NCBI RefSeq assembly: GCF_023715105.1
Contig: NZ_JAMBNO010000002.1
Coordinates: forward strand, 1-64,000
Length of the DNA: 64,000 bases
Reading direction: 5' to 3'
Source: Hydrogenophaga intermedia
Lineage (GTDB): Bacteria; Pseudomonadota; Gammaproteobacteria; Burkholderiales; Burkholderiaceae_C
The position numbers and the translations under genes were made by a program. Below are positions 1 to 64,000 of this stretch, in pieces. The notes under the pieces are model-generated. The model had not been told where the DNA came from. It searched no databases and saw only the letters and a program-made list of their open reading frames with translations. The number at the start of each line of letters is the position of its first letter. Positions within the stretch are counted from its first letter, which is position 1.

Positions 1-63
1 GCGCCTGCGGCGCTGGTCTTTCAAGATGACTTCAACAGTGTCCGTATGCCTAGTCGTACTCAC
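1..63 (-). CDS. possible transposase OrfA N-terminus (partial)
   Basis: A GTG at 61-63 read leftward is preceded by a GGAG-type ribosome site and opens a frame that runs off the window edge. The 21 visible residues end in EVILKDQRRRR. A short acidic/hydrophobic start followed by four arginines resembles the beginning of OrfA proteins of IS2/IS66-type insertion sequences, where an HTH follows. Only 21 residues are visible, so this is a guess by pattern. It would fit the mobile character of the adjacent copper region. It could equally be a random frame. Confidence 0.3.
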   Translation of the reverse strand, partial: MSTTRHTDTVEVILKDQRRRR

Positions 64-358
64 AGTCCTACTCCTATCTTTAAAGATAAGCGATAGGACG
101 GGTCCGGGGATTTGGGGGGCTATCTCATACAGCCCGAGCTGTTCCGTGCCCGAGCGCTCAGAGACATCCACGCGGCTGCACCACCTTGGTCGACGACATC
201 GACTGAAATGCCACGGCCATCAGTTCAAGCTCCACCCGCGCTCTTTCAAACGGGGACACGCGGGTCAACGGTGGGCCTTGCGCCGAAGGAACGGTCGGCC
301 AGACCATAGTAGTCCGCCCAGACAGGCTCACGTGAGCGTGCAGGCTCTTGCCCCGCAA
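64..358. other. intergenic, no convincing gene
   Basis: About 295 bases between the edge frame and the CopZ-like gene. A perfect 14-base palindrome, TATCTTTAAAGATA, lies at 75-88, inside the presumed promoter region of the leftward frame at 1-63. A leftward frame at 158-358 has no recognisable homology to me and I do not call it. Confidence 0.5.
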
Positions 359-619
359 TCAGTGGCAGGAGCCGCAGCAGCCCCCTCGCTTGACAGCGGA
401 TGCCGGCGCAGCAGCCGGCGCGTTCACCTGAGCGGGCGAATACCCAGCGTCGGCAATCGCCTTCTGGACGATGCCCGCGTTCGCATCGGTTGCCACGCTC
501 ACCAAATGGCGGCCCAGGTCGACCTGGACATCTGCACCTGGGTCGATGGTCTTGACCGCCTTGGTGATGGTGCTGGCGCAATGGCCGCAGGTCATATCGT
601 TCACTTCGAATGCAAGCAT
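359..619 (-). CDS. copZ: heavy-metal-associated domain protein (CopZ-like copper chaperone)
   Basis: An 86-residue cytoplasmic protein with one HMA fold. The metal-binding loop M-T-C-G-H-C (C11, C14) sits after the first strand, as in CopZ/Atx1, which bind Cu(I) and pass it to P1B-type ATPases or to a CueR-type regulator. Residues 1-66 cover the whole HMA domain. The tail after residue 67 is Ala/Pro rich and ends in G-G-C-C-G-S-C-H, giving three extra cysteines and a histidine not found in minimal CopZ, possibly a second metal site. It has its own promoter with a 19-bp spacer (652-682). The gene name is by family similarity. Confidence 0.85.
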   Translation of the reverse strand: MLAFEVNDMTCGHCASTITKAVKTIDPGADVQVDLGRHLVSVATDANAGIVQKAIADAGYSPAQVNAPAAAPASAVKRGGCCGSCH

Positions 620-651
620 TGGTTCTCTCCGTCAGTGGTTAGGTGCTGCTG

Positions 652-682
652 ACTCTAGACCTTGCCATCGTGGCAATGTCAA
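652..682 (-). promoter_or_regulatory. CueR/MerR-type promoter of copZ
   Basis: Reading leftward, TTGACA (682-677) and TAGAGT (657-652) are separated by 19 bases. The spacer holds the dyad TTGCCA-CGA-TGGCAA. A 19-bp spacer with a CCTTGCC/GGCAAGG-like dyad is the hallmark of promoters activated by CueR and related MerR-family copper/silver sensors. It lies about 35 bases upstream of the copZ start. Confidence 0.75.
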
Positions 683-761
683 GTGTCAGTTTCTGGCCTC
701 CCATCGAGGGCCCACTCCAAGCGGAGCAGACGCTGGGCTTCTCATCGAGCATCTCGTAAAG

Positions 762-793
762 TGAAGCCGCCGCGGCGCTGCGCGGCGGCTTCA
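762..793. terminator. strong hairpin downstream of the DUF4148 gene
   Basis: Perfect 12-bp stem TGAAGCCGCCGC / GCGGCGGCTTCA with an 8-base loop, 55 bases after the stop of the leftward DUF4148 gene. There is no long T-run on either side, so termination efficiency is uncertain. Confidence 0.5.
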
Positions 794-847
794 TCTTGTA
801 CGAGGTTGGATGCTCTTCGGCTCTCCGCCGTTCGCCCTAACCGACAA

Positions 848-1195
848 TCAGCCTCCACTGTAGAGCTGCATGCGTGCGTTCCGCTCCGCCGGCGTCTCGC
901 TCAGCAGCTCGCGAACCACTTCTTCGCGCGTCTTGCCCGGTCCGGCACTGGGCACCGGAGGCGGGTAGCTGCCCTCGCCGAAATTGAGGAGTCCCTGCTG
1001 TACCGCAGCCTCGGCCTCGGCTCGGACCTGCGCACGGGTTTTCTCGCTCTTGAAGTGATCCGCGTGAACGACCACGCCGACTTCGTCGCTAGTCGGATGC
1101 AAGTATTCAGCCGAGGCCATTCCCGGCAACCCCAGGGCGGCAGCCGCGGCTACGGCTGCAATCATGGAAGAGATGGAGTGGCTACGTTGAGTCAT
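848..1195 (-). CDS. DUF4148 domain-containing secreted protein
   Basis: A 115-residue protein with a signal peptide (residues about 1-27, hydrophobic AAVAAAAALG, cleavage near ASA-E). The mature part has the conserved DUF4148 layout: an acidic, Ala-rich helix (RAQVRAEAEAAVQQGLL), then SYPP, then TREEVVREL. DUF4148 proteins are small periplasmic proteins, common in Burkholderiales and often next to metal-resistance genes. Their function is unknown. The start at 1195 (ATG, MTQRSHS) is preferred over an upstream in-frame ATG because it follows an AGGA sequence and begins the signal peptide directly. Confidence 0.8.
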   Translation of the reverse strand: MTQRSHSISSMIAAVAAAAALGLPGMASAEYLHPTSDEVGVVVHADHFKSEKTRAQVRAEAEAAVQQGLLNFGEGSYPPPVPSAGPGKTREEVVRELLSETPAERNARMQLYSGG

Positions 1196-1308
1196 GATAG
1201 GAGTCCTTGTAAAAGTCGATGAACTTGCATCTCCCGTCCGCTTGGTAGGCGATGAGGAGATGTGTTCATCGTAGAGACCGCTACCCAACAGAAGCGGGAC
1301 AGCACGGT

Positions 1309-1530
1309 GAGATCTCTGTCACCGAGAAGGAACTGCTTGAGCATCTGGAGCAGATGCGGAAATTCCCGGACATGGAGCACGACGAGCCCGGCAAGGTCAC
1401 GCTGCAGCCTGGCAAGCAAGGCGAGATCGTCTGGCAGTTCACCAAAGCTGGCGGTGTGAACTTCGCCTGCCTGATTCCAGGCCACTACGAAGCTGGCATG
1501 AAGGGCCTCGTTCAGGTCAGCAAGAAGTAG
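1309..1530 (+). pseudogene. truncated cupredoxin (C-terminal half)
   Basis: From about residue EISVTEKELLEH onward this frame matches the C-terminal half of plastocyanin/azurin-like periplasmic copper proteins found in copper islands. It includes RKFPDMEHDEP, the strand GEIVWQFTKAG and the type-1 copper loop C-L-I-P-G-H-Y-E-A-G-M, which carries the Cys, His and Met ligands. The N-terminal half, with the signal peptide and first His ligand, is missing, and the sequence upstream of 1309 is unrelated. No credible start is present. It is a remnant created by a deletion between here and the divergent DUF4148 gene. Confidence 0.75.
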
Positions 1531-1583
1531 AACCACGCCGCTTCATCAAGGATGCACGGTGACTGTGTCACCTCTCCCACGTC

Positions 1584-1618
1584 CTGCTGATCCGCAAGGC
1601 GGATCAGCAGACATTTTT
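1584..1618 (+). terminator. rho-independent terminator
   Basis: Perfect 12-bp stem CTGCTGATCCGC / GCGGATCAGCAG with a 3-base loop, followed by ACATTTTT. It lies 53 bases after the stop of the cupredoxin remnant and 24 bases before the cusF-like gene, so it separates the two units. Confidence 0.85.
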
Positions 1619-1641
1619 CAACTCGCGCCCGTGAGGTAGTC

Positions 1642-1983
1642 ATGAACAGCTTCAAGCAATTTCTCTCCGTTTCCGCCGTCGCGCTCGGCATTTTCCTGCC
1701 CATGAGTGGGATGGCCCAGACCACAGCCGAATCGCACAAGGCACAGGCCTCTCAACAAGCGTCGCTGACCGACGGTGAGATCAGGAAGGTGGACCTGGAC
1801 AACGGCAAGGTCACCATCAAGCATGGCGATATCAAGCACCTGGACATGCCGGGAATGACCATGGTTTTCACCGCCAAGGACAAGGGACTGCTTTCCAACC
1901 TCAAGCCCGGGGACAAGGTGAAATTCATGGTTGTCAACGAAGGCGGAAAAATGGTCGTCACGGATATACGTCCAGCGAACTGA
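1642..1983 (+). CDS. CusF-like periplasmic copper-binding protein
   Basis: A 113-residue protein with a signal peptide (about 1-25, cleavage near GMA-Q) and one CusF domain (about 43-111). CusF carries Cu(I)/Ag(I) in the periplasm and hands it to CusB of the CusCBA pump. E. coli CusF uses His, Trp, Met, Met. Here the segment is H61...L-D-M-P-G-M-T-M (69-74), so the Met pair is present but the stacking Trp is replaced by Met69. A good ribosome site (GAGGT, 1633-1637) fixes the start. A second CusF domain with the Trp intact is fused to CusB of the same island. Confidence 0.85.
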   Translation: MNSFKQFLSVSAVALGIFLPMSGMAQTTAESHKAQASQQASLTDGEIRKVDLDNGKVTIKHGDIKHLDMPGMTMVFTAKDKGLLSNLKPGDKVKFMVVNEGGKMVVTDIRPAN

Positions 1984-2074
1984 GGCGAATATGCGGAAGG
2001 CTGCAATGCGGATGAGGATGGGTCGGCAGTCCGTGTCCGCTTGCTCATTGTTTCCCGGCAACTGAAAATTCATC

Positions 2075-2344
2075 ATGCATCACGACCACTCCTCCCCCCA
2101 TACCAGCGATCGACGCAGTGGCTTCTGGCGGTCGCGCTACGCCCTGGGAATGCTCGTCCTCGGTATCGTTGCCGGGTACTTCCTCTGGACCGAACACCGG
2201 GCCCATCTACAGCAGTGGTGGCCCTATGCGCTGTTGTTGGCCTGTCCGTTGATGCACCTATTCATGCACAAGGGGCATGGCGGACATGGCAACCAATCCC
2301 CTGGGTCCGACGAGGGCAGGCGGTCGAATTCCGACAGGGACTGA
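2075..2344 (+). CDS. DUF2933 small membrane protein
   Basis: An 89-residue protein with a His-rich start (MHHDHSSPH), two membrane helices (about 21-39 and 48-64) and a H-K-G-H-G-G-H-G metal-binding-like stretch near residue 66. This matches the DUF2933 family of small His-rich membrane proteins found in copper/silver islands. The role is unknown; a metal-binding or accessory role is likely from the context. The ribosome site is weak. The following ~270 bases (2345-2613) hold no gene I can support. Confidence 0.75.
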   Translation: MHHDHSSPHTSDRRSGFWRSRYALGMLVLGIVAGYFLWTEHRAHLQQWWPYALLLACPLMHLFMHKGHGGHGNQSPGSDEGRRSNSDRD

Positions 2345-2613
2345 CCACCACGGGCCGCGCGGGGTAGGCCTTATGGCTGCGTCTCTTTGACCGCTCCGCC
2401 TCTCTTCGGCCGTTCAGCCAATCCGAACGCGGTTGCACACGCAACTGACACGCGATGCCAGCAGGAAGGCCCACTGCATTCTCCGGGTCTGCCACAAGTG
2501 AGCGTGCCGCGATCCGCACCTCCGTTCGCATGGGATCGCTTGGCTGCACTTCGGAACCGCCGGCGAACCGCAAAGTCGCATCCTGCAACACAGGCACCTG
2601 GAGGGAGCGAACC

Positions 2614-3117
2614 ATGAAGTTGAAGCAACTGGTCTGGATCACGACGGGACTGCTTGCCTTGATCGCCACGGCGGCAGGCGGCTACTTCCAACTTCTCAAG
2701 AGTGCTGCGCCAGTGGTTCCGCCCACGCTAAGCCTCCGGCCAGAAGATCCGCAGGTGCTGCGACTCGGCGCCGCGATCTATGCACAGCAATGCGCGGCCT
2801 GCCATGGGGTCAAGGGCGAAGGCCAGCCCGACTGGCGCGACCGCGGACCTGATGGTCTCTTGCCAGCGCCGCCCCACAACCCCAGCGGCCACACATGGCA
2901 CCACCCCGATGAACAACTGTTCGCCATCACCAAATACGGCTTGGCCAAGTTGATTGAGCAGCCCGACTACCGGACGGCCATGCCGGTCTACGACAAGCTA
3001 CTGAGCGATGACGAGATCGTGGCCGCGTTGTCATGGATCAAGTCCCAATGGCCTCTTGAAATCCGGCGCCGTCACGACGAGATCAATGCCCAGTACCGCA
3101 AGTCGCTGAATCGATAA
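2614..3117 (+). CDS. membrane-anchored mono-heme cytochrome c
   Basis: A 167-residue protein with an uncleaved or signal-like helix (about 8-26), then one class I cytochrome c domain. The heme-binding motif is C60-A-A-C63-H64 and the likely axial Met is M123 in T-A-M-P-V-Y. Start 2614 is chosen because GGAGGGAG lies just upstream; longer in-frame starts have no ribosome site. Cytochromes of this type recur in copper-resistance islands, and an electron-transfer role is inferred. It lies 59 bases before the copA promoter. Confidence 0.85.
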   Translation: MKLKQLVWITTGLLALIATAAGGYFQLLKSAAPVVPPTLSLRPEDPQVLRLGAAIYAQQCAACHGVKGEGQPDWRDRGPDGLLPAPPHNPSGHTWHHPDEQLFAITKYGLAKLIEQPDYRTAMPVYDKLLSDDEIVAALSWIKSQWPLEIRRRHDEINAQYRKSLNR

Positions 3118-3176
3118 CCAACGAGGCAGCCAGACACCGGAATAAGCAAAACGGAATTGCTCGACAGAATATTGGC

Positions 3177-3207
3177 TTGACCTTCACACAATGGCAAGGC
3201 TAATAAT
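3177..3207 (+). promoter_or_regulatory. CueR/MerR-type promoter of copA
   Basis: TTGACC (3177-3182) and AATAAT (3202-3207) are 19 bases apart, with an imperfect dyad ACCTTCACAC...GGCAAGG in the spacer. This is the CueR-class layout, and it places transcription start near 3213, upstream of the ATG at 3239. An earlier in-frame ATG at 3191 falls inside the promoter and is therefore unlikely to be the start. Confidence 0.75.
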
Positions 3208-3238
3208 CAAGGCAAAATTCACGAAAGCACGGACGGGT

Positions 3239-5647
3239 ATGAACGACCACACGCATAAACATACGCACGGCAAAAGGGACGCAGCTTCTTCGGTCGATCA
3301 TCCAGTAGCGACCAATGTGGCCCCCGCCATCGATGGCACACCGGGATTGGCTGGTTCCGCGGTTACCTACACCTGCCCGATGCACCCGGAAGTGCGGCAG
3401 GATCATCCGGGGCGCTGTCCTAAGTGCAAGATGAACCTGGTGCCCGAAGGACAAGTTGCGCATAGCGACCACCGCCACCACGCCCCCCACGCTCACGCTG
3501 TTCGTGAGTCGGCTCCTGGGGCGACGGCCGCCGCACCGCAGGAAGCGCCTGCCGGCACCACCTATACCTGCCCGATGCACCCGGAAGTGCGGCAGGACCA
3601 TCCGGGCAATTGCCCCAAGTGCGGCATGACACTGGAGCCGATCATCCCCCTGGATGAAGAGGACAACAGTGAGTTGAAGGATTTTCAGCGGCGCTTCTGG
3701 TGGACGCTGCCGCTTACTGTGATCGTGACGGTTCTTGCGATGTGGGGCCATCGCCTTGGCTGGTTCAGCATGGCAACGCAAACCTGGGTTGAGTTGGTGC
3801 TGTCGCTCCCCGTCGTGCTCTGGACCGGCTGGCCATTCTTCGTGCGGGGCTGGCAGTCGATCATCCACCGCAGCCCGAACATGTGGACCTTGATCGGCCT
3901 GGGAACGGCCGCGGCTTTCGTCTACAGCGTTGTTGCCACGGTGACCCCGGGGGTGTTTCCCGAATCGTTCGTGGCGATGGGTCGCGTCGCCGTGTACTTC
4001 GAGGCGGCGGTAGTCATTATTTCCCTGACCATGCTGGGTCAGATCATCGAGCTGAAAGCCCGCTCCCAGACATCGGCCGCGATCAAGTCCCTGCTGGGGC
4101 TGGCGCCGAAGACCGCCCGGCGCATCAATGCGGACGGCAGTGAAGAAGATGTACCTCTCAACCACGTACACGTCGGCGACCTGCTGCGCGTGCGTCCCGG
4201 GGAAAAAATTCCGGTCGACGGCACCGTCACCGAAGGCAGCAGCGCGGTCGATGAGTCCATGCTGACCGGTGAACCCGTACCTGTGACCAAGCGGGTTGGC
4301 GACAAGCTGATCGGCGCCACCCTCAACACCAACGGTGCGCTGATCATGCAGTCCGAGAAAGTCGGGGCGGCTACCATGCTGTCGCAGATCGTCCAGATGG
4401 TCGCGTCTGCCCAGCGCTCCAAGGCCCCCATGCAACGCATGGCCGACGTGGTGGCGGGCAAGTTCGTCATGGTGGTCGTACTGGTCGCCATCGCCACCTT
4501 TTTTGTCTGGGGTCTGTTCGGGCCGGAGCCAAGCTGGGTGTTCGGGCTGATCAACGCAGTGGCTGTGCTGATCATTGCATGCCCGTGCGCGTTGGGTCTG
4601 GCCACCCCCATGTCGGTGATGGTCGCCACCGGCCGCGCCGCGACGCAGGGCGTGCTGTTTCGCGACGCTGGCGCGATCGAGAAGATGCGCGAGGTGGACA
4701 CTCTGATCGTGGACAAGACCGGCACACTCACGGAAGGCAGACCCGCGTTCGACACGGCTATTGCGGCTCCAGGCTTCACGCCCGATGAAGTGCTGAGGTT
4801 GGCGGCCAGTCTGGACCAGGGCAGCGAGCACCCGCTGGCAGACGCGATCGTCAGCGCCGCACGAACCAAGGGCTTGCAACTGGCCAAGCCCACCGATTTC
4901 GAGTCGGGCAGCGGAATCGGCGTGCGCGGCACGGTGGAGGGACGGCGCCTGGCATTGGGCAACACGGCACTGATGGAGCAGGAAGGAGTCGCAGTTTCTG
5001 CACTGCGGGCCGACGGAGAACGGTTGCGCGGTGAAGGCGCCAGCATCATGCACTTGGCCGTGGACGGCGTATTCGCGGGCATCCTGGCCGTGACCGACCC
5101 CATCAAGGCCAGCACGCCCGATGCCATTCGAACCCTTCACGCGAGCGGGTTGCGCATCGTGATGGCTACCGGAGATGGGCTCACCACGGCCAAGGCCGTG
5201 GGGGCCAAACTCGGCATCGATGAAGTGCACGGCGAGGTCAAGCCCGCTGACAAGCTGGCGCTGGTGGACAAACTGCAAAAGGAAGGCCATGTGGTCGCCA
5301 TGGCGGGAGACGGCATCAACGACGCTCCGGCCCTGGCCAAGTCCGATGTGGGCATCGCCATGGGCACGGGCACCGACGTCGCAATGAACAGTGGCCAGAT
5401 CACCCTCGTGAAGGGTGATCTGCGCGGCATCGCCTCGTCCCGCGAAGTTTCCATCGACACGGTACGCAACATGCGGCAGAACCTGCTGTTCGCCTTTGTC
5501 TACAACGGCATCGGTGTACCCATCGCGGCTGGCGTGTTCTATCCGTTCACGGGCTGGCTGCTCTCCCCATTGATCGCGGCGCTGGCGATGAGCCTGAGTT
5601 CTGCTTCTGTGATTTTCAATGCGCTTCGGTTGCGCGGCGTGAAGTAG
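3239..5647 (+). CDS. copA: Cu(I)/Ag(I)-translocating P1B-type ATPase
   Basis: An 802-residue inner-membrane pump that exports Cu(I)/Ag(I) from the cytoplasm using ATP. The N-terminus is His-rich (HTHKHTHGK) and carries two heavy-metal-binding modules (Y-T-C-P-M-H-P...C-P-K-C, about 44-69 and 109-135) in place of HMA domains, linked by a second His-rich stretch (HRHHAPHAH). Then follow TM helices, the TGEPVPV actuator loop, the transport motif C448-P-C450, the phosphorylated D492-K-T-G-T, the SEHP motif of the nucleotide domain and the GDGIND hinge near 690. The two-module N-terminus is typical of SilP/CopA variants in mobile silver/copper islands. Regulation is by the CueR-type promoter just upstream. 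Confidence 0.93.
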
Positions 5648-5704
5648 CCCAGGATGATTTGGAGCCGCTATCAAGTCGAACAGGTCGAAAATCAAGTCTT
5701 CAGA

Positions 5705-5746
5705 TTGATTGACATCAATTCCCCAACACAATCACCTGGCTAACAT
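5705..5746 (+). promoter_or_regulatory. perfect FNR/ANR box with matching -10
   Basis: TTGAT-TGAC-ATCAA (5705-5718) is an exact FNR/ANR consensus dyad. A -10-like TAACAT lies at 5741-5746. If the dyad centre (5711.5) is at -41.5, as in class II FNR promoters, transcription would start at about 5753, which is the A of the next ATG. The overlapping TTGACA at 5709-5714 is too far (26 bases) from the -10 to act as a normal -35. Confidence 0.55.
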
Positions 5747-5752
5747 ATCCTC

Positions 5753-6208
5753 ATGATCTGCTTTAGACGCATCGTCGCGCAATGGGGCCGCTGGATTGCA
5801 AGCGGTTTCGTCGTGACCTTGCTCTTTTCGCAGGTCGCATTGGCGATGTATGCCTGCCCCAAGCTGGACTCGGACACCCACATCGTCTCAATGCAACTAG
5901 CAGGCATGGCCATGGAGGATGCCGCCAGCATGCCCGGCATGCCGGACTGCCACGCCATGCCGGGGACCATGGACGGCGAGGCGCCGCAGTTGTGCCGCGC
6001 ACATTGCAGCGGCGCTGGCAGGCCAGCGCCTTCATTGCAAGGCTTGGACGTCCAGACTCTCGCAGCCCAGGTGGTCTGGTTCGCGTACATGCTTCCAGCC
6101 GTGATCGAAGCCCACGCGGCAGCCGGGCAGCGCGTCGCCCATGTCCCGCCCGACCATCGAGCGGGCTTTCCACCGATCTACCTCACGTTTCAAGTCCTGC
6201 GGAATTGA
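5753..6208 (+). CDS. Met/Cys-rich secreted protein of unknown function
   Basis: A 151-residue protein I do not recognise by name. It has a signal peptide (about 1-31; RRIVAQWGRW then FVVTLLFSQVALA). The mature part is rich in possible copper ligands: Met at 47, 52, 54, 60, 63, 69 and 73, Cys at 35, 66, 81 and 85, and His at 43, 67 and 84, concentrated between 43 and 85. There is no second clear membrane helix. Its place directly before cusCBA suggests a periplasmic Cu/Ag-binding role, which is inference. It has no ribosome site; the -10 is so close that the mRNA may be leaderless. Confidence 0.7.
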   Translation: MICFRRIVAQWGRWIASGFVVTLLFSQVALAMYACPKLDSDTHIVSMQLAGMAMEDAASMPGMPDCHAMPGTMDGEAPQLCRAHCSGAGRPAPSLQGLDVQTLAAQVVWFAYMLPAVIEAHAAAGQRVAHVPPDHRAGFPPIYLTFQVLRN

Positions 6209-6283
6209 TGCACGTGTCCGTGCTCGCCGCGCACCGATGCGGCAGACCACGTGATTTCGTGAACATCAATTCCGAGGACAAAC

Positions 6284-7591
6284 ATGTTTACTCCCTTTTT
6301 TGGCGCACCCGAGGGACGCCCTTCGGCGTTCGGCCGAGGCTCTATACCGGCCTCGATGCGATTGCCTCGTCTGAAAGCTATCAGCATCGCGTTGGCGGGT
6401 AGCGCTCTTGTTGCGCCTGTAGCTTACGCACTCGATTTTGCTGAGGCACGCCTTATCGCGGAGCAGCAGAGCCCGCGCATGAACGCGCAGCAGTTGCAGG
6501 TCAACGTCGCCGAATCGGTGCAGAAGGCGGCAGGCTCGCTGCCCGATCCCAAGCTCTCGCTCGGCATCGAAAACTACCCCATCAGCGGCATGGATCGCTG
6601 GAGCATGACGCGCGAATCCATGACGATGCAGCGCCTGGCGCTCATGCAGGAAGTGCCCAACAGGGCCAAGCGCGACGCCCAGGTCGCCAGTGCGCAGGCG
6701 CGTGTGGATCGAGAGCGCGCGGCGCTGGTTTTGCAGCGATTGCAGATCCGCCAGGAACTCAGCCTGGCGTGGATCGCCGCGCAGGCGGTGGAGCAACGGG
6801 AGATACTGCTGACGGAACTGCTCGCGGAGAACCAGCGCCTGCAAGACAGTCTCCCCGCTCGCGTCGCCGGCGGCACGGCCCAGGCTGGCGACCTGTTGGT
6901 CGCGCAACAGGAGGCGCTGACACTCACGGACCGCCGTGACGATCTACAGCGGGACCGGGCCAAGGCCAGGGCCGCATTGCGGCGCTGGGTGGGCTCCAGG
7001 GCCGACGAAGCACTGCAAGGCGATCCAGGCCCGCTCACTCGCCCCGTCGCGCAACTGCGCACAGAACTGGCGAATCACGCGGAGCTTGAACTCTATCCGG
7101 CGATGCAAAGCATGGCCCGGGCCGAGTCCCGCGAAGCCCAATCAGAGACCCGCGGCGATTGGGCCTGGGAGATTGCCTATAGCCGGCGTGATCGCCGATG
7201 GGGCGACATGGTGTCATTCCAGGTGACATTCGATCTGCCATGGCAGAAGGATCGACGCCAAGTGCCCATGATCGAGGCAAAACGGCACGAGTTGGAGCGT
7301 CTGGACGCCGAACGCGAAGACGTGGCGCGGCGGCATTTGCAGGAGTTGGACGACAGCGCCGCCGAACTCCAAGCGTTGAACAGCCAGATCGACCGCCTGC
7401 AGACCGCCGGCTTGCAGCTGGTACGGAACCGAGCGGCGCTTGCGTTGAGCAACTACCGATCCGCCAAGGGGGACCTGAGCGCTGTGCTCAGTGCACGCGC
7501 CCAGGTGCTGGAGACGCGCATGCGTCTGATCGACCTCGGAGCGCAGCGCGACAGCCTCGTCGCCCGACTGAACAGCCTGATCGCGGACTGA
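6284..7591 (+). CDS. cusC: outer-membrane efflux protein, TolC family (CusC-like)
   Basis: A 435-residue protein with two TolC/OEP repeats forming the outer-membrane channel of the Cu/Ag efflux complex. It is somewhat short but in range for the compact TolC-type proteins paired with CusBA in Burkholderiales. The GAGGA at 6274-6278 supports ATG 6284, although this puts 24 unusual residues (Phe/Gly/Pro rich) before the typical signal sequence, which starts at M25 (MRLPRLKAIS...APVAYA). Long coiled-coil helices follow (e.g. about 140-240 and 340-430). It is 15 bases upstream of cusB and in the same operon. Confidence 0.88.
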   Translation: MFTPFFGAPEGRPSAFGRGSIPASMRLPRLKAISIALAGSALVAPVAYALDFAEARLIAEQQSPRMNAQQLQVNVAESVQKAAGSLPDPKLSLGIENYPISGMDRWSMTRESMTMQRLALMQEVPNRAKRDAQVASAQARVDRERAALVLQRLQIRQELSLAWIAAQAVEQREILLTELLAENQRLQDSLPARVAGGTAQAGDLLVAQQEALTLTDRRDDLQRDRAKARAALRRWVGSRADEALQGDPGPLTRPVAQLRTELANHAELELYPAMQSMARAESREAQSETRGDWAWEIAYSRRDRRWGDMVSFQVTFDLPWQKDRRQVPMIEAKRHELERLDAEREDVARRHLQELDDSAAELQALNSQIDRLQTAGLQLVRNRAALALSNYRSAKGDLSAVLSARAQVLETRMRLIDLGAQRDSLVARLNSLIAD

Positions 7592-7606
7592 GTGGAGACC
7601 CTCGCC

Positions 7607-9124
7607 ATGAATACCTCTTCGAGAAACATTCTTGCCGGCTTGACGCTGGTTGCTGCCGGTATTGCCGTTGGATGGGGCGTCCCCCAATGGCGCGCCGGCC
7701 ACCTCAGCGGCTCCCCCGCTGCCAACATCACCGTTGCAAGCGCTCCGACCGAGCGCAAGGTGCTGTATTGGTACGACCCGATGGTGCCGACCCAGAAGTT
7801 CGACAAGCCCGGCAAGTCGCCCTACATGGACATGCCGTTGATGCCGAAGTACGCGGATGAAGACACGCAAGACAGCACGGGCCTCAGCGTGTCGGCGCAA
7901 GCGGTGCAAGCCCTGGGGCTGCGTACAGCCGAAGTCCTGCAAGGCAAGATCGGCGCAGATGTGAACGTCGTGGGCACCGTGCTGCTCAACGACCGCGACG
8001 TCAGCATCGTGCAGGCGCGGACCGCTGGCTTCGTCGAGCGTGTCTACGCACGGGCTGCGGGCGACGTGATCGCAGCAGGGGCACCGCTGGCTGACCTATT
8101 GCTGCCGGAGTGGATCGCCGCACAGCGCGAGTTTCTCTCGGTTCGCGCGATGGGCGACGCACCGTTGACCGCAGCTGCCCGCCAACGGCTGCTGCTGCTC
8201 GGCATGCCGCAAGCCCTGATCGCCCAGGTGGAGCGCACAGGCGAGCCCAAGGGGCTGTACACGGTCACAACACCTCAAGGCGGCTTGGTGGCCGAACTGA
8301 TGGTGCGCCAGGGCATGACGGTTTCCGCCGGGGAAAGCCTGGCCAGGGTGAATGGCTTGGCCACGGTGTGGATCGAAGCGGCCGTCCCCGAAGCACAAAG
8401 CGGACCATTGCAGGTCGGCCAAACGGCGCAGGTCCGGCTGGCGGCGTTTCCCGGTGAAGTGCTCCAGGCGCGCATCGTGAGCATCCTGCCCGAAGCCAAC
8501 CGCGACACCCGTACGGTGCGAGTGCGGCTTGAAATGGCCAATCCCGGCCAGCGCCTGAAGGCCGGCATGTCCGGCCAGATCGCGCTCAAAGGCAACGAAC
8601 AGCCCGCGCTGCTTGTTCCCAGCGAAGCGGTCATCCGCACCGGCAAGCGCGCACTGGCCTATGTGGTCGATGGACCCGGCAAGTTCCATCCCGTGGAGGT
8701 CCAGGTGGGCGCGGAGGTAGGCGATCAACTGGTGGTCAACGGCGGGCTCGCGGCGGGACAGCAGGTGGTGGCCTCGGCGCAGTTCCTGATCGATTCGGAA
8801 GCCAGCCTGCGGGGCGTGCTGCCTGCAGGTGCCGCGGCGTCCGCACCTGCATCGCCGCACAACGGGCACGGCACATCGTCGCCACCGGCCGCGGCCACCA
8901 ACGCTTTCGTGGTGCGCGGCGTGATCGAGGAGATGTCGCCCACCGAGCTGACGCTGGCGCACGAGGCCGTGCCAGCCCTCCAATGGCCGGCCATGACCAT
9001 GGGCTTCAAGCTGAGCAGCCCGCAGCTCGCCGAGGGTCTTTCGGTTCGGCAGCAGGTGCGATTCACCTTCTCCAAGCAAGGTGAGGGCTACGTGATCACC
9101 GCCATCGAAAAGGTGCAGCCATGA
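7607..9124 (+). CDS. cusB: RND periplasmic adaptor with fused CusF domain (CusB/SilB-like)
   Basis: A 505-residue membrane-fusion protein linking the pump CusA to the outer-membrane channel. It has an N-terminal membrane anchor (about 8-25), then a heavy-metal-binding module (Y-W-Y-D-P-M-V-P...M-D-M-P-L-M-P-K-Y, about 54-82), then the barrel-sandwich and beta-barrel domains. After an Ala/Pro linker, residues from about 430 to the end form a CusF domain with the His, Trp, Met, Met set intact (A-L-Q-W-P-A-M-T-M). ATG 7607 is preferred over an in-frame GTG at 7592 because GGAG lies at 7594-7597. Its last codons overlap the cusA start by 4 bases (ATGA). Confidence 0.9.
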
Positions 9125-12100
9125 TCGCCAAGCTGATTCGATGGTCGGTGGCCAATCGCTTCCTGGTGCTGCTGGCCACCGCCATGCTCACGGCATGGGG
9201 CGTGTGGGGCGTTCGCAGCACGCCCGTGGATGCGCTGCCGGACTTGTCAGACGTGCAGGTCATCATTCGCACCAACTACCCAGGACAGGCGCCGCAGATC
9301 GTCGAGAACCAGGTCACCTACCCGTTGGCCACCACCATGCTGTCGGTGCCAGGGGCCAAGACCGTGCGCGGCTTCTCGTTCTTTGGCGACTCGTTCGTCT
9401 ATGTCTTGTTCGAGGACGGAACCGACCTGTACTGGGCCCGCTCACGGGTACTGGAATACCTGAACCAGGTCCAGGGCCGATTGCCCGCCACGGCGAAGCC
9501 GGCCCTGGGTCCGGACGCCACAGGCGTCGGCTGGATCTTCCAGTACGCGCTCGTGGATCGCACGGGCAAGAACGATCTGGCGCAACTGCGTGCGTTACAG
9601 GACTGGTTCCTGAAGTTCGAACTCAAGAGCCTGCCCAACGTGGCCGAGGTGGCATCGGTGGGGGGCATGGTCAAGCAGTACCAGGTCGTGCTCGACCCGA
9701 TCAAGTTGGCGTCCTATGGCCTCAGTCAGGCTCAAGTCCGCGATGCCCTGATGGGGGCCAACCAGGAGACCGGCGGCTCCGTCCTGGAATTGTCAGGCGC
9801 GGAGTACATGGTCCGCGCGAGCGGCTACCTCAAGACCCTGGACGAGTTCCGGGAGATCCCCTTGACGGCACGCGGCGGTGTGCCGGTGCGGCTGGGGGAT
9901 GTGGCGACGCTCCAGATAGGCCCGGAGATGCGGCGTGGCATTGCCGAACTCGACGGAGAAGGCGAGGTCGCCGGCGGCGTGGTGGTGCTGCGCTCCGGCA
10001 AGAATGCCCAGGAGACGATCGCTGCCGTCAAGGCCAAGCTCGCGGAGCTGCAGGGCAGCCTGCCGCCGGGCGTCGAGATCGTCACCACCTACGACCGCAG
10101 CGCGCTGATCGAGCGGGCCATTCGCAATCTCACGACCAAGCTGGGCGAAGAGTTTCTGGTGGTGGCGCTGGTCTGCGCATTGTTCCTTTGGCATCTTCGC
10201 TCTGCGTTGGTGGCCATCATTTCCCTCCCGCTGGGCGTGATGACGGCATTCCTTGTCATGCGCTACCAGGGCATCAACGCCAACATCATGTCGCTGGGGG
10301 GGATTGCCATCGCCGTGGGGGCGATGGTGGATGCAGCGGTGGTGATGATCGAGAACGCCCACAAGAAGCTGGAGGCTTGGCAGCACGCGCACCCAGATCA
10401 ACGGCTGCAGGGCAAGGAACGGTGGGACGTGATCACACAGGCCGCGGAGGAAGTCGGTCCTGCGCTCTTCTTCTCGCTGCTCATCATCACGCTCTCGTTC
10501 ATCCCGGTCTTCACCCTAGAAGCGCAGGAAGGCCGGCTGTTCGGCCCGCTGGCGTTCACCAAGACCTACGCGATGGCCGCGGCCGCAGGGCTGTCAGTGA
10601 CGCTGATTCCCGTACTCATGGGCTACTGGATTCGCGGGCGTATCCCGGATGAGCAGAAGAACCCCATCACCCGCATCCTGATCGCGGCCTACCGGCCAGC
10701 ACTGGAGTGGGTACTGCGCCGGCCCAAGGCGACGCTGCTGATCGCCGTGCTGGCCTTGGCGACCACCGCCTGGCCCTTGGCGCGGCTCGGCGGTGAGTTT
10801 CTGCCGAGGTTGGACGAAGGGGACCTGCTCTACATGCCCTCGGCCCTGCCGGGACTCTCGGCGCAGCGCGCCACGGAGTTGCTGCAGCTGAGCAACCGCA
10901 TGATCAAGACCGTGCCTGAAGTGGACAAGGTGTTCGGCAAGGCAGGACGGGCTGAAACGGCAACCGATCCGGCGCCACTGGAGATGTTCGAGACCACGGT
11001 GAAGCTCAAGCCCAGGGAGCAATGGCGTCCAGGCATGACGCCCGAAAAGCTCGTGGAAGAGCTGGACCGTGCCGTGAAGATCCCGGGCCTGTCCAACATC
11101 TGGATTCCCCCCATCCGCAATCGCATCGACATGCTGGCCACTGGCATCAAGAGCCCGATCGGGGTGAAGGTGACCGGCAACGACCTGGGCGTCATCGATC
11201 GCATCGCTGCAGAGGTCGAGCAGGTCGCCAAGGGCATTCCCGGCGTGACGTCATCCCTCGCGGAGCGCTTGACGGGCGGGCGCTACGTGGATGTTCAGAT
11301 CGACCGCGTAGCCGCCGGTCGCTACGGCCTGAACATCGCCGATGTCCAGGCGGTCATCGCCGGCGCGGTTGGTGGCGAAAACGTCTCGGAAACGGTCGAG
11401 GGGCTTGCCCGCTTTCCGATCAATCTGCGCTACGCGCGAGAATGGCGTGATTCACCACAACGGCTGGCAGAACTACCCATCTTCACGCCGATGGGTCAGC
11501 AGATCACGTTGGGGACCGTGGCACGCATCGCGATCACCGATGGACCGCCCATGCTCAAGAGCGAGAACGCACGGCCCTCCGGTTGGGTCTATGTCGATGT
11601 GCGCGGCCGTGATCTAGCCTCGGTGGCCAACGAACTGCGCGATGCCATCGGGCAGCAGGTCAAGCTGGAGCCGGGTGTGAGCATCACCTACTCCGGGCAG
11701 TTCGAATACATGGAGCGGGCCAATGCACGCCTGAAGGTTGTGGTGCCTGCCACCCTGTTGATCATCTTCGTTCTGTTGTACCTGACCTTCGCGCGTGTGG
11801 ACGAAGCGGGCTTGATCATGGCGACCTTGCCCTTCGCGCTCACGGGGGGCATCTGGTTCCTGTACCTGCTGAATTACAACCTGTCCATCGCCACCGGCGT
11901 GGGATTCATTGCGCTGGCAGGTGTGGCGGCGGAGTTCGGCGTAGTGATGCTCATCTATCTGAAGCAGGCCTTGGCGGAACGTTGCCCGGATGGCCGCAAC
12001 CCAACGCGAGAAGAACTGCTCGATGCGATCCGGGAAGGCGCCGTGCTGCGCGTGCGGCCAAAAGCGATGACCGTCGCGGTCATCCTGGCGGGCTTGGTCC

Positions 12101-12240
12101 CCATTGTCTGGGGCAGCGGTACGGGCTCGGAGGTCATGAGCCGCATCGCAGCCCCGATGCTTGGTGGGATGGTGACCGCACCGTTGCTGTCGCTGTTCGT
12201 GATTCCGGCTGCCTATCTGCTGATGCGTAAGCCGCGCTAA
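9121..12240 (+). CDS. cusA: Cu/Ag RND efflux pump (CusA/SilA-like)
   Basis: A 1039-residue inner-membrane proton-driven pump of the heavy-metal-efflux RND class, full length for CusA (about 1045). The opening (W-S-V-A-N-R-F-L-V) and [11 protein letters not shown] motif are typical. The TM4 signature [18 protein letters not shown] is the HME4 type, assigned to Cu(I)/Ag(I) rather than the CzcA type for Zn/Co/Cd. Twelve helices in two halves and two large periplasmic loops are evident. It is translationally coupled to cusB by an ATGA overlap. A perfect hairpin follows the stop. Confidence 0.94.
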
Positions 12241-12247
12241 CTTGGCC

Positions 12248-12282
12248 GTCCAGCAGGGCCTCACGACGAGGCCCTGCTGGAC
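12248..12282 (+). terminator. perfect hairpin after cusA
   Basis: A perfect 15-bp inverted repeat, GTCCAGCAGGGCCTC / GAGGCCCTGCTGGAC, with a 5-base loop, 7 bases after the cusA stop. No T-run follows. It probably ends or stabilises the cusCBA transcript. Confidence 0.65.
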
Positions 12283-12380
12283 GCGAGGGATCAAGCCGCC
12301 CGCGCAGAAGCTGGGAGCATTTCTCTCTGGCAAGGACTTCCTATTGCATTGATCCTTACAAAAAAATAATCATCTGCTCA

Positions 12381-13004
12381 TCACTCTGTCAGGGGTGACC
12401 GGATGGCCACAAAAGCGCGTCCTGACGGTGACCGCAACAGATTGAGCGCCACCAGCGTGCTCCCGACCACGCAGACCAGGCACAGAACATAGAAGCGCTC
12501 GGTGCTGTCCAGCGGCATGCCAAACAGCGACGCCGATGGCACCGACAGGCCGGCGTTGCCGCCGGTCACGCTCTCCCATCGCGCCAGCACCTCCTCGACG
12601 ATGAAGCCGAAGGACAGCGTGGCGATGGCCAGGTACATGCCTTTCACGCGCAGTGCCGGCAAACCCACCACCACGCCCACCGCGGCAGACAGGGCCGTGG
12701 AGCAGGCGAGGCTGAGTGGCAAGGGCCAGCCGCGCGCTGCGAGGTAGGTTTCGCAATAGGCGCCCACCCCCATGAAGGCCGCATGCCCAATGGAGAACTG
12801 ACCGGTATACCCGGCGAGCAGCATCAGGCCCACCGCCACGATGGCGTAGATGAACACGAAGCTCAGTTGCGCGAGCCAGTACTCGGGCAACAGCCAGGGC
12901 GCCAGCACCAGAAAGACGGCCAGCATCGAATACCAGAAACGTTGCCCCCCGTGCTTGGCGAGCGCGATGTCCTGGTCGTAGTGGGTCTTGAAAATGAATC
13001 GCAT
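12381..13004 (-). pseudogene. livM: livM, branched-chain amino acid ABC permease, 3'-truncated
   Basis: A 207-codon frame matching the first ~200 residues of LivM permeases: membrane helices, the A-G-Y-T-G-Q-F-S-I-G-H-A-A-F motif, and L-R-V-K-G-M-Y-L-A-I-A-T-L. Homology ends at G-R-A-F-V-A-I-R (codon at 12399-12401), then five foreign residues (SPLTE) and a stop. Intact LivM is about 320-350 residues and is normally followed by livG and livF, which are absent. The break marks the right edge of the copper island. The remaining helices could fold but a functional permease is unlikely. Confidence 0.88.
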
Positions 13005-13012
13005 CGGGGCTC

Positions 13013-13888
13013 TCAGACTTTCTTGCGCGCGCGGTCGCCAAACAGGCCCGTCGGCTTGACGGCCAACATCAGCAACACGACCACATAGGGCACCACGTCC
13101 TTGAAGCCTTCAGGCAGATAGAAGCCCGACAGCGCCTCCACGACACCGATGATCAGCCCCCCCACGATGGCTCCCGGCAAGCTACCGAACCCGCCGACGA
13201 TGGCCGCAGGAAACGCCTTGAGGCCGATGAAACCCATGTTGGCGTGCACGAAGGTGACGGGTGCCAGCAGAAGACCCGCCGCCGCCGCCACCGCCGCCGC
13301 CAGCGCCCACACCAGGCCGTTGAGGCGCTGCACCGGAATGCCCATGTAATAGGCCGCAAGCTGGTTCTGCGACGAAGCCTGCATGGCGATCCCTACGCGC
13401 GTGAAGCGAAACAGCAGCCACAGCGCCGCACACAGCAGCGCCGTGGCCGCGATCACCACCAGTTGCTCCATGCCGAGCGTGACCACCCCCGTGTTCACGG
13501 TCTGGCCCTTGTAGGGAACGGCCAGGGCGTGGGTGTCGGTGCCGATGCCCGGCACCATGGTCACCAGGCCGCGCATCACGTAGCCTAGGCCAAAGGTCAG
13601 CATCACGATGGAGAACTGTGGCTGGCCCAGCACCGGGCGGATGATGGCGCGCTCCAGCAGGAAGCCCAGCAGCGCCATGGCGCCGATCGCGGCCAATGCC
13701 GCGAGCCAGAACGGCCAGCCGAAGAGACCCATGCCAGCCAGACCCGCGAACGCACCCAGCATCATCAGGTCGCCCTGAGCAAAGTTGACGGTCTCGGTCG
13801 CCTTGTAGATGAGCACGAAACCCAGCGCAATGAGGCCGTACACACAGCCCTGTGCGATGCCCGCGACGATGATCTGAAATATCAACAA
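13013..13888 (-). CDS. livH: branched-chain amino acid ABC transporter permease LivH
   Basis: A 291-residue permease of full family length, with about eight helices and LivH motifs (A-L-G-F-V-L-I-Y-K-A-T-E-T-V-N-F-A-Q-G-D near the start; P-A-A-I-V-G-G-F-G-S-L-P-G-A near the end). In its family it pairs with LivM, ATPases LivG/LivF and a binding protein to import branched-chain amino acids or related compounds. Here livM (8 bases downstream) is truncated and no ATPase is present, so it is probably a stranded gene. Upstream is the att-like scar region. Confidence 0.9.
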   Translation of the reverse strand: MLIFQIIVAGIAQGCVYGLIALGFVLIYKATETVNFAQGDLMMLGAFAGLAGMGLFGWPFWLAALAAIGAMALLGFLLERAIIRPVLGQPQFSIVMLTFGLGYVMRGLVTMVPGIGTDTHALAVPYKGQTVNTGVVTLGMEQLVVIAATALLCAALWLLFRFTRVGIAMQASSQNQLAAYYMGIPVQRLNGLVWALAAAVAAAAGLLLAPVTFVHANMGFIGLKAFPAAIVGGFGSLPGAIVGGLIIGVVEALSGFYLPEGFKDVVPYVVVLLMLAVKPTGLFGDRARKKV

Positions 13889-14136
13889 GCGCTTGTCTCC
13901 GCGTAGTTCGTTCTGCGCACCCTGGCCATAAGGCTGGCGCGGTCCGAACCATAAGCAGACCCGCGGGACGGAATATCGTCGGATGCGACGATCAGACTCG
14001 CAAGGGGTTAGGGCTTACCCGTGGACGACTAAGGTCGTTATCGCTTTTGTCGATGCGCGTGGCCTGCGTGAGGGCTTCGTCAACCACTTGCATCTCCGCC
14101 GCTGGCCGACCCTCAACGTGCCAGATAGACTTAACA

Positions 14137-14168
14137 AGTGGTCCAATCAGGTGGTCCAAAACGCGCAC
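14137..14168 (+). repeat. imperfect direct repeat, copy 1
   Basis: Begins AGTGGTCCAATCAGGTGGTC. It aligns with the copy at 14311-14342 (AGTGACCCATCCAGGTGATC...) over ~32 bases with roughly a quarter mismatches. It also contains the internal direct repeat GTGGTCCAA. It may be an integrase arm site or a duplicated junction. Confidence 0.45.
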
Positions 14169-14259
14169 TTTCCCGCGCATCCGCCCCGAAAACTCCCTGG
14201 GGGACAAGGACTTGCAAACGTTTGGTGGAGATCCTCCTCGTCTCCACCAAAAATTCCGC

Positions 14260-14286
14260 AAGGCCTTGTTTCACAAGGCCTTTTTT
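14260..14286 (+). terminator. rho-independent terminator
   Basis: Stem AAGGCCTTGT / ACAAGGCCTT with a TTC loop, then a T-rich tract running to about 14290. It is strong and oriented rightward, with no complete gene upstream on that strand. This fits a terminator left behind from a deleted RNA gene or another gene. Confidence 0.8.
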
Positions 14287-14310
14287 CTTTTCCGGGGCGG
14301 CTGTGCGCGA

Positions 14311-14342
14311 AGTGACCCATCCAGGTGATCCAAATCGTGCAT
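14311..14342 (+). repeat. imperfect direct repeat, copy 2
   Basis: Partner of 14137-14168. It ends five bases before the ATG of the integrase remnant. Confidence 0.45.
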
Positions 14343-14346
14343 CTGC

Positions 14347-14415
14347 ATGCGCCCTCAGGCCCTTCACATCTTCAAGAGCCGCCACGGCATCTGGTACTTC
14401 CGCTGGGTCGTGCCA
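14347..14415 (+). pseudogene. integrase N-terminal remnant (about 23 codons)
   Basis: The frame starts MRPQALHIFKSRHGIWY and continues FRWVVP before turning into shifted, meaningless sequence. This opening (short linker, then F-K-S-R-H-G-I-W-Y-F-R-W) is what I know from the N-terminal DUF6538-type segment of tyrosine-type phage/island integrases. The remaining ~350 codons are gone, and from about 14421 the DNA encodes part of a geranylgeranyl-reductase-like protein in another frame. Confidence 0.5.
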
Positions 14416-14420
14416 AAAGT

Positions 14421-14777
14421 GTGGTGGCGCCGGCCTCGGGCGAAGGCATCTACTACGCCATGCTGGGCGGCCAGCTTGCGGCCGAGGCGGTGCTGGAGCT
14501 GCTGGCCACGCACGACCCGCGCGCGCTCAAGCAGGCGCGCCGGCGCTTCATGGCCGAGCACGGCCGCGTGTTCCAGGTGCTGGGCCTGATGCAGTGGTTC
14601 TGGTACGGCAGCGACAAACGCCGCGAACGCTTCGTGAAAATCTGCGAGGACAAGAACGTGCAGCAGCTGACCTTCGAGTCCTACATGAACAAGGTGCTGA
14701 GCCGGCGCCGCCCGCTGGCGCAGTTGCGCATCTTCCTCAAGGACACCGCGCACCTGCTGGGCATCGCGCGCGTGTGA
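14421..14777 (+). pseudogene. geranylgeranyl reductase-like flavoprotein, 5'-truncated
   Basis: A 118-codon segment matching the C-terminal third of ChlP/geranylgeranyl-reductase-family FAD oxidoreductases. It begins inside the FAD-binding motif, V-V-A-P-A-S-G-E-G-I-Y-Y-A-M, and ends K-D-T-A-H-L-L-G-I-A-R-V. The Rossmann fold and most of the catalytic domain are missing. An in-frame ATG at 14325 exists, but the 30 codons before 14421 do not belong to the family. The deletion boundary coincides with the integrase remnant. Confidence 0.8.
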
Positions 14778-15058
14778 GCGCGGCCGTGGACATCCTGTCG
14801 GCTCTGCGTCCGGTCCATGCCGTGTGGCTGGCACTGGCCATCGTCGGCATCGAGCTGGTGCTGCGCGCGCTGCTGGCGCTGCGCGGGCCCAGGCGTGCGG
14901 GCTGGCTGGCGGGCCTGTGGCACGGCGCCGCGGGGCTGGCGCTGCTGCTGGCGCTGCTCGAGGCCCTGGGCCCGCAGCGCACGGCGCACCTGTTGCTGTG
15001 GCTCGCGCTGGGCGGCGTGGCGCACGCGCTGACGCTGCTCAAGCCGGGTCGGCGCTGA
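14774..15058 (+). CDS. small hydrophobic membrane protein
   Basis: A 94-residue protein starting at GTG 14774, which overlaps the stop of the truncated reductase. It has three likely membrane helices (about 14-31, 42-61 and 70-86) joined by Arg-rich loops, with no recognisable domain. The overlap with the upstream gene implies translational coupling to the intact reductase in the ancestral genome. Its expression here is uncertain, since its original promoter was lost with the 5' part of that gene. Confidence 0.6.
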   Translation: MSAAVDILSALRPVHAVWLALAIVGIELVLRALLALRGPRRAGWLAGLWHGAAGLALLLALLEALGPQRTAHLLLWLALGGVAHALTLLKPGRR

Positions 15059-15073
15059 AGCAGCGCCAAGCGC

Positions 15074-15577
15074 TCACAGGAAGCGCGCGATCTGCTCCAC
15101 GTCTTCGGGGAAGAGTTGGCCCTTCTCGGCCAGCAGCACGCGTCCGTCGCGCCCGCGCACCAGCGTCATCGGCAGCGCCTTGCTGGCCTTGGGCAGCACA
15201 CGCTCGGTGGCCGGCGTGGCCATGCCGCTGGGGAAGGTGTAGCCGCGTTGCGCCAGGTAGCGGCGCGCGTCTTCCTCGCGCCGGTCGATCGACAGGCCCA
15301 GCATCTTCAGGCCGCGGGCGCGCTGCGCGTCCCACAGCTTCTGCATCGACGGCGACTGCTCGGCGCAGAACGGGCACCAGCTGGCCCACCAATAGACCAC
15401 CACCACCTGCCCCTCGGCGTCGGCCGCGCGAAAGGTGCTGCCGTCGAACAGGGGCACATCGGGCAGCGCCACGGCCGCACCGATGGCGGGCGCCGGGATC
15501 TCGCGCTGGGCGTGCGACAACGGGGCGCCTGCGAGCGGGGCGGCGCCCAGGGCCTTGATGAGGGTTCTGCGGTCCAT
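15074..15577 (-). CDS. TlpA-family thiol-disulfide oxidoreductase
   Basis: A 167-residue periplasmic thioredoxin-fold protein. The signal has a twin-arginine-like start (MDRRTLIKALG, cleavage near SHA-Q). The redox motif is W-A-S-W-C-P-F-C, and a cis-Pro segment (A-L-P-M-T-L-V) is present. TlpA/ResA-like proteins reduce disulfides in exported proteins, for example apocytochromes. Start 15577 is set by the signal peptide; no clear ribosome site is visible, and an upstream GTG at 15640 would overlap the preceding gene. It lies 59 bases after the FAD oxidase on the same strand and converges with the small membrane protein. Confidence 0.85.
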   Translation of the reverse strand: MDRRTLIKALGAAPLAGAPLSHAQREIPAPAIGAAVALPDVPLFDGSTFRAADAEGQVVVVYWWASWCPFCAEQSPSMQKLWDAQRARGLKMLGLSIDRREEDARRYLAQRGYTFPSGMATPATERVLPKASKALPMTLVRGRDGRVLLAEKGQLFPEDVEQIARFL

Positions 15578-15636
15578 GCGTGGTGTCGTGCTGGAAGGGA
15601 GAGGTTGGGATTCTGCGCCGGCGGGAACGTTCCGGC

Positions 15637-16929
15637 TCACCAGCGCGCGTGCGTGAGGTGCACCGCGCGCGCGCCGAGTTCGTAGCCGGCCTCGCGCACG
15701 CGGCGCAGCGGCACTGGCCGCCAGGGCGAGACCGGCAGGGCCATGTCGTCCTCGCCCTGCTGGCCGAACACCAGGCGCGCCAGTTCACGCCCGAACACCG
15801 TGCCGGGCGAGATGCCGCGGCCGTTGTAGCCGCTGAACGACCAGGTGTTGCGCGCCAGCCGGTGCAGGCGCGGCAAGGCATCGGGCGTCATCCCGATGCG
15901 GCCGTACCAGGCGTGCTCGAAATCGATCCCCTTGAGTTGTGGGTACAGGCGCGCAAGCGCTCTGCGGCCCCAGTCCCGGTGGATGGTCAGTCCCGCGCCG
16001 TGTAGCGCACCCACGCTGCCGAACACCAGGCGGTTCGCGGCGTCGAGGCGGAACGAGGTGAGCACCTGTCGCGTGTCCCAGGCGCCGTGGCGCTGCGGCA
16101 GCACCGTGGCGCGCTCGGCGTCGGTGAGCGCTCGCGTGGCCAGGTTGAAATACGGCAGGTGCACGAGTTCGCTGTCCAGGCCGGGCCACAGGCCGTCGGC
16201 CGCGCTGTAGGCGTTGGTGCAGACCAGCACCCAGCGCGCATCCAGTGTGGCGCCTTGAGCGGTGCTCAGGCGCCAGTGGGTGCCTTCGTCGTGCAGCGCG
16301 GCCACCGGCGAGCGCGCATGCAGCACCGCACCGGCCGCCTGCGCGGCGCGCGCCAGGCCGCGCGCGTAGGCCAGCGGCTGGATGGTGCCGGCGCGCCGGT
16401 CGAGCAGCGCACCGCTGAAGCCGCGCGCACCCGTGAGTTGGGCGGCGGTGGCGGCATCGAGCAGTTCCACCGGCGCGCCGCGGGCCTGCCACTGGCGGGC
16501 ACGCTCGGTGATCTCGCGCAGCCCGCCCGCGCCCACCGCGCAGTGCAGCGTGCCGGCGCGCTCGGCCTCGCAGGCGATGCCGTGGCGCGCGATCAGGTCG
16601 AACACCACCGACGGGCCCTGCCCCAGGCGTTCGAGCAAACGTTCGCCGTACACCGGCCCGAGCGCGGCGGGCAACACCGAAGGCATGACCCACATGCCCG
16701 CGTTCACCAGTCCCACGTTGCGGCCCGAGCCGCCGAAGCCGATGTCCCGCGCTTCGAGCACGCGGACCGTGGCGCCTCCCTCGGCCAGATGCAACGCAGC
16801 CGACAGGCCGGTGTAGCCGGCCCCGACGATGGCCACGTCGGCCGAGGCATGGCCTTGCAGGGCGGGCGCTTCGGGCGCGGGCGGGGCCGAGGCTTCCCAC
16901 AAGCCGTGGGACAGAGGGTCCTGGTTCAT
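15637..16929 (-). CDS. FAD-dependent amine/amino-acid oxidoreductase (DAO family)
   Basis: A 430-residue flavoprotein with the dinucleotide motif V-A-I-V-G-A-G-Y-T-G-L-S (about 32-43), the D-I-G-F-G-G-S-G-R-N-V-G-L FAD-contact segment and a C-terminal F-S-G-Y-N-G-R-G-I-S-P-G-T motif. These place it with DadA/PuuB-like oxidases, which oxidise amino acids or polyamine derivatives. The substrate cannot be told from sequence. The start is 28 bases downstream of the ribonucleotide reductase stop on the same strand, so it may be the tail of the long nar-nrdJ run. No functional link to nitrate respiration is evident. Confidence 0.85.
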   Translation of the reverse strand: MNQDPLSHGLWEASAPPAPEAPALQGHASADVAIVGAGYTGLSAALHLAEGGATVRVLEARDIGFGGSGRNVGLVNAGMWVMPSVLPAALGPVYGERLLERLGQGPSVVFDLIARHGIACEAERAGTLHCAVGAGGLREITERARQWQARGAPVELLDAATAAQLTGARGFSGALLDRRAGTIQPLAYARGLARAAQAAGAVLHARSPVAALHDEGTHWRLSTAQGATLDARWVLVCTNAYSAADGLWPGLDSELVHLPYFNLATRALTDAERATVLPQRHGAWDTRQVLTSFRLDAANRLVFGSVGALHGAGLTIHRDWGRRALARLYPQLKGIDFEHAWYGRIGMTPDALPRLHRLARNTWSFSGYNGRGISPGTVFGRELARLVFGQQGEDDMALPVSPWRPVPLRRVREAGYELGARAVHLTHARW

Positions 16930-16957
16930 GCCGCGATGCTATCCCGCGGCGCGGCCC

Positions 16958-19900
16958 TCAACCGCAGGAGCCCACGTAGCCACAGGCCGTGCAGTGGTCG
17001 CACCCATCCTTGCGGATCATGGCGTGCGCGCCGCAGTCGGGGCATTTGCGGCCGGCCATCTGGCCGGGCACGGTCAGTGTTGCGGGCAATGCCGCGGAAG
17101 CGGTGTCGACTGCATCGGGTGCAGTGCCGCCGCGGCGGCGCTGCAGGATGTTCTGAACCGCGTAGGCCAGCGCCGCCACCTCGGAGTCGTGCCACATCGG
17201 GATCACCGCGCCGTCCTCGCGCGAGCGCGTGCCCAGACGCACCGGGCCACGGTCCCAGGCGACCTTGCGCATGTCGCGCAGCGCGCGCTCCAGGAAGCCG
17301 CCGCGCGCCGCCAGCGAGAGCAGGCGCATGCTGGCGGTGATCCACTGTTGCGATTCGGCGCGCTGGCCCACCGGCATGAAGAACTCGATGGCGCGCGACT
17401 GCGTGCCCTGCCCGTCCGCCGCCGGCACGGGCAGGAACGAGACCACGATGTAGGTGGTGTGGTGGCCTTCCTGCGTCCAGTACTCGATCTTTTCGGCCAC
17501 CGCATCGAGCGCACCCAGCGGGCGGCTTTCGATCACGGCACGCATCGGGTCGCCCGGAACCGCCGCAGGCTCATCGGCCGGGGCCGTGCCCGACACCGAC
17601 AGCACCGACCCCAGGATGTCGTTCGGCCGGTAGGTGGCCAAGCCCTTGAGGCCACCGCGCCAGGCCTTGAGGTAGAGGTCCTTGAAGTCCTCGAACGGAT
17701 AGTCGCCGGGCACGTTCACCGTCTTGGAGATCGAGGTGTCGATGAAGGGCTGCACCGCGGCCATCATGCCCAGGTGGCCGTCCACGCCCATCTCCAGCGC
17801 CGAGACGAAGTACGGCGGCAGTTGCTGCACGTCACCCCCGAGCGCGCGCCACAGGCGCCACGCGTGGTCGGCCACCTCGTGCTCGCGCGTGGTGCCGTCG
17901 GCCTCGCGCTTCTTGCGCGTGTAGACCCAGGAGAACGCGGGCTCGATGCCGTTGGACGCGTTGTCGGCGAAGGCCAGGCTCACGGTGCCGGTGGGCGCGA
18001 TCGACAGCAGGTGGCTGTTTCGGATGCCGTGCGTGCGGATGGCCTGCTGGATGTCGGCCGGCAGGCGGCTCGCGAAGGTGCCGGGCGCGAGGTAGCTCGC
18101 CACGTCGAGTCTGGGGAACGCGCCCTTTTCCTTCGCGAGTTCCACCGAGGCGCGGTAGGCCGCATCGCGCATGCGCTCGGCGATGCGCGCGGCCATGGCC
18201 ACGCCGGCTGCTTCGTCGTAGCGCAGCTGCAGCAGGATCAGCGCGTCGCCCAAGCCGGTGAAGCCGACGCCGATGCGCCGCTTGGCCTGCGCCTCGGCGC
18301 GCTGCTCGGGCAGTGGCCAGAAGGTGAGGTCGAGCACGTTGTCGAGCATGCGCACCTGCAGCGCCACGCTGCGCTCGAAGGCCTCGAAGTCGAACGCCGG
18401 CTCACCGCCCACGCCGAACGGGTGGCGCACGAAGCGCGTGAGGATGATGGGGCCCAAGTCGCAGCAGCCGTAGGGCGGCAGGGGTTGCTCACCGCAGTTA
18501 TGCACCACCAGACCGTTGGCGTCGAAGGCGTGCACGTCGTCCACGGTCACGTCGTACACCGCTTCTTCGCCATCGGGCTGGAGCGACTCGACCGTGGCAA
18601 CAAAGCGCTCGCGGTTGGGGGTGCGGCGGTAGACATCCAGCGATTCCTCCAGGCGGGCCGCCTTGTCGGTGTCGTGGAAGCCGATGCGTTCGGCGAACAG
18701 GTGCAGGTTGTCGTTGGCGATCACCAGTTCGTGCTGCGGCAGCGTGGCGTAGTCGGCAGCGCCGCCCCGGCCATCGGGCAGGCGGCGCAATCCGGCAGGT
18801 CGCCGTTCGCGGTAGATCGTGGATGCGATGCCCAGGCGCAGCAGCATGCGTTGAACCGCTTGCAGCAAGGCGGTGTCGCTCTGCGACAGGCGCACGCTCA
18901 CGCCCTTCTCCTGCGCGCCCTGCACGCTGCCATCGGCGTCGAACAGGCCGCTCAGCAGGCCTTCGCAGAAACCGGAGGAACACCGTTCCATCGCGGGCGT
19001 GATCGTCTTGTAGCCCGGTGCCATGCCCATCGATAACGCCAGATCGCGCAGCGGCGCACTGGCGAGTCGCATCTCACCGCGCCCCGCGATCGGGCGCTGG
19101 AAGCCGCGGAAATCGGCGCGGTGGTCGAGGCAGGCGGCCGCGGCCTCGGCCGCCTGCACGATGCCAGCGGCGCCGGTGGCGGCGAATACGACTGCGTCCT
19201 GCCCCACCACGCGCAACTCGGGCGCCCAGACCGACAGCACGGCCTTGTCGGCCTTGAGCGTGCCGTCGCCGATCAGCAGGCCCAGCAGGTAGCCCTGCTC
19301 GCGCGTGCCCTCACCGTCCCAGCCCTGCAGCGCGCGGTGGTTGTTGAGCACGATCTGATCGCCGGGCCGCAGACTGGCTGCTTCGGTCCAGTCCAGCTCC
19401 AGGGTGTGGCGCGTCTTGCGCGCCACGCGGCGCACGCGATGGTCGGCCGTGAGGCGCAGCGCATGGCCTTCGCGCGTGCTCAGTTTGAACACCGACTTGC
19501 GCCCGGTCGCAAAAAATCCTTCGCTGCGCAGCGCGTGGCTGCGTCCATCGACCACGGCATGAAACCGCTTGCCAACCAGTTCTTGCACGGTGCGGGGCCC
19601 TTCCTCGGTCATGACCCAGGTATCGGCCGTCACACACGGGTTGGTCGCCTCGATGCTTTCGATCGCGCGCAGGTTGTTGTCGCGGCCGATGGCGTCGATG
19701 AACAGGATGCCGGGTTCGGCGAAGTCGTAGGTGGAACGCATGATCGTGTCCCACAAGTCGCGCGCACGAACCGTCTCGTAGACCCAGCGGCCGTCGGCAC
19801 GCTGGTGGGCGCCGGCGGCCAGTTGCTCGGCACCGGGCTGGGCGCTGTGCACCAGATCCCAGTCGGCGTCGGCCAGCACCGCATCCATGAAGGCGTCGGG

Positions 19901-20530
19901 CACGGCGACCGAGACGTTGAAGTTGTTCCAGCGCCCGGGCGTGCGCTTGGCGGTCATGAACTCGCGCACGTCCGGGTGGTCGATGCGCAGCACGCCCATC
20001 TGCGCACCGCGGCGCGCGCCCGCGCTCTCCACCGTGGCGCACGATTGGTCGAACACGTTGATGTAGCTGCAAGGCCCCGAGGCGATGGACGCCGTGCCCT
20101 TGACGCGCGCGCCGCGCGGGCGGATGCGCGAGAAGTCGTAGCCCACGCCGCCCCCGCGGCGCATGGTTTCGGCAGCCTCGCGCAGAGCCTCGTAGATGCC
20201 GGGGTAGCCGCTCTCGTCGCGGCCCTGGATGCAGTCGCCCACGGGCTGCACGAAGCAGTTGATGAGCGTGGCCTGGATGTCGGTGCCAGCCGCGCTCATG
20301 ATGCGCCCGGCACCGATGCCGCCTTCGCGCAGGTGCGCCAGGAAGCGCGGCTCGAAATCGGTCCGGCGCTCGGGTGCTTCCACGCTGGCCAGCGCACGCG
20401 CCACGCGCGCAAACAACTGCTCGCGCGTGGTCTCGTCGCCCTTGAGGTATTTCTCGCGCAGCACCTCTTCGCTGATGGGCTGGGGCTCCAGCTCGGGCAG
20501 CAGTTCGCGCGCGGCGGGTTCTCGGTTCAT
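16958..20530 (-). CDS. nrdJ: class II (B12-dependent) ribonucleoside-diphosphate reductase with intein
   Basis: A 1190-codon gene: extein residues 1-298 and 679-1190 (810 residues) interrupted by a 380-residue intein. The enzyme makes deoxyribonucleotides with adenosylcobalamin as radical source and does not need oxygen. Visible motifs are T-L-I-N-C-F-V-Q-P (redox cysteine), G-G-G-V-G-Y-D-F-S, and the active-site loop N-P / C-G-E-Q-P-L split by the intein, whose Cys679 is the expected thiyl-radical cysteine. A Zn-ribbon-like tail follows (C-P-D-C...C-D-H-C-T-A-C). AGGAA precedes the ATG. It begins 15 bases after the carbonic anhydrase stop and is apparently the distal part of the nar operon. 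Confidence 0.93.
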   Translation of the reverse strand: MNREPAARELLPELEPQPISEEVLREKYLKGDETTREQLFARVARALASVEAPERRTDFEPRFLAHLREGGIGAGRIMSAAGTDIQATLINCFVQPVGDCIQGRDESGYPGIYEALREAAETMRRGGGVGYDFSRIRPRGARVKGTASIASGPCSYINVFDQSCATVESAGARRGAQMGVLRIDHPDVREFMTAKRTPGRWNNFNVSVAVPDAFMDAVLADADWDLVHSAQPGAEQLAAGAHQRADGRWVYETVRARDLWDTIMRSTYDFAEPGILFIDAIGRDNNLRAIESIEATNPCVTADTWVMTEEGPRTVQELVGKRFHAVVDGRSHALRSEGFFATGRKSVFKLSTREGHALRLTADHRVRRVARKTRHTLELDWTEAASLRPGDQIVLNNHRALQGWDGEGTREQGYLLGLLIGDGTLKADKAVLSVWAPELRVVGQDAVVFAATGAAGIVQAAEAAAACLDHRADFRGFQRPIAGRGEMRLASAPLRDLALSMGMAPGYKTITPAMERCSSGFCEGLLSGLFDADGSVQGAQEKGVSVRLSQSDTALLQAVQRMLLRLGIASTIYRERRPAGLRRLPDGRGGAADYATLPQHELVIANDNLHLFAERIGFHDTDKAARLEESLDVYRRTPNRERFVATVESLQPDGEEAVYDVTVDDVHAFDANGLVVHNCGEQPLPPYGCCDLGPIILTRFVRHPFGVGGEPAFDFEAFERSVALQVRMLDNVLDLTFWPLPEQRAEAQAKRRIGVGFTGLGDALILLQLRYDEAAGVAMAARIAERMRDAAYRASVELAKEKGAFPRLDVASYLAPGTFASRLPADIQQAIRTHGIRNSHLLSIAPTGTVSLAFADNASNGIEPAFSWVYTRKKREADGTTREHEVADHAWRLWRALGGDVQQLPPYFVSALEMGVDGHLGMMAAVQPFIDTSISKTVNVPGDYPFEDFKDLYLKAWRGGLKGLATYRPNDILGSVLSVSGTAPADEPAAVPGDPMRAVIESRPLGALDAVAEKIEYWTQEGHHTTYIVVSFLPVPAADGQGTQSRAIEFFMPVGQRAESQQWITASMRLLSLAARGGFLERALRDMRKVAWDRGPVRLGTRSREDGAVIPMWHDSEVAALAYAVQNILQRRRGGTAPDAVDTASAALPATLTVPGQMAGRKCPDCGAHAMIRKDGCDHCTACGYVGSCG
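18497..19636 (-). mobile_element. LAGLIDADG intein inside NrdJ
   Basis: In-frame 380-residue insertion (residues 299-678). All splicing residues are present: Cys1 (C-V-T-A-D-T-W-V), block B T-A-D-H, C-terminal V-V-H-N with the penultimate His and last Asn, and Cys+1 of the extein. Two LAGLIDADG-like helices (L-L-G-L-L-I-G-D-G and L-L-S-G-L-F-D-A-D-G) each retain their acidic residue, so the homing endonuclease may be active. The insertion is between N-P and C-G-E-Q of the catalytic loop. Inteins in ribonucleotide reductases at such conserved sites are a known phenomenon. Confidence 0.95.
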
Positions 20531-20545
20531 GGTTCGGGTTCCTGG

Positions 20546-21259
20546 TCAGACGGCCGGCTGGCCGTCGTGTTCGACGTACTGCAGATAGGGGCCGGTGCCG
20601 CTGCTGTTGGCGCGCGAGGCCGGCACGAAGCCGCCGGCGGCGGCGTCGAAGACGTGCACCTCGCCGTCCTCGATGACGTAGTGCCAGCCGTGCAGCGACA
20701 GGGTACCCGCTTCCACGGCGCGGCGCACCATCGGGTAGTCCATCAGGCGTTCGAGCTGCAACACCACGCTGCGCTGCTCGGTGCGCCACAGGGCCTCGGG
20801 CGACGGCCGCACCGGCAACAGGGCTTCTTGCGCGAGCTCGAGCCAGAAACGCAGGGCACGCGCTTCCTCGGGCACGCCTTCGTAGGCGGCGCGCACCGCG
20901 CCGCAATGGCTGTGGCCGCAAACCACGATGTGCTCGACCTTGAGGCTCAGCACCGCGAACTCGACCGCGGCCATGGTGCCGTGCCAGCCGCGCGATCCGT
21001 CGTAGGGCGGGATCAGCGCGCCGACATTGCGCACGATGAACAACTCGCCCGGGCCGGCGCCGGTGAGGAGGTAGGGCACGAGGCGCGAATCGGAGCAGCC
21101 GATGAACAGCGTCTTGGGGTGCTGACCCTGCGCCACCAGGTCCTGGAAGCGTTGCTGGTGGCGCGGGAAATAGTCCGCGTGGAAATCACGCAATCGCGCC
21201 AGCAGTTCATCGCCGGCGCCCTCGCCCTCCCCCGGGCCACCGGGCGCGCCGGGGTTCAT
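20546..21259 (-). CDS. can: beta-class carbonic anhydrase
   Basis: A 237-residue cytoplasmic enzyme interconverting CO2 and bicarbonate. The zinc ligands are visible: C55-S-D57-S-R and G-H-S-H-C-G-A, the beta-class Cys, Asp/His, Cys pattern. A Gly/Glu-rich N-terminal 17 residues precede the conserved domain. Its ATG overlaps the stop of the isomerase gene by 4 bases (21256-21259), so it is translationally coupled into the nar run. Supplying bicarbonate or buffering pH during anaerobic growth is inference. Confidence 0.92.
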   Translation of the reverse strand: MNPGAPGGPGEGEGAGDELLARLRDFHADYFPRHQQRFQDLVAQGQHPKTLFIGCSDSRLVPYLLTGAGPGELFIVRNVGALIPPYDGSRGWHGTMAAVEFAVLSLKVEHIVVCGHSHCGAVRAAYEGVPEEARALRFWLELAQEALLPVRPSPEALWRTEQRSVVLQLERLMDYPMVRRAVEAGTLSLHGWHYVIEDGEVHVFDAAAGGFVPASRANSSGTGPYLQYVEHDGQPAV

Positions 21260-22119
21260 TGCACCAGGGGCGAGCTCGCGCCATCGAGTGACATGCCGCG
21301 CACCTCGGCATCGCCCACCAGCAGTTGCATGAACTGACGCCAGGCGGTGGCCCGCGCCTGCAGCCCGAGTTCGTCGGCGATGCGCGGGGCCAGCGCCTCG
21401 AACGGGGGCAGCGTGCCGTTGCGCCGGCCCAGCACCTCGACGATGTGCAGGCCGTGGCGCGAATGCACCAGGCGCGGATGCACGCCCATGCCCCAGCCGC
21501 TGTCGCGCTGGTGAAAAAGCTCGTTGGCGAGTTCGGGGGCGCAGTCCTCGGGCGTGAGCCAGCCCAGGTCACCCCCCTGCGCGCCGCTCGGGCAGTTGGA
21601 CAGCGTGCGTGCCAGTTCCTCGAAGCGCCCGGGTGCGGCGTCCTTGCGCGTGAGCTCCAGCAACGCTGTCTCGGCGTGCTGCGCGAGTTTGTGCACGTCC
21701 ACCCCCGGCGTCACCGCGAACAGGATGTGCCGCACATGGCGCGCCTGCCCCACCAGATAGCGGTTGCGGTTGGCCTCGTAGTGGCGCCGGCAGGCCTCCA
21801 GGTCGGGCACGGGCAGTTGCACCTCGTCGTCGAGCATGGCTTCCACGGCGGCGCGTTGTTCGGCATTCAGCGGAGGAGCCACGCTCACGTCCTGCGCGGG
21901 CAGGCGGCCACGCTGCACCGCGGCCTGGCGCAGCAGTTCGGTGTGGGCGCGCTCCAGCAATTCGTCGGCCGATAGGCGTTCGCCCGGCCCGTGCAGGCGC
22001 ACGCCGTTGATGCTGGGGGTTTCTGTCGCGGCTTCGACGGCCACCTCGGGCTCGGCACCCGAGGCGCAACCGCAGTGACCGCTGCCGCAGCCGCCCTTCA
22101 CAGGTTCGTGTCCGGTCAT
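21256..22119 (-). CDS. parvulin-type peptidyl-prolyl isomerase, nar-operon associated
   Basis: A 287-residue protein with an N-terminal Cys/His cluster (G-C-G-S-G-H-C-G-C, about 10-18), a NifM/SurA-like helical part and a parvulin (PpiC) domain from about 120 to 235 (R-H-I-L-F-A-V...G-G-D-L-G-W-L...H-G-L-H-I-V-E-V-L). There is no signal peptide, so it is cytoplasmic. Such isomerases are regularly found after narI in beta/gammaproteobacteria and are thought to help nitrate reductase folding. The Cys cluster suggests metal or cofactor binding. The gene follows narI by 3 bases and overlaps the carbonic anhydrase gene. Confidence 0.88.
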   Translation of the reverse strand: MTGHEPVKGGCGSGHCGCASGAEPEVAVEAATETPSINGVRLHGPGERLSADELLERAHTELLRQAAVQRGRLPAQDVSVAPPLNAEQRAAVEAMLDDEVQLPVPDLEACRRHYEANRNRYLVGQARHVRHILFAVTPGVDVHKLAQHAETALLELTRKDAAPGRFEELARTLSNCPSGAQGGDLGWLTPEDCAPELANELFHQRDSGWGMGVHPRLVHSRHGLHIVEVLGRRNGTLPPFEALAPRIADELGLQARATAWRQFMQLLVGDAEVRGMSLDGASSPLVQ

Positions 22120-22122
22120 GGC

Positions 22123-22830
22123 TCAGCGCTCCCCTCGGTTGGGCAGGCCCAGGCGGCGGCTGCGCACCACCTGATACGGGCGGAACAGGTAGGCCACGGT
22201 GGCAAATCCGCTCCACACATGGACCAGTCGGGAGAACGGGAACAGCAGGAAGATCGTCATGCCCAGCACCAGGTGCACCTTGAAGGGCCAGTCCAGATTC
22301 ACCAGCCCGCTGGCGTCGGGGCGAAAGGTGACGATGCGTTGCGCCCAGTCGGACAGCGCGAGCATGACGCTGCCATCGCTGTGGCCGATGGAATACGGCA
22401 GCGTGATGAGGCCCAGCACCAGTTGCACCCACAGGATGATGAGGATGAACAGATCGGTGCGGTGGCTGGTGAGGCGGATGCGCGGATCGAAGATGCGCCG
22501 GTGCAGCAGCAGCGTGAGGCCGACGAAGCACACCGCACCCGCCACACCGCCGGCCACCACGGCGAGCAGCTGCTTCTGGCCCGGCGTGATGAAGGGCTCG
22601 TACACCCAGTGTGGCGTGAGCAAGCCCACGCTGTGGCCGAAGAACAGGAACAGGATGCCGATGTGGAACAGGTTGCTGCCCCAGCGCAACTGGCGCGCGC
22701 GCAGCAGCTGCGACGAATCGCTCTTCCACGTGTACTGATCGCGGTCGAAGCGCGCCAGACTGCCCATCAGGAACACCGAGAGGCAAACATAGGGATAGAC
22801 ATTGAAAAGGAAGTTGTGCAGCGTGTTCAC
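22123..22830 (-). CDS. narI: respiratory nitrate reductase gamma subunit (cytochrome b)
   Basis: A 235-residue membrane subunit with five helices that binds two b hemes and takes electrons from quinol for the NarGH catalytic part on the cytoplasmic side. The start M-N-T-L-H-N-F-L-F-N-V-Y-P-Y and the conserved helices with His residues (H-I-G-I-L-F-L-F-F-G-H-S-V-G-L-L-T-P-H) match NarI throughout. The length is typical (about 225-240). It overlaps narJ by 4 bases, indicating translational coupling. Confidence 0.96.
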   Translation of the reverse strand: MNTLHNFLFNVYPYVCLSVFLMGSLARFDRDQYTWKSDSSQLLRARQLRWGSNLFHIGILFLFFGHSVGLLTPHWVYEPFITPGQKQLLAVVAGGVAGAVCFVGLTLLLHRRIFDPRIRLTSHRTDLFILIILWVQLVLGLITLPYSIGHSDGSVMLALSDWAQRIVTFRPDASGLVNLDWPFKVHLVLGMTIFLLFPFSRLVHVWSGFATVAYLFRPYQVVRSRRLGLPNRGER

Positions 22831-23519
22831 AGCTGGGCTCCTTGACCGGCGGACCGGACGATTCGAACGGGTTGCGGTTGGCCGGGCCGCGCCTGGCCCG
22901 CGGTGGAGCAGCCGCCGAATACGGGCGGTTCGGCCCAGCTCTCGTCCAGCGGCTCGTCCTCGGTCACCGCCACGGGCTCGGCGCGCTCGCCCGCCAGTTC
23001 CAGCACGGCGGCCAGCACGCTGGCGTAGGGGCTGCCCTTCTTGTGCAGCGCGCTGAAGATGGCGCGCAGGATGTGCGCGGTCTCGCCCAGCAGCTCACGC
23101 GCTTCCCGCGGCGGTTGGGTGGAGGCGTATTCGAGCAGCACGCTCAGGTGGTCGGGCAGTTCGTCCTCGCGCAGCATCAGGCCGGCCTGCTCGTAGGTCT
23201 TGATGAGGTCGATCATGGCCGGACCGCGGTCGCGCGAGTCGCCGTGCACGTGCTCGAACAGGTGCAGCGAGGTGCTGCGCCCGCGGTCGAACAGCTCGAC
23301 GAACTCGGCCTCCACCGCCAGCGCGGGGCGGCGCGACAGCCGGTGCAGCAGTTGCCCGATCTCGCCGATGCGTTCACCGGACAGCGCAGCCTCGCGCGCC
23401 AGCGCCTGCACCAGCTCGCCCGCGTGTTCGCGCAGCTCGGCATCCGGGTAGCTCAGCAGCCGCGCCAGCACGCGCAGGGTGTGGGGCGCGGGTCGGGTCA
23501 GGGAAAACGGGTTCTTCAT
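22827..23519 (-). CDS. narJ: nitrate reductase molybdenum-cofactor assembly chaperone
   Basis: A 230-residue all-helical cytoplasmic chaperone of the NarJ/TorD type, which holds NarG while the molybdenum cofactor and FeS cluster are inserted and before NarI docking. The R-V-L-A-R-L-L-S-Y-P-D start and the F-E-H-V-H-G-D-S-R-D-R-G-P-A-M segment (about 80-95) are diagnostic. It sits one base after narH and overlaps narI. Confidence 0.95.
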   Translation of the reverse strand: MKNPFSLTRPAPHTLRVLARLLSYPDAELREHAGELVQALAREAALSGERIGEIGQLLHRLSRRPALAVEAEFVELFDRGRSTSLHLFEHVHGDSRDRGPAMIDLIKTYEQAGLMLREDELPDHLSVLLEYASTQPPREARELLGETAHILRAIFSALHKKGSPYASVLAAVLELAGERAEPVAVTEDEPLDESWAEPPVFGGCSTAGQARPGQPQPVRIVRSAGQGAQL

Positions 23520-23520
23520 G

Positions 23521-25053
23521 TCAGAGCTCTGCTTTGATCGGAATGGTGCGGCGCTTCTCGCTGCCGAACAGGCTGGTGTCGGTCACGCCTTCGCTGCAGC
23601 CGTTGCCGAAGCTGAAGCCGCAACCGCCCTTGACGTTGAAGGCGTTCTCCGCGTACTCGCGGTGCGAGGTCGGAATGACGAAGCGGTCCTCGTAGTTGGC
23701 GATCGCCATCACCCGGTACATGGCCTCGACCTCGCTGGCGCTGAGCTGCACCTGGTCGAGCACGGCCTGGTTGAGCACACCGTCCACGTGCTTGCTGCGC
23801 TGGTAGGCGCGCATGGCCAGCATGCGTTCGAGTGCCCGCACAACGGGTTGCGTGTCACCGGCGGTGAGGAGGTTGGCCAGGTACTTGACCGGGATGCGCA
23901 GTTGCGACACGTCGGGAATCTCGCCGTTGGCGCCCACATGCCCGGCGTTGGCGGCGGCGGTGATGGGTGAGAGCGGCGGCACGTACCAGACCATGGGGAG
24001 CGTGCGGTACTCGGGGTGCAACGGCAGCGCCACCTGCCACTCGACCGCCATCTTGTAGACCGGACTGTTGCGCGCGGCCTCCATCCAGGCGTCGGGGATA
24101 CCGTCGGCACGCGCCTGTGCGATCACGGCCGGGTCGTTCGGATCGAGGAAGATGTCGAGCTGCGAGCGGTAGAGATCGGTCTCCTGCTCGGTGCTGGCCG
24201 CTTCGGCGATGCGGTCGGCGTCATACAGCAACACGCCCAGGTAGCGGATGCGGCCGACGCAGGTCTCGCTGCACACGGTGGGCTGGCCGGCCTCGATGCG
24301 CGGGTAGCAGAAGGTGCATTTCTCGGCCTTTCCGCTTTTCCAGTTGTAGTAGATCTTCTTGTACGGGCAGCCGCTCACGCACATGCGCCAACCGCGGCAC
24401 TTGTCCTGGTCGATCAGGACGATGCCGTCTTCCTCGCGCTTGTAGATCGAGCCCGAGGGACAAGAAGCCACGCATGCCGGGTTGAGGCAGTGCTCGCACA
24501 GGCGCGGCAGGTACATCATGAAGGTGTTCTCGAACTCACCCACCATGGCCTTCTGCGCTTCCAGGAAGCCGTCGAAGTTGGCGTCCTTGCTGCGCTTGGC
24601 GAATTCGCCGCCCAGGATCTCCTCCCAGTTCGGTCCCCACTCGATCTTCTCCATGCGCTGGCCGGTGATGAGCGAGCGCGGCCGCGCGGTGGGCGCGTGC
24701 TGCATCTCGGGCGCCGACTGCAGGTGGTCGTAGTCGAAGGTGAAGGGCTCGTAGTAGTCGTCGATCTGCGGCAGCGCGGGGTTGGCGAAGATCTTCATCA
24801 GCAGCGACCACCTGCCGCCCTGACGCGGCTCGATGGAACCGTCGGCCTTGCGCACCCAGCCACCCTTCCAGCGGTTCTGGTTCTCCCATTCCTTGGGGTA
24901 GCCGATGCCGGGTTTGGTCTCGACGTTGTTGAACCAGGCGTATTCGACACCGGGCCGGCTGGTCCAGACGTTCTTGCAGGTGACGGAACAGGTGTGGCAG
25001 CCGATGCATTTGTCCAGGTTCAGCACCATGCCGATCTGTGCGCGCACTTTCAT
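23521..25053 (-). CDS. narH: respiratory nitrate reductase beta subunit (FeS)
   Basis: A 510-residue ferredoxin-like subunit carrying electrons from NarI to NarG. Four Cys groups are visible: C-I-G-C-H-T-C-S-V-T-C (N-terminus), C-E-H-C-L-N-P-A-C-V-A-S-C-P, C-R-G-W-R-M-C-V-S-G-C-P (Trp replaces a Cys, giving the [3Fe-4S] cluster as in NarH) and C-T-F-C...C-S-E-T-C. The length is normal. Its ATG overlaps the stop of the inserted cupin gene by 4 bases. Confidence 0.97.
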   Translation of the reverse strand: MKVRAQIGMVLNLDKCIGCHTCSVTCKNVWTSRPGVEYAWFNNVETKPGIGYPKEWENQNRWKGGWVRKADGSIEPRQGGRWSLLMKIFANPALPQIDDYYEPFTFDYDHLQSAPEMQHAPTARPRSLITGQRMEKIEWGPNWEEILGGEFAKRSKDANFDGFLEAQKAMVGEFENTFMMYLPRLCEHCLNPACVASCPSGSIYKREEDGIVLIDQDKCRGWRMCVSGCPYKKIYYNWKSGKAEKCTFCYPRIEAGQPTVCSETCVGRIRYLGVLLYDADRIAEAASTEQETDLYRSQLDIFLDPNDPAVIAQARADGIPDAWMEAARNSPVYKMAVEWQVALPLHPEYRTLPMVWYVPPLSPITAAANAGHVGANGEIPDVSQLRIPVKYLANLLTAGDTQPVVRALERMLAMRAYQRSKHVDGVLNQAVLDQVQLSASEVEAMYRVMAIANYEDRFVIPTSHREYAENAFNVKGGCGFSFGNGCSEGVTDTSLFGSEKRRTIPIKAEL

Positions 25054-25412
25054 GGTTGTTCTCCGGGGGCGGGGGTTTCGTGGGTGTCGACGCCGAACAG
25101 CGTCACCAGGGCCGAGCAGGCCTCAAGGGCGTACACGGCGTGGCTTTCCTCGGGTGGTATGTGGCACAGGTCGCCGGCGCGCAGCGTGAGCCGCCGGCCC
25201 ATGGCCTCGAACTCGAAGCTGCCGTCCAGGCACTGGATGACCATGCGGTCGCGCACCTTGTGGGGCGCGAGCACCTGGCCGGGCGTGAGCACGAGGCGAA
25301 AGATCTGCAGGCCGTGATCTCGAACCAGCGTCTGCGAGCGCGCGCCGGTGAGCGCCGCGCCCAGCGGGCCGGCGGCAATCACCTCGGCAGCGGCGGCGTG
25401 GGGCAATGCCAT
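25050..25412 (-). CDS. small cupin protein between narG and narH
   Basis: A 120-residue single-domain cupin (about 40-105). Cupin motif 1 is degenerate (P-G-Q-V-L-A-P-H-K-V-R-D-R-M-V-I-Q-C-L-D-G, one His only) and motif 2 is A-G-D-L-C-H-I-P-P-E-E-S-H. Metal binding is thus possible but not the classic three-His set. There is no signal peptide. It starts 18 bases after narG and overlaps narH, so it is fully embedded in the operon, where narG and narH are normally adjacent. The function is unknown; sensing or handling of nitrite/NO or help in reductase assembly are guesses from position. Confidence 0.8.
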   Translation of the reverse strand: MALPHAAAAEVIAAGPLGAALTGARSQTLVRDHGLQIFRLVLTPGQVLAPHKVRDRMVIQCLDGSFEFEAMGRRLTLRAGDLCHIPPEESHAVYALEACSALVTLFGVDTHETPAPGEQP

Positions 25413-25430
25413 GGTGGTGCTCCGCGCGCC

Positions 25431-28400
25431 TCAAGGGTTCTCGCCCTGGGCCTGGTACACCGGCGCCAGGTGGTCATCGCGTGGCGTGTCGAGCCAGTCC
25501 ACCTTGCGCATCTTGCGCACCACCACGAACTCGTCGCGGTTGGTGCCGATGGTGCCGTAGTAGTTGAAGCCGTAGCTCAGCTGCGCGTAGCCCCCGATCA
25601 TGTGGGTGGGCTTGAGCACGATGCGCGTGACCGAGTTGTGGATGCCACCGCGCACGCCGGTGATTTCGGAGCCCGGCGTGTTGATGATCTTCTCCTGCGA
25701 GTGATACATCATCACCATGCCGGGGTTCACGCGCTGGCTCACCACCGCGCGCGCGGCCACCGCGCCGTTCACGTTGAACAGTTCCACCCAGTCGTTGTCC
25801 TCGATGCCGGCGCGTTTCGCGTCGGTCTCGCTGAGCCAGATCACCGTGCCGCCGCGGTTGAGCGTGAGCATCAGCAGGTTGTCGCTGTAGGTGCTGTGGA
25901 TGCCCCACTTCTGGTGCGGCGTGATGAAGTTCAGCACGATCTCGGTGTGCCCGTTGGGCTTGCGGCCCTGCACCTCGTCGGTGGTCTTCAGGTCCACTGG
26001 CGGTCGGTAGCTGCTGAAGCCTTCGCCGAAGGCGATCATCCAGGGGTGGTCCTGGTAGAACTGCTGGCGCCCTGTGAGCGTGCGCCACGGGATCAGCTCG
26101 TGCACGTTGGTGTAGCCCGCGTTGTAGGACACGGTCTCGCTCTCGATGCCGCTCCAGGTGGGCGAGCTGATGATCTTGCGCGGCTGCGCCTGGATGTCGC
26201 GGAAGCGGATCTTCTCGTCCTCGCGGTACAGCGCCAGGTGCTTGTGGTCGCGACCGGTGGCCTTGCCCAGTGCATCCCAGGCCTTCACCGCCACGTGGCC
26301 GTTGGTCTCGGGCGCGAGCTGCAGGATCACCTCGCAGGCATCGATGTCGCTCACGATGCGCGGCATGCCCTGGGTGACACCGGCCTCCTCGGTGGTGCCA
26401 TTGAGCTGGCCGAGCTGCGTGACCTCGACGTCGGTCTTCCACGCGATACCCTTGCCGCCGTTGCCCACCTTGTTCATGAGGGGCCCAAGCGCAGTGAAGC
26501 GCTTGTAGACGTTGGGGTAGTCGCGCTCGACCACCGCGATCTGCGGCGCGGTCTTGCCCGGCACCAGATCGCACTGGCCCTTCTTCCATTCCTTCACGTC
26601 GAAGGGCTGGGCCAGTTCGGCCGGGCTGTCGTGCATCAGCGGCGTGAGCACCACCTCCTTCTCCACGCCCAGGTGGCCCACGCAGACCTCGCTGAAGGCC
26701 TTGGCGAAACCCTTGTAGATCTCCCAGTCGCTGCGGCTTTGCCACACCGGGTCCACCGCGGCGGAGAGCGGGTGGATGAAGGGGTGCATGTCGCTGGTGT
26801 TGAGGTCGTTCTTCTCGTACCAGCTGGCGGTGGGCAGCACCACGTCGCTGTACAGGCAGGTGGTGCTCATGCGGAAGTCGAGCGTGACCAGCAGGTCGAG
26901 CTTGCCTTCGGGTGCCTTGTCGTGCCAACGCACCTCGGTGGGTCGCGCGTCGTCGGGGCCGAGGTCGGTGCCTTGCACACCGCTTTCGGTGCCGAGCAGG
27001 TGCTTGCAGAAGTACTCGTGTCCCTTGCCGCTGGAGCCCAGCAGGTTGGATCGCCACACGAACAGGTTGCGCGGCCAGTTCTGCGGCGCATCCGGGTCTT
27101 CGCAGCTCATCTCGAGCGTGCCGTCCTTAAGCGCCTTGACCACGTAGTCCTTTGGGTCCATGCCGGCGGCGGTGGCGTCCTTCACCACCTGCAGCGGGTT
27201 GGTGCGCAGCTGCGGCGCGCTGGGCAGCCAGCCCATGCGCTCGGCGCGCACGTTGTAGTCGATCATGCTGCCGCCCCAGACCGACTTGTCGGCCAGTGGG
27301 CTCACGATCTCTTCGAGTCCGAGCTTCTCGTAGCGCCACTGGTCGGTGTGGGCGTAGAAGAAGCTGGTGCTGTTCTGCTGGCGCGGCGGGCGGATCCAGT
27401 CGAGCGCGAAGGCGAGCGCCGTCCAGCCGGTCTGCGGGCGCAGCTTCTCCTGGCCCACGTAGTGCGCCCAGCCGCCCCCGCTCTGGCCGATGCAGCCGCA
27501 CATCATCAGCAGGTTGATCACGCCGCGGTAGTTCATGTCGGCGTGGTACCAGTGGTTCATGGCCGCACCGATGATCACCATCGACTTGCCGCGCGTCTTG
27601 TCGGCGTTGTCGGCGAACTGCGTGGCCACGGTGACCACCTGGTCGCGCGGCACGCCGGTGATGCGCTCCTGCCAGGCGGGTGTATAGGGCGCGTCGTCAT
27701 CGAAGCTCGCCGCGCCGCTGCCCAGGCCGCGGTCGATGCCGTACTGCGCGGCCTGCAGGTCGAACACGGTGGCCACCAGCGCGTAACGCTCCTCACCGGC
27801 CTTGCCCAGGCGCAGGCGCACCGCGGGCACACGCGCGCAATTCACTTCGCCGGTGCCGTCGTTGTTGGGGAAATGCGGCGTGGTCTGGCCTCCGAAGTAG
27901 GGAAAGCCCACGTCCACCACCTCGTGGGCCTGTTCACCGTCTTCCAGCACCGAGAGCTTGAGCGTGACCTCGTCGCCGCTGCGTGCCTCCTTGTTCTCCA
28001 GGTTCCATTTGCCCGCGTCTTCGCGGCCCTCGGGACCCCAGCGGAAACCGATGCTGCCGTTGGGCAGCACCGCCTTGCCGGCGGTGTCGAAGGCCACGGT
28101 CTTCCATTCGGGGTTGTTCTTCTGGCCAAGCTTGCCGTTGAAATCGCTCGCACGCAGGTAGCGCTCGGGCACCTGCACCACGCGGCCGTCGGGCAGGGTC
28201 TTGTCCTTGAGCACCACCAGCAGGGGCAGGTCGGTGTAGCGGCGCGCGTAGTCGTCGAAGTAGCGGGAACGCTGGCCGTTCTCAGGGAAGTAGAAGCGCT
28301 TGAGCACCACATGGCCCATGGCCATGGCGAGTGCGGCGTCGGTGCCCTGCTTGGGGTGCAGCCACAGGTCGGCCAGCTTGGCGACCTCGGAATAGTCGGG

Positions 28401-29246
28401 CGTGACCGCCACCGTCTTGGTGCCCTTGTAGCGGACCTCGGTGAAGAAGTGCGCGTCGGGCGTGCGCGTCTGCGGGATGTTCGATCCCCAGGCAATGATG
28501 TACGAGCTGTTGTACCAGTCGGCCGATTCGGGCACGTCGGTCTGCTCGCCCCAGATCTGCGGGCTGGCCGGCGGCAGGTCGCAGTACCAGTCGTAGAAGC
28601 TCATGCACACGCCGCCGATGAGTGAGAGGTAGCGCGAGCCCGCGGCGTAGCTCACCATGCTCATGGCCGGGATGGGCGAGAAGCCGATGATGCGGTCGGG
28701 CCCGTGCTGCTTGATGGTGTAGACGTTGGCCGCGGCGATGAGCCGGTTCACCTCGTCCCAGCTGCTGCGCACGAAGCCGCCCATGCCGCGCACCTGTTGG
28801 TAGTCGCGCCGCGCGTCGGGGTTCTCGACGATGCTGGCCCAGGCGGCCACCGGGTCCTTGGCCACCGCCAGCGCCGCGCGCCAGCGTTGCAGCAACCGCC
28901 CGCGCACCATCGGGTACTTCACGCGGTTGGCGCTGTACAGGTACCAGGAATACGAAGCGCCGCGCGCGCAGCCGCGCGGCTCGTGGTTGGGCATGTCCCA
29001 GCGCGTGCGCGGGTAGTCGGTTTGCTGGGTTTCCCAGGTGACGATGCCGCCCTTGACATAGATCTTCCACGAGCAGCTGCCCGTGCAGTTCACGCCGTGC
29101 GTGCTGCGAACGATCTTGTCGTGCGCCCAGCGATTGCGGTAGGCGTCCTCCCAGGTGCGGTCTTCGTTGGTGACCTGGCCGTGCCCGCCGGCGAAGGACT
29201 CGCTCGGCAACTTGAAGTGCATCAGGCGGTCAAGGAAATGGCTCAT
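25431..29246 (-). CDS. narG: respiratory nitrate reductase alpha subunit (Mo-bisMGD)
   Basis: A 1271-residue catalytic subunit reducing nitrate to nitrite on the cytoplasmic face. The N-terminal FeS ligand segment is visible (H-G-V-N-C-T-G-S-C-S-W ... R-G-C-A-R-G), with a His as the first ligand as in NarG. The loop P-P-A-S-P-Q-I-W-G-E-Q-T-D-V-P-E supplies the Mo-ligand Asp. The length is close to E. coli NarG (1247). It is 36 bases downstream of narK2. No signal peptide is present, as expected for the cytoplasm-facing enzyme. Confidence 0.97.
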   Translation of the reverse strand: MSHFLDRLMHFKLPSESFAGGHGQVTNEDRTWEDAYRNRWAHDKIVRSTHGVNCTGSCSWKIYVKGGIVTWETQQTDYPRTRWDMPNHEPRGCARGASYSWYLYSANRVKYPMVRGRLLQRWRAALAVAKDPVAAWASIVENPDARRDYQQVRGMGGFVRSSWDEVNRLIAAANVYTIKQHGPDRIIGFSPIPAMSMVSYAAGSRYLSLIGGVCMSFYDWYCDLPPASPQIWGEQTDVPESADWYNSSYIIAWGSNIPQTRTPDAHFFTEVRYKGTKTVAVTPDYSEVAKLADLWLHPKQGTDAALAMAMGHVVLKRFYFPENGQRSRYFDDYARRYTDLPLLVVLKDKTLPDGRVVQVPERYLRASDFNGKLGQKNNPEWKTVAFDTAGKAVLPNGSIGFRWGPEGREDAGKWNLENKEARSGDEVTLKLSVLEDGEQAHEVVDVGFPYFGGQTTPHFPNNDGTGEVNCARVPAVRLRLGKAGEERYALVATVFDLQAAQYGIDRGLGSGAASFDDDAPYTPAWQERITGVPRDQVVTVATQFADNADKTRGKSMVIIGAAMNHWYHADMNYRGVINLLMMCGCIGQSGGGWAHYVGQEKLRPQTGWTALAFALDWIRPPRQQNSTSFFYAHTDQWRYEKLGLEEIVSPLADKSVWGGSMIDYNVRAERMGWLPSAPQLRTNPLQVVKDATAAGMDPKDYVVKALKDGTLEMSCEDPDAPQNWPRNLFVWRSNLLGSSGKGHEYFCKHLLGTESGVQGTDLGPDDARPTEVRWHDKAPEGKLDLLVTLDFRMSTTCLYSDVVLPTASWYEKNDLNTSDMHPFIHPLSAAVDPVWQSRSDWEIYKGFAKAFSEVCVGHLGVEKEVVLTPLMHDSPAELAQPFDVKEWKKGQCDLVPGKTAPQIAVVERDYPNVYKRFTALGPLMNKVGNGGKGIAWKTDVEVTQLGQLNGTTEEAGVTQGMPRIVSDIDACEVILQLAPETNGHVAVKAWDALGKATGRDHKHLALYREDEKIRFRDIQAQPRKIISSPTWSGIESETVSYNAGYTNVHELIPWRTLTGRQQFYQDHPWMIAFGEGFSSYRPPVDLKTTDEVQGRKPNGHTEIVLNFITPHQKWGIHSTYSDNLLMLTLNRGGTVIWLSETDAKRAGIEDNDWVELFNVNGAVAARAVVSQRVNPGMVMMYHSQEKIINTPGSEITGVRGGIHNSVTRIVLKPTHMIGGYAQLSYGFNYYGTIGTNRDEFVVVRKMRKVDWLDTPRDDHLAPVYQAQGENP

Positions 29247-29282
29247 GGGGTGTCTCCGTGAGGGGAAATGCGTGGGACTTGA

Positions 29283-30950
29283 TCAGGGGTTGCGGATCTC
29301 TGCGCCGCGGCGCAGGTAGAACCACCAGTTGAGGACGAGGCAGGCAGCGTAGAAAGCCGCGAAGCCGTACATGGCGAGTTGCGGCGTGCCGGCCTTGATC
29401 TGCGCGCCGATGACCACCGGCGCGACGAAGGCACCGTAGGCCGCCACGGCCGAAGTCCAGCCCAGCACCGGACCGGCCTGCTGGCGGTCGAAGATGACGC
29501 CGATGGTGCGGAAGGTGGAGCCGTTGCCGATGCCGCTGGCGATGAAGATCACCACGAACAGGCCAAGGAAGGCCACGAAGTGCTGCTCGGGCGTGGGCGA
29601 AGCGTAGGCCTGCATCATCACGTAGCCCACCGCCACCGAGGCCACCACCATCACCGCCGAGATGACCTGCGTGACGATGGAGCCACCCACCTTGTCCGAG
29701 ATCCAGCCCCCCACCGGCCGCACCGCCGCACCCACAAAAGGGCCGATCCAGGCGTAGGTGAGCGCCGAGGGCGCGTTCGGATTCTTCAAGGTGTGCTGCA
29801 TCACGCCCTGCGCATCTGGGATGTGCTGGAAGCCGAAGATCACCGTGATGGCCAGCGGCAGCACCATCGAGAAACCGATGAAGGAGCCGAAGGTGACGAT
29901 GTAGAGCGCGGTGAGCGACCAGGTGTGCTTGTTGCGGAAAATCGCGAACTGCTTGGCCACGCCCTCCTTCATCGGGCCGAAGGCGGCCAGACGCACCACC
30001 AGCAGGGCCGCCACGATGTCCAGCAGGACCGCCACCCAGATGTTGAGCAGGCCCAGCCCGGTGGGTGCCGGCAGGTAGAGGTAGAGGATGGTGATCGCCG
30101 GAACGAAGGCCAGCGTGTAGAGGTAGGTGATCCTGGCGTAGGCCATCAAGGGATGGCCGGCATCGGGCGACACCGTGCGCAGGTTGTTCATGCCGAACCA
30201 GCAGACCGCGCTCAGCGGCACCAACGACAGCAGCCAGGCGAAGCCGGCGTTCTGGATCCAGGTCGGCGTGCCGGCGGCGATCTTGCCGAAGATCCAGCCG
30301 CTGTCCTTTTGCAGCAGCATGGGTTCGCCACCGAAGCTGCCGAAGATGCCCACCGTCATCACCAGCGGAATGACGATCTGCATGGTGGTGACGCCGAAGT
30401 TGCCCAGGCCTGCGTTGAGGCCCAGCGCCGTGCCCTGCAAGCGCTTCGGGAAGAAGGTGCTGATGTTGGACATGCTGGAGGCGAAGTTGCCGCCGCCCAC
30501 GCCCGACCACAGCGCCATGAGCTGGAACACCCACAGCGGCCACTCGGGGTGCTGCAGGGCGATGCCGGTGCCGATGGCCGGTGCCAGCAGCATCGAGGTG
30601 GTGAGGAAGATGGTGTTGCGCCCGCCGGCCAGGCGCACGAAGAACGAGGCCGGGATGCGCATGGTGGCGCCCGAGATGCCCGCGATCGCGGTGAGCGTGA
30701 ACAGCTCGGCCTGCGTGAACGGGAAGCCCAGGTTGAGCATCTGCACCGTGATGATTCCCCACATGCCCCAGACCGCGAAGCCGCACAACAGCGCGGGAAT
30801 CGAGATCCAGAGGTTGCGGTAGGCGATGCGCTTGCCGGTGCTCTCCCAGAACTGCTCGTCCTCGGGGCGCCAGTCGTGGATGTCGGTGCGCGAGGCGAGC
30901 CGTTGCTCGAACGACGCGTCCGGTGTACCCGGTTGATTCGGGGTGTTCAT
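29283..30950 (-). CDS. narK2: nitrate/nitrite transporter, NarK2-like
   Basis: A 555-residue MFS transporter with twelve helices after a ~45-residue cytoplasmic tail, longer than NarK1. It has NarK family motifs: G-S-F-G-G-E, the N-S-like loop G-L-N-A-G-L-G-N-F-G-V-T and R-P-V-G-G-W-I-S-D-K. In tandem narK1-narK2 systems, the NarK2 type is usually assigned nitrate/nitrite exchange. Assignment to subtype rests on order and sequence style. It starts 6 bases after narK1. Confidence 0.9.
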   Translation of the reverse strand: MNTPNQPGTPDASFEQRLASRTDIHDWRPEDEQFWESTGKRIAYRNLWISIPALLCGFAVWGMWGIITVQMLNLGFPFTQAELFTLTAIAGISGATMRIPASFFVRLAGGRNTIFLTTSMLLAPAIGTGIALQHPEWPLWVFQLMALWSGVGGGNFASSMSNISTFFPKRLQGTALGLNAGLGNFGVTTMQIVIPLVMTVGIFGSFGGEPMLLQKDSGWIFGKIAAGTPTWIQNAGFAWLLSLVPLSAVCWFGMNNLRTVSPDAGHPLMAYARITYLYTLAFVPAITILYLYLPAPTGLGLLNIWVAVLLDIVAALLVVRLAAFGPMKEGVAKQFAIFRNKHTWSLTALYIVTFGSFIGFSMVLPLAITVIFGFQHIPDAQGVMQHTLKNPNAPSALTYAWIGPFVGAAVRPVGGWISDKVGGSIVTQVISAVMVVASVAVGYVMMQAYASPTPEQHFVAFLGLFVVIFIASGIGNGSTFRTIGVIFDRQQAGPVLGWTSAVAAYGAFVAPVVIGAQIKAGTPQLAMYGFAAFYAACLVLNWWFYLRRGAEIRNP

Positions 30951-30956
30951 GGAGGG

Positions 30957-32225
30957 TCAGCCTTGAAGTGAGAAGGGCTTGGCGTGGCTGCCCAGCACCT
31001 CGGTCTGGCGCACCTCGGTCCAGTACATCCAGATCAGGGAGACCCAGACCACGCCGTAGAGCAGCATGAAGGCGCTGGAGCGGATGCCGGTGATGTCGAG
31101 CAGCGCGCCGAACAGGATGGGCAGCACGAAGCCACCCAGGCCACCAGCCAGGCCAACGATGCCGCTGATGGCACCGATGTTGCCGGGGTAGTCGTCGGCG
31201 ATGTACTTGAAGACGCTGGCCTTGCCGAAGGCCCAGGCGATGCCGAGCACGAACATCAACGCGGTGAACATGTAGACGTTCAGGCCGATATGGAAGGTCT
31301 GTGGGCCGTTGACGGTGGTGATGGTGAACTGCGTCTGCGGGTAGCTGAGCAGGAAGAGGCAGATCCAGCTCACCCACATGACCCACCAGGTGACCTTGTG
31401 CGCGCCGTACTTGTCGCTGAGCACGCCGCCGACCGCGCGCAACACACCACCGGGCAGCGAGAAGCAGGCCGCCAGCAACGCGGCCACGCGGATGTCCAGG
31501 CCGTACTCACCGATGTAGTACTGCACCATCCACAGCGCCAGCGCCACGTAGCCGCCGAAGACGATGCTGTAGTACTGGCAGTACTTGAGCACCTTCGGGT
31601 CCTTGAGCGCCTTGAGCTGCTGCGCGAAGCTGACCTGGCTGGGCACGAGGTGCGCCGGGTCGCTGTGGCTGAACAGCCAGAACAGCACCACGGTGGCGGC
31701 CATGATCACCGCGTACACCTGCGGCACCATGGCCCAACCGAAGGCCACCAGGATCACCGGCGCCACGAACTTGTTGACCGCCGAGCCGCTGTTGCCGGCG
31801 CCGTACACGCCCATGGCCATGCCCTGCTGGCGCTTGGGGAACCAGCGCGCCACGTAAGGCGTGCCGACCGAGAACGAGCCACCCGCCAGGCCCACGAACA
31901 GGCCGATCGTCAGGAAGTGCCAGAACTGCGTGGCGTAGGCCATGAGCCAGATTGCCGGCACGGTGGCGGCCATCAGCACCGCCATCACGATGCGGCCACC
32001 GTAGCGGTCGGTCCAGATGCCCAGCGGCACGCGCACCAGCGAGCCGGTGAGCACGGGCGTGGCCATCAGCAGGCCGAACTGCGTGGCGTTGAGGTCCAGC
32101 ATCTGGCGGATCGGAATGCCGATCACGCTGAACATCATCCAGACCATGAAGCACACGGTGAAAGACCAGGTGCTCACGATCAGCACGGACCAGGCCTTGC
32201 GGGTTCTTGTGGTGTCGTCGCTCAT
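30957..32225 (-). CDS. narK1: nitrate transporter, NarK1-like
   Basis: A 422-residue twelve-helix MFS transporter, first gene of the run. It shows R-V-P-L-G-I-W-T-D-R-Y-G-G-R (MFS motif A), a nitrate signature loop (V-Y-G-A-G-N-S-G-S-A-V-N-K-F) and A-G-G-L-G-G-F-V-L-P. Type 1 NarK proteins are usually proton-nitrate symporters. Start 32225 (MSDDTTRTRK) is chosen over an upstream frame extension because TGGAG precedes it and the protein then begins at the first helix. I saw no convincing FNR or NarL box in the 160 bases upstream. Confidence 0.92.
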   Translation of the reverse strand: MSDDTTRTRKAWSVLIVSTWSFTVCFMVWMMFSVIGIPIRQMLDLNATQFGLLMATPVLTGSLVRVPLGIWTDRYGGRIVMAVLMAATVPAIWLMAYATQFWHFLTIGLFVGLAGGSFSVGTPYVARWFPKRQQGMAMGVYGAGNSGSAVNKFVAPVILVAFGWAMVPQVYAVIMAATVVLFWLFSHSDPAHLVPSQVSFAQQLKALKDPKVLKYCQYYSIVFGGYVALALWMVQYYIGEYGLDIRVAALLAACFSLPGGVLRAVGGVLSDKYGAHKVTWWVMWVSWICLFLLSYPQTQFTITTVNGPQTFHIGLNVYMFTALMFVLGIAWAFGKASVFKYIADDYPGNIGAISGIVGLAGGLGGFVLPILFGALLDITGIRSSAFMLLYGVVWVSLIWMYWTEVRQTEVLGSHAKPFSLQG

Positions 32226-32386
32226 GGGATGCGCTCCATTGACCATGACGGCGACTGTGCTTTTTCGCCCGGGCGGCGACCATCCTTCACACGGGCGATC
32301 GGCACGACGCGAAGGAACGACCCCGGGCATCCTCCGAAAGGCGTATGCCCGGGTCACACCCGCGTCACGGGCCTACCATGTGGGCC

Positions 32387-32941
32387 ATGGTCATGCGAAT
32401 CGCCCTGCCCGGCCAGGCTTCGGCCGCGGCCACCACCGAAGTCCCGCTGGAGATGCTCTCGGCCTGCCACGGCCGCGTGCAGACGCAGTGCGAGACACTG
32501 CAGCGCCTGTGCGAGCACCTGCCGCGCCACGGCGCCGACAGCGCTGCGGTGCAGGCCGTTGAAGCGGTGTTGCGCTATTTCCGCCTGGCCGCACCACACC
32601 ACCACGCCGACGAAGAGGCCGACCTCTTTCCTGCCCTGCTCGACGCGGCCCGCGGGCCCGATCACACCCGCGTGCGCCAGCTCACGCGCGCGCTGATCGA
32701 GGAGCACCGCTCGCTGGAGGGGCTGTGGCAGCGCCTGGAAAGCGAACTGGAGCAGGTGCGCAGTGGCCATGCAGGCGCTCTCGCACGCGGCACGGTGGAC
32801 GCATTCGTGGCCGCCTACACGCAGCACATCGAGCGCGAGGAAAACGAGCTGCTGCCGCTGGCCGCCCGGCTGCTCGATGCGGCCGCGTTGACCCGCGTGG
32901 GCAGCGCCATGCGCGAGCGCCGAGGCATCGCCGCACCTTGA
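32387..32941 (+). CDS. hemerythrin HHE-domain protein
   Basis: About 184 residues, with the HHE four-helix fold from ~18 to 170. Candidate iron ligands are seen in A-C-H-G-R, P-H-H-H-A-D-E-E-A-D-L-F, E-E-H-R-S-L-E and Y-T-Q-H-I-E-R-E-E-N-E. Such proteins bind O2 or NO, or protect or repair FeS centres. Between narK1 (divergent) and narL (convergent, 7 bases apart) it may sense or buffer NO formed during denitrification, which is inference. ATGs at 32378, 32387 and 32393 are close together and no strong ribosome site decides among them. Confidence 0.85.
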   Translation: MVMRIALPGQASAAATTEVPLEMLSACHGRVQTQCETLQRLCEHLPRHGADSAAVQAVEAVLRYFRLAAPHHHADEEADLFPALLDAARGPDHTRVRQLTRALIEEHRSLEGLWQRLESELEQVRSGHAGALARGTVDAFVAAYTQHIEREENELLPLAARLLDAAALTRVGSAMRERRGIAAP

Positions 32942-32948
32942 GCGCGCG

Positions 32949-33677
32949 CTAAGCCAGCAGGCCGCGTTCGGCGGCGTACACCGCCGCATGTACACGCGTG
33001 CTCAGGGCGAGCTTGCGCAGGATGTGCTGCACGTGGATCTTCACCGTGGTCTCTGCGATGTCGAGAGCGCGCGCGATGTGCTTGTTGCTGTCGCCGCGCG
33101 CGATCAGGCAGAGGATCTCGCGCTCGCGGGGCGACAGGGAGTGAATGGGGTCGGACGGCGGCGGCTCGGGGCTGGCGGCGGGCGCCAGCGGTACCGGTGC
33201 GCTGTCCGGCATCGGTGGGGCGGCTGTCGCTGGGTCCGCGGCAGGCGACTGGCGCAGCAACGCCACCAGCTTGCCCATCATCTCGGGGCTGATCACGGAG
33301 TCGCCCTCGCACACGCGCTGGATCGAATCGGCCAGATCGGTGGTGTCGATGGTCTTGAGCAGGTAGCCATCGGCACCGGCGCGCAGGCCGCGGGCGAGGT
33401 CGGCCTCGTGCTCGCTCACCGTGAGCATGAGCACGCGCGCCTTCGGCGCTGCGGCCTTGAGCGCGCCGATCGCATCGATGCCCGAAACGCCCGGCAGGTG
33501 GTTGTCGAGCAGCACCAGATCGGGTTGCAGGCGCTGCGCCAGACCGATGGCGGCATTCGCGTCGGCGGCCTCGCCTGCCACCTGGAAGCGGGTGTCCTGG
33601 GTCAGCAGCGCGATGAGACCCCGGCGGAACAGGTTGTGGTCGTCAACGACGAGCAGGCGGATCGGGGTGTCGGTCAT
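32949..33677 (-). CDS. narL: nitrate/nitrite response regulator NarL
   Basis: A 242-residue two-component regulator: receiver domain (about 6-125, acidic pocket V-V-D-D-H, phospho-acceptor Asp in L-L-D-N-H-L-P-G, K-T near 108), a long Pro/Ala linker (about 145-180) and a LuxR-type HTH (L-S-P-R-E-R-E-I-L...H-I-A-R-A-L-D-I-A-E-T-T-V-K). The linker is longer and more Pro-rich than in E. coli NarL. Its ATG overlaps the sensor stop by 4 bases, so sensor and regulator are coupled. Confidence 0.92.
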   Translation of the reverse strand: MTDTPIRLLVVDDHNLFRRGLIALLTQDTRFQVAGEAADANAAIGLAQRLQPDLVLLDNHLPGVSGIDAIGALKAAAPKARVLMLTVSEHEADLARGLRAGADGYLLKTIDTTDLADSIQRVCEGDSVISPEMMGKLVALLRQSPAADPATAAPPMPDSAPVPLAPAASPEPPPSDPIHSLSPREREILCLIARGDSNKHIARALDIAETTVKIHVQHILRKLALSTRVHAAVYAAERGLLA

Positions 33678-35608
33678 GGGTTGGGTGTGGAGGCCTCGGT
33701 CTGCACCGGCACGTCGATCGAGACCTCGGTGCCGCCGCCGGGGTGCGAATGCACGGCCACCAGGGCGCCGATGCGCTCGGCGCGCTCGCGCATGATGTGC
33801 AGGCCGACGTGGGTGTCCTGGTCGCGGTCTGCGTCGGTGGCAAAGCCGCGGCCGTTGTCGCGCACGCGAAAGCGCCAGTGCGGCCCGCGCTGCACGTCCA
33901 CGAACACCTCGCTGGCCTGGGCGTGCTTGCGCACGTTGGACAGGGCCTCCTGCACCACGTGCAACACCTGCAATTGCGTGTCGGAAGGCAGCGGCACGCC
34001 ATGCCCCTGCACGTCCAGGTGGGCACTCAAGCCACTTTGCAGCTCGAATTTGCGCAGCGTGGTGCGCAGCGCGTCCTCGATGTCGTCGCCGTCGGTGCGG
34101 GTGCGGAAATGCACCAGCAGCTCGCGCACGTCGTTCGTGCTCTCGCGCACGCCGGTCTCGATTTCGTCGATGATGGCCGGCACCGCGGCGCTGTCGTTGC
34201 GCTGCACCGCGGCGCGCAGCAGGCCGACCTGGATCTTGAGGAACGACAGGGCCTGCGCGATCGAATCGTGCAACTCGCGCGCCAGCAGGCTGCGCTCCTC
34301 GCTCACCGCGGCCTCGCGCAGCAGCGCCTGCGCGCGCAGGTTCTCCGCCGCGTTGGCCAGATGGCCGGCCAGCGCGTCGTACAGGCCGCGGTCGTCCTCA
34401 CCCAGCAACACCTCGTGGCGATAGAAGAGGTTGATCTCGCCCAGCAGTTGCTGCTGCTGGCGGATCGGCACGCCAACGAGCGTGACATAGCCGGCCTGCG
34501 CGCAGCCACCCAGGCTGCGTTCCTCGGCGGCTGCGATCGGGATGACGCGTGTGCGCGCGGTGGCCGGTGGCTGGCCGCAGGCGCACACACCGGCCTCAAG
34601 GCACTGTTCGTCTTCGATCAGTTGCTCGGGCAGGCAATCGCTGGCCAGCATGAGGTAGCGCCGCGTGCCGGTGTCGGACCAACGGATCGCCACCGCGTCG
34701 GCGCCACTCACCTCGCGCAGCTTGCGGGCGAACCCGCGCGCCAGCTCATCCAGCGTGCGCGCCTCCACGATCAGTGAACTCACCGCATAGAGCGCCGCCA
34801 GCCGCGCGCGCTTGGCCTCCAGGTCGCGGGTCTTGGCCTGCACCTGCAGCTCCAGCCCGTGGTACAGGCCCTGCAGCGTCTGCGCCATGTGGTTGAAGCC
34901 GGCGGCGAGTTCGGCGAACTCCTGGTGCGAATCGACCTCCACGCGCGCCGAAAAATCACCCGCCTCGACCTGGCGCAGTGCACTGCGCAGGCGCTTGAGC
35001 GGATGGATCACGAACAGCTGACCCACGTAGAGCGAGATGATGGCCGCGGCCACCGCCATCGCCATCATGAGGAACTGGAACAGGTTGAGCAGCGCCGTCA
35101 GGCGCGCCATGGTGGACTCGATGGCGCGCACGAGCGCATCGATCTGACCCACCAGCGCATCGACCTCGGCGGTCACACTGCTCAAATCCTGCGCTGACGC
35201 GGCCGGGACCGACCAGGTGGGCCGCAAGCGCTGCCAGGCGGCTTCGATGGCCCCGAAGCGCTCGCGGCTGGGCTGGCTCCAGGGCACGGACAGCGGCCGC
35301 TGTGGGTCGCCGCGCTCGATCAGTCGCAGCGTGCGATCGACCTCGTTCACCAGTTGCTGCACCTGTGCCGGCTCGCGACCGCCCTGCCAGGCACTCACCA
35401 GGCGCCAGGTCTGCATGCGCAGGCGCCCGGCCTCGTTCACCGCCGCGGCGCCGCCGTCGAGCTGGCGCGTCACCCACATCGTCAAGCCGATCGACAGCAG
35501 CGCCAGCAGCAGCATCGACAGGCCGATGAGCACGAACTTGGTGGACAGCTGGCGGGGCCAGGCGCGGGCGGAGATGGGCATGGGTGGCGGGGACGGCGGC
35601 GTGGGCAT
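33674..35608 (-). CDS. narX: nitrate/nitrite sensor histidine kinase NarX-like
   Basis: A 644-residue membrane sensor. TM1 (about 20-45) is followed at once by the P-box-like N-E-A-G-R-L-R-M-Q-T-W-R, the nitrate-binding motif of NarX/NarQ. Then come a periplasmic helical domain, TM2, HAMP, and a central module with a Cys cluster (C-L-P-E-Q...C-L-E-A-G-V-C-A-C-G) as in NarX. The HisKA_3 box A-R-E-L-H-D-S-I-A-Q (His near 447) and an HATPase with D-N-G-R-G-F follow. Start 35608 has a weak ACGAGG site; a start at 35581 is possible. Confidence 0.9.
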   Translation of the reverse strand: MPTPPSPPPMPISARAWPRQLSTKFVLIGLSMLLLALLSIGLTMWVTRQLDGGAAAVNEAGRLRMQTWRLVSAWQGGREPAQVQQLVNEVDRTLRLIERGDPQRPLSVPWSQPSRERFGAIEAAWQRLRPTWSVPAASAQDLSSVTAEVDALVGQIDALVRAIESTMARLTALLNLFQFLMMAMAVAAAIISLYVGQLFVIHPLKRLRSALRQVEAGDFSARVEVDSHQEFAELAAGFNHMAQTLQGLYHGLELQVQAKTRDLEAKRARLAALYAVSSLIVEARTLDELARGFARKLREVSGADAVAIRWSDTGTRRYLMLASDCLPEQLIEDEQCLEAGVCACGQPPATARTRVIPIAAAEERSLGGCAQAGYVTLVGVPIRQQQQLLGEINLFYRHEVLLGEDDRGLYDALAGHLANAAENLRAQALLREAAVSEERSLLARELHDSIAQALSFLKIQVGLLRAAVQRNDSAAVPAIIDEIETGVRESTNDVRELLVHFRTRTDGDDIEDALRTTLRKFELQSGLSAHLDVQGHGVPLPSDTQLQVLHVVQEALSNVRKHAQASEVFVDVQRGPHWRFRVRDNGRGFATDADRDQDTHVGLHIMRERAERIGALVAVHSHPGGGTEVSIDVPVQTEASTPNP

Positions 35609-35648
35609 TGTCGGCGAGCCTCGTGCGCACTGTCCATGCGACGACCCG

Positions 35649-35668
35649 CATCGTTCTTTCGAACGATG
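35649..35668. promoter_or_regulatory. perfect dyad between narX and nnrS
   Basis: CATCGTTC-TTTC-GAACGATG, a perfect 8-bp inverted repeat around 4 bases, in the 178-base gap between the divergent narX and NnrS-type genes. It is a candidate operator for either. It does not match the FNR consensus or NarL heptamers. Confidence 0.4.
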
Positions 35669-35786
35669 GCGCTGCCACACGAGGAGCCGGCCACACCTGC
35701 CACGGAAGGATGGCGCCTGTGCGTCGCACGCGGCACAGTCGGCGAAACGCCTTGTCCTCCGCCATGCGACAGCCCACCGAGCGCCC

Positions 35787-37091
35787 GTGAACCGCAGCAT
35801 TCCGATCCAGGCCACCCGCGCCGGGGATGGCCGCCCCCCCACCGCCCCCGTGATGCGCTGGCGCTGGGCCACCCTGCTGCTGGCACCCCACCGGCTGGCC
35901 TTTGCGGGCGCCTGCGCGGTGCTTCTGCTCAGCGCGCTGTGGTGGGTGTGGGTGCAGGCGTCGCGGTTGGGCTGGTTGCCACCGGGGCCACTGGCGGTGT
36001 CGCCCAGTCTGGGCCACGGTGTGGTGATGGTGCACGGCTTCATGCCCTTGTTCTTCACCGGCTTCCTGTTCACCGCCGGGCCCAAGTGGCTGGGTGTGCC
36101 CGGTCCCGACGCGCGCGACGTGCTGCCCCCGGTGGTACTGCAGGTGCTGGCCTGGCCGCTGTGGCTGGCCGGCGTTCACCTCGCACCGGGGCTTGCCATC
36201 GCCGCGCTGCTGCTGGCGGCCACCGGCCAGGCGCTGGCCACGCTGCGCTTTGCACGCCTGCTGCGCGCCAGCGCCGCCGGGGATACCGCACACGCGCGCG
36301 TCATCGCCATCGGCTGGGCCGTCGGCACGCTCACGTTGGCAGGCCTCGCGCTGGCGCTCTGGCAAGACGACCTGGACGGCGCGCGGCGCTGGCTGCACAC
36401 CGCCTTGTGGGGCTTCGTGGCCCTGGTCTATGTGACGGTCGTGCACCGCATGATTCCTTTCTTCACCTCCAGCACGCTGCCGCTGGTGCAACTGTGGCGT
36501 CCGATGTGGGTGCTGCATGCGCTGGTGGCCACGGTGGCGCTCAAGGTGCTGGGCCCGTGGCTCACGCTCGCCGGCCTGAGCGCCAGCGCCTGGAGCGCGT
36601 TCGAAGGCTTTGCGTTGCTGGTGGCGGGCTTCGTGGTGCTGTGGCTGGCCTTCATGTGGGGCCTGGCGCAGAGCCTGAAGATCCGCTTGTTGGCCATGCT
36701 GCACCTGGGCTTCGTCTGGCTCGGTCTGGGACTGGTGATCGACGGCACTGGCCTGGTGTGGGGCTGGATCAGCGGCGCGCCCCTGAACCCGCTGGCCGCG
36801 CTGCACGCCACCACCATGGGGTTCCTGGGTTCGCTGATGGTGGCCATGGTGACGCGCGTGTCCTGCGGCCACGGGGGACGCAGCCTGGTGGCCGACCGGC
36901 TCGCGTGGTCGGCCTTCCTGCTGTTGCAGGCGGCCACGGTGCTGCGCATCGCAGCGGCGCTGGCGCCGCCGGCGTGGATGGGCCCGCTCACGCTGGCGGT
37001 GGCCGCGTTGTGGCTCGCGGTGGTCGCACCCTGGGCATTGCGCTTGCTTCGCTGGTACGGCCAACCCCGGCCCGATGGCCGCCCGGGCTGA
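35787..37091 (+). CDS. NnrS family membrane protein
   Basis: About 434 residues with some twelve hydrophobic helices. The G-H-G-V-V-M-V-H-G-F-M-P-L-F-F-T-G-F-L-F-T-A segment, H-R-M-I-P-F-F-T-S-S and H-A-T-T-M-G-F-L-G-S-L-M-V-A-M-V-T-R-V are NnrS hallmarks. NnrS is a heme- and copper-containing membrane protein that relieves nitrosative stress in denitrifiers. The likely start is GTG 35787 (VNRSIPIQ); no strong ribosome site is seen and a start at the later Met of MRWRWATL is possible. It is divergent from narXL and followed by a nitroreductase 21 bases on. Confidence 0.88.
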   Translation: MNRSIPIQATRAGDGRPPTAPVMRWRWATLLLAPHRLAFAGACAVLLLSALWWVWVQASRLGWLPPGPLAVSPSLGHGVVMVHGFMPLFFTGFLFTAGPKWLGVPGPDARDVLPPVVLQVLAWPLWLAGVHLAPGLAIAALLLAATGQALATLRFARLLRASAAGDTAHARVIAIGWAVGTLTLAGLALALWQDDLDGARRWLHTALWGFVALVYVTVVHRMIPFFTSSTLPLVQLWRPMWVLHALVATVALKVLGPWLTLAGLSASAWSAFEGFALLVAGFVVLWLAFMWGLAQSLKIRLLAMLHLGFVWLGLGLVIDGTGLVWGWISGAPLNPLAALHATTMGFLGSLMVAMVTRVSCGHGGRSLVADRLAWSAFLLLQAATVLRIAAALAPPAWMGPLTLAVAALWLAVVAPWALRLLRWYGQPRPDGRPG

Positions 37092-37112
37092 TGCCCGCTC
37101 CTCACCAACGCC

Positions 37113-37730
37113 ATGAACAACGACACCGTTCAGCCCCATCTCGACGACGATGCCACCGCCTGGGCCGCGCACTGGATCGACGCGCGCCGGACCACGTTGC
37201 CCAAGCGCCTGTGCGGCCCCGGGCCGACCGAAGATCAGAAGGTCGCGCTGCGGCGCGCCGCCTGCGCCGCGCCCGATCACGGGCAGCGCCGGCCCTGGCG
37301 CTGCATCGAGATCGGGGCCGATCAACGTGCGCTGCTGGGCGAGTGGTTTGCGCAGGCGTTGCTGGAGCGCGATCCGCACGCCAATGCCGCCGAGCAGGCG
37401 CAGGCGCGCGAGAAGGCACACCGCGCACCCTGGCTGTTGTTGCTGGTGTGCCGCGTGCGTGGCGACGACCCCGAGGTGCCGCCCGCAGAACGGTTGTTGT
37501 CGGCTGGCTGCGCGGTGCAGAACCTGCTGCTCATGGCCACCGCCATGGGCCTGGGCAGCGCACTCACCAGCGGCAAGGCCATGGCATCGCGCGCGTTGCG
37601 CGAAGGCGTCGGGCTGCATGCCGACGAGGACGCGCTGTGCTTCGTCAATGTGGGCCACGTGAAGGCATGGCGCGCCGCGCACGCGCGGCCGCAGCCGGAT
37701 GACGTGTTCAGCGTGCTCGGATCAGACTGA
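37113..37730 (+). CDS. nitroreductase family protein (YdjA-like)
   Basis: A 205-residue FMN-type nitroreductase with the short YdjA-like layout: T-L-P-K-R-L-C-G-P-G-P (FMN phosphate-binding Arg region), A-A-C-A-A-P-D-H-G-Q-R-R-P-W-R and a later G-L-G-S-A-L-T-S-G. It probably reduces nitro compounds or quinones with NAD(P)H; the substrate is unknown. It lies 21 bases after the NnrS gene, so they are probably co-transcribed. Its last 9 bases overlap the end of the convergent SirB2-like gene. Confidence 0.85.
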   Translation: MNNDTVQPHLDDDATAWAAHWIDARRTTLPKRLCGPGPTEDQKVALRRAACAAPDHGQRRPWRCIEIGADQRALLGEWFAQALLERDPHANAAEQAQAREKAHRAPWLLLLVCRVRGDDPEVPPAERLLSAGCAVQNLLLMATAMGLGSALTSGKAMASRALREGVGLHADEDALCFVNVGHVKAWRAAHARPQPDDVFSVLGSD

Positions 37731-38132
37731 CAGCAAGGCCAGCCCGAGCGGCAGTCGGCTGATGGCGCTCAACGCCATCAAGCCCACCACCGAGAGCGCG
37801 GCCAGCCCGAACCACACCCTGGCCGCGCGGGTGCGCGCGCGCCGCAGCGCCAGCGCGCCCAGAACCACATAGAGCGGCAACAACAGGAGCTTGATCAGCA
37901 GCCATGGCTCACGCAGTGGGTTGTGCTGCATCAGCACCCACAGGCCGACGCCCGCGAGCAGCAGCCCGGTGTCGATGACCATGCTGGTGCGGCGCGTGCC
38001 ACTCTGCATGGGCCAGCCCTGGCTGAACAGCACCGCGAGCCATCGCGCAGCAAACAGCCCGACGCTGGCCGCAGCCAGCGTCATGTGAAGGCCGCGCAAG
38101 GCAGCGTAGGTGGTGGCGATATCCCATGACAT
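37722..38132 (-). CDS. SirB2-like membrane protein
   Basis: A 136-residue protein with four helices (about 6-26, 45-66, 73-93 and 105-128) and SirB2 family features: Y-A-A-L-R-G-L-H-M-T-L near the start and the central D-T-G-L-L-L-A-G-V-G-L. SirB2 proteins are small membrane proteins of unclear role; those near nnrS may bind heme through conserved His residues. Start 38132 (MSWDIATTY) begins directly before the first helix. Confidence 0.8.
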   Translation of the reverse strand: MSWDIATTYAALRGLHMTLAAASVGLFAARWLAVLFSQGWPMQSGTRRTSMVIDTGLLLAGVGLWVLMQHNPLREPWLLIKLLLLPLYVVLGALALRRARTRAARVWFGLAALSVVGLMALSAISRLPLGLALLSV

Positions 38133-38169
38133 GGCGCCATTGTGGCCGCGCCGGGCCCGACGGTCGGCC

Positions 38170-39698
38170 TCAGGCGGTGGTGCGGAACACGGCGACGGCA
38201 TCCACCAGCCGCTGCGCCTGGCCCTTGAGGTTGGCGGCCGCGGCCGCGCTTTCTTCCACCAGCGCGGCGTTCTGCTGCGTGGCCTGGTCCATTTGCGTGA
38301 CGGCGTTGCCCACTTGATTGACGCCGTCGCTTTGCTCGGTGGTCGCGGCGGTGATCTCACCCACCAGGTCCGAGACGCGGCGGATCGAGCCGACGATCTC
38401 GCCCATGCAGCCACCGGCCTGGTTCACAAGCGTGGCGCCCTGCCCGACCTGATCCACGCTGTTGTCGATCAGGGTCTTGATCTGCTTTGCGGCCTCGGCG
38501 CTGCGCTGCGCCAGGCTGCGCACCTCGCCGGCGACCACGGCAAAACCTCGGCCTTGTTCACCGGCGCGCGCCGCTTCCACCGCGGCGTTGAGGGCCAGGA
38601 TGTTGGTCTGGAAGGCGATGCCGTCGATCACGCCGATGATGTCGGCGATCTTCTGGCTGCTGGCCTGGATGCCCTGCATGGTCGACACCACCTGACCCAC
38701 CACCTCACCGCCGCTGACCGCGAGGTCGCGCGCGCTGGCGGCGAGCTGGTTGGCCTGGCGCGCGTTGTCCGCGTTCAGGCGCACGGTGGAGCCGAGCTGC
38801 TCCATCGAGGCCGCGGTTTCCTGCAGCGCGCTGGCCTGCTGTTCGGTGCGCTGACTCAGGTCCTGGTTGCCCTGCGCGATCTGGGCACTGGCGGTGGCCA
38901 CGTTCTCGGCGTTGTGGCGCACCTCGGTCACCACCTGCGAGAGCTGGCCCTGCATGGCCCGCAGCGCGGCGAGCAGCTGCGCGATCTCGTCGCGGCCGTC
39001 GACGCTCACGCGCGCCGTGAGGTCACCCGCGGCCACCTTCGACGTCACCTGCACCGCCTCGTCCAGGCGGCGCGTGATGCCGCAGCTGAACAGCACACCA
39101 CCGATGACCCCGGCGACACAGACCACGGCCATGAGCGCCAAACTCAGCGTGGTGCACGGGCAGCCTGCGCGTTCGCGCGTTCGGCGATCGCCACGCTGTC
39201 CTCGGCGATCTGCTTGACGGCCGCATCCCGCAGACGCGCCGGCTCGCGGTCCATCCCGCTGACGGCCTTGTCGCCCACCGTCGGGTCCATGCCCGAGGCG
39301 GTGAACTGCTCGAAGGCCGCACGGTAATTGCGGCCCATGGTGGCGTGCGCATCGGCGAACTGGCGCACCAGGTCCTGCGCAGGCCCAGCGGGCAGCGCGC
39401 TGATCAGGCCGGCGGCGGCGGCCGCCATTTCCTGCTCGATGCGGCCGAATGCCTTCCAGTACCTGTCCAGCTGCGCCGGGTCCCTGCCGCGCAGAAGCGT
39501 GTTCTTCCACTCCTGCACCTGGGTCTTGAACTGGCTCAGCAGGCTGGACACCCGGGCCGCACGTTCGTGGCTGGCGTGCACCTCGGTCTCGAAGGTGTGC
39601 ACGGATCGGTTGAGCTGCTGGATGCCGAACAGCGCGGCTGCGGTGACGAGCAGCACGCTGGCGACGAAAGCGAACGGGAGTTTGAGGGTGAGCTTCAT
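38170..39698 (-). pseudogene. methyl-accepting chemotaxis protein, frameshifted
   Basis: The 5' part (39698 to ~39150) encodes a signal/TM1 helix ([12 protein letters not shown]) and a periplasmic four-helix domain, then stops after A-Q-A-A-R-A-P-R. The rest continues in another frame with TM2 ([13 protein letters not shown]), HAMP and the full signalling hairpin ([19 protein letters not shown]). One insertion or deletion near 39145-39165 joins them into a ~508-residue receptor. It may be a real loss of function, a sequencing error or programmed recoding. Ligand is unknown. Confidence 0.88.
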
Positions 39699-39742
39699 GT
39701 GGATGCGGGGAAAGCTGGATCGGCCCCGGAGGGATCGCTGGA

Positions 39743-39780
39743 TCATCGGGGCCGGGAATCGCGTTTCAAATATGAAACGC
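39743..39780 (-). promoter_or_regulatory. dyad and possible sigma-28 promoter of the chemoreceptor
   Basis: GCGTTTCA-AATA-TGAAACGC (39761-39780) is a perfect 8-bp dyad. Reading leftward, TTGAAACG, 11 bases, CCCGATGA (39769-39743) is a weak match to the sigma-28 pattern TAAAGTTT-N11-GCCGATAA. It lies 45 bases before the receptor start. Confidence 0.35.
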
Positions 39781-39869
39781 GGCACCGCACACCCCCAGTT
39801 CCCCTACCATCCCGGAGGCACCCTGACCGGCGGCGCGCAGCCACGCCGGCAACGGCCCGCCACTGGTAC

Positions 39870-39896
39870 TAAAGATTTCGCAGCCACCGCCGATCT
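39870..39896 (+). promoter_or_regulatory. sigma-28 (FliA)-type promoter
   Basis: TAAAGATT (39870-39877), 11 bases, then GCCGATCT (39889-39896). The consensus is TAAAGTTT-N11-GCCGATAA, so 13 of 16 positions match with exact spacing. It lies 55 bases upstream of the response-regulator ATG, next to a chemoreceptor gene, as expected for a motility/chemotaxis regulon. Confidence 0.7.
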
Positions 39897-39950
39897 AGCC
39901 GGCAAGGACCGCACGCAATGGCGCCGGACCGATCGCCACAGGAGCCCAAC

Positions 39951-40661
39951 ATGACCACGAACCCGGCGCCCCAACGCCACAAGGTGCTAATCGTCGATGA
40001 CGATCCGGGCATGGTGCACCTGCTCGCGCGTACCCTGCTCGACATGGCGCAACTGCATTTCGCGGTGCGGGGCGACGACGCGCTGGCCAAGCTGGCGCAA
40101 CACAAGCCCGATCTGCTGGTGATCGACGCGGAGTTGCCCGACCTCGATGGCTACAGCGTGATCGCACGGCTGCGCGAGAACCCGCAACTGGCGCACACCG
40201 CGGTGGTGATGGTCACTTCGCACGACGACGCCAGCCACCGCCAGCGCGCCTTTGCCGCGGGCGTGCTCGATTTCTTCACCAAGCCGATCGATCGCGAACT
40301 CATCCGCTTGCGCGTGCAGCAGATCCTCAACGGCGAGTCGATGGAGCTGATCGAACTCGACGAACGCCCGCTGCCGGTGCAACGCGCCGCGGCCGCTGCG
40401 GCGCCCGCGCCGGCCGTCAACAGGCCCACGACCCCGGTGTCCGCACCGGCGCCCCTGGCAGCACCCGCCGCGCCGATCGACGTGCACGCGGTCACCTCGG
40501 AGCTGTTCGAACGCATGTCGGCCATCCTCTCGCAGGCCGAGACGCTGCGTGAACACGTGCGCCCCGGTGCCAACGCCAGCGAGATCTACCCGATCCAGCG
40601 CATTCAGGAAGAGTGCGCCGAGGTGATCCAGTTGCTGGTCACCATCAGCGGCGAGGACTAG
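39951..40661 (+). CDS. response regulator with C-terminal extension
   Basis: A 236-residue protein. The receiver domain spans about 10-128 (L-I-V-D-D-D-P-G, phospho-Asp in L-V-I-D-A-E-L-P-D, T-S and K-P-I switch residues). It is followed by a Pro/Ala linker and a helical tail (about 180-236, I-Q-R-I-Q-E-E-C-A-E-V-I-Q-L-L) with no DNA-binding motif, so output is probably by protein interaction. ATG 39951 follows AGGAG closely. The sigma-28-like promoter upstream suggests co-regulation with chemotaxis genes. Confidence 0.85.
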   Translation: MTTNPAPQRHKVLIVDDDPGMVHLLARTLLDMAQLHFAVRGDDALAKLAQHKPDLLVIDAELPDLDGYSVIARLRENPQLAHTAVVMVTSHDDASHRQRAFAAGVLDFFTKPIDRELIRLRVQQILNGESMELIELDERPLPVQRAAAAAAPAPAVNRPTTPVSAPAPLAAPAAPIDVHAVTSELFERMSAILSQAETLREHVRPGANASEIYPIQRIQEECAEVIQLLVTISGED

Positions 40662-40663
40662 AA

Positions 40664-40790
40664 AAGACACCCCCCGCGCCGCTGCGCGGCTCCCCCCTCT
40701 CTCGCCTGCGGCGGGAGGGGGGCGCACCCTGAGGCCGGGCAAAGCCCGTTCCTCGGGTGCACTGGGGGCTGCGCTCGCCGGCTGGCCGGC
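40664..40790. repeat. GC-rich intergenic hairpin element
   Basis: Two adjacent inverted repeats lie between the convergent response regulator and TPR gene: a C-rich/G-rich arm pair around 40691-40722 (CCCCCCTC...GAGGGGGG) and CGGGC-AAA-GCCCG near 40737-40751. The composition and layout resemble the short dispersed repeats common in Comamonadaceae genomes. With a single copy in this window I cannot prove it is repeated. It may also end both transcripts. Confidence 0.45.
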
Positions 40791-42146
40791 TTATGCCTCG
40801 GCAGCTACCGTTGGCGTGCAACGCACGGCCGGCGCCAGCGCGCGGCGCAGGAACTGGCGGTTCATGCCGCTGTGCGGGCGCTGTGCCAGGCGTTCGCGCG
40901 CCAGCGCCTCGGCCACGGTCTGGCGTTTGCCGCGCAGGGCGGCTTCGGTCAGTGTCCAGTCGATCAGGTCGCGCTGCGCGTGGCTGCCACCGAAACGGTT
41001 GGCGATGGCGCGGGCGCGCCACAACGTCTCGATCGCTTCGTCGTAGCGTCCCTGCCAGAACGCGGCGAATCCGGCCACCAGATCGGCCCCGGTGTCGGCG
41101 GCCCAGCGGGCGGCTTCGCTGCCCTGCTCGGCACTGCGCAGTCGAGCCTGCAGGCGCTGCACATCGGCCAGGCGCCCGGCGCCCAGCCAGGCCATGGCGG
41201 CATGCCAGTCGTTGAAGGCGTAGCTGTGGCCGTCGGCGTGCGCGTCCCAGGCACCGGCCAGCTCGTCCCAGCGCGCGCCCACGTCGTGTCCGCCCAGATG
41301 CAGGCGCCACAGCAGCGCCGAGGCATCGACCATGTCCACCGCCACCGCGCTGCGCGCGGCGCGGATCGGGCCGTCGTAGAGGTTGAACACCGGCTCGATC
41401 TGGCCGATCTCGAGGTGGCACAGCGCACGGTGCCACCAGTTGTGCACCTGGAAGAAGTTGTCCGCCCCGCTCCAGTGCGGCTCGCGCATCAGGGCCCAGC
41501 CGATGCCATCCTCGTGGCGGGCCTGCATCTCCATCACGTGCGCCACGGCGTGGTGGGCCCAGCAGTCGCGGGGTTCGGCCGCCAGGGCAGCGCGGCCCGC
41601 GTCTTCGGCCTGCGCGTACTGGCCCGCTTCTTCCAGGCCAAAGGCCAGCATGCCGAGGAGAAAGCCGTGCCCGGGCATCGAAGCTGACCACTGCGGCAGC
41701 GTGCGCGCGATGCGATCCCGCAGACTGCGTGCATTGGCACGGAAGAAGTCGATCAGGTGGCCCACCTGCAGCGCCACGATGTCGTACGGCCTCTCGCTGT
41801 GGTGCATGTCCAGCGTCTGCGCGGCGGCCGACCATTCGCCGGCCAGCACCTGGCGCACCGCCATCAAGTGCGAGCGTTCGCGCTCGTTGAGCGGCCAGTC
41901 GGCCACCTCGGCCAGCAACTCGCGCGCCATCTGCGAGGCCGCGGGTTCGGTGGCCACGGCCAGCAGGTGCGCCTTGAGCAGCGCGGCCATGGCGAAGCGG
42001 GGCGCGGCTGCGAGCGCCGCGTCCAGTGCGGCCATCGGGTCGCCGCGGTAGAGGTGGAAGGCGGTGGCCGCCTGGTCGTAGAAGGCGGCGGCCTCGCGGC
42101 TGGCGCCACTGAGGGCGTGTCCCTGTGCGTCGGTGATCATGTTCAA
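40791..42146 (-). CDS. TTC38-like tetratricopeptide repeat protein
   Basis: A 451-residue protein with helical TPR-like repeats and the pattern of the TTC38 family: H-P-like start, M-H-H-S-E-R-P-Y-D, the H-G-F-L-L-G-M-L-A-F-G-L-E-E-A-G-Q-Y segment near 160, A-H-H-A-V-A-H-V-M-E-M near 195, and H-N-W-W-H-R-A-L-C-H-L-E near 235. It has no signal peptide or helix, so it is cytoplasmic. The family occurs in bacteria and animals; its function is not established. Conserved His and Trp residues hint at a binding site. Divergent from the AraC regulator by 93 bases. Confidence 0.8.
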   Translation of the reverse strand: MNMITDAQGHALSGASREAAAFYDQAATAFHLYRGDPMAALDAALAAAPRFAMAALLKAHLLAVATEPAASQMARELLAEVADWPLNERERSHLMAVRQVLAGEWSAAAQTLDMHHSERPYDIVALQVGHLIDFFRANARSLRDRIARTLPQWSASMPGHGFLLGMLAFGLEEAGQYAQAEDAGRAALAAEPRDCWAHHAVAHVMEMQARHEDGIGWALMREPHWSGADNFFQVHNWWHRALCHLEIGQIEPVFNLYDGPIRAARSAVAVDMVDASALLWRLHLGGHDVGARWDELAGAWDAHADGHSYAFNDWHAAMAWLGAGRLADVQRLQARLRSAEQGSEAARWAADTGADLVAGFAAFWQGRYDEAIETLWRARAIANRFGGSHAQRDLIDWTLTEAALRGKRQTVAEALARERLAQRPHSGMNRQFLRRALAPAVRCTPTVAAEA

Positions 42147-42239
42147 AGCTCCGTGGTTCGTCGTTGCCGCCCCATGCAGAGGGCGTTTGCATCCGCCGGG
42201 CCGGTGCCGTTAATCTAGACAGCCCCACTCGCGACGGCC

Positions 42240-43277
42240 ATGCCCGCGCCGCCGCCATTTCTTGCCGAGCCGCCGGACATGACGCCGAACGACACCGCCG
42301 ACGCCCTGAGCGACGTGCTGCGTGCACTGCGCTTGCGCGGGGGTGTGTTCGTGGAGGCCGAGTTCGGCGAACCCTGGTGCGTGCTGTCCCAGGTGGGCCC
42401 GGAGGACTGTGCCGAGTTCAGCCCGTTGCCACGCGAGGTGATCGCGTACCACTACGTGTGTGAGGGGACGATGTCGCTGCAGCTCGACGGCGATGCCGAA
42501 CCGCTGACGCTGCGCGCGGGCGATCTCGCCATCCTGCCGCGCAACCACCGCCACCGCCTGGGCAGCGACCTCTCCGTGCCGCCGATGCCGGTGGAAATGC
42601 TGGAGCACCATGCAGGCGGCCAGGGCGTGATGCGGCTGGTGCACCCCGGGCAAGCGCGCGGTGCACGCTTTTTCTGCGGCTACCTGGGCCACGACAACGT
42701 CAACGATCCGCTGATCCACGCACTGCCACGCCTGCTGCACCTGCCCCTGGGCAGCGGGGCGTCGGCCCAATGGCTGGAGAGTTCCATGCGCTTTGCCGCG
42801 CAGCCACTCGCTGCGCCGCACGGCCTGTCGCCCAGCGTGCTCAGCCGGCTGGCCGAGTTGCTGTTCGCGCAGGCGGTGCAACAGTACCTGGCGCAGCAAC
42901 CCGAAGGCAGCACCGGATGGCTGGCCGGCTTGCGCGATGCCAAGGTGGGGCGCGCGCTCGCGATGATGCACGCCGAGCGCCAGCGCGCCTGGACCACCGA
43001 GGAACTGGCGCAGGCCGTGGGTGCGTCGCGCTCCGCCTTTGCAGAACGGTTCACCGCGCTGGTGGGCGAGCCGCCGATGCGCTACCTGGCACAGCAGCGC
43101 ATGCGCTTTGCAGCGCAGCAGTTGCGCGAGTCCGATGCGCCGATCGCGCGCATCGCCGAGGCCGCCGGCTATGAAAGCGAGCCCGCCTTCCACCGCGCGT
43201 TCAAGCGCAGCTTCAACGCCTCGCCCGCGGCCTGGCGGCGCGAGCAGACGGGCGCCGGTTTCGCACCGGCCGCCTGA
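42240..43277 (+). CDS. AraC family regulator with N-terminal cupin
   Basis: A 345-residue transcription factor. The N-terminal cupin-like domain (about 18-210) contains the F-S-P-L-P-R-E-V-I-A-Y-H-Y-V-C-E-G and L-R-A-G-D-L-A-I-L-P segments of the Cupin_6 AraC group. The C-terminal double HTH (about 235-335) has A-V-G-A-S-R-S-A-F-A-E-R-F and A-G-Y-E-S-E-P-A-F-H-R-A-F. A -35/-10 pair TTGCAT-N18-TAATCT (42187-42216) fits ATG 42240; a second ATG at 42279 is possible. The target is unknown; members often control oxidoreductase genes or the divergent neighbour. Confidence 0.88.
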   Translation: MPAPPPFLAEPPDMTPNDTADALSDVLRALRLRGGVFVEAEFGEPWCVLSQVGPEDCAEFSPLPREVIAYHYVCEGTMSLQLDGDAEPLTLRAGDLAILPRNHRHRLGSDLSVPPMPVEMLEHHAGGQGVMRLVHPGQARGARFFCGYLGHDNVNDPLIHALPRLLHLPLGSGASAQWLESSMRFAAQPLAAPHGLSPSVLSRLAELLFAQAVQQYLAQQPEGSTGWLAGLRDAKVGRALAMMHAERQRAWTTEELAQAVGASRSAFAERFTALVGEPPMRYLAQQRMRFAAQQLRESDAPIARIAEAAGYESEPAFHRAFKRSFNASPAAWRREQTGAGFAPAA

Positions 43278-43289
43278 TGCACGGCGCGG

Positions 43290-45329
43290 TCAGCGCGCCT
43301 GCGGCCCCAGGGTGAACTCGGCCACCGTGCCCACGCCCGGCTGGCTGCGCAGGCGCACGTCGCCGCCGTGGTGGCGCACGATGCGCTGCACCATGCTCAG
43401 GCCGATGCCGCTGCCTTCGAACTGCGATTTGGGGTGCATGCGCCGGAATGGCTGGAACAGGCCGCGCGCCTGGGCCATGTCGAAGCCGGCGCCGTTGTCG
43501 GTGATGCGGTACCAGGTGCAGCCGTCCTCGGCGAAGCTGTCCACGCGCACACGCGCTGCTTCGTTGTAGGCGCTGTACTTCCAGGCGTTGTGCAGCAGGT
43601 TCTGCCACACCTGGGCTGCCAGATCGGGGTCGCCCCGGGCCGCAGGCAAAGGGTCGATGCGCATGTCGACGGTGCGCTTCGGATCGGCCGCACGCACGAT
43701 GCGCCAGGTGTCCTGCGCCAGCGCGTGCATGTCGATCGGCTCACGCACCGGCGCGCGCTGGTCGATCTGCGCCAGGCTGCACAGCGCCTCGATCATGGCG
43801 TTCATGCGGCGCGTGGCCTTCTCGACCTGCTCGCTGTATTCAAGCGCTTCCTGGGTGTGCCCCAGATGCAGTCGCTCACGCAGCAGGCCCACGAATCCCT
43901 GGATCGCGAGCAACGGCGCGCGCAGATCGTGCGCCACCGCGCGCGTGAACTCGCGCAATCGGTCGTCCGCTGGCGAACCCCCATCCACCGGCGGCACCGT
44001 CACCGGTTCGGCCTGCTGAGCGTCGGCCTGCAGCTGTTCATAGCCGAGGCGGAACACCGCGTCCTGCGCCAGTCGCTCACTCACGTCGCGCACCATGCAC
44101 AGCACCACCGTCTCGCCCGCCAGCTGCAGGCGCTGGGCGCTCACCAGGCAGGCCCGCTGTGCGCCGTCGGCGCGCGTGAGTGTGACGGGCAGGCCATCGA
44201 TGTGGCCCTGGATGTCGATGGCGCGCGCCATGCGTTTGAGCGCCTCGATACCCAGGTGGTGGCCGAGCGCGCGCAGGGGATGACCGGTGATGGTGTCGAG
44301 CGATACACCCAGCAGATCGGAAACGGCCTCGTTGGCATCGCGCACGAGACCGCTGGCGTGATCGACCACCAGCATCGGGTCGGGATTGCGATGAAAGGTG
44401 TGGTCCAGCAGCTCCTGCACCCGTTGCAGGGCGTCTTCGGCCTCGCGTCGGCGCTGGCGTTCGCGCGCCACCGCCAGTCCGCGACGGTGCAGCACGAAAG
44501 CGGCGCCAGCCAGCAGCACGGTGCCGCCGGCGCCCAGGACCCAGGTCCAGCGGCGTTGATCGTCCAGATCACGCGCGATCGCCTGGCGCTCGGCGGCGTG
44601 CGGATCGGTATCGAGCCAGCGCGCCCGCAATGCCGGCAGGGTGCCGTTGGCCTCAAGACGGTCGAGCGTTTCCTGCAACTCGGCGCGCAAGGCTTCGTTG
44701 CCTGGCTGCACGGCAAAGGCGTAGGTCTGCAGTCCGAATCGGGTCGGTCCGACCACAAGGCCGGTCATCTGCGGCAGCAACGGATCGCCATAGGCGCTGG
44801 GCAGCAGTGCCATGTCGGCCTCGCCGCGCTGCACGGCCAGCAAGGCCGAACGTGCGTCGGGCACGCGCAGCGCGGACTCGCTGATGCCGGACAGCCAGCG
44901 CGCCATGCTCTCGCGCATGGGTTCGGTGTCGAGCACGGCCAGACGCACGCGCTGCAGGTCCTGCAGCGCGTGCGGGGCCACGGCATCGGCGCGCAGGTAC
45001 ACCGCGTGCAGGGGTGACGCATGGCCCTTGAGAAAACTCGCGAACGCGCGTCGGTTCGTGGTGTCGACCATCGCGATGAGGTCAACGCGTCCGGCGCGGA
45101 ACGCCTCGACGGTGGCGGCCCAGGGCTGCAAGGCGATCTCGATCTCGGCGCCGAGCTCGTGCCCGACGGCTCGCAGCAGCTCCACATGGAAGCCCACGGG
45201 TCGACCTTGCGCGTCGAGCGACTCGAACGGGGCAAAGGCCTCGTCACCGCCATAGCGCAGGGTGCGCGCGGCGGGCCTCGAAGTCGCAGAGGTGGTCGTG
45301 GGGTTTGGGGACACAGCGTGTTGCAACAC
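43290..45329 (-). CDS. sensor histidine kinase with solute-binding and PAS domains
   Basis: A 679-residue protein: a solute-binding family 3 domain (about 20-245, A-F-A-P-F-E-S-L-D...G-F-H-V-E-L-L), one membrane helix (about 259-278), a PAS domain (about 310-420), the HisKA box V-A-H-D-L-R-A-P-L-L-A-I and an HATPase (N-L-L-H-N-A-W-K-Y-S, D-N-G-A-G-F, G-S-G-I-G-L-S). Such kinases usually export the sensor domain, but this one starts at GTG 45329, a stop lies 12 bases upstream, and no signal peptide is present in any frame. Either export uses only the internal helix or the 5' end is damaged. No partner regulator is adjacent. Confidence 0.85.
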   Translation of the reverse strand: MLQHAVSPNPTTTSATSRPAARTLRYGGDEAFAPFESLDAQGRPVGFHVELLRAVGHELGAEIEIALQPWAATVEAFRAGRVDLIAMVDTTNRRAFASFLKGHASPLHAVYLRADAVAPHALQDLQRVRLAVLDTEPMRESMARWLSGISESALRVPDARSALLAVQRGEADMALLPSAYGDPLLPQMTGLVVGPTRFGLQTYAFAVQPGNEALRAELQETLDRLEANGTLPALRARWLDTDPHAAERQAIARDLDDQRRWTWVLGAGGTVLLAGAAFVLHRRGLAVARERQRRREAEDALQRVQELLDHTFHRNPDPMLVVDHASGLVRDANEAVSDLLGVSLDTITGHPLRALGHHLGIEALKRMARAIDIQGHIDGLPVTLTRADGAQRACLVSAQRLQLAGETVVLCMVRDVSERLAQDAVFRLGYEQLQADAQQAEPVTVPPVDGGSPADDRLREFTRAVAHDLRAPLLAIQGFVGLLRERLHLGHTQEALEYSEQVEKATRRMNAMIEALCSLAQIDQRAPVREPIDMHALAQDTWRIVRAADPKRTVDMRIDPLPAARGDPDLAAQVWQNLLHNAWKYSAYNEAARVRVDSFAEDGCTWYRITDNGAGFDMAQARGLFQPFRRMHPKSQFEGSGIGLSMVQRIVRHHGGDVRLRSQPGVGTVAEFTLGPQAR

Positions 45330-45436
45330 CCCGCTTGGGCGTCACAACTGCTTACGTTGCCACACTCCCCGGGGTGTTTGCCGCCTTTGGCGCCATGCAC
45401 CCCGACGTCCGTCGGAAATGTGTGAACAATACCCGC

Positions 45437-46645
45437 TCAGCTTTTCAGGGCGAAGCCGGCGATCTGCTTGTAGTTGTCGGAGATCGCGCGCAGCTCGTCC
45501 TGGCTGATCAGATCGTCGATGCGCTGGAACGGCTGCCCGCCGCTGAGCTCGTCGGCTTTCATGATGATGAAGTCCGGCGGCAGCGTGCGGTTGGTCTCGA
45601 CCACGCGCGCCGTGGCCGGCAGGCGTGCCGCCTGGTACCGCTGCAGCGCGCCCTCGGGGTCGCCCGGGGTGTCGGCCAGTTCGTCCGCCAGGGTGCGGGC
45701 ATCGATCAGTGCCTGCGCCGAGCCGTTCGAGCCGCGCGGGTACATGGGATGTGCAGCATCCCCCATGAGGGTGACGCGCCCGAAACTCCAGCGCGGCAAC
45801 GGGTCCTTGTCGACCATGGGGTACTCGAAAATCTGCTGTGCACCGGTGATGAGCGCGGGCACATCCAGCCAGTCGTAGCGCCAGCCGTCAAAGATCGGCA
45901 GGAAATCCTCGACGCGTCCGGGCTTGTTCCAGTCGTTCATGCGCGCCGCCGGGTCGCGGATCTCGGCCACCCAGTTGATGAGCTGGTTGCCCTGGCCATC
46001 GACGTTGTCGACGATCGGGTAGATCACCATCTTGCCGGTGTCGATGCTGCCGACGCGCAGGTAACTCTTGCCGGTGAGGATGGGCTTGTGCACCGTGACA
46101 CCGCGCCAGGTGTTGATGCCGGCATAGCAGACGCGGTCATCCGGGAAGAAATGGCGACGCACCACCGAGTTCACGCCGTCGCACGCCACCACCACGTCGG
46201 CCTGCACCTCGGTGCCGTTGTCAAAGCGCAGTGTGGCGCCATGTTCGGCCGGCTCGATGCCGATGCAGCGATGCCCGGCGTTCAGGTGCGCGCTGCCTAG
46301 GCGTTGTTGGGCTGCGCGCCAGAGCACGCCATGCAGTTTGCCGCGGTGGATGCCGAGCTCGGGCAGGCCATAGCCGGCGTGGCGGCCACGCGGCTCGCTG
46401 TAGACATACTGGCCCCACCGGTTGAAGAAAACGCTTTCGCGGTTCTCGATGCCGATGGCCTCGAGCTCGGCGAGAAGTCCCAGCGCGTCGAGTTCGCGAA
46501 TGGCGTGCGGCAGCAGCGTGATGCCCACGCCCAGTTCCTTCACCTCGGGCGCGCCTTCGTACACCTCGCACGACAAACCGTGCCGCTGCAGGCCGAGCGC
46601 GAACGCCAGGCCAGCGATGCCGCCGCCCACCACGGCGATCTTCAT
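45437..46645 (-). CDS. FAD-dependent aromatic-type monooxygenase
   Basis: A 402-residue flavoprotein of the salicylate/3-hydroxybenzoate hydroxylase group. It has the N-terminal dinucleotide fold V-V-G-G-G-I-A-G-L, the D-G motif (V-V-A-C-D-G-V-N-S-V-V-R) and the second FAD motif L-M-G-D-A-A-H-P-M-Y-P. These enzymes insert one oxygen into an aromatic acid using NAD(P)H. The substrate is unknown. ATG 46645 is preferred because GGGAG precedes it. It is 21 bases after the Bug receptor gene on the same strand, suggesting an uptake-plus-hydroxylation operon controlled by the MarR protein. Confidence 0.85.
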   Translation of the reverse strand: MKIAVVGGGIAGLAFALGLQRHGLSCEVYEGAPEVKELGVGITLLPHAIRELDALGLLAELEAIGIENRESVFFNRWGQYVYSEPRGRHAGYGLPELGIHRGKLHGVLWRAAQQRLGSAHLNAGHRCIGIEPAEHGATLRFDNGTEVQADVVVACDGVNSVVRRHFFPDDRVCYAGINTWRGVTVHKPILTGKSYLRVGSIDTGKMVIYPIVDNVDGQGNQLINWVAEIRDPAARMNDWNKPGRVEDFLPIFDGWRYDWLDVPALITGAQQIFEYPMVDKDPLPRWSFGRVTLMGDAAHPMYPRGSNGSAQALIDARTLADELADTPGDPEGALQRYQAARLPATARVVETNRTLPPDFIIMKADELSGGQPFQRIDDLISQDELRAISDNYKQIAGFALKS

Positions 46646-46666
46646 GTCAGCTCCCTTGCCCATGCC

Positions 46667-47641
46667 TTATTCCGCCTTGATGCCCTGCGTCTTGATGAGC
46701 GCGGCCCAGCGGTCCGCGTCGCGGGCCACGAGCCGTGCAAAACCCTCGGGCGTGTCGCTCGCCGGGTCCATGCCCTGACCTTCGAAGGCCTTCTTGACAT
46801 CTTCGCTGCGCAAGATGTCGTTGATCTCGCGATTGAGCGCGGCCACCTGCGCCGCCGGCATGCCCTTGGGCGCGAAGATGCCGTACCACATGTCGACGTT
46901 GACCTCGCCCGCGCGTGCCTCCGTGAGGGTGGGCACATCGGGCAGCAGCGGGTGACGCTTGTCGCTGCCGATGCCCAGCGCCACCAGGCGCCCACTGCGT
47001 ACCTGCGACAGCGCCACGTGGATCGGCAGGAACATGGCCTCGATCTGGCTGCCGATGAGATCGGTGACCGCCGGACCGGTACCGCGGTAGGGAATGTGCG
47101 TGAGGAACACCTTGGCCGTGGTCTTGAACAGCTCCATCGACAGGTGGTGCGGCGTTCCCACACCCGGCGAAGCGTAGTTGAGTTTGCCCGGCGCCTTCCT
47201 TGCCGCATCGACCAGATCGGCCGCGGTCTTGAAGCCGGTGCGCGGATGCGTCACCAGCACCAACTGCCCCCAGCTCGTGAGACTCACCGGCTGCAGGTCG
47301 CGCACCGGGTCGAACGGCAGCTGCGGGTAGAGGCTGCGGTTCATCACCAGCGTGTTCACGCTCACCAACAGGGTGTTGCCGTCGGGCGCAGCGCGCACCA
47401 CCGCCTCGGTGCCGATGTTGCCCGAGGCGCCGGCGCGGTTTTCCACCACCACAGGGCGCTTGAGGCGCTCGGACAGCTTCGGGCCCACCGTGCGCGCAAT
47501 CAGGTCGATGCCGGTGCCTGGCGTGAACGGCACGATCAGACGCAGCGGGCCTTCGGCCGTTTGCGCGGCGACCATACCGGCACAGGCCAGCAACGCAGTA
47601 CCGATCAATGCGCGGCGTGCGCGGGAAAGGGCAAAGCTCAT
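46667..47641 (-). CDS. Bug-type (TctC-like) periplasmic substrate receptor
   Basis: A 324-residue protein with a signal peptide (about 1-26, cleavage near AAQ-T) and the Bug fold. It has I-V-P-F-T-P-G-T-G-I-D-L-I-A-R near the start, V-V-V-E-N-R-A-G-A-S-G-N-I-G, the H-I-P-Y-R-G-T-G-P-A-V-T-D-L-I loop and a C-terminal G-I-F-A-P-K-G-M-P segment. These receptors bind small carboxylates or aromatic acids for tripartite tricarboxylate transporters; the TctAB membrane parts are usually encoded elsewhere, as here. It is divergent from marR and upstream of the monooxygenase. Confidence 0.92.
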   Translation of the reverse strand: MSFALSRARRALIGTALLACAGMVAAQTAEGPLRLIVPFTPGTGIDLIARTVGPKLSERLKRPVVVENRAGASGNIGTEAVVRAAPDGNTLLVSVNTLVMNRSLYPQLPFDPVRDLQPVSLTSWGQLVLVTHPRTGFKTAADLVDAARKAPGKLNYASPGVGTPHHLSMELFKTTAKVFLTHIPYRGTGPAVTDLIGSQIEAMFLPIHVALSQVRSGRLVALGIGSDKRHPLLPDVPTLTEARAGEVNVDMWYGIFAPKGMPAAQVAALNREINDILRSEDVKKAFEGQGMDPASDTPEGFARLVARDADRWAALIKTQGIKAE

Positions 47642-47658
47642 GCACCGTCTCCAAGCGT

Positions 47659-47668
47659 AAGCATGCTT
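47659..47668. promoter_or_regulatory. palindrome between Bug receptor and marR genes
   Basis: AAGCATGCTT, a perfect 10-base palindrome in the short divergent intergenic region, with a TATTAT -10-like hexamer at 47671-47676 for the rightward gene. It is a plausible MarR operator acting on both genes. Confidence 0.45.
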
Positions 47669-47734
47669 CCTATTATCGCGGCAATGACCTCGCACCGCGT
47701 CCGTAGAATCCCGGGTCGCCCGACCCACACCGCC

Positions 47735-48241
47735 ATGTTGTCCGATCTTTACCAACGCCCCGGCTTCCTGCTGCGCCGCACCCACCAGATCTCGGCGGCC
47801 GTGTTCGAGAGCGCCTGTGCCGAGGTCGGCCTCACGCCAGCGCAATATGGTGTGCTCACCGTGCTGGCCGCCGAGCCCGGGCTCGACCAGACCCGCCTGG
47901 CGCGCGCATTGGCGTTCGACAAAGTGACGGTGATGCGCGTGCTCAAGGGGCTGGAAGAACGCCGCCTGGTGCTGCGCGAGCGATCCAGCGTGAGCCGGCG
48001 CCAGATGACGGTCAGCCTGACCCCGCAAGGCCAGGAAGTGCTCCAGGCCGCGCGCGAACCCGCCGAGCGTGCCTACCAGCGCCTGCTCTCGCCCCTGAGC
48101 CAGTCGCAGCGTTCCCAGCTCATCGAATTGCTGCAGACGCTCACCGATGGCCTGGCCGACGAAGCCCGGGCGCCATTCATTCCGCTGCAGCCCAGCACCA
48201 GCGCATCGGCGCGCTCGCCGCGCACACGACGCGGCACCTGA
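47735..48241 (+). CDS. MarR family transcriptional regulator
   Basis: A 168-residue winged-helix dimer-type regulator. It has F-L-L-R-R-T-H-Q-I-S-A-A-V-F near the start, G-L-T-P-A-Q-Y-G-V-L-T-V-L-A, the recognition region Q-T-R-L-A-R-A-L-A-F-D-K-V-T-V and the wing R-S-S-V-S-R-R-Q-M-T-V-S-L-T. It likely represses the divergent Bug receptor/monooxygenase operon until an aromatic acid binds, as is usual for the family. ATG 47684 would add 17 residues; neither start has a clear ribosome site. Confidence 0.88.
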   Translation: MLSDLYQRPGFLLRRTHQISAAVFESACAEVGLTPAQYGVLTVLAAEPGLDQTRLARALAFDKVTVMRVLKGLEERRLVLRERSSVSRRQMTVSLTPQGQEVLQAAREPAERAYQRLLSPLSQSQRSQLIELLQTLTDGLADEARAPFIPLQPSTSASARSPRTRRGT

Positions 48242-48337
48242 CGCCGCTGCTGGCCCGCTGCTTGCTACATCTGCCTTGAGGCCGGACCGGCTCGGTGCGG
48301 CCCGCACCGAATCGGACCACCGGCCGAGCGGCCAGAC

Positions 48338-48979
48338 ATGGAGGCAAGCAACGTGCAAAGCGGGGCGACCATCACGCGCGAGGCAGCGCAAGCGCCATCG
48401 CCCGCCAGTGCAGCGATGCCCGCCGCACACCAGGGTGTCTGGGCACGCACGCTGCTTGAAACGGCCCGCGGGCGCGACACCGATACCTGGGCACGCTGGA
48501 TACAGACAGCACGCTGGCAGGGCAGTCTGGCGCACGACGGTGAGCGGGCCGTGGAATGCGCCATAGGCCCGGGAGCGGAGCGCAGTGTGTTCCAGACGCC
48601 CGATCGCGTGGTGCAGTTCGGCATGAACGAGCGGCACCTCGCGGTGTGGGAGAGGCTGCCGGGTTCACAGGGGCGGCGCATCGTGCTGTCGCGACGAGAC
48701 GGACAGGGTCAACCGACGCACGAACTGCTGCTGGTGTGCGGCGACTACCTGCTGCACCGCGCGCCCGGGCCGGATGGGTCAGTCGCCACGCCTGCGCTGC
48801 GCTTTGCACGCATCGACATGGCGCGCGGTGTGTGCACGATCGAACGCGCGAGCGATGACCGTCTCGATGGTCAGGAGCACCCGTGGCACCTGCAGCGACT
48901 GGGCATGGACCTCGCTCGCATCCGTGGCGGCCCCGGGCTCGACGGCGCGTGGGAGGTGCTGGAGTGGAACGAAACCTGA
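48338..48979 (+). CDS. hypothetical protein
   Basis: A 213-residue protein with no family I recognise. There is no signal peptide or membrane helix. After an Ala/Pro-rich start (1-32) the rest looks globular, with repeated W-A-R, D-R-V-V-Q-F-G-M-N-E-R-H-L and a C-terminal W-H-L-Q-R-L-G-M-D segment. Codon use is like its neighbours and the frame has strong third-position GC, so it is probably a real gene. It ends 18 bases before a bidirectional hairpin facing the convergent helicase gene. Confidence 0.55.
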   Translation: MEASNVQSGATITREAAQAPSPASAAMPAAHQGVWARTLLETARGRDTDTWARWIQTARWQGSLAHDGERAVECAIGPGAERSVFQTPDRVVQFGMNERHLAVWERLPGSQGRRIVLSRRDGQGQPTHELLLVCGDYLLHRAPGPDGSVATPALRFARIDMARGVCTIERASDDRLDGQEHPWHLQRLGMDLARIRGGPGLDGAWEVLEWNET

Positions 48980-48997
48980 GCGACCATCGCCCATGAA

Positions 48998-49019
48998 CAA
49001 CGGGCCCGCAGGCCCGTTG
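48998..49019. terminator. bidirectional hairpin between convergent genes
   Basis: CAACGGGCC-CGCA-GGCCCGTTG, a perfect 9-bp stem with a 4-base loop, placed 18 bases after the hypothetical gene and 19 bases after the helicase stop. It could end both transcripts, though T-tracts are short. Confidence 0.6.
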
Positions 49020-49038
49020 GTGTGAAGCGACGTGCGCG

Positions 49039-50790
49039 TCAGCGGCCGCGGCGGGCCCGGTCACCAAAGGCCGGGCGATCGCCAAAGCCGTTGGGCCTCG
49101 GACCCGAGCGCACCGGACGGTCAGCAAAACCGCCGCGCGGGGCAGCAGGGCCGCGGTCGTTGAAGCCACGCGATGGTGCAGCGCGCTGATCGGTGCGTTG
49201 CTCGAAACGCGGGTCGAAGCGCGTGTCCTGGCGCGCAGCCCGGTCGCCACGCGCTGCGTCGAATCGGTCGCCGCCGCGCGGATCGAAGCGCGGTACGCTG
49301 TCGCGGTTTTCAAAGCGCGGGCCACGGGGCGGCGCGCCGCGGCGATCACCGCCGAAACGGTCGTTGGAACGGCCGGCGAAACGATCGCCACCACGGCCGC
49401 GGCCGCCAAAGCGCTCGGGCTGGGGAGCGCGTTCACGCGGCTCCAGGCCGGGCACCACTTCGGGTTTGAAGCGTTGCTGCGTGTAGGCCTCGATGTCGCC
49501 GATGCGGCGGCGATCGCGGAATTCGGCAAACGTCACAGCCAGGCCGTCGCGACCGGCGCGGCCGGTGCGGCCGATGCGGTGCGTGTAGTCCTCCGCCTTC
49601 ATCGGCAGACCGAAGTTGAAGACGTGCGTGATGGTGGGCACGTCGATGCCGCGCGCGGCGACGTCGGTGGCCACCAGAATCTGCACCTGGCCGTTGCGCA
49701 GCGCCATCAGGCGGCGGTTGCGCAGGCCCTGGCTGAGCGCGCCGTGCAGCGCCACGGCGGCAAAGCCGGCCTGCTGCAGCTCGGTGGCCAGTCCGTCGCA
49801 TTCGATCTGGGTGCTGGCGAACACGATGGCCTGGTTGATCGACGCGTCGCGCAGCCAGTGGTCGAGCAGCTTGCGCTTGTGATCCGCGTTGTCGGCCCAG
49901 AACAGCACCTGCTTGATGTTGGCGTGCTGCTCTTGCGGGCTGTCGATCTGCACCTTCTGCACGTGCTTGCCGTTGTCGTGCATCACGCGCATGGCGAGTT
50001 GCTGGATGCGCGGCGCGAAGGTGGCGCTGAACATCATGGTCTGGCGGCGCTGTGCGGTGAGTGCGTTGATTTCGGCGAGATCGTCCGAGAAACCGAGGTC
50101 GAGCATGCGGTCGGCCTCATCGACCACGAGGAACTGCACCTGATCGAGCTTGAGCTGCATCGAGCGCTGCAGGTCGAGCAACCGGCCCGGCGTGGCCACC
50201 ACGAGGTCGGCGTTCTGCAGCTTGGCGATCTGCAACTGGTAGGGCATGCCACCCACCACGTTGGCAATGCGCAAGCCACGGCAGTGGCGCACGAGGTCGA
50301 TGGCGTCGTGGGCCACCTGCTGTGCGAGTTCGCGCGTCGGGCACAGAATGAGGGCGCCGGGCGTGGCGGCCTTGAAGTTGCGCGGCAGCAGCGGGTTCTG
50401 GCGCTTGGGCGCCTTGGGCGGGGCTTCGCCGCGGGCCATGGCTTCGGCCACCAGGCGTTCACGCTCGACGCGTTCGGCTTCGGCACGGGCAGCCTGTTGC
50501 TGGATGAGGGTGTGCAGCACGGGCAGCAGGAAGGCCGCCGTCTTGCCGCTGCCGGTCTGGCTGGAGACCATCAGGTCGGCAAAGCGCTCGGCGCCTTCGG
50601 CCTTGAGGGCCAGCGGCATCACGTGCGCCTGCACCGCCGTGGGCTGGGTGAAGCCGAGGTCGGCCACCGCGGCCACCAGTTCCGGCGCCAGGCCAAGTTC
50701 GGCAAACGCGCTGGCGTCGACCGGGGCTTGTTGTTGTTCGGGGTTCATTGCGGGCGAGGTTTCGCCGCGCGCTTCAAAAGCGTCGCTCAT
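49039..50790 (-). CDS. DEAD-box RNA helicase, RhlE-like
   Basis: A 583-residue ATP-dependent RNA helicase. It has the Q motif G-F-T-Q-P-T-A-V-Q, Walker A S-S-Q-T-G-S-G-K-T, P-T-R-E-L-A, D-E-A-D, S-A-T, and H-R-I-G-R-T-G-R-A-G-R. A charged insertion (about 110-150, R-A-E-A-E-R-V-E-R) lies before motif Ia. The C-terminal ~160 residues are Arg/Gly/Asp-rich with repeated R-F-D and R-G-G-D, an RNA-binding tail. ATG 50790 (MSDAFEARG) follows AGGAACG; a 12-codon upstream extension has no ribosome site. The leader contains a conserved-looking hairpin. Confidence 0.92.
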   Translation of the reverse strand: MSDAFEARGETSPAMNPEQQQAPVDASAFAELGLAPELVAAVADLGFTQPTAVQAHVMPLALKAEGAERFADLMVSSQTGSGKTAAFLLPVLHTLIQQQAARAEAERVERERLVAEAMARGEAPPKAPKRQNPLLPRNFKAATPGALILCPTRELAQQVAHDAIDLVRHCRGLRIANVVGGMPYQLQIAKLQNADLVVATPGRLLDLQRSMQLKLDQVQFLVVDEADRMLDLGFSDDLAEINALTAQRRQTMMFSATFAPRIQQLAMRVMHDNGKHVQKVQIDSPQEQHANIKQVLFWADNADHKRKLLDHWLRDASINQAIVFASTQIECDGLATELQQAGFAAVALHGALSQGLRNRRLMALRNGQVQILVATDVAARGIDVPTITHVFNFGLPMKAEDYTHRIGRTGRAGRDGLAVTFAEFRDRRRIGDIEAYTQQRFKPEVVPGLEPRERAPQPERFGGRGRGGDRFAGRSNDRFGGDRRGAPPRGPRFENRDSVPRFDPRGGDRFDAARGDRAARQDTRFDPRFEQRTDQRAAPSRGFNDRGPAAPRGGFADRPVRSGPRPNGFGDRPAFGDRARRGR

Positions 50791-50873
50791 GTTCGTTCCT
50801 GCGCCCGAAAAAGAAATGGGCGCCAATGACCGAATGCCGCGCGAAGGGGAAGTTGAGCCCCGGGGCGTCGGAT

Positions 50874-50907
50874 CCGTTCGTGGTTACACAACATCAACCA
50901 CAAACGG
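50874..50907. promoter_or_regulatory. leader hairpin upstream of the helicase gene
   Basis: CCGTTCGTGGTT / AACCACAAACGG, a 12-bp stem with one mismatch and a 10-base loop, in the ~280-base gap between the helicase start (50790) and the end of the phosphate transporter gene (51069). It may be a 5'-UTR structure or a terminator for pit. The rest of the gap holds no gene I can support. Confidence 0.45.
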
Positions 50908-51068
50908 TCCGCCCGGAAGCGGTGGCCCCTGCTCGCCAATGCTCAAAAGCAGGCGGTGTCGGGGGGCCGGGTGTGTGAGGCCAATGCACAAAGACTTCAC
51001 CGTTGCCGGCGAAGCCTGTGATTGTCGCACAGATTCAGGGAAAACCCCAGGTCCGCTTCACCTTTTGG

Positions 51069-52649
51069 TCAGCCGAGCACCGCGGCGACCATGTGAAACA
51101 GCAGCGCGGCAATCACCGCCGTGGCGGGCACCGTGATGATCCAGGCCGCGATGATGCGCATCACCACCGAGCGCTTGACGATTTCCTTCTTGTAGGCCTT
51201 CTTGAAGGCCTTGCGCTCACCCTTGGCGAACACCGCGCCGTCGAGGCCGCGCACCTTGGCGCGCTGCTTCATCTCGGCCAGCATCTGCTTCTTCTCCTGC
51301 ACTTCGGCGGCCTCGAAGCGCTGCATGTAGGCCTCGACTTCCTCGCGATCCACACCCTGGTGGCCGGCACGCACCGTGGCTTCCATCTTGGCGTAGTTCA
51401 CCTTCAGCAATTCGCGCAGGAAGCCGACGCCGAACACCGCGCCGATCGAGATGTGCGTGGTGGACACCGGCATGCCCAGCTGCGACGCCACGATCACCGT
51501 GACCGTGGCGGCCATGGCAATGGAGTAAGCGCGCATCTGGTCGAGTTCGGTGATCTCCTTGCCCACGGTGCGAATGAGACGCGCCCCGTAGAGCGCCAAC
51601 CCGACGGCCAGACCGAGCGCCCCCAGCACCATGATCCACAGCGGTGTGCCGGCCTTGGTGGCAATGACCCCGGTCTTGACGGCTTCGTAGATGGCGGCGA
51701 GCGGGCCGACCGCGTTGGCGACGTCGTTGGCGCCGTGCGCGAAGCTCAGCAGTGCGGCAGAGCACACCAGCGGCCAGGTGAACAGGTGATTCACGCCGTC
51801 CTTGGAGTTTTCCTGGCGCAGCGCGGCACGCGCGATCGGCTGGCGGATGAACGCCCAGACCACGATCGCAACCACGGCACCCATGGCCAGCGCCGGGAAG
51901 ATGCCGATCTTGACGAGCTGGCTCACCCCTTTGAGCAGCATGTACGTGGTGTAGGCCCACACCATGACGGCGATCAGCACCGGAACCACGCGCGCTGCGG
52001 CCTCGGTCTTCTCGGTGCGGTAGGTCACGCTGCGCTTGATGACGTAGAGGAACGCCGCCGCGATCAGGGCCCCGGCCAGAGGCGAGATGACCCAGCTCGC
52101 CACGATGGCGCCGATGGTCGACCAGTTCACCAGCCCCCAGCCGCCGGCTGCGATGCCCGCCCCCATGACAGCGCCGATGATGGAGTGCGTGGTGGACACG
52201 GGCGCGCCCAGCGCGGTGGCCAGGTTGAGCCAGAGCGCACCGGCCAGCAGTGCCGCGAACATCACCCAGGCGAACACCGTCGGGTCGCTGATGTCGGCCG
52301 GATCGATGATGCCGCCCTTGATGGTGCCGACGACATCGCCGCCGGCCACGATGGCTCCCAGTGCCTCGAACACCGCGGCCACGAGGATGGCCCAGCCCAT
52401 GGTCATGGCGCCCGATCCGACCGCCGGGCCCATGTTGTTGGCGACGTCGTTAGCGCCGATGTTCATGGCCATGTAGGCGCCCACCGCCGCGGCGACGATG
52501 AGCAGCCAGACGGCCGTGCGGCTCAGCCCGGCATCGGCCGCGCCGGTCAGTGAGGCGTACAGGCCCACGAGCAGAAGAAAGGCCACCGCGGTGGCCAGTT
52601 GCAGCGACTCCAGGTGACGCTCGGCAAAGGGACGGGACTTCTTCTTCAT
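51069..52649 (-). CDS. pit: low-affinity inorganic phosphate transporter, Pit family
   Basis: A 526-residue inner-membrane transporter with about ten helices. It carries the two Pit signatures, M-N-I-G-A-N-D-V-A-N-N-M-G-P and S-F-A-H-G-A-N-D-V-A-N-A-V-G-P, the paired G-A-P-V-S-T-T-H and G-M-P-V-S-T-T-H motifs and a long charged cytoplasmic loop (about 410-490, Q-R-F-E-A-A-E-V-Q-E-K-K). It imports metal-phosphate with protons. The loop near the C-terminus is larger than in E. coli PitA. Paired TGTCA repeats lie upstream. Confidence 0.93.
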   Translation of the reverse strand: MKKKSRPFAERHLESLQLATAVAFLLLVGLYASLTGAADAGLSRTAVWLLIVAAAVGAYMAMNIGANDVANNMGPAVGSGAMTMGWAILVAAVFEALGAIVAGGDVVGTIKGGIIDPADISDPTVFAWVMFAALLAGALWLNLATALGAPVSTTHSIIGAVMGAGIAAGGWGLVNWSTIGAIVASWVISPLAGALIAAAFLYVIKRSVTYRTEKTEAAARVVPVLIAVMVWAYTTYMLLKGVSQLVKIGIFPALAMGAVVAIVVWAFIRQPIARAALRQENSKDGVNHLFTWPLVCSAALLSFAHGANDVANAVGPLAAIYEAVKTGVIATKAGTPLWIMVLGALGLAVGLALYGARLIRTVGKEITELDQMRAYSIAMAATVTVIVASQLGMPVSTTHISIGAVFGVGFLRELLKVNYAKMEATVRAGHQGVDREEVEAYMQRFEAAEVQEKKQMLAEMKQRAKVRGLDGAVFAKGERKAFKKAYKKEIVKRSVVMRIIAAWIITVPATAVIAALLFHMVAAVLG

Positions 52650-52665
52650 GTGAATTCGGCGTGAA

Positions 52666-52681
52666 TGTCACCGTATTGTCA
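52666..52681. promoter_or_regulatory. possible Pho box half (paired TGTCA)
   Basis: TGTCACCGTATTGTCA contains two TGTCA units 11 bases apart, the spacing of PhoB direct repeats, 17 bases upstream of the pit start. The repeats read on the strand opposite to pit, which is unusual, and the second-half AT-rich part is only partly present. Confidence 0.35.
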
Positions 52682-52725
52682 TGGATGTGCGCGCCAAGCC
52701 GCATCGGCCCGGCGATTTCGCCGCG

Positions 52726-53307
52726 TCAGCGCAGGAAGTGCGTGCGGTAGTGCTCGAGCTCGTCGATTGACTCGTGCACGTCGGCCAGCGCGGTGTGCAA
52801 CTGGCGCTTCTTGAACGCGTCCACCACCTCGGGCTTCCAGCGCTTGGCCAGTTCCTTGAGCGTGCTCACGTCCACGTTGCGGTAGTGCAGGTAGCCCTCC
52901 AGCTTCGGCATGTACTTCACCAGGAAGCGGCGGTCCTGCCCGATGGTGTTGCCACACAGGGGCGACGCCTGCTTGGGCACATAGCGCGCGATGAAGTCGA
53001 TCAGCTGATGCTCGGCCTCGGCCTCATCCACGGTGCTGGCGCGCACCTTGTCGATCAGGCCGCTGCGGCCGTGCGTGCCCTTGTTCCACGCGTCCATGGC
53101 ATCGAGCACCGCGTCGCTCTGATGGATCACGATCACCGGGCCTTCGACGCGCGGGGTGAGCTGCGGGCCGGTGATCACCACCGCGATCTCGAGCAGGCGC
53201 TCTTTCTCGGGGTCGAGGCCGCTCATCTCGCAATCGATCCAGACCAGGTTCAGGTCGCTCTTGCTCAGGGTGCCGGGGGTGGCGATGGGAGAGGGGTTCA
53301 CGGTCAT
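52726..53307 (-). CDS. orn: oligoribonuclease
   Basis: A 193-residue DEDDh 3'-5' exonuclease that degrades 2-5-nucleotide RNA, including pGpG from c-di-GMP turnover. It has [13 protein letters not shown] (first Asp/Glu), [12 protein letters not shown] and [15 protein letters not shown] 53307 is used ([10 protein letters not shown]); a longer in-frame extension lacks a ribosome site. Divergent from the M48 protease gene, 85 bases apart. Confidence 0.95.
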
Positions 53308-53392
53308 CGCGCGATTGTCCCCGATCCGCCATCGGGGCCATGGCCCTGCCCCGCGCCGGTGGCCAGCCCGGTTGGCTAGACTCGGTGCCCTC

Positions 53393-54655
53393 ATGGACGC
53401 TGCCGCCCTCACCTTCACCGCCGTCTTCTGCGCCCTGCTGGTGCTGGGCCTGCTCGCCCGCACCTGGCTGGCGAGCCGTCAGATCCGCCACGTGGCGCGA
53501 CACCGCGACCAGGTGCCGGCGCCCTTTGATGCCACCATCCCCCTCGAAGCGCACCGCAAGGCGGCCGACTACACCATCGCCAAGGCGCGTTTCGGCCTGC
53601 TGACCACAGCGTTCGAGGCCGCGGTGCTGGTGGGCTGGACGCTGCTCGGCGGGCTCGATGCCTTGAACCAGGCTCTGTTCGGGCTCCTCGGCCCCGGCCT
53701 GTGGCAGCAGCTTGCGTTGATCGGTGCCTTTGCCCTCATCGGCGGGTTGATCGGGTTGCCGTTCTCCTGGTACGCGACGTTCCGGCTCGAGGAGCGCTTC
53801 GGCTTCAACAAGATGACGCCCGGCCTGGGGGTCGCGGACGGGCTCAAGGGCACGCTGGTGGGCCTGCTGATCGGCACGCCGGTGGTGGCGCTGGTGCTGT
53901 GGCTCATGGGCAGCGCCGGGTCGACCTGGTGGCTGTGGGCCTGGGGCGTGTGGATGGGCTTCAACCTGCTCGCGCTGGTGCTCTACCCAACGCTCATCGC
54001 GCCGCTTTTCAACAAGTTCGAACCCCTGGCCGACGAGCAGCTCAAGGCGCGCGTGAACGCGCTCATGGCGCGCTGCGGCTTTTCGGCGCAGGGTCTGTTC
54101 GTGATGGACGGCAGCAAGCGCAGCGCGCATGCCAACGCCTACTTCACGGGCTTCGGCGCGGCCAAGCGCGTGGTCTTCTTCGATACCTTGCTGCAGCAGC
54201 TCAATGCCGACGAGATCGATGCGGTGCTGGCGCACGAGCTGGGCCACTACCGGCGCCGTCACATCCTCAAGCGCATCGCACTGCTGTTCGCGCTCAGCCT
54301 GCTGGGCTTTGCGGCGCTGGGCTGGGCCGCGTCGCAGGCCTGGTTCTACAGCGGCCTGGGCGTCACGCCAGCGATGGACGCGCCCAACGATGCGCTCGCG
54401 CTCATCCTGTTCCTGCTGGTGGCACCACTGTTCACCTTCTTCCTGTCGCCATTGATGGCGCAGGTCTCGCGCAAGCACGAGTTCGAGGCCGACGCCTTCG
54501 CGATGGAGAAAACGCGCGGCGCCGATCTCGCCAGCGCGCTGCTCAAGCTCTACCAGGACAACGCCAGCACGCTCACGCCCGATCCGCTGTACGCGCGCTT
54601 TTACTACTCCCACCCGCCCGCCAGCGAGCGCCTGTCGCGCCTGCAGGCCACCTGA
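53393..54655 (+). CDS. M48 family membrane metalloprotease (Ste24-like)
   Basis: A 420-residue inner-membrane protease with about seven helices. The zinc site H-E-L-G-H (near 282), the third ligand E-F-E-A-D (near 363) and P-F-S-W-Y...E-R-F-G-F-N-K identify it as a CAAX-protease-1/Ste24 type rather than the shorter HtpX. Such proteins degrade or trim membrane proteins. In bacteria the substrate is usually unknown. It is followed after 2 bases by phhB, so co-transcription is likely. Confidence 0.92.
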
Positions 54656-54657
54656 AC

Positions 54658-54978
54658 ATGAACCCCATCCACCAGAACCGCCGCGCGCTCAACGCCACCG
54701 AAATCGTCACGCAACTGAGCCAGCTCAACGGCACCCATCCCGATGGGTGGAAACTCATCGACGGCTCGATCGAGCGGACCTTCCGCTTCGCCAACTTCCA
54801 CGAGACCATGGCCTTCGTCAACGCGGTGGCCTGGGTTGCACACCGCGAGGATCACCACCCCGATGTGGCCTTCGGCTACAACCGCTGCACGCTGCGCTTC
54901 AACACGCACGATGTGAACGGCATCTCGGTCAGCGACTTCTTCTGCGCCGCCGCCGTCAACGCGCTGCAGGGCACTTGA
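54658..54978 (+). CDS. phhB: 4a-hydroxytetrahydrobiopterin dehydratase
   Basis: A 106-residue enzyme (pterin-4a-carbinolamine dehydratase) that regenerates the cofactor of phenylalanine hydroxylase. It matches the family from end to end, with the active-site E-D-H-H-P-D-V and a later T-H-D-V-N-G-I-S. No phenylalanine hydroxylase gene is in the window. It starts 2 bases after the protease stop and is followed by rsgA after 61 bases. Confidence 0.92.
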   Translation: MNPIHQNRRALNATEIVTQLSQLNGTHPDGWKLIDGSIERTFRFANFHETMAFVNAVAWVAHREDHHPDVAFGYNRCTLRFNTHDVNGISVSDFFCAAAVNALQGT

Positions 54979-55039
54979 TGGGTCGCCGGGCCGCCTCCGA
55001 GGCTCATCGCCCCGCATTCCGCACGGCGGAGGTCGTCCA

Positions 55040-55954
55040 TTGAGCGCTGAGCTTGCCGGGCGGGTGGTGGCCGCGCATGGCCGACACTGTCTCGTCGAAG
55101 GCGACGACGGCCAACGCACCCTCTGCCACCCGCGGGGCAAGAAGAATGCGGTGGTGGTGGGCGATCGCGTGCGCTGGTCGCTCAGTGGCGACGAGGGCGT
55201 GATCGAACGTGTGGAAGAACGCCGCAATCTGCTCTACCGCCAGGACGAACTCCGCACCAAATCCTTCGCAGCCAACCTGGACCAGGTGTTGGTGCTGCTG
55301 GCGGCCGAGCCGGTGTTCTCCGACATGCAGCTCGCGCGCGCCCTGATCGCAGCCGAAGCCGCGGGCATCGCAGCGCTGATTGTGCTCAACAAGCACGATC
55401 TGGGCGCGCCGTTCGAGGCTGCCTGGGCGCGGCTGGCCCCACACCGGCACATGGGCCTCGCCGTGCTGCCGCTCGGCCTGAAAACCGACCACGGCCTGGA
55501 CGATCTGCGCCAGCGGCTCGAAGGCAAGGCCACGCTGGTGCTCGGCCCTTCGGGCGCCGGCAAGAGCACGCTGGTGAACCGCCTCGTGCCCGAGGCCGGC
55601 GCGCAGACCGGTGAGATCTCCACCGCGCTCAACTCGGGCCGCCACACCACCACAACCACAACCTGGTACTGGATCGACGCTTCGCACCGCAGCGCCTTGA
55701 TCGACTCGCCAGGCTTTCAGGCCTTCGGCCTGCACCACGTCGAGCCCACCGAGCTGGCCATGCTCATGCCGGATGTGCGCGCGACGCTGGGCAACTGCCG
55801 GTTCTACAACTGCACGCACCGTCACGAGCCCGGCTGCGGCGTGCGCCCGCACGTGGGCAGTGATCCGGCGAGCGACCCGCTCGCCATCGACGCCACCCGC
55901 TACACCCTCTACCAGGCGCTGTTCGACGAACTGGCCGCCAAGCCCGCGTACTGA
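55040..55954 (+). CDS. rsgA: ribosome small-subunit-dependent GTPase A
   Basis: A 304-residue GTPase aiding 30S maturation. It has an OB-fold (about 1-65), then circularly permuted GTPase motifs: N-K-H-D (G4) before G-P-S-G-A-G-K-S-T (G1) and D-S-P-G-F (G3). A zinc-binding C-terminal part follows with C-R-F-Y-N-C-T-H-R-H-E-P-G-C. The start is TTG at 55040, supported by GGAGG at 55028-55032 and by alignment to the family N-terminus; no ATG fits. Confidence 0.94.
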   Translation: MSAELAGRVVAAHGRHCLVEGDDGQRTLCHPRGKKNAVVVGDRVRWSLSGDEGVIERVEERRNLLYRQDELRTKSFAANLDQVLVLLAAEPVFSDMQLARALIAAEAAGIAALIVLNKHDLGAPFEAAWARLAPHRHMGLAVLPLGLKTDHGLDDLRQRLEGKATLVLGPSGAGKSTLVNRLVPEAGAQTGEISTALNSGRHTTTTTTWYWIDASHRSALIDSPGFQAFGLHHVEPTELAMLMPDVRATLGNCRFYNCTHRHEPGCGVRPHVGSDPASDPLAIDATRYTLYQALFDELAAKPAY

Positions 55955-55984
55955 ACCCGCACACAAACGGCGCGGGCGATGCCC

Positions 55985-56914
55985 TCAAATCCGCGCGAGC
56001 GTGAGCAGCGCCAGCAGCAGCATCCACAGCACCACCGCACGCCACACCAACCCGACCGCGCTGCCCAGGTGCGCCAATTGCGGCTCGGGGCGGGCGCCCG
56101 GATCCATCTCGTCGGGCGGTTCGACCGTCGGGTCTTGCGGCGTGAGGCGCACGTTCATCGCGCCCGAGGTGGCCGCCAGCACCACGCCGTCGCTGCCCGG
56201 TGCAAAACGCTCGGCATCGGCGCGCCAGCTCCCGACCGCCTCCTCGAAGTTGCCGACCACCGCAAAGCCCAGCGCCGTGGCGCGCGCCGGCACGTGATCG
56301 ATCCAGCGCCAGGCGGTGACCGCCGCGTCGCACAGCGGCGGACTGGGCGTGCCGTCGGGACGGGTACGCCAGTTGCGCGAGAGGTACTCGGCCAGCCGGT
56401 AGACCACCGCGCCGGCCGGCCCCAGGCCGATCACCCAGAAGACAATGAAGCACACGAGGACGCCGAACACATGGCGGTGCGCCGCCAGCACCGAGTGCTC
56501 GATGACCTGGCGCAAGAGTTCGGCCCGCGGCAGGCTGCTCGCGTCCACCCGCAGCCAGGCCGCGAGTTGCTCGCGTGCAGAACGTTCGTCGCCCTCCTCC
56601 AGGCTGCGGCGGATCTGGCTGAAGTGGTGGCTGAACTGGCGAAAGCCCAGGGTCACGTACAGCACGGCCACCGTCCACGCGAACGCGAGGAAGCTGCTGA
56701 TCTGCCACAGCCCGTGGTGCACCAGCGCCGCCACGGCGCCAGGAAAGGCGACCGCCAGCAACCACGCGATCCAGCCGTGCGAGCGCTCGCCCGCGTCGAG
56801 GTTGCGGCGCACGGTGCGGCCCCAGGCGCGCAGCCCGGCGTGAACGGGGTTGTCGAAGGAAAGGGGGCGAGCCTGCTCGATCAGCAGCGCCAGCAAAATG
56901 GCCAGGAAACCCAT
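55985..56914 (-). CDS. CobD/CbiB family protein
   Basis: A 309-residue membrane protein of the CobD/CbiB family (adenosylcobinamide-phosphate synthase in cobalamin synthesis). It has I-E-Q-A-R-P-L-S near the N-terminus and helices at about 1-14, 45-75, 155-180 and 285-308. Some betaproteobacterial members of this form (L-L-I-E-Q-A-R-P-L) are divergent and may have another role, so the function is tentative. It would suit the B12-dependent reductase in this genome, but no other cob genes lie here. ATG 56914 begins directly at the first helix. Confidence 0.8.
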   Translation of the reverse strand: MGFLAILLALLIEQARPLSFDNPVHAGLRAWGRTVRRNLDAGERSHGWIAWLLAVAFPGAVAALVHHGLWQISSFLAFAWTVAVLYVTLGFRQFSHHFSQIRRSLEEGDERSAREQLAAWLRVDASSLPRAELLRQVIEHSVLAAHRHVFGVLVCFIVFWVIGLGPAGAVVYRLAEYLSRNWRTRPDGTPSPPLCDAAVTAWRWIDHVPARATALGFAVVGNFEEAVGSWRADAERFAPGSDGVVLAATSGAMNVRLTPQDPTVEPPDEMDPGARPEPQLAHLGSAVGLVWRAVVLWMLLLALLTLARI

Positions 56915-56963
56915 GCGCGCATGATAGTGGGCGGCACAGCGTGCCCCGGCGGCGGCCCGCGTT

Positions 56964-57647
56964 TCAAGCCGACAGGAAACGATACAGGTTGCGCAACATG
57001 CCCGCGGTGGCGCCCCAGATGAAGCGCTCGTGCTGCCCGTCATGCCAAGGCATGGAGTACCACTCACGCACGGCGCCTTCGAAGCTCAGTGCATGACGGC
57101 GATGGTGACGCGGGTCCATCAGGAACGACAGCGGCACTTCGAACACGTCGTCCACCTCGTGCGGATTGGGCTGCAAGTCGAAATCCGGGCTGACCAGCGC
57201 CACCACCGGCGTGATGTGGAATGCCGTGCCGGTGATGTATTCGGGCAAGGTACCCAGCACCTCGACGTGGTGCGCCGCCAGCCCGATCTCTTCTTCGGCT
57301 TCGCGCAAGGCAGCGGCAGTGGCATCGCGGTCCGTGGCGTCGACCTTGCCGCCCGGAAACGCAATCTGCCCCGAGTGGGTGGACAGGTGCGCTGTGCGCT
57401 GGGTGAGCAGCAAGCTGAGTTGGTCGCGCACGACCAGCGGCAAGAGCACGGCGGCATCCGCCGGCTCGCGCTCGGCGAAGCGGCGCTCGCGCACCAGTTC
57501 GGGCGTCCACACTGGCGGCGTGAGGAACTGCGTGCGCAGGCCGTCGGGCGTGAGACGGTGGGCCGGCGCGGGCAACAGGCCCTCGGTCGCACCGGTGGCC
57601 ACGACGGGCACGGTGCGAGGGTCAAAGGGTGGCAGGCGAACAGTCAT
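56964..57647 (-). CDS. NUDIX hydrolase, CoA pyrophosphatase type
   Basis: A 227-residue cytoplasmic hydrolase. The NUDIX box reads G-G-K-V-D-A-T-D-R-D...L-R-E-A-E-E-E-I-G-L, preceded by the CoA-specific L-L-T-Q-R-T-A-H-L-S-T-H-S-G-Q-I-A-F-P. These mark the NudL/CoAse group that cleaves CoA and its derivatives. ATG 57647 (MTVRLPPFD) is chosen; an upstream extension lacks support. It lies 17 bases before the rplS terminator, on the same strand as the ribosomal operon. Confidence 0.9.
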   Translation of the reverse strand: MTVRLPPFDPRTVPVVATGATEGLLPAPAHRLTPDGLRTQFLTPPVWTPELVRERRFAEREPADAAVLLPLVVRDQLSLLLTQRTAHLSTHSGQIAFPGGKVDATDRDATAAALREAEEEIGLAAHHVEVLGTLPEYITGTAFHITPVVALVSPDFDLQPNPHEVDDVFEVPLSFLMDPRHHRRHALSFEGAVREWYSMPWHDGQHERFIWGATAGMLRNLYRFLSA

Positions 57648-57681
57648 CGGTAAGCGGGGGCCAGCAGAGTGTGACGCGCAC

Positions 57682-57709
57682 AAAAAAGCCGCTCCGGGGA
57701 GCGGCTTTT
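57682..57709 (-). terminator. rho-independent terminator of the rpsP-rplS operon
   Basis: Reading leftward, AAAAGCCGCT / AGCGGCTTTT around a 5-base loop, ending in TTTTTT (57687-57682). It lies 13 bases after the rplS stop, a classic operon end. Confidence 0.9.
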
Positions 57710-57722
57710 CGCAGGGCTGGCT

Positions 57723-58079
57723 TCAGGCGCCCAGCTTTTCCTTGATGCGGGCCGACTTGCCGCTGCGCTCGCGCAGGTAGTACAGCTTGGCGCGACGCAC
57801 GTCACCACGGCGCTTGACCTCGATCTTCGCGATCAGCGGGCTGTACAGCGGGAAGGTACGCTCCACGCCTTCGCCGCTGGAGATCTTGCGCACGATGAAG
57901 CTCGAGTTCAGGCCACGGTTGCGACGGGCAACGACCACGCCTTCGTAGGCCTGCACGCGCTTGCGGGTGCCTTCGATCACGTTGACGCTGACGATCACGG
58001 TGTCGCCAGGGGCGAAAGCCGGGATCTCTTTGCCCAGACGGGCGATTTCTTCCTGCTCAAGGGTCTGGATGAGGTTCAT
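57723..58079 (-). CDS. rplS: 50S ribosomal protein L19
   Basis: A 118-residue ribosomal protein at the 30S-50S interface, full length, with [21 protein letters not shown] and R-R-A-K-L-Y-Y-L-R. It is the last gene of the operon. The 167-base gap before it contains TATAAT (58228-58223, leftward) without a good -35, so a weak internal promoter is possible. Confidence 0.98.
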
Positions 58080-58246
58080 GGTTCCTGTTCCACGATCATG
58101 GCCGCGCTGCACTAAAGGCCGCGAATCCGGTGCGTCGTCACCGCACGCGCCCGCGAAACGGGCTGTGGTGGTGGGTCGCGATCCCGGTCGCGGCGGCCGG
58201 CCAGAGGATCGAAAAGCCCACCATTATAGCCAGACTCGGCCCGACG

Positions 58247-59017
58247 TTACCGAAGTCTGGCCAGGAAGGCTTCGTCGGCGCCGTCCAGACGCCCCTCAGC
58301 GCGCGCCCGTTCGATCAGGTCCGGGCGGCGCTCGGCCGTCAGTCGAAGGCTTTGCTCGCGCCGGTAGCGGGCGATGCGCTCATGATGCCCGCCCAGCAAC
58401 ACCTCCGGCACCGGAACCTGGCCCGTCGGCCCGCCCCAGACCTCGGGGCGCGTGTAGTGCGGGCTGTCAAGCAACCCGTCCAGCGCCGGGTTGAAGCTGT
58501 CCTGCTGGTGGCTGCCGGCATCGCCCAGCACGCCTGGCTGCAGGCGCGCGACAGCATCGAGCAATGCCATGGCGGCAAGCTCACCCCCCGAGAGCACGAA
58601 GTCGCCCAGGCTGATCTGGCGGTCAACGCAGGCGTCGATGAAGCGCTGGTCGACGCCCTCGTAGCGCCCGCACAGCAGCACCGCGCCCGCACTGGCGGAC
58701 CATTGCGCCACGCCGGCGTGGTCCAGGCGCTCGCCCACGGGCGAGAACAGAACCACGGGCGCCTGGGAGCCCTCGGGTTCGGCACGATCGCCTCGAATGG
58801 CCTGCAGGCAGCGCCACAGGGGCTCGGCCATCATCACCATGCCCGGGCCGCCGCCGAAGGGCCGGTCATCCACGCGGCGGTAGTTGCCGTCGGCAAAGTC
58901 GCGCGGGTTCCACAGCCGCACGTCCACCTGCTTCGTTTCGAACGCGCGCCGGTTGATGCCTTGTGCGAAGAAGGGTTCGAACAGCTCGGGAAACAGCGTG
59001 ATGACGTCGAAGCGCAT
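58247..59017 (-). CDS. trmD: tRNA (guanine-N1)-methyltransferase
   Basis: A 256-residue SPOUT-fold enzyme making m1G37 in tRNAs. The trefoil-knot motifs [11 protein letters not shown] and [14 protein letters not shown] and the start [13 protein letters not shown] are typical. It follows rimM by 21 bases. Confidence 0.97.
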
Positions 59018-59038
59018 GGCGGGTTCGCTCAGACCTGC

Positions 59039-59626
59039 TCAGTAGTCTTTCTGCCAGTCCGCCGTGATGCGGCGCTTCGCCCGGTCGACCTCGTCGATGT
59101 AGGCGTCCACGAACGGGATCAGGCGCTCGGCCGCTCGCTCTTCACCGTCCACGGTCTCGATGTATTCGAGCACCAGCACGTCGCTCGGGCCGGTGCTCAG
59201 GAGATCGCGCACCACGCCCAGGTGTTCGCCCTCGCGATTGACCACGTCCAGGCCGATCAGATCGACCCAGTAGTACTCGCCCTCGGCGGGCTCGGGGAAG
59301 GCGCTGCGTGGCAGGCTGATGCGACAGCCCTTGAGGGCTTCGGCGGCATTGCGGTCGTCGATCCCTTCGATGCGTGCCACCAGGCCGTCGGCGTGTGCCT
59401 TGAGTTCGGCCACGCGCACCACCACCGTGCCCGCAAAAGCAGAAAAGCCGCGCGCGAAGCGAGCTTCGGGCGGCTGCAGGAACCAGTTCTGGCTGGCAAA
59501 CAGCGCCTCGGTGTCGGCGCTGTGGGGCTGGATGCGGACCCAGCCCTTGATGCCCCAGGCATCAAGAACGCGCCCCATTTCGACGGCGTCGGCCGGCAGT
59601 GCCGACGCGACCAGGGCCGCGCTCAT
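59039..59626 (-). CDS. rimM: ribosome maturation factor RimM
   Basis: A 195-residue 16S rRNA processing protein with an N-terminal RimM domain (M-G-R-V-L-D-A-W-G-I-K-G-W-V) and a PRC-barrel (E-Y-Y-W-V-D-L-I-G-L-D-V-V), ending in R-R-I-T-A-D-W-Q-K-D-Y. ATG 59626 is used. It is 8 bases after rpsP. Confidence 0.96.
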   Translation of the reverse strand: MSAALVASALPADAVEMGRVLDAWGIKGWVRIQPHSADTEALFASQNWFLQPPEARFARGFSAFAGTVVVRVAELKAHADGLVARIEGIDDRNAAEALKGCRISLPRSAFPEPAEGEYYWVDLIGLDVVNREGEHLGVVRDLLSTGPSDVLVLEYIETVDGEERAAERLIPFVDAYIDEVDRAKRRITADWQKDY

Positions 59627-59634
59627 GGCCGCGT

Positions 59635-59886
59635 TCAGGCGGCTTTGGTGGCCGCTTGCTTGATCAGGCGTGCCACGGTGTCCGACGGGGTGGCGCCCAC
59701 GCCGGTCCAGTAGGTCAGGCGGTCCTGGGCAATGCGCAGGGTTTCCTCGCCGCCCTTGGCCAGCGGGTTGTAGAAGCCGATGCGCTCGATGAAATTGCCA
59801 TCGCGACGGGCGCGCTTGTCGGCCACGACGATGTTGTAGAACGGACGGGCCTTGGCGCCGCCACGGGAGAGTCGAATGACGACCAT
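59635..59886 (-). CDS. rpsP: 30S ribosomal protein S16
   Basis: An 83-residue ribosomal protein, complete, with the start [10 protein letters not shown] and [10 protein letters not shown]. First gene of the rpsP-rimM-trmD-rplS operon. An AAGGA site precedes the ATG. Confidence 0.98.
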
Positions 59887-60049
59887 GATTTATCCTTCGG
59901 GTGGTTGCTCCCCGGGGTACTTCCCGGGACCGCCGGAACCGACGGGTTCGGAACCGGACTTCCTGCAGCGCCTGAGACACACGACTGACCACCCGGCCAG
60001 CGAAACGCTGCAAAGCCGGCGATTATAGCCCGGCCGCTTTCCCCATCAA
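59887..60049 (-). promoter_or_regulatory. rpsP operon promoter and structured leader
   Basis: Reading leftward, TTGATG (60049-60044), 16 bases, TATAAT (60027-60022): a near-consensus sigma-70 promoter with start near 60015. The ~130-base leader can form several hairpins, including CCCGGG-AAGTA-CCCCGGG and a long-range GGGTGGT/ACCACCC pairing. A regulatory role for the leader is inference. Confidence 0.7.
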
Positions 60050-60064
60050 CGCATTCCCGCCCCC

Positions 60065-60595
60065 ATGCCACTGATCCGCCCCAGCCGCGACGACGATGTC
60101 GCCGCCATCACCCGCATTTACGCCCACCACGTGCTGCACGGCACAGGGACGTTCGAAACCACCCCCCCCACCGAGGCCGAGATGGCGCAGCGACGGGCCG
60201 ACGTGCTGGGCAAGAACCTGCCCTGGCTGGTGCTGGAGGACGACGATGGCCAGGTGATCGGCTACGCCTATGGCAACTGGTTCAAGCCGCGCCCGGCCTA
60301 CCGCTTCTCCGTGGAGGACTCGATCTACCTCGCGCCCGAGGCGGCCGGCCGGGGCCTGGGCCGGCTGCTGCTGGCCGAACTGGTGGCGGTGCTGGAGCGC
60401 TCGGGCATCCGCAAGGTGATGGCGGTGATCGGCGACTCGGACAACGCGGGATCCGTCGGCGTGCACCGCGCGCTGGGTTTCGAGCACGTGGGCACGGTCA
60501 AGGCCTGCGGCTGGAAGTTCGGCCGCTGGCTGGACATCGTGCTGATGGAGCGCGCCATCGGCGAGGCCGACCGCACACCGCCGCAGGAGGCGTGA
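60065..60595 (+). CDS. GNAT family N-acetyltransferase (phosphinothricin-type)
   Basis: A 176-residue enzyme with I-R-P-S-R-D-D-D-V-A-A-I and the acetyl-CoA loop A-A-G-R-G-L-G-R-L-L-L, then G-F-E-H-V-G and G-W-K-F-G-R-W-L-D-I-V-L-M-E. These are typical of the PAT/MddA-like subgroup, which acetylates methionine-analogue amines such as methionine sulfone or phosphinothricin. The natural substrate is unknown. Its stop overlaps the start of the next gene. Confidence 0.9.
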   Translation: MPLIRPSRDDDVAAITRIYAHHVLHGTGTFETTPPTEAEMAQRRADVLGKNLPWLVLEDDDGQVIGYAYGNWFKPRPAYRFSVEDSIYLAPEAAGRGLGRLLLAELVAVLERSGIRKVMAVIGDSDNAGSVGVHRALGFEHVGTVKACGWKFGRWLDIVLMERAIGEADRTPPQEA

Positions 60596-61047
60596 TGGCG
60601 CACGCGAAGAACAAGACCGTGGCGGTCTGGCTGGCGCTCGTGGGCGGCTCGCTCGGGCTGCACCGCTTCTACCTGCGCGGCCTGGGTGACTGGGTGGGCT
60701 GGCTGCACCCGGTGCCCACGGCGCTGGGCTGGTATGGCGTGGAGCGTGTGCTCGCCTACGGGCAGGACGACAAACTCTCGTGGGTGCTCATTCCCTTGCT
60801 GGGCATGAGCATTGCGGCCGCCTGCCTCACCGGCATCGTCTATGCCCTGAGCGACGCCGAGAAGTGGGATGGATGGTTCAACCCTTCGAAGCCCGGCAGC
60901 GGCAGCGGCCGTACGAACTGGCTGACGATCATCGCGCTGGTGATGGCGCTGCTCACCGGCACGATCGCCTTCATGGGCAGCCTGGCCTTCGGTATCCAGC
61001 GCTATTTCGAGTACCAGATCGAAGAGGCTCGCAAGATCAGCCAGTGA
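60595..61047 (+). CDS. TM2-domain membrane protein
   Basis: About 150 residues: an N-terminal TM2-like part (K-N-K-T-V-A-V-W-L-A-L-V-G-G-S-L-G-L-H-R-F-Y), then helices at about 60-85 and 102-128. Function unknown. ATG 60595 is preferred to GTG 60592; CAGGAGG is just upstream and the gene is coupled to the GNAT gene. Its end overlaps the convergent AEC transporter by 11 bases. Confidence 0.8.
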   Translation: MAHAKNKTVAVWLALVGGSLGLHRFYLRGLGDWVGWLHPVPTALGWYGVERVLAYGQDDKLSWVLIPLLGMSIAAACLTGIVYALSDAEKWDGWFNPSKPGSGSGRTNWLTIIALVMALLTGTIAFMGSLAFGIQRYFEYQIEEARKISQ

Positions 61048-62005
61048 GCGGGTTCAGCCACGACATGATCGCCATCACCAGACTGAGCGTGAACAGAGCG
61101 GCGACCGTCGTCAGGCCCATGCTGGCGGTGGTGAGCTCCTTCGCGGTGTCGTAGCGCTGCGCAAACAGAAACACGTTGGCACCCACCGGCAGCGCTGCGG
61201 CCACCACCACCACGGTGAGCGGCAGGCCGGTGATGCCCACGGCCCAGGCACCGGCACCCACCAGCACGGGCAGCACGAGGTTCTTGGTCAGCACCACCTG
61301 CAGGGCGGCACGCCAGTGGCCAGACATCGGCGTGGCCGCGAGGCTGACCCCCACCAGCACCAGTGAGATCGGGCCGAAAGCGCTGCCCAGCAGTTGCAGT
61401 GGCTTGTCGATGACCACTGGCAGGGCCCAACCGGTTTGCGCAAACAGCAAACCGCAAATGATGGGCAGCGGGATCGGGTGGATCAGGGTGCCCCTGGCCA
61501 CCGAAGCCATGGTGGCCCACAAGTGCGGTGCGCTGCCGCCCTGCTCTCGCGCCTCACGCGCCACCACCAGTTCGAGCACCACCGAGCCCACGCTCAACAA
61601 GATGAGCGCATGCACCGACACCAGCGTGAGCAGCGTCACCAGACCGGCCTTGCCATAGGCCAGCTCGACCAGCGTGATGCCGATCATCACCATGTTGGAG
61701 AAGATGCTGGCCAGCCCGATCACCACACTGCGTCGATGGACCCCACGCCAGGCGATGCAGACCGCCAGCAGCAGCAGTGCCGCCGGAAAATAGGCCAGCA
61801 GGGGCCGAAGGTCCAGCGCCTCGATGCGCACCGCGCTCATGGTGCGAAACAGCAGTGCCGGGATCAGCACCATGAAGACGAGGTTGGAGAGGTCCTTGAC
61901 CGCCGCGTCGCGGATCCACTGCAGCCGCCCGGCCAGATAGCCGAGTCCGATGAGCAGGAAGACGGGGGTGAGGGAGACGAAGACGGGATGCGCGGCGAGG
62001 TTCAC
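61037..62005 (-). CDS. AEC (auxin efflux carrier) family transporter
   Basis: A 322-residue membrane protein with about ten helices in two halves. It starts P-V-F-L-L-I-G-L-G-Y-L-A-G-R and has the F-M-V-L-I-P-A-L-L-F-R-T and N-M-V-M-I-G cores of the AEC/MdcF group. Bacterial members are thought to carry malonate, malate or other carboxylates. No metabolic partner is adjacent, so the substrate is open. Confidence 0.88.
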   Translation of the reverse strand: MNLAAHPVFVSLTPVFLLIGLGYLAGRLQWIRDAAVKDLSNLVFMVLIPALLFRTMSAVRIEALDLRPLLAYFPAALLLLAVCIAWRGVHRRSVVIGLASIFSNMVMIGITLVELAYGKAGLVTLLTLVSVHALILLSVGSVVLELVVAREAREQGGSAPHLWATMASVARGTLIHPIPLPIICGLLFAQTGWALPVVIDKPLQLLGSAFGPISLVLVGVSLAATPMSGHWRAALQVVLTKNLVLPVLVGAGAWAVGITGLPLTVVVVAAALPVGANVFLFAQRYDTAKELTTASMGLTTVAALFTLSLVMAIMSWLNPLTG

Positions 62006-62045
62006 CGCACGATGGTATCGCCGCGCGTGTGTGCCGGCCGCGCCA

Positions 62046-62624
62046 TCAGCGGCTTGCCACAGCCTCGCTCAGCCGGTAGTACAGGCCGTAAGGATCGTTG
62101 TCGAGAACATGAAAGCGGCCTTCCACGACCACCGCGCCATCGCGATACTTCACCGGCGACTTCGCACGCACCTCGACCATGCTCTCGGGCCCGCCGGGGG
62201 TACAGAAGGCACAGCTGAGCGGCACTGAAGTGAGCAGGAAGTGGCGCTGGTTCTCGCCCGGGTCGAGCGGCAGCATGAACCCGTGCAGCTTGAGCTGGCG
62301 TTGGTGCAGGGCGCGCACATCGGCCGGATACACCGGCGCGATGCGCTTGCCACGGACCTCGGTCCTCACGTCGGTGAGCAGCGACCACGCCACCACGTCG
62401 TCGCGCACCGGCAAGGGGGGAATCGGGCTTTGCGGGCTGTGCACGCCCGCGCCCTGCCCCTGTGGCACGCCGTGCGGGGCGGCACCGGCAGCCGGGGGAG
62501 CACCTGGCGGCGCAGCCGAAGGCGCGCCCAGCGGCGAGCTCAGCACCTGCGCCAGCGCGGGGCCCGAGGCCAGCGTGACCAGGCCGAGCAGGGCAAGGCG
62601 TCGTTGCACAGCGTGATGGTTCAT
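62046..62624 (-). CDS. DUF3299 secreted protein
   Basis: A 192-residue protein with a signal peptide (about 1-25, cleavage near ALA-Q), a Pro/Ala/Gly-rich linker (about 28-68) and a DUF3299 domain (V-R-D-D-V-V-A-W-S-L-L through F-L-L-T-S-V-P-L-S-C-A-F-C-T-P-G-G-P). The C-A-F-C pair is conserved in the family. Function unknown. Members sit beside MacB-like ABC permeases in loci induced by zinc shortage (zrg clusters of Vibrio), and the neighbours here fit that. Confidence 0.85.
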   Translation of the reverse strand: MNHHAVQRRLALLGLVTLASGPALAQVLSSPLGAPSAAPPGAPPAAGAAPHGVPQGQGAGVHSPQSPIPPLPVRDDVVAWSLLTDVRTEVRGKRIAPVYPADVRALHQRQLKLHGFMLPLDPGENQRHFLLTSVPLSCAFCTPGGPESMVEVRAKSPVKYRDGAVVVEGRFHVLDNDPYGLYYRLSEAVASR

Positions 62625-62644
62625 GACGGGTTCGTTGAGCGGGC

Positions 62645-62887
62645 TCAGTGGGCGTGGCGCATGCCGCAGTATTTGCCGATGGCAAGACCCTTGCAAGCCA
62701 CGGCGAGTTCCGCGTAGCAGACCTTTTCGCCCTTGCCGGCCTCCAGGCATTTGGCGGCGGCCTCGTGGGCAGCGGCCATGGCGCGGTGGCGCTGGATGTC
62801 CTGTCGGGTTTCCTCAGCGGAGTGTTGTGCCAGGGCGGTACCGGCGGACAGCAACGAGAACAGGATGGCGGCGATGCGTGCTTTCAT
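62645..62887 (-). CDS. small secreted Cys/His protein
   Basis: An 80-residue protein with a signal peptide (1-20, cleavage ALA-Q). The mature 60 residues are helical and carry four Cys (47, 57, 65, 74) and five His (22, 34, 41, 78, 80), ending G-M-R-H-A-H. I do not recognise the family. Either two disulfides or a metal site is possible. It lies 4 bases after the ABC permease gene and 20 before the DUF3299 gene on the same strand, so it belongs to the same presumed metal-related operon. Confidence 0.7.
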   Translation of the reverse strand: MKARIAAILFSLLSAGTALAQHSAEETRQDIQRHRAMAAAHEAAAKCLEAGKGEKVCYAELAVACKGLAIGKYCGMRHAH

Positions 62888-62891
62888 GGAA

Positions 62892-64000
62892 TCAGCTCCG
62901 GGGGTTGAGAAGGGTGTGAACGTCGGTACGGTAGGCGGCGACGGCGGGCACCCCCGCCGCCAGCAGCGCGGTGGCAGCGGCCAGGGCGGGCACCCAGGCC
63001 AGGGTGATCGGCCACACGCCGTTCGGCAGCAGCGCGGGAGCATCTGCCCACCACAGGCCCGCCGCGCTGGCCAGCGCCAGCGCCAGCAACAGGCCCGCCA
63101 CCGTGGCAAGCAGCGCCAGCCAGCCCGCCTCAGCGAGCCACAGCGCGGCCACACGCCGCGGCGGGGCACCGAGCATGCGCAGCATGGCCAGATCGGCGCG
63201 GCGCTCGCGCACCGCGCTCCACAGCGCAATGAACACCGATAGCGTGGCCACGACCAGCAGCACCCCGGCCAGCGCATGCAACAGCTGCGTCCCATGGCCG
63301 ATGAGGGTCATGAGGCGTGTGACCTCCATCGCGGGCGCTGCGGCCTGCATCGGTGTGTTGCTGTTGACGAAGCGCGGAAAGCTGGCCGCCGCCAGCGGGC
63401 TGCGGTAACGCACCAGCCCGAGCGTGATCTCGCGCTCGGCCGCCAGCGCAGCCTCGAGTTCGGCGCGTTCGGCGGCGCTCATGTCTTTGTCGGCGTGCAG
63501 TTCGTCGTGCACCGCCCAGACGGACTCGGTGGCGGTCAGCACGAGCCGATCGAGCACGCAGGCACAGGGCCGCAACACGCCGCTCACGGTGTAGGGGGTG
63601 GTGTCGTGCACCGCGCCGCCCGTGCCCAACCCGTGTGCACCGGCAAAGCGCGCGCCCACGTCAAGCGAGGTTCGGCGCGCCACCTCGGCCCCCAGAACGG
63701 CCTGCAGCGGCGCTTGCCAGAGCACGCCGCGCGCCAGCGTGGCGCCGTAGAGCGCCGGATAGTCGGGCGTGGTGCCCACGATGCGAAAGCCCTGCAGGTT
63801 GTCGCCCAGGCTCAGCGGGATGAACTGCGCCACCTGCGGGTGCTGCGCGAGTCGCTGCGCGTCGGCCAGTGCCACGTTGCCGGGCGGCACGTCGAGGTGG
63901 AACACGCCGGCCAGGATCAACTGCATGGGGCTGCCCTTGGCGCCGACCACGGCATCGATGCCCGCCAGGTCGCGCTCGAACGCGCGCTCCACCCGCGCCT
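62892..64000 (-). CDS. ABC transporter permease, MacB/FtsX type (5' end outside window)
   Basis: 369 visible codons, missing the N-terminal part beyond the right edge. A MacB-like periplasmic core domain (V-V-G-A-K-G-S-P-M-Q-L-I-L onward) is followed by three helices in an FtsX domain (L-L-V-V-A-T-L-S-V-F-I-A-L, then A-M-L-R-M-L-G-A-P-P-R-R-V and a C-terminal pair), ending Y-R-T-D-V-H-T-L-L-N-P-R-S. Such permeases work with an ATPase and often act on lipoproteins or envelope targets. With DUF3299 downstream it resembles zrg-type, zinc-responsive systems, which is an inference from context. Confidence 0.88.
   Translation of the reverse strand, partial: ARVERAFERDLAGIDAVVGAKGSPMQLILAGVFHLDVPPGNVALADAQRLAQHPQVAQFIPLSLGDNLQGFRIVGTTPDYPALYGATLARGVLWQAPLQAVLGAEVARRTSLDVGARFAGAHGLGTGGAVHDTTPYTVSGVLRPCACVLDRLVLTATESVWAVHDELHADKDMSAAERAELEAALAAEREITLGLVRYRSPLAAASFPRFVNSNTPMQAAAPAMEVTRLMTLIGHGTQLLHALAGVLLVVATLSVFIALWSAVRERRADLAMLRMLGAPPRRVAALWLAEAGWLALLATVAGLLLALALASAAGLWWADAPALLPNGVWPITLAWVPALAAATALLAAGVPAVAAYRTDVHTLLNPRS

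Follow-up and report, generated by a model that had tools for sequence, protein, structure and literature searches.

A probably active intein at the radical-cysteine codon of nrdJ in Hydrogenophaga intermedia

What is an insert of 380 residues doing directly before the cysteine on which a ribonucleotide reductase (RNR) is expected to depend, and does it serve the cell or itself? This question is raised by nrdJ, the gene for an adenosylcobalamin-dependent (class II) RNR, in the window, which is the whole stretch of 64,000 nucleotides analysed here (Hydrogenophaga intermedia, contig NZ_JAMBNO010000002.1, positions 1 to 64,000). An initial annotation had described the insert as an apparently active intein and had proposed that its splicing may act as a redox-sensitive switch on anaerobic dNTP supply.

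Anatomy of the intein and its host gene

The coordinates given for the insert in the initial annotation are exact, though it had left unstated that the gene lies on the minus strand (Table 1). Translation of that strand gives 380 residues in frame with no stop, starting with CVTADTWVMT and ending with DANGLVVHN. The host open reading frame of 1190 residues can be assigned by profile search, as it matches the class II model TIGR02504 (NrdJ_Z) with 544 bits, above the cut-off, and both PF02867 and PF00317. The insert divides this protein exactly between N-P and C-G-E-Q, the N-terminal flank reading ...EATNP and the C-terminal flank CGEQPLPPYGCC. The extein N-P-C aligns with residues 320-322 of Thermotoga maritima NrdJ (1xje), Cys322 of which we take to be the cysteine that carries the thiyl radical. 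Since these residues align, the first cysteine of the C-extein is predicted to be at once the splicing Cys+1 and the radical cysteine, as had been proposed. The unspliced precursor should be inactive, with the loop bearing the radical cysteine broken, and we accept the earlier statement to that effect. The predicted spliced product has 298 + 512 = 810 residues, in agreement with the lengths first given for the spliced and unspliced proteins.

Table 1 Features of the nrdJ locus (window positions)
Feature	Position	Strand	Basis
nrdJ, adenosylcobalamin-dependent (class II) ribonucleotide reductase precursor, 1190 aa	16958..20530	-	ORF; TIGR02504 NrdJ_Z; PF02867 and PF00317
N-extein, residues 1-298, ends ...EATNP	19637..20530	-	alignment to 1xje; extein and junction comparison
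Intein, 380 residues (precursor 299-678), class 1, LAGLIDADG endonuclease	18497..19636	-	profiles, alignment, AlphaFold2 model
Endonuclease domain (approximate), intein residues 115-337	18626..19294	-	motif positions; PF14528 at 226-319; 3' bound estimated
C-extein, 512 residues, begins C-G-E-Q	16961..18496	-	alignment to 1xje (Cys at 322); junction reading
narG, narH, narJ, narI, PpiC/NifM-like protein, carbonic anhydrase, directly upstream of nrdJ	20546..29246	-	gene context

All residues that define a class 1 intein are present in the insert, including a cysteine at residue 1, the TxxH of block B (T63-A-D-H66), the C-terminal His379-Asn380 and a cysteine at position +1. The first LAGLIDADG motif, GYLLGLLIGDG, starts at intein residue 115 and the second, FCEGLLSGLFDADG, at residue 223, with Asp124 and Asp235 as the catalytic-type acidic residues. 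The splice residues and the two acidic motifs described earlier are thus borne out by translation, profiles and alignment. Profile searches of the intein found Intein_splicing (PF14890, E=6e-12), LAGLIDADG_3 (PF14528, E=1.2e-24) and the intein end models TIGR01445 (1.5e-7) and TIGR01443 (5.9e-6), each above its cut-off. A genome-wide profile search gave no second PF14890 match, leaving the window intein as the only one found. The AlphaFold2 model of the intein is confident (mean pLDDT 89.7) and resembles the full-length intein-endonuclease TliVMA 7qsu (Foldseek E 2e-19; Z 27.2 over 306 residues, 3.9 A) as well as PI-SceI entries (Z 21.7-23.5); these share the two-domain fold of the model but reside in another host gene and are only about 20% identical. 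The splicing half has the HINT fold, with Z 20.4 over 132 residues (1.7 A) to the Ssp DnaB mini-intein 1mi8. The splicing domain of NrdJ-1 (8ubs) is also alike (Z 19.2, 133 residues, 1.7 A), although NrdJ-1 is a split intein according to its entry title, with a 150-residue chain and 20% identity, and the likeness concerns the splicing domain alone.

Conservation across the family can reveal whether such motifs are maintained. In an alignment of 61 members (the window and 60 further loci), C1, T63, H66, H379 and N380 are kept in all 61, Asp235 in 61 and Asp124 in 59, and the degraded splice motifs that were looked for in relatives were found in none. The N-P before and the C after the insert are invariant in the 40 of these 61 rows that were aligned with their flanks. 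Six rows had been dropped beforehand: three duplicates (L001, equal to the window; L034, taken as L009; and L021, taken as L105), two loci at contig ends (L051, in which the start of the intein is missing, and L064, in which the contig ends inside it) and L086, unreadable in one frame. The last is a cyanobacterial locus (5001-6106) whose intein region is interrupted by either a frameshift or an assembly error. The intein of L021/L105 (genome G037) has 352 residues, 28 fewer than that of the window, and retains the splice residues and both LAGLIDADG aspartates. A chance or frameshift artefact can be ruled out by the profile matches above cut-offs and the 60 further aligned members, and a degraded window intein by the presence of every splice residue in the window and throughout the alignment.

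Selection acts on the intein as well as on its host. In six indel-free comparisons (with locus L033 and five congeners), dN/dS is 0.09-0.26 in the splicing part and 0.18-0.29 in the endonuclease part, the latter being slightly higher in all six; the exteins give 0.13-0.16 against L033. Purifying selection is therefore evident on both intein domains. Since a decayed endonuclease would be expected to drift more, the low dN/dS argues that the endonuclease has not long been decayed, although selection on this domain could also reflect structural support for splicing. Together, the motifs, conservation, purifying selection and confident model suggest an intein that is complete, splices and homes. 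We therefore share the view that it is real, intact and probably active, a reading made from sequence.

The gene neighbourhood can give insight into when NrdJ is needed. nrdJ is the last gene of a one-strand run, narG-narH-narJ-narI-PpiC-like-carbonic anhydrase-nrdJ. A NarK-family-like transporter gene, with a family match below the cut-off, heads the run into nrdJ (20546-32357, minus strand); between it and narG lies an open reading frame of 718 residues (29230-31386, minus strand) without an NCBIfam match, which may not be a gene as such. The same genome encodes class I NrdA and NrdB, whereas a profile search for class III NrdD, which is positive in 6 of 14 control genomes, gave no match in it. 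NrdJ is the sole oxygen-independent RNR found and, given the class I genes and the lack of an NrdD match, is probably the anoxic RNR, so that a failure of splicing would matter under anoxia.

Distribution within the genus and beyond

The comparison with insert-free relatives that the initial annotation called for was made across 59 congeners. Seven carry an intein of the window family (type A), seven carry a second type (type B), 28 have an empty site and four have incomplete genes. Another 12 gave weak, class I-level matches alone (best E 9.8e-19 to 4.5e-18, against 1.7e-18 for the class I NrdA of the window genome itself) and one gave no match, several of these 13 being incomplete genomes. 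Thus 28 of the 42 congeners with a readable site have no insert, their NP being followed directly by CGEQ, and traceless removal of the intein would be predicted to give an ordinary host protein. Two of the empty-site loci, L019 and L020, share 89-91% identity with the window exteins and are thus no more distant than L033 (90%), the closest of the intein-bearing type A loci.

L033, from a bin titled Hydrogenophaga sp. CS4-C022, carries an intein at the same codon that is 85% identical to that of the window and has the same splice residues and LAGLIDADG aspartates. A recent exchange between the two was considered and can be ruled out, since dS is not lower in the intein (0.58) than in the exteins (0.38-0.43). 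This pair would be explained equally well by vertical inheritance and loss of the intein from L019 and L020. Across the wider sample the pattern is less orderly. The three states (A, B and empty) need 19 changes on a host tree of 60 rows, against a mean of 20.8 for shuffled states, with values as low in 30 of 200 shuffles. This tree uses 60 of 75 joined rows (N-extein identity at least 54%, C-extein identity at least 46%; one gene is present twice, as L031 and L106), chosen non-randomly through the congener search, further searches and a pattern-limited genome scan (at least 80 stretches). The intein states hardly follow descent and are scattered like those of a mobile element. The intein tree groups the window with L033 and L004 (SH-aLRT 98), a group that the host sequences reject (p-AU 7e-5), although it was picked after both trees had been seen. 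Between the window and the alphaproteobacterial locus L036, the inteins are 61% identical while the exteins are only 40-45% identical. The disagreement of intein and host trees and the empty sites in close relatives fit homing and loss. Inteins closer than their exteins, conflicting trees and scattered presence are what a horizontally moving, homing element would be expected to produce.

The type B intein occupies the same NP/C junction of nrdJ in seven loci of the genus (L010, L011, L012, L013, L014, L015 and L018) and in L022 of the same order. It is 28-30% identical to the window intein, and the three tested representatives (L010, L011 and L022) are 33-39% identical to the RNR inteins of SPbeta and Miltoncostaea. 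In all eight it ends in TGQ/C, with Gly-Gln in place of His-Asn; a viral RNR intein ending in Gln is reported to splice (PMC4031507).

Beyond the genus, a genome scan matched the search pattern in at least 80 stretches, of which at least 54 loci could be confirmed as members of the window-intein family, and a viral scan matched seven stretches with one locus confirmed. The family is found at NP/C in proteobacteria, Chloroflexota, Trueperaceae and cyanobacteria as well as in a Syntrophomonadaceae bin, a Bathyarchaeota bin and a viral contig. Several of these loci come from bins, where an individual contig may have been assigned wrongly. The host fragments examined, from five loci, best match class II RNRs, of the dimeric type in L048 and L052 and of the monomeric RTPR type in L060, L084 and L087; being fragments, most score under whole-protein cut-offs in the profile search. 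The cyanobacterial members (at least 28 loci: L054, L056, L058-L063, L065-L083 and L085) share the NP/CGE junction and are 43-51% identical to the window intein, whereas their host proteins went unmatched at 1e-5; the host type is monomeric RTPR in L060, the one profile-tested of the 28. The viral locus L087 (IMGVR_UViG_3300010379_000015, 673-1761) has a family intein that is 45% identical, at NP/C of an RTPR-type RNR, and this contig is a possible vehicle between hosts. In a separate case, a 3-kb metagenome contig titled Bordetella parapertussis (L042, CAMDXD010000485.1) holds an nrdJ with intein very near that of genome G071 (L017), and its title may be a binning label.

Phage records gave 24 matches, all below 60% identity, and the best 14 of the 24 are SPbeta-type Bacillus phages. 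The SPbeta bnrdE intein (NC_001884, annotated 'encodes putative intein') is a remote relative of the window family and also lies directly before a cysteine (FSNL/C...TGN/C), but its host is a class I RNR, it ends in Gly-Asn where the window intein ends in His-Asn, and the two are 26% identical over 407 columns. The same NL-C motif is found in the window genome's own intein-free NrdA, which reads SSNLCTEI. The cysteine of this motif, in bnrdE as in NrdA, is presumably the class I radical cysteine. With a class I intein at NL/C and a class II family at NP/C, RNR inteins of more than one class tend to sit immediately ahead of the radical cysteine, and this placement is not peculiar to the window gene. 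Related positions have been noted elsewhere: inteins and introns are described near metal-ligand and tyrosyl-radical residues of R2 subunits (PMC8772380), and a review names catalytic or ligand sites as frequent intein positions (PMC5874633). For class II enzymes, PMC4465626 reports a LAGLIDADG_3-type intein at 'aas 321-690' of the B12-dependent RNR (nrdJa) of Azotobacter chroococcum NCIMB 8003, and hints at similar inteins in beta- and gammaproteobacteria. The Azotobacter intein belongs to another genus and is likened to that of the window by its published description. An nrdJ intein at the radical-cysteine site is thus of an already known kind and is not special to this genome. Among term-matched passages of the open-library literature we found no discussion of Cys+1 as the radical cysteine in NrdJ inteins, which is a statement about those passages and not a claim that the point is unpublished.

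Selfish element, switch or relic

Any explanation of the insert must fit both its intact anatomy and its scattered presence. The proposal of the initial annotation can be stated as a redox- or NO-sensitive switch, in which oxidation of Cys1 and/or Cys+1, for example as a mutual disulfide, keeps NrdJ unspliced and dead under oxic or nitrosative conditions until the protein matures under anoxia. With nrdJ placed behind narGHJI on one strand and encoding the sole oxygen-independent RNR found, splicing might then be halted by NO or oxygen at the Cys1/Cys+1 pair, so that the supply of dNTPs under anoxia would respond to nitrosative or oxidative stress. Carriers would thereby have a conditional brake on DNA synthesis where intein-less relatives have none; we regard such a brake as a long shot. 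Both cysteines are present, and disulfides of active-site cysteines make inteins oxidation-sensitive according to a review (PMC4031507). In the case of Mycobacterium smegmatis DnaBi1, PMC6195587 describes a Cys48-Cys118 disulfide formed with H2O2 even though Cys48 is not conserved, so a non-conserved partner is not fatal to the idea. However, such sensitivity would be generic to cysteine inteins. A conserved disulfide partner was sought and rejected, as the intein cysteines of the window other than Cys1 are not conserved among the 61 members (Cys169 in 2, Cys219 in 2 and Cys224 in 8). At two other columns cysteine occurs in 29 and 30 of the 61, positions at which the window intein carries Thr and Val, and the last ten residues of the N-extein (AIESIEATNP) contain no cysteine. 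The distribution is no kinder to a switch: the site is empty in two thirds of the readable congeners, including L019, whose nrdJ also adjoins a carbonic anhydrase gene, while the carrier L033 has no match to carbonic anhydrase, PpiC, NarI, NarJ or NarH in about 4 kb upstream. Class I NrdAB is, moreover, available for growth in air. Considering the non-conserved cysteines, the insert-free congeners, the scattered presence and the similar site in SPbeta bnrdE, we find no specific support for the switch and hold it to be very unlikely. A Cys1-Cys+1 disulfide is possible, as in any such intein, and nothing found marks it as selected. In a separate observation, the 28 cyanobacterial members, L084 and L087 have a cysteine in a YDC/LDC stretch of block F, where the window has V363, and in those members it could serve the catalytic cysteines as a redox partner.

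Two further explanations ask less, or more, of the insert. Splicing may have been lost, leaving nrdJ disabled but dispensable since the class I enzyme suffices. The 12 congeners with weak class I-level matches alone hint that nrdJ may be dispensable in some lineages, although several of those genomes are incomplete; a dead intein would nevertheless hardly keep all its splice residues without a stop, with exteins and intein alike under purifying selection, and we consider this extremely unlikely. Alternatively, the intein could have been domesticated as a maturation aid that helps, for instance, with folding or with loading of the cofactor. Such a role has been suggested for the Aquifex aeolicus R2 intein, where the construct that included the intein was twice as active and had a higher iron occupancy (PMC8772380). 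Scattered presence, empty sites in close relatives and the use of this site by another, remote intein type all speak against a host function of this sort, and it seems to us the most far-fetched of the readings.

With the observed anatomy, conservation, empty sites, scattered presence, tree conflict and purifying selection on both domains, the insert is very probably a selfish mobile element residing in nrdJ, namely a class 1 intein of full length that carries a LAGLIDADG homing endonuclease. We infer its splicing, cleavage and homing, and the reason for its site, as follows. After translation, Cys1 would attack the preceding Pro298-Cys299 peptide bond, the acyl group would move to Cys+1, and Asn380 would cyclise with the assistance of His379, so that an 810-residue NrdJ with a restored radical cysteine is released. 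We expect the liberated endonuclease to cleave intein-less nrdJ at the NPCGEQ codons, and repair of the cut site would copy the intein in. The advantage of the site may be that its codons, which specify the radical cysteine, hardly vary: the target would thus endure, and an enzyme from which the intein was lost imprecisely would be dead.

Significance for the genus and the intein family

The window intein itself, belonging as it does to a known kind, matters mildly. One intein family targets a single codon, that of the class II RNR radical cysteine, in several bacterial phyla as well as in an archaeal bin and a viral contig. That two intein types share this codon within one genus is, to us, the most interesting side observation of the analysis. 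If splicing were in truth sensitive to NO or oxygen, the locus would offer a physiological case of conditional splicing in the provision of DNA precursors under anoxia. The genus, whose related species hold empty, type A and type B alleles, provides a tidy natural set in which homing, loss and any fitness cost can be studied.
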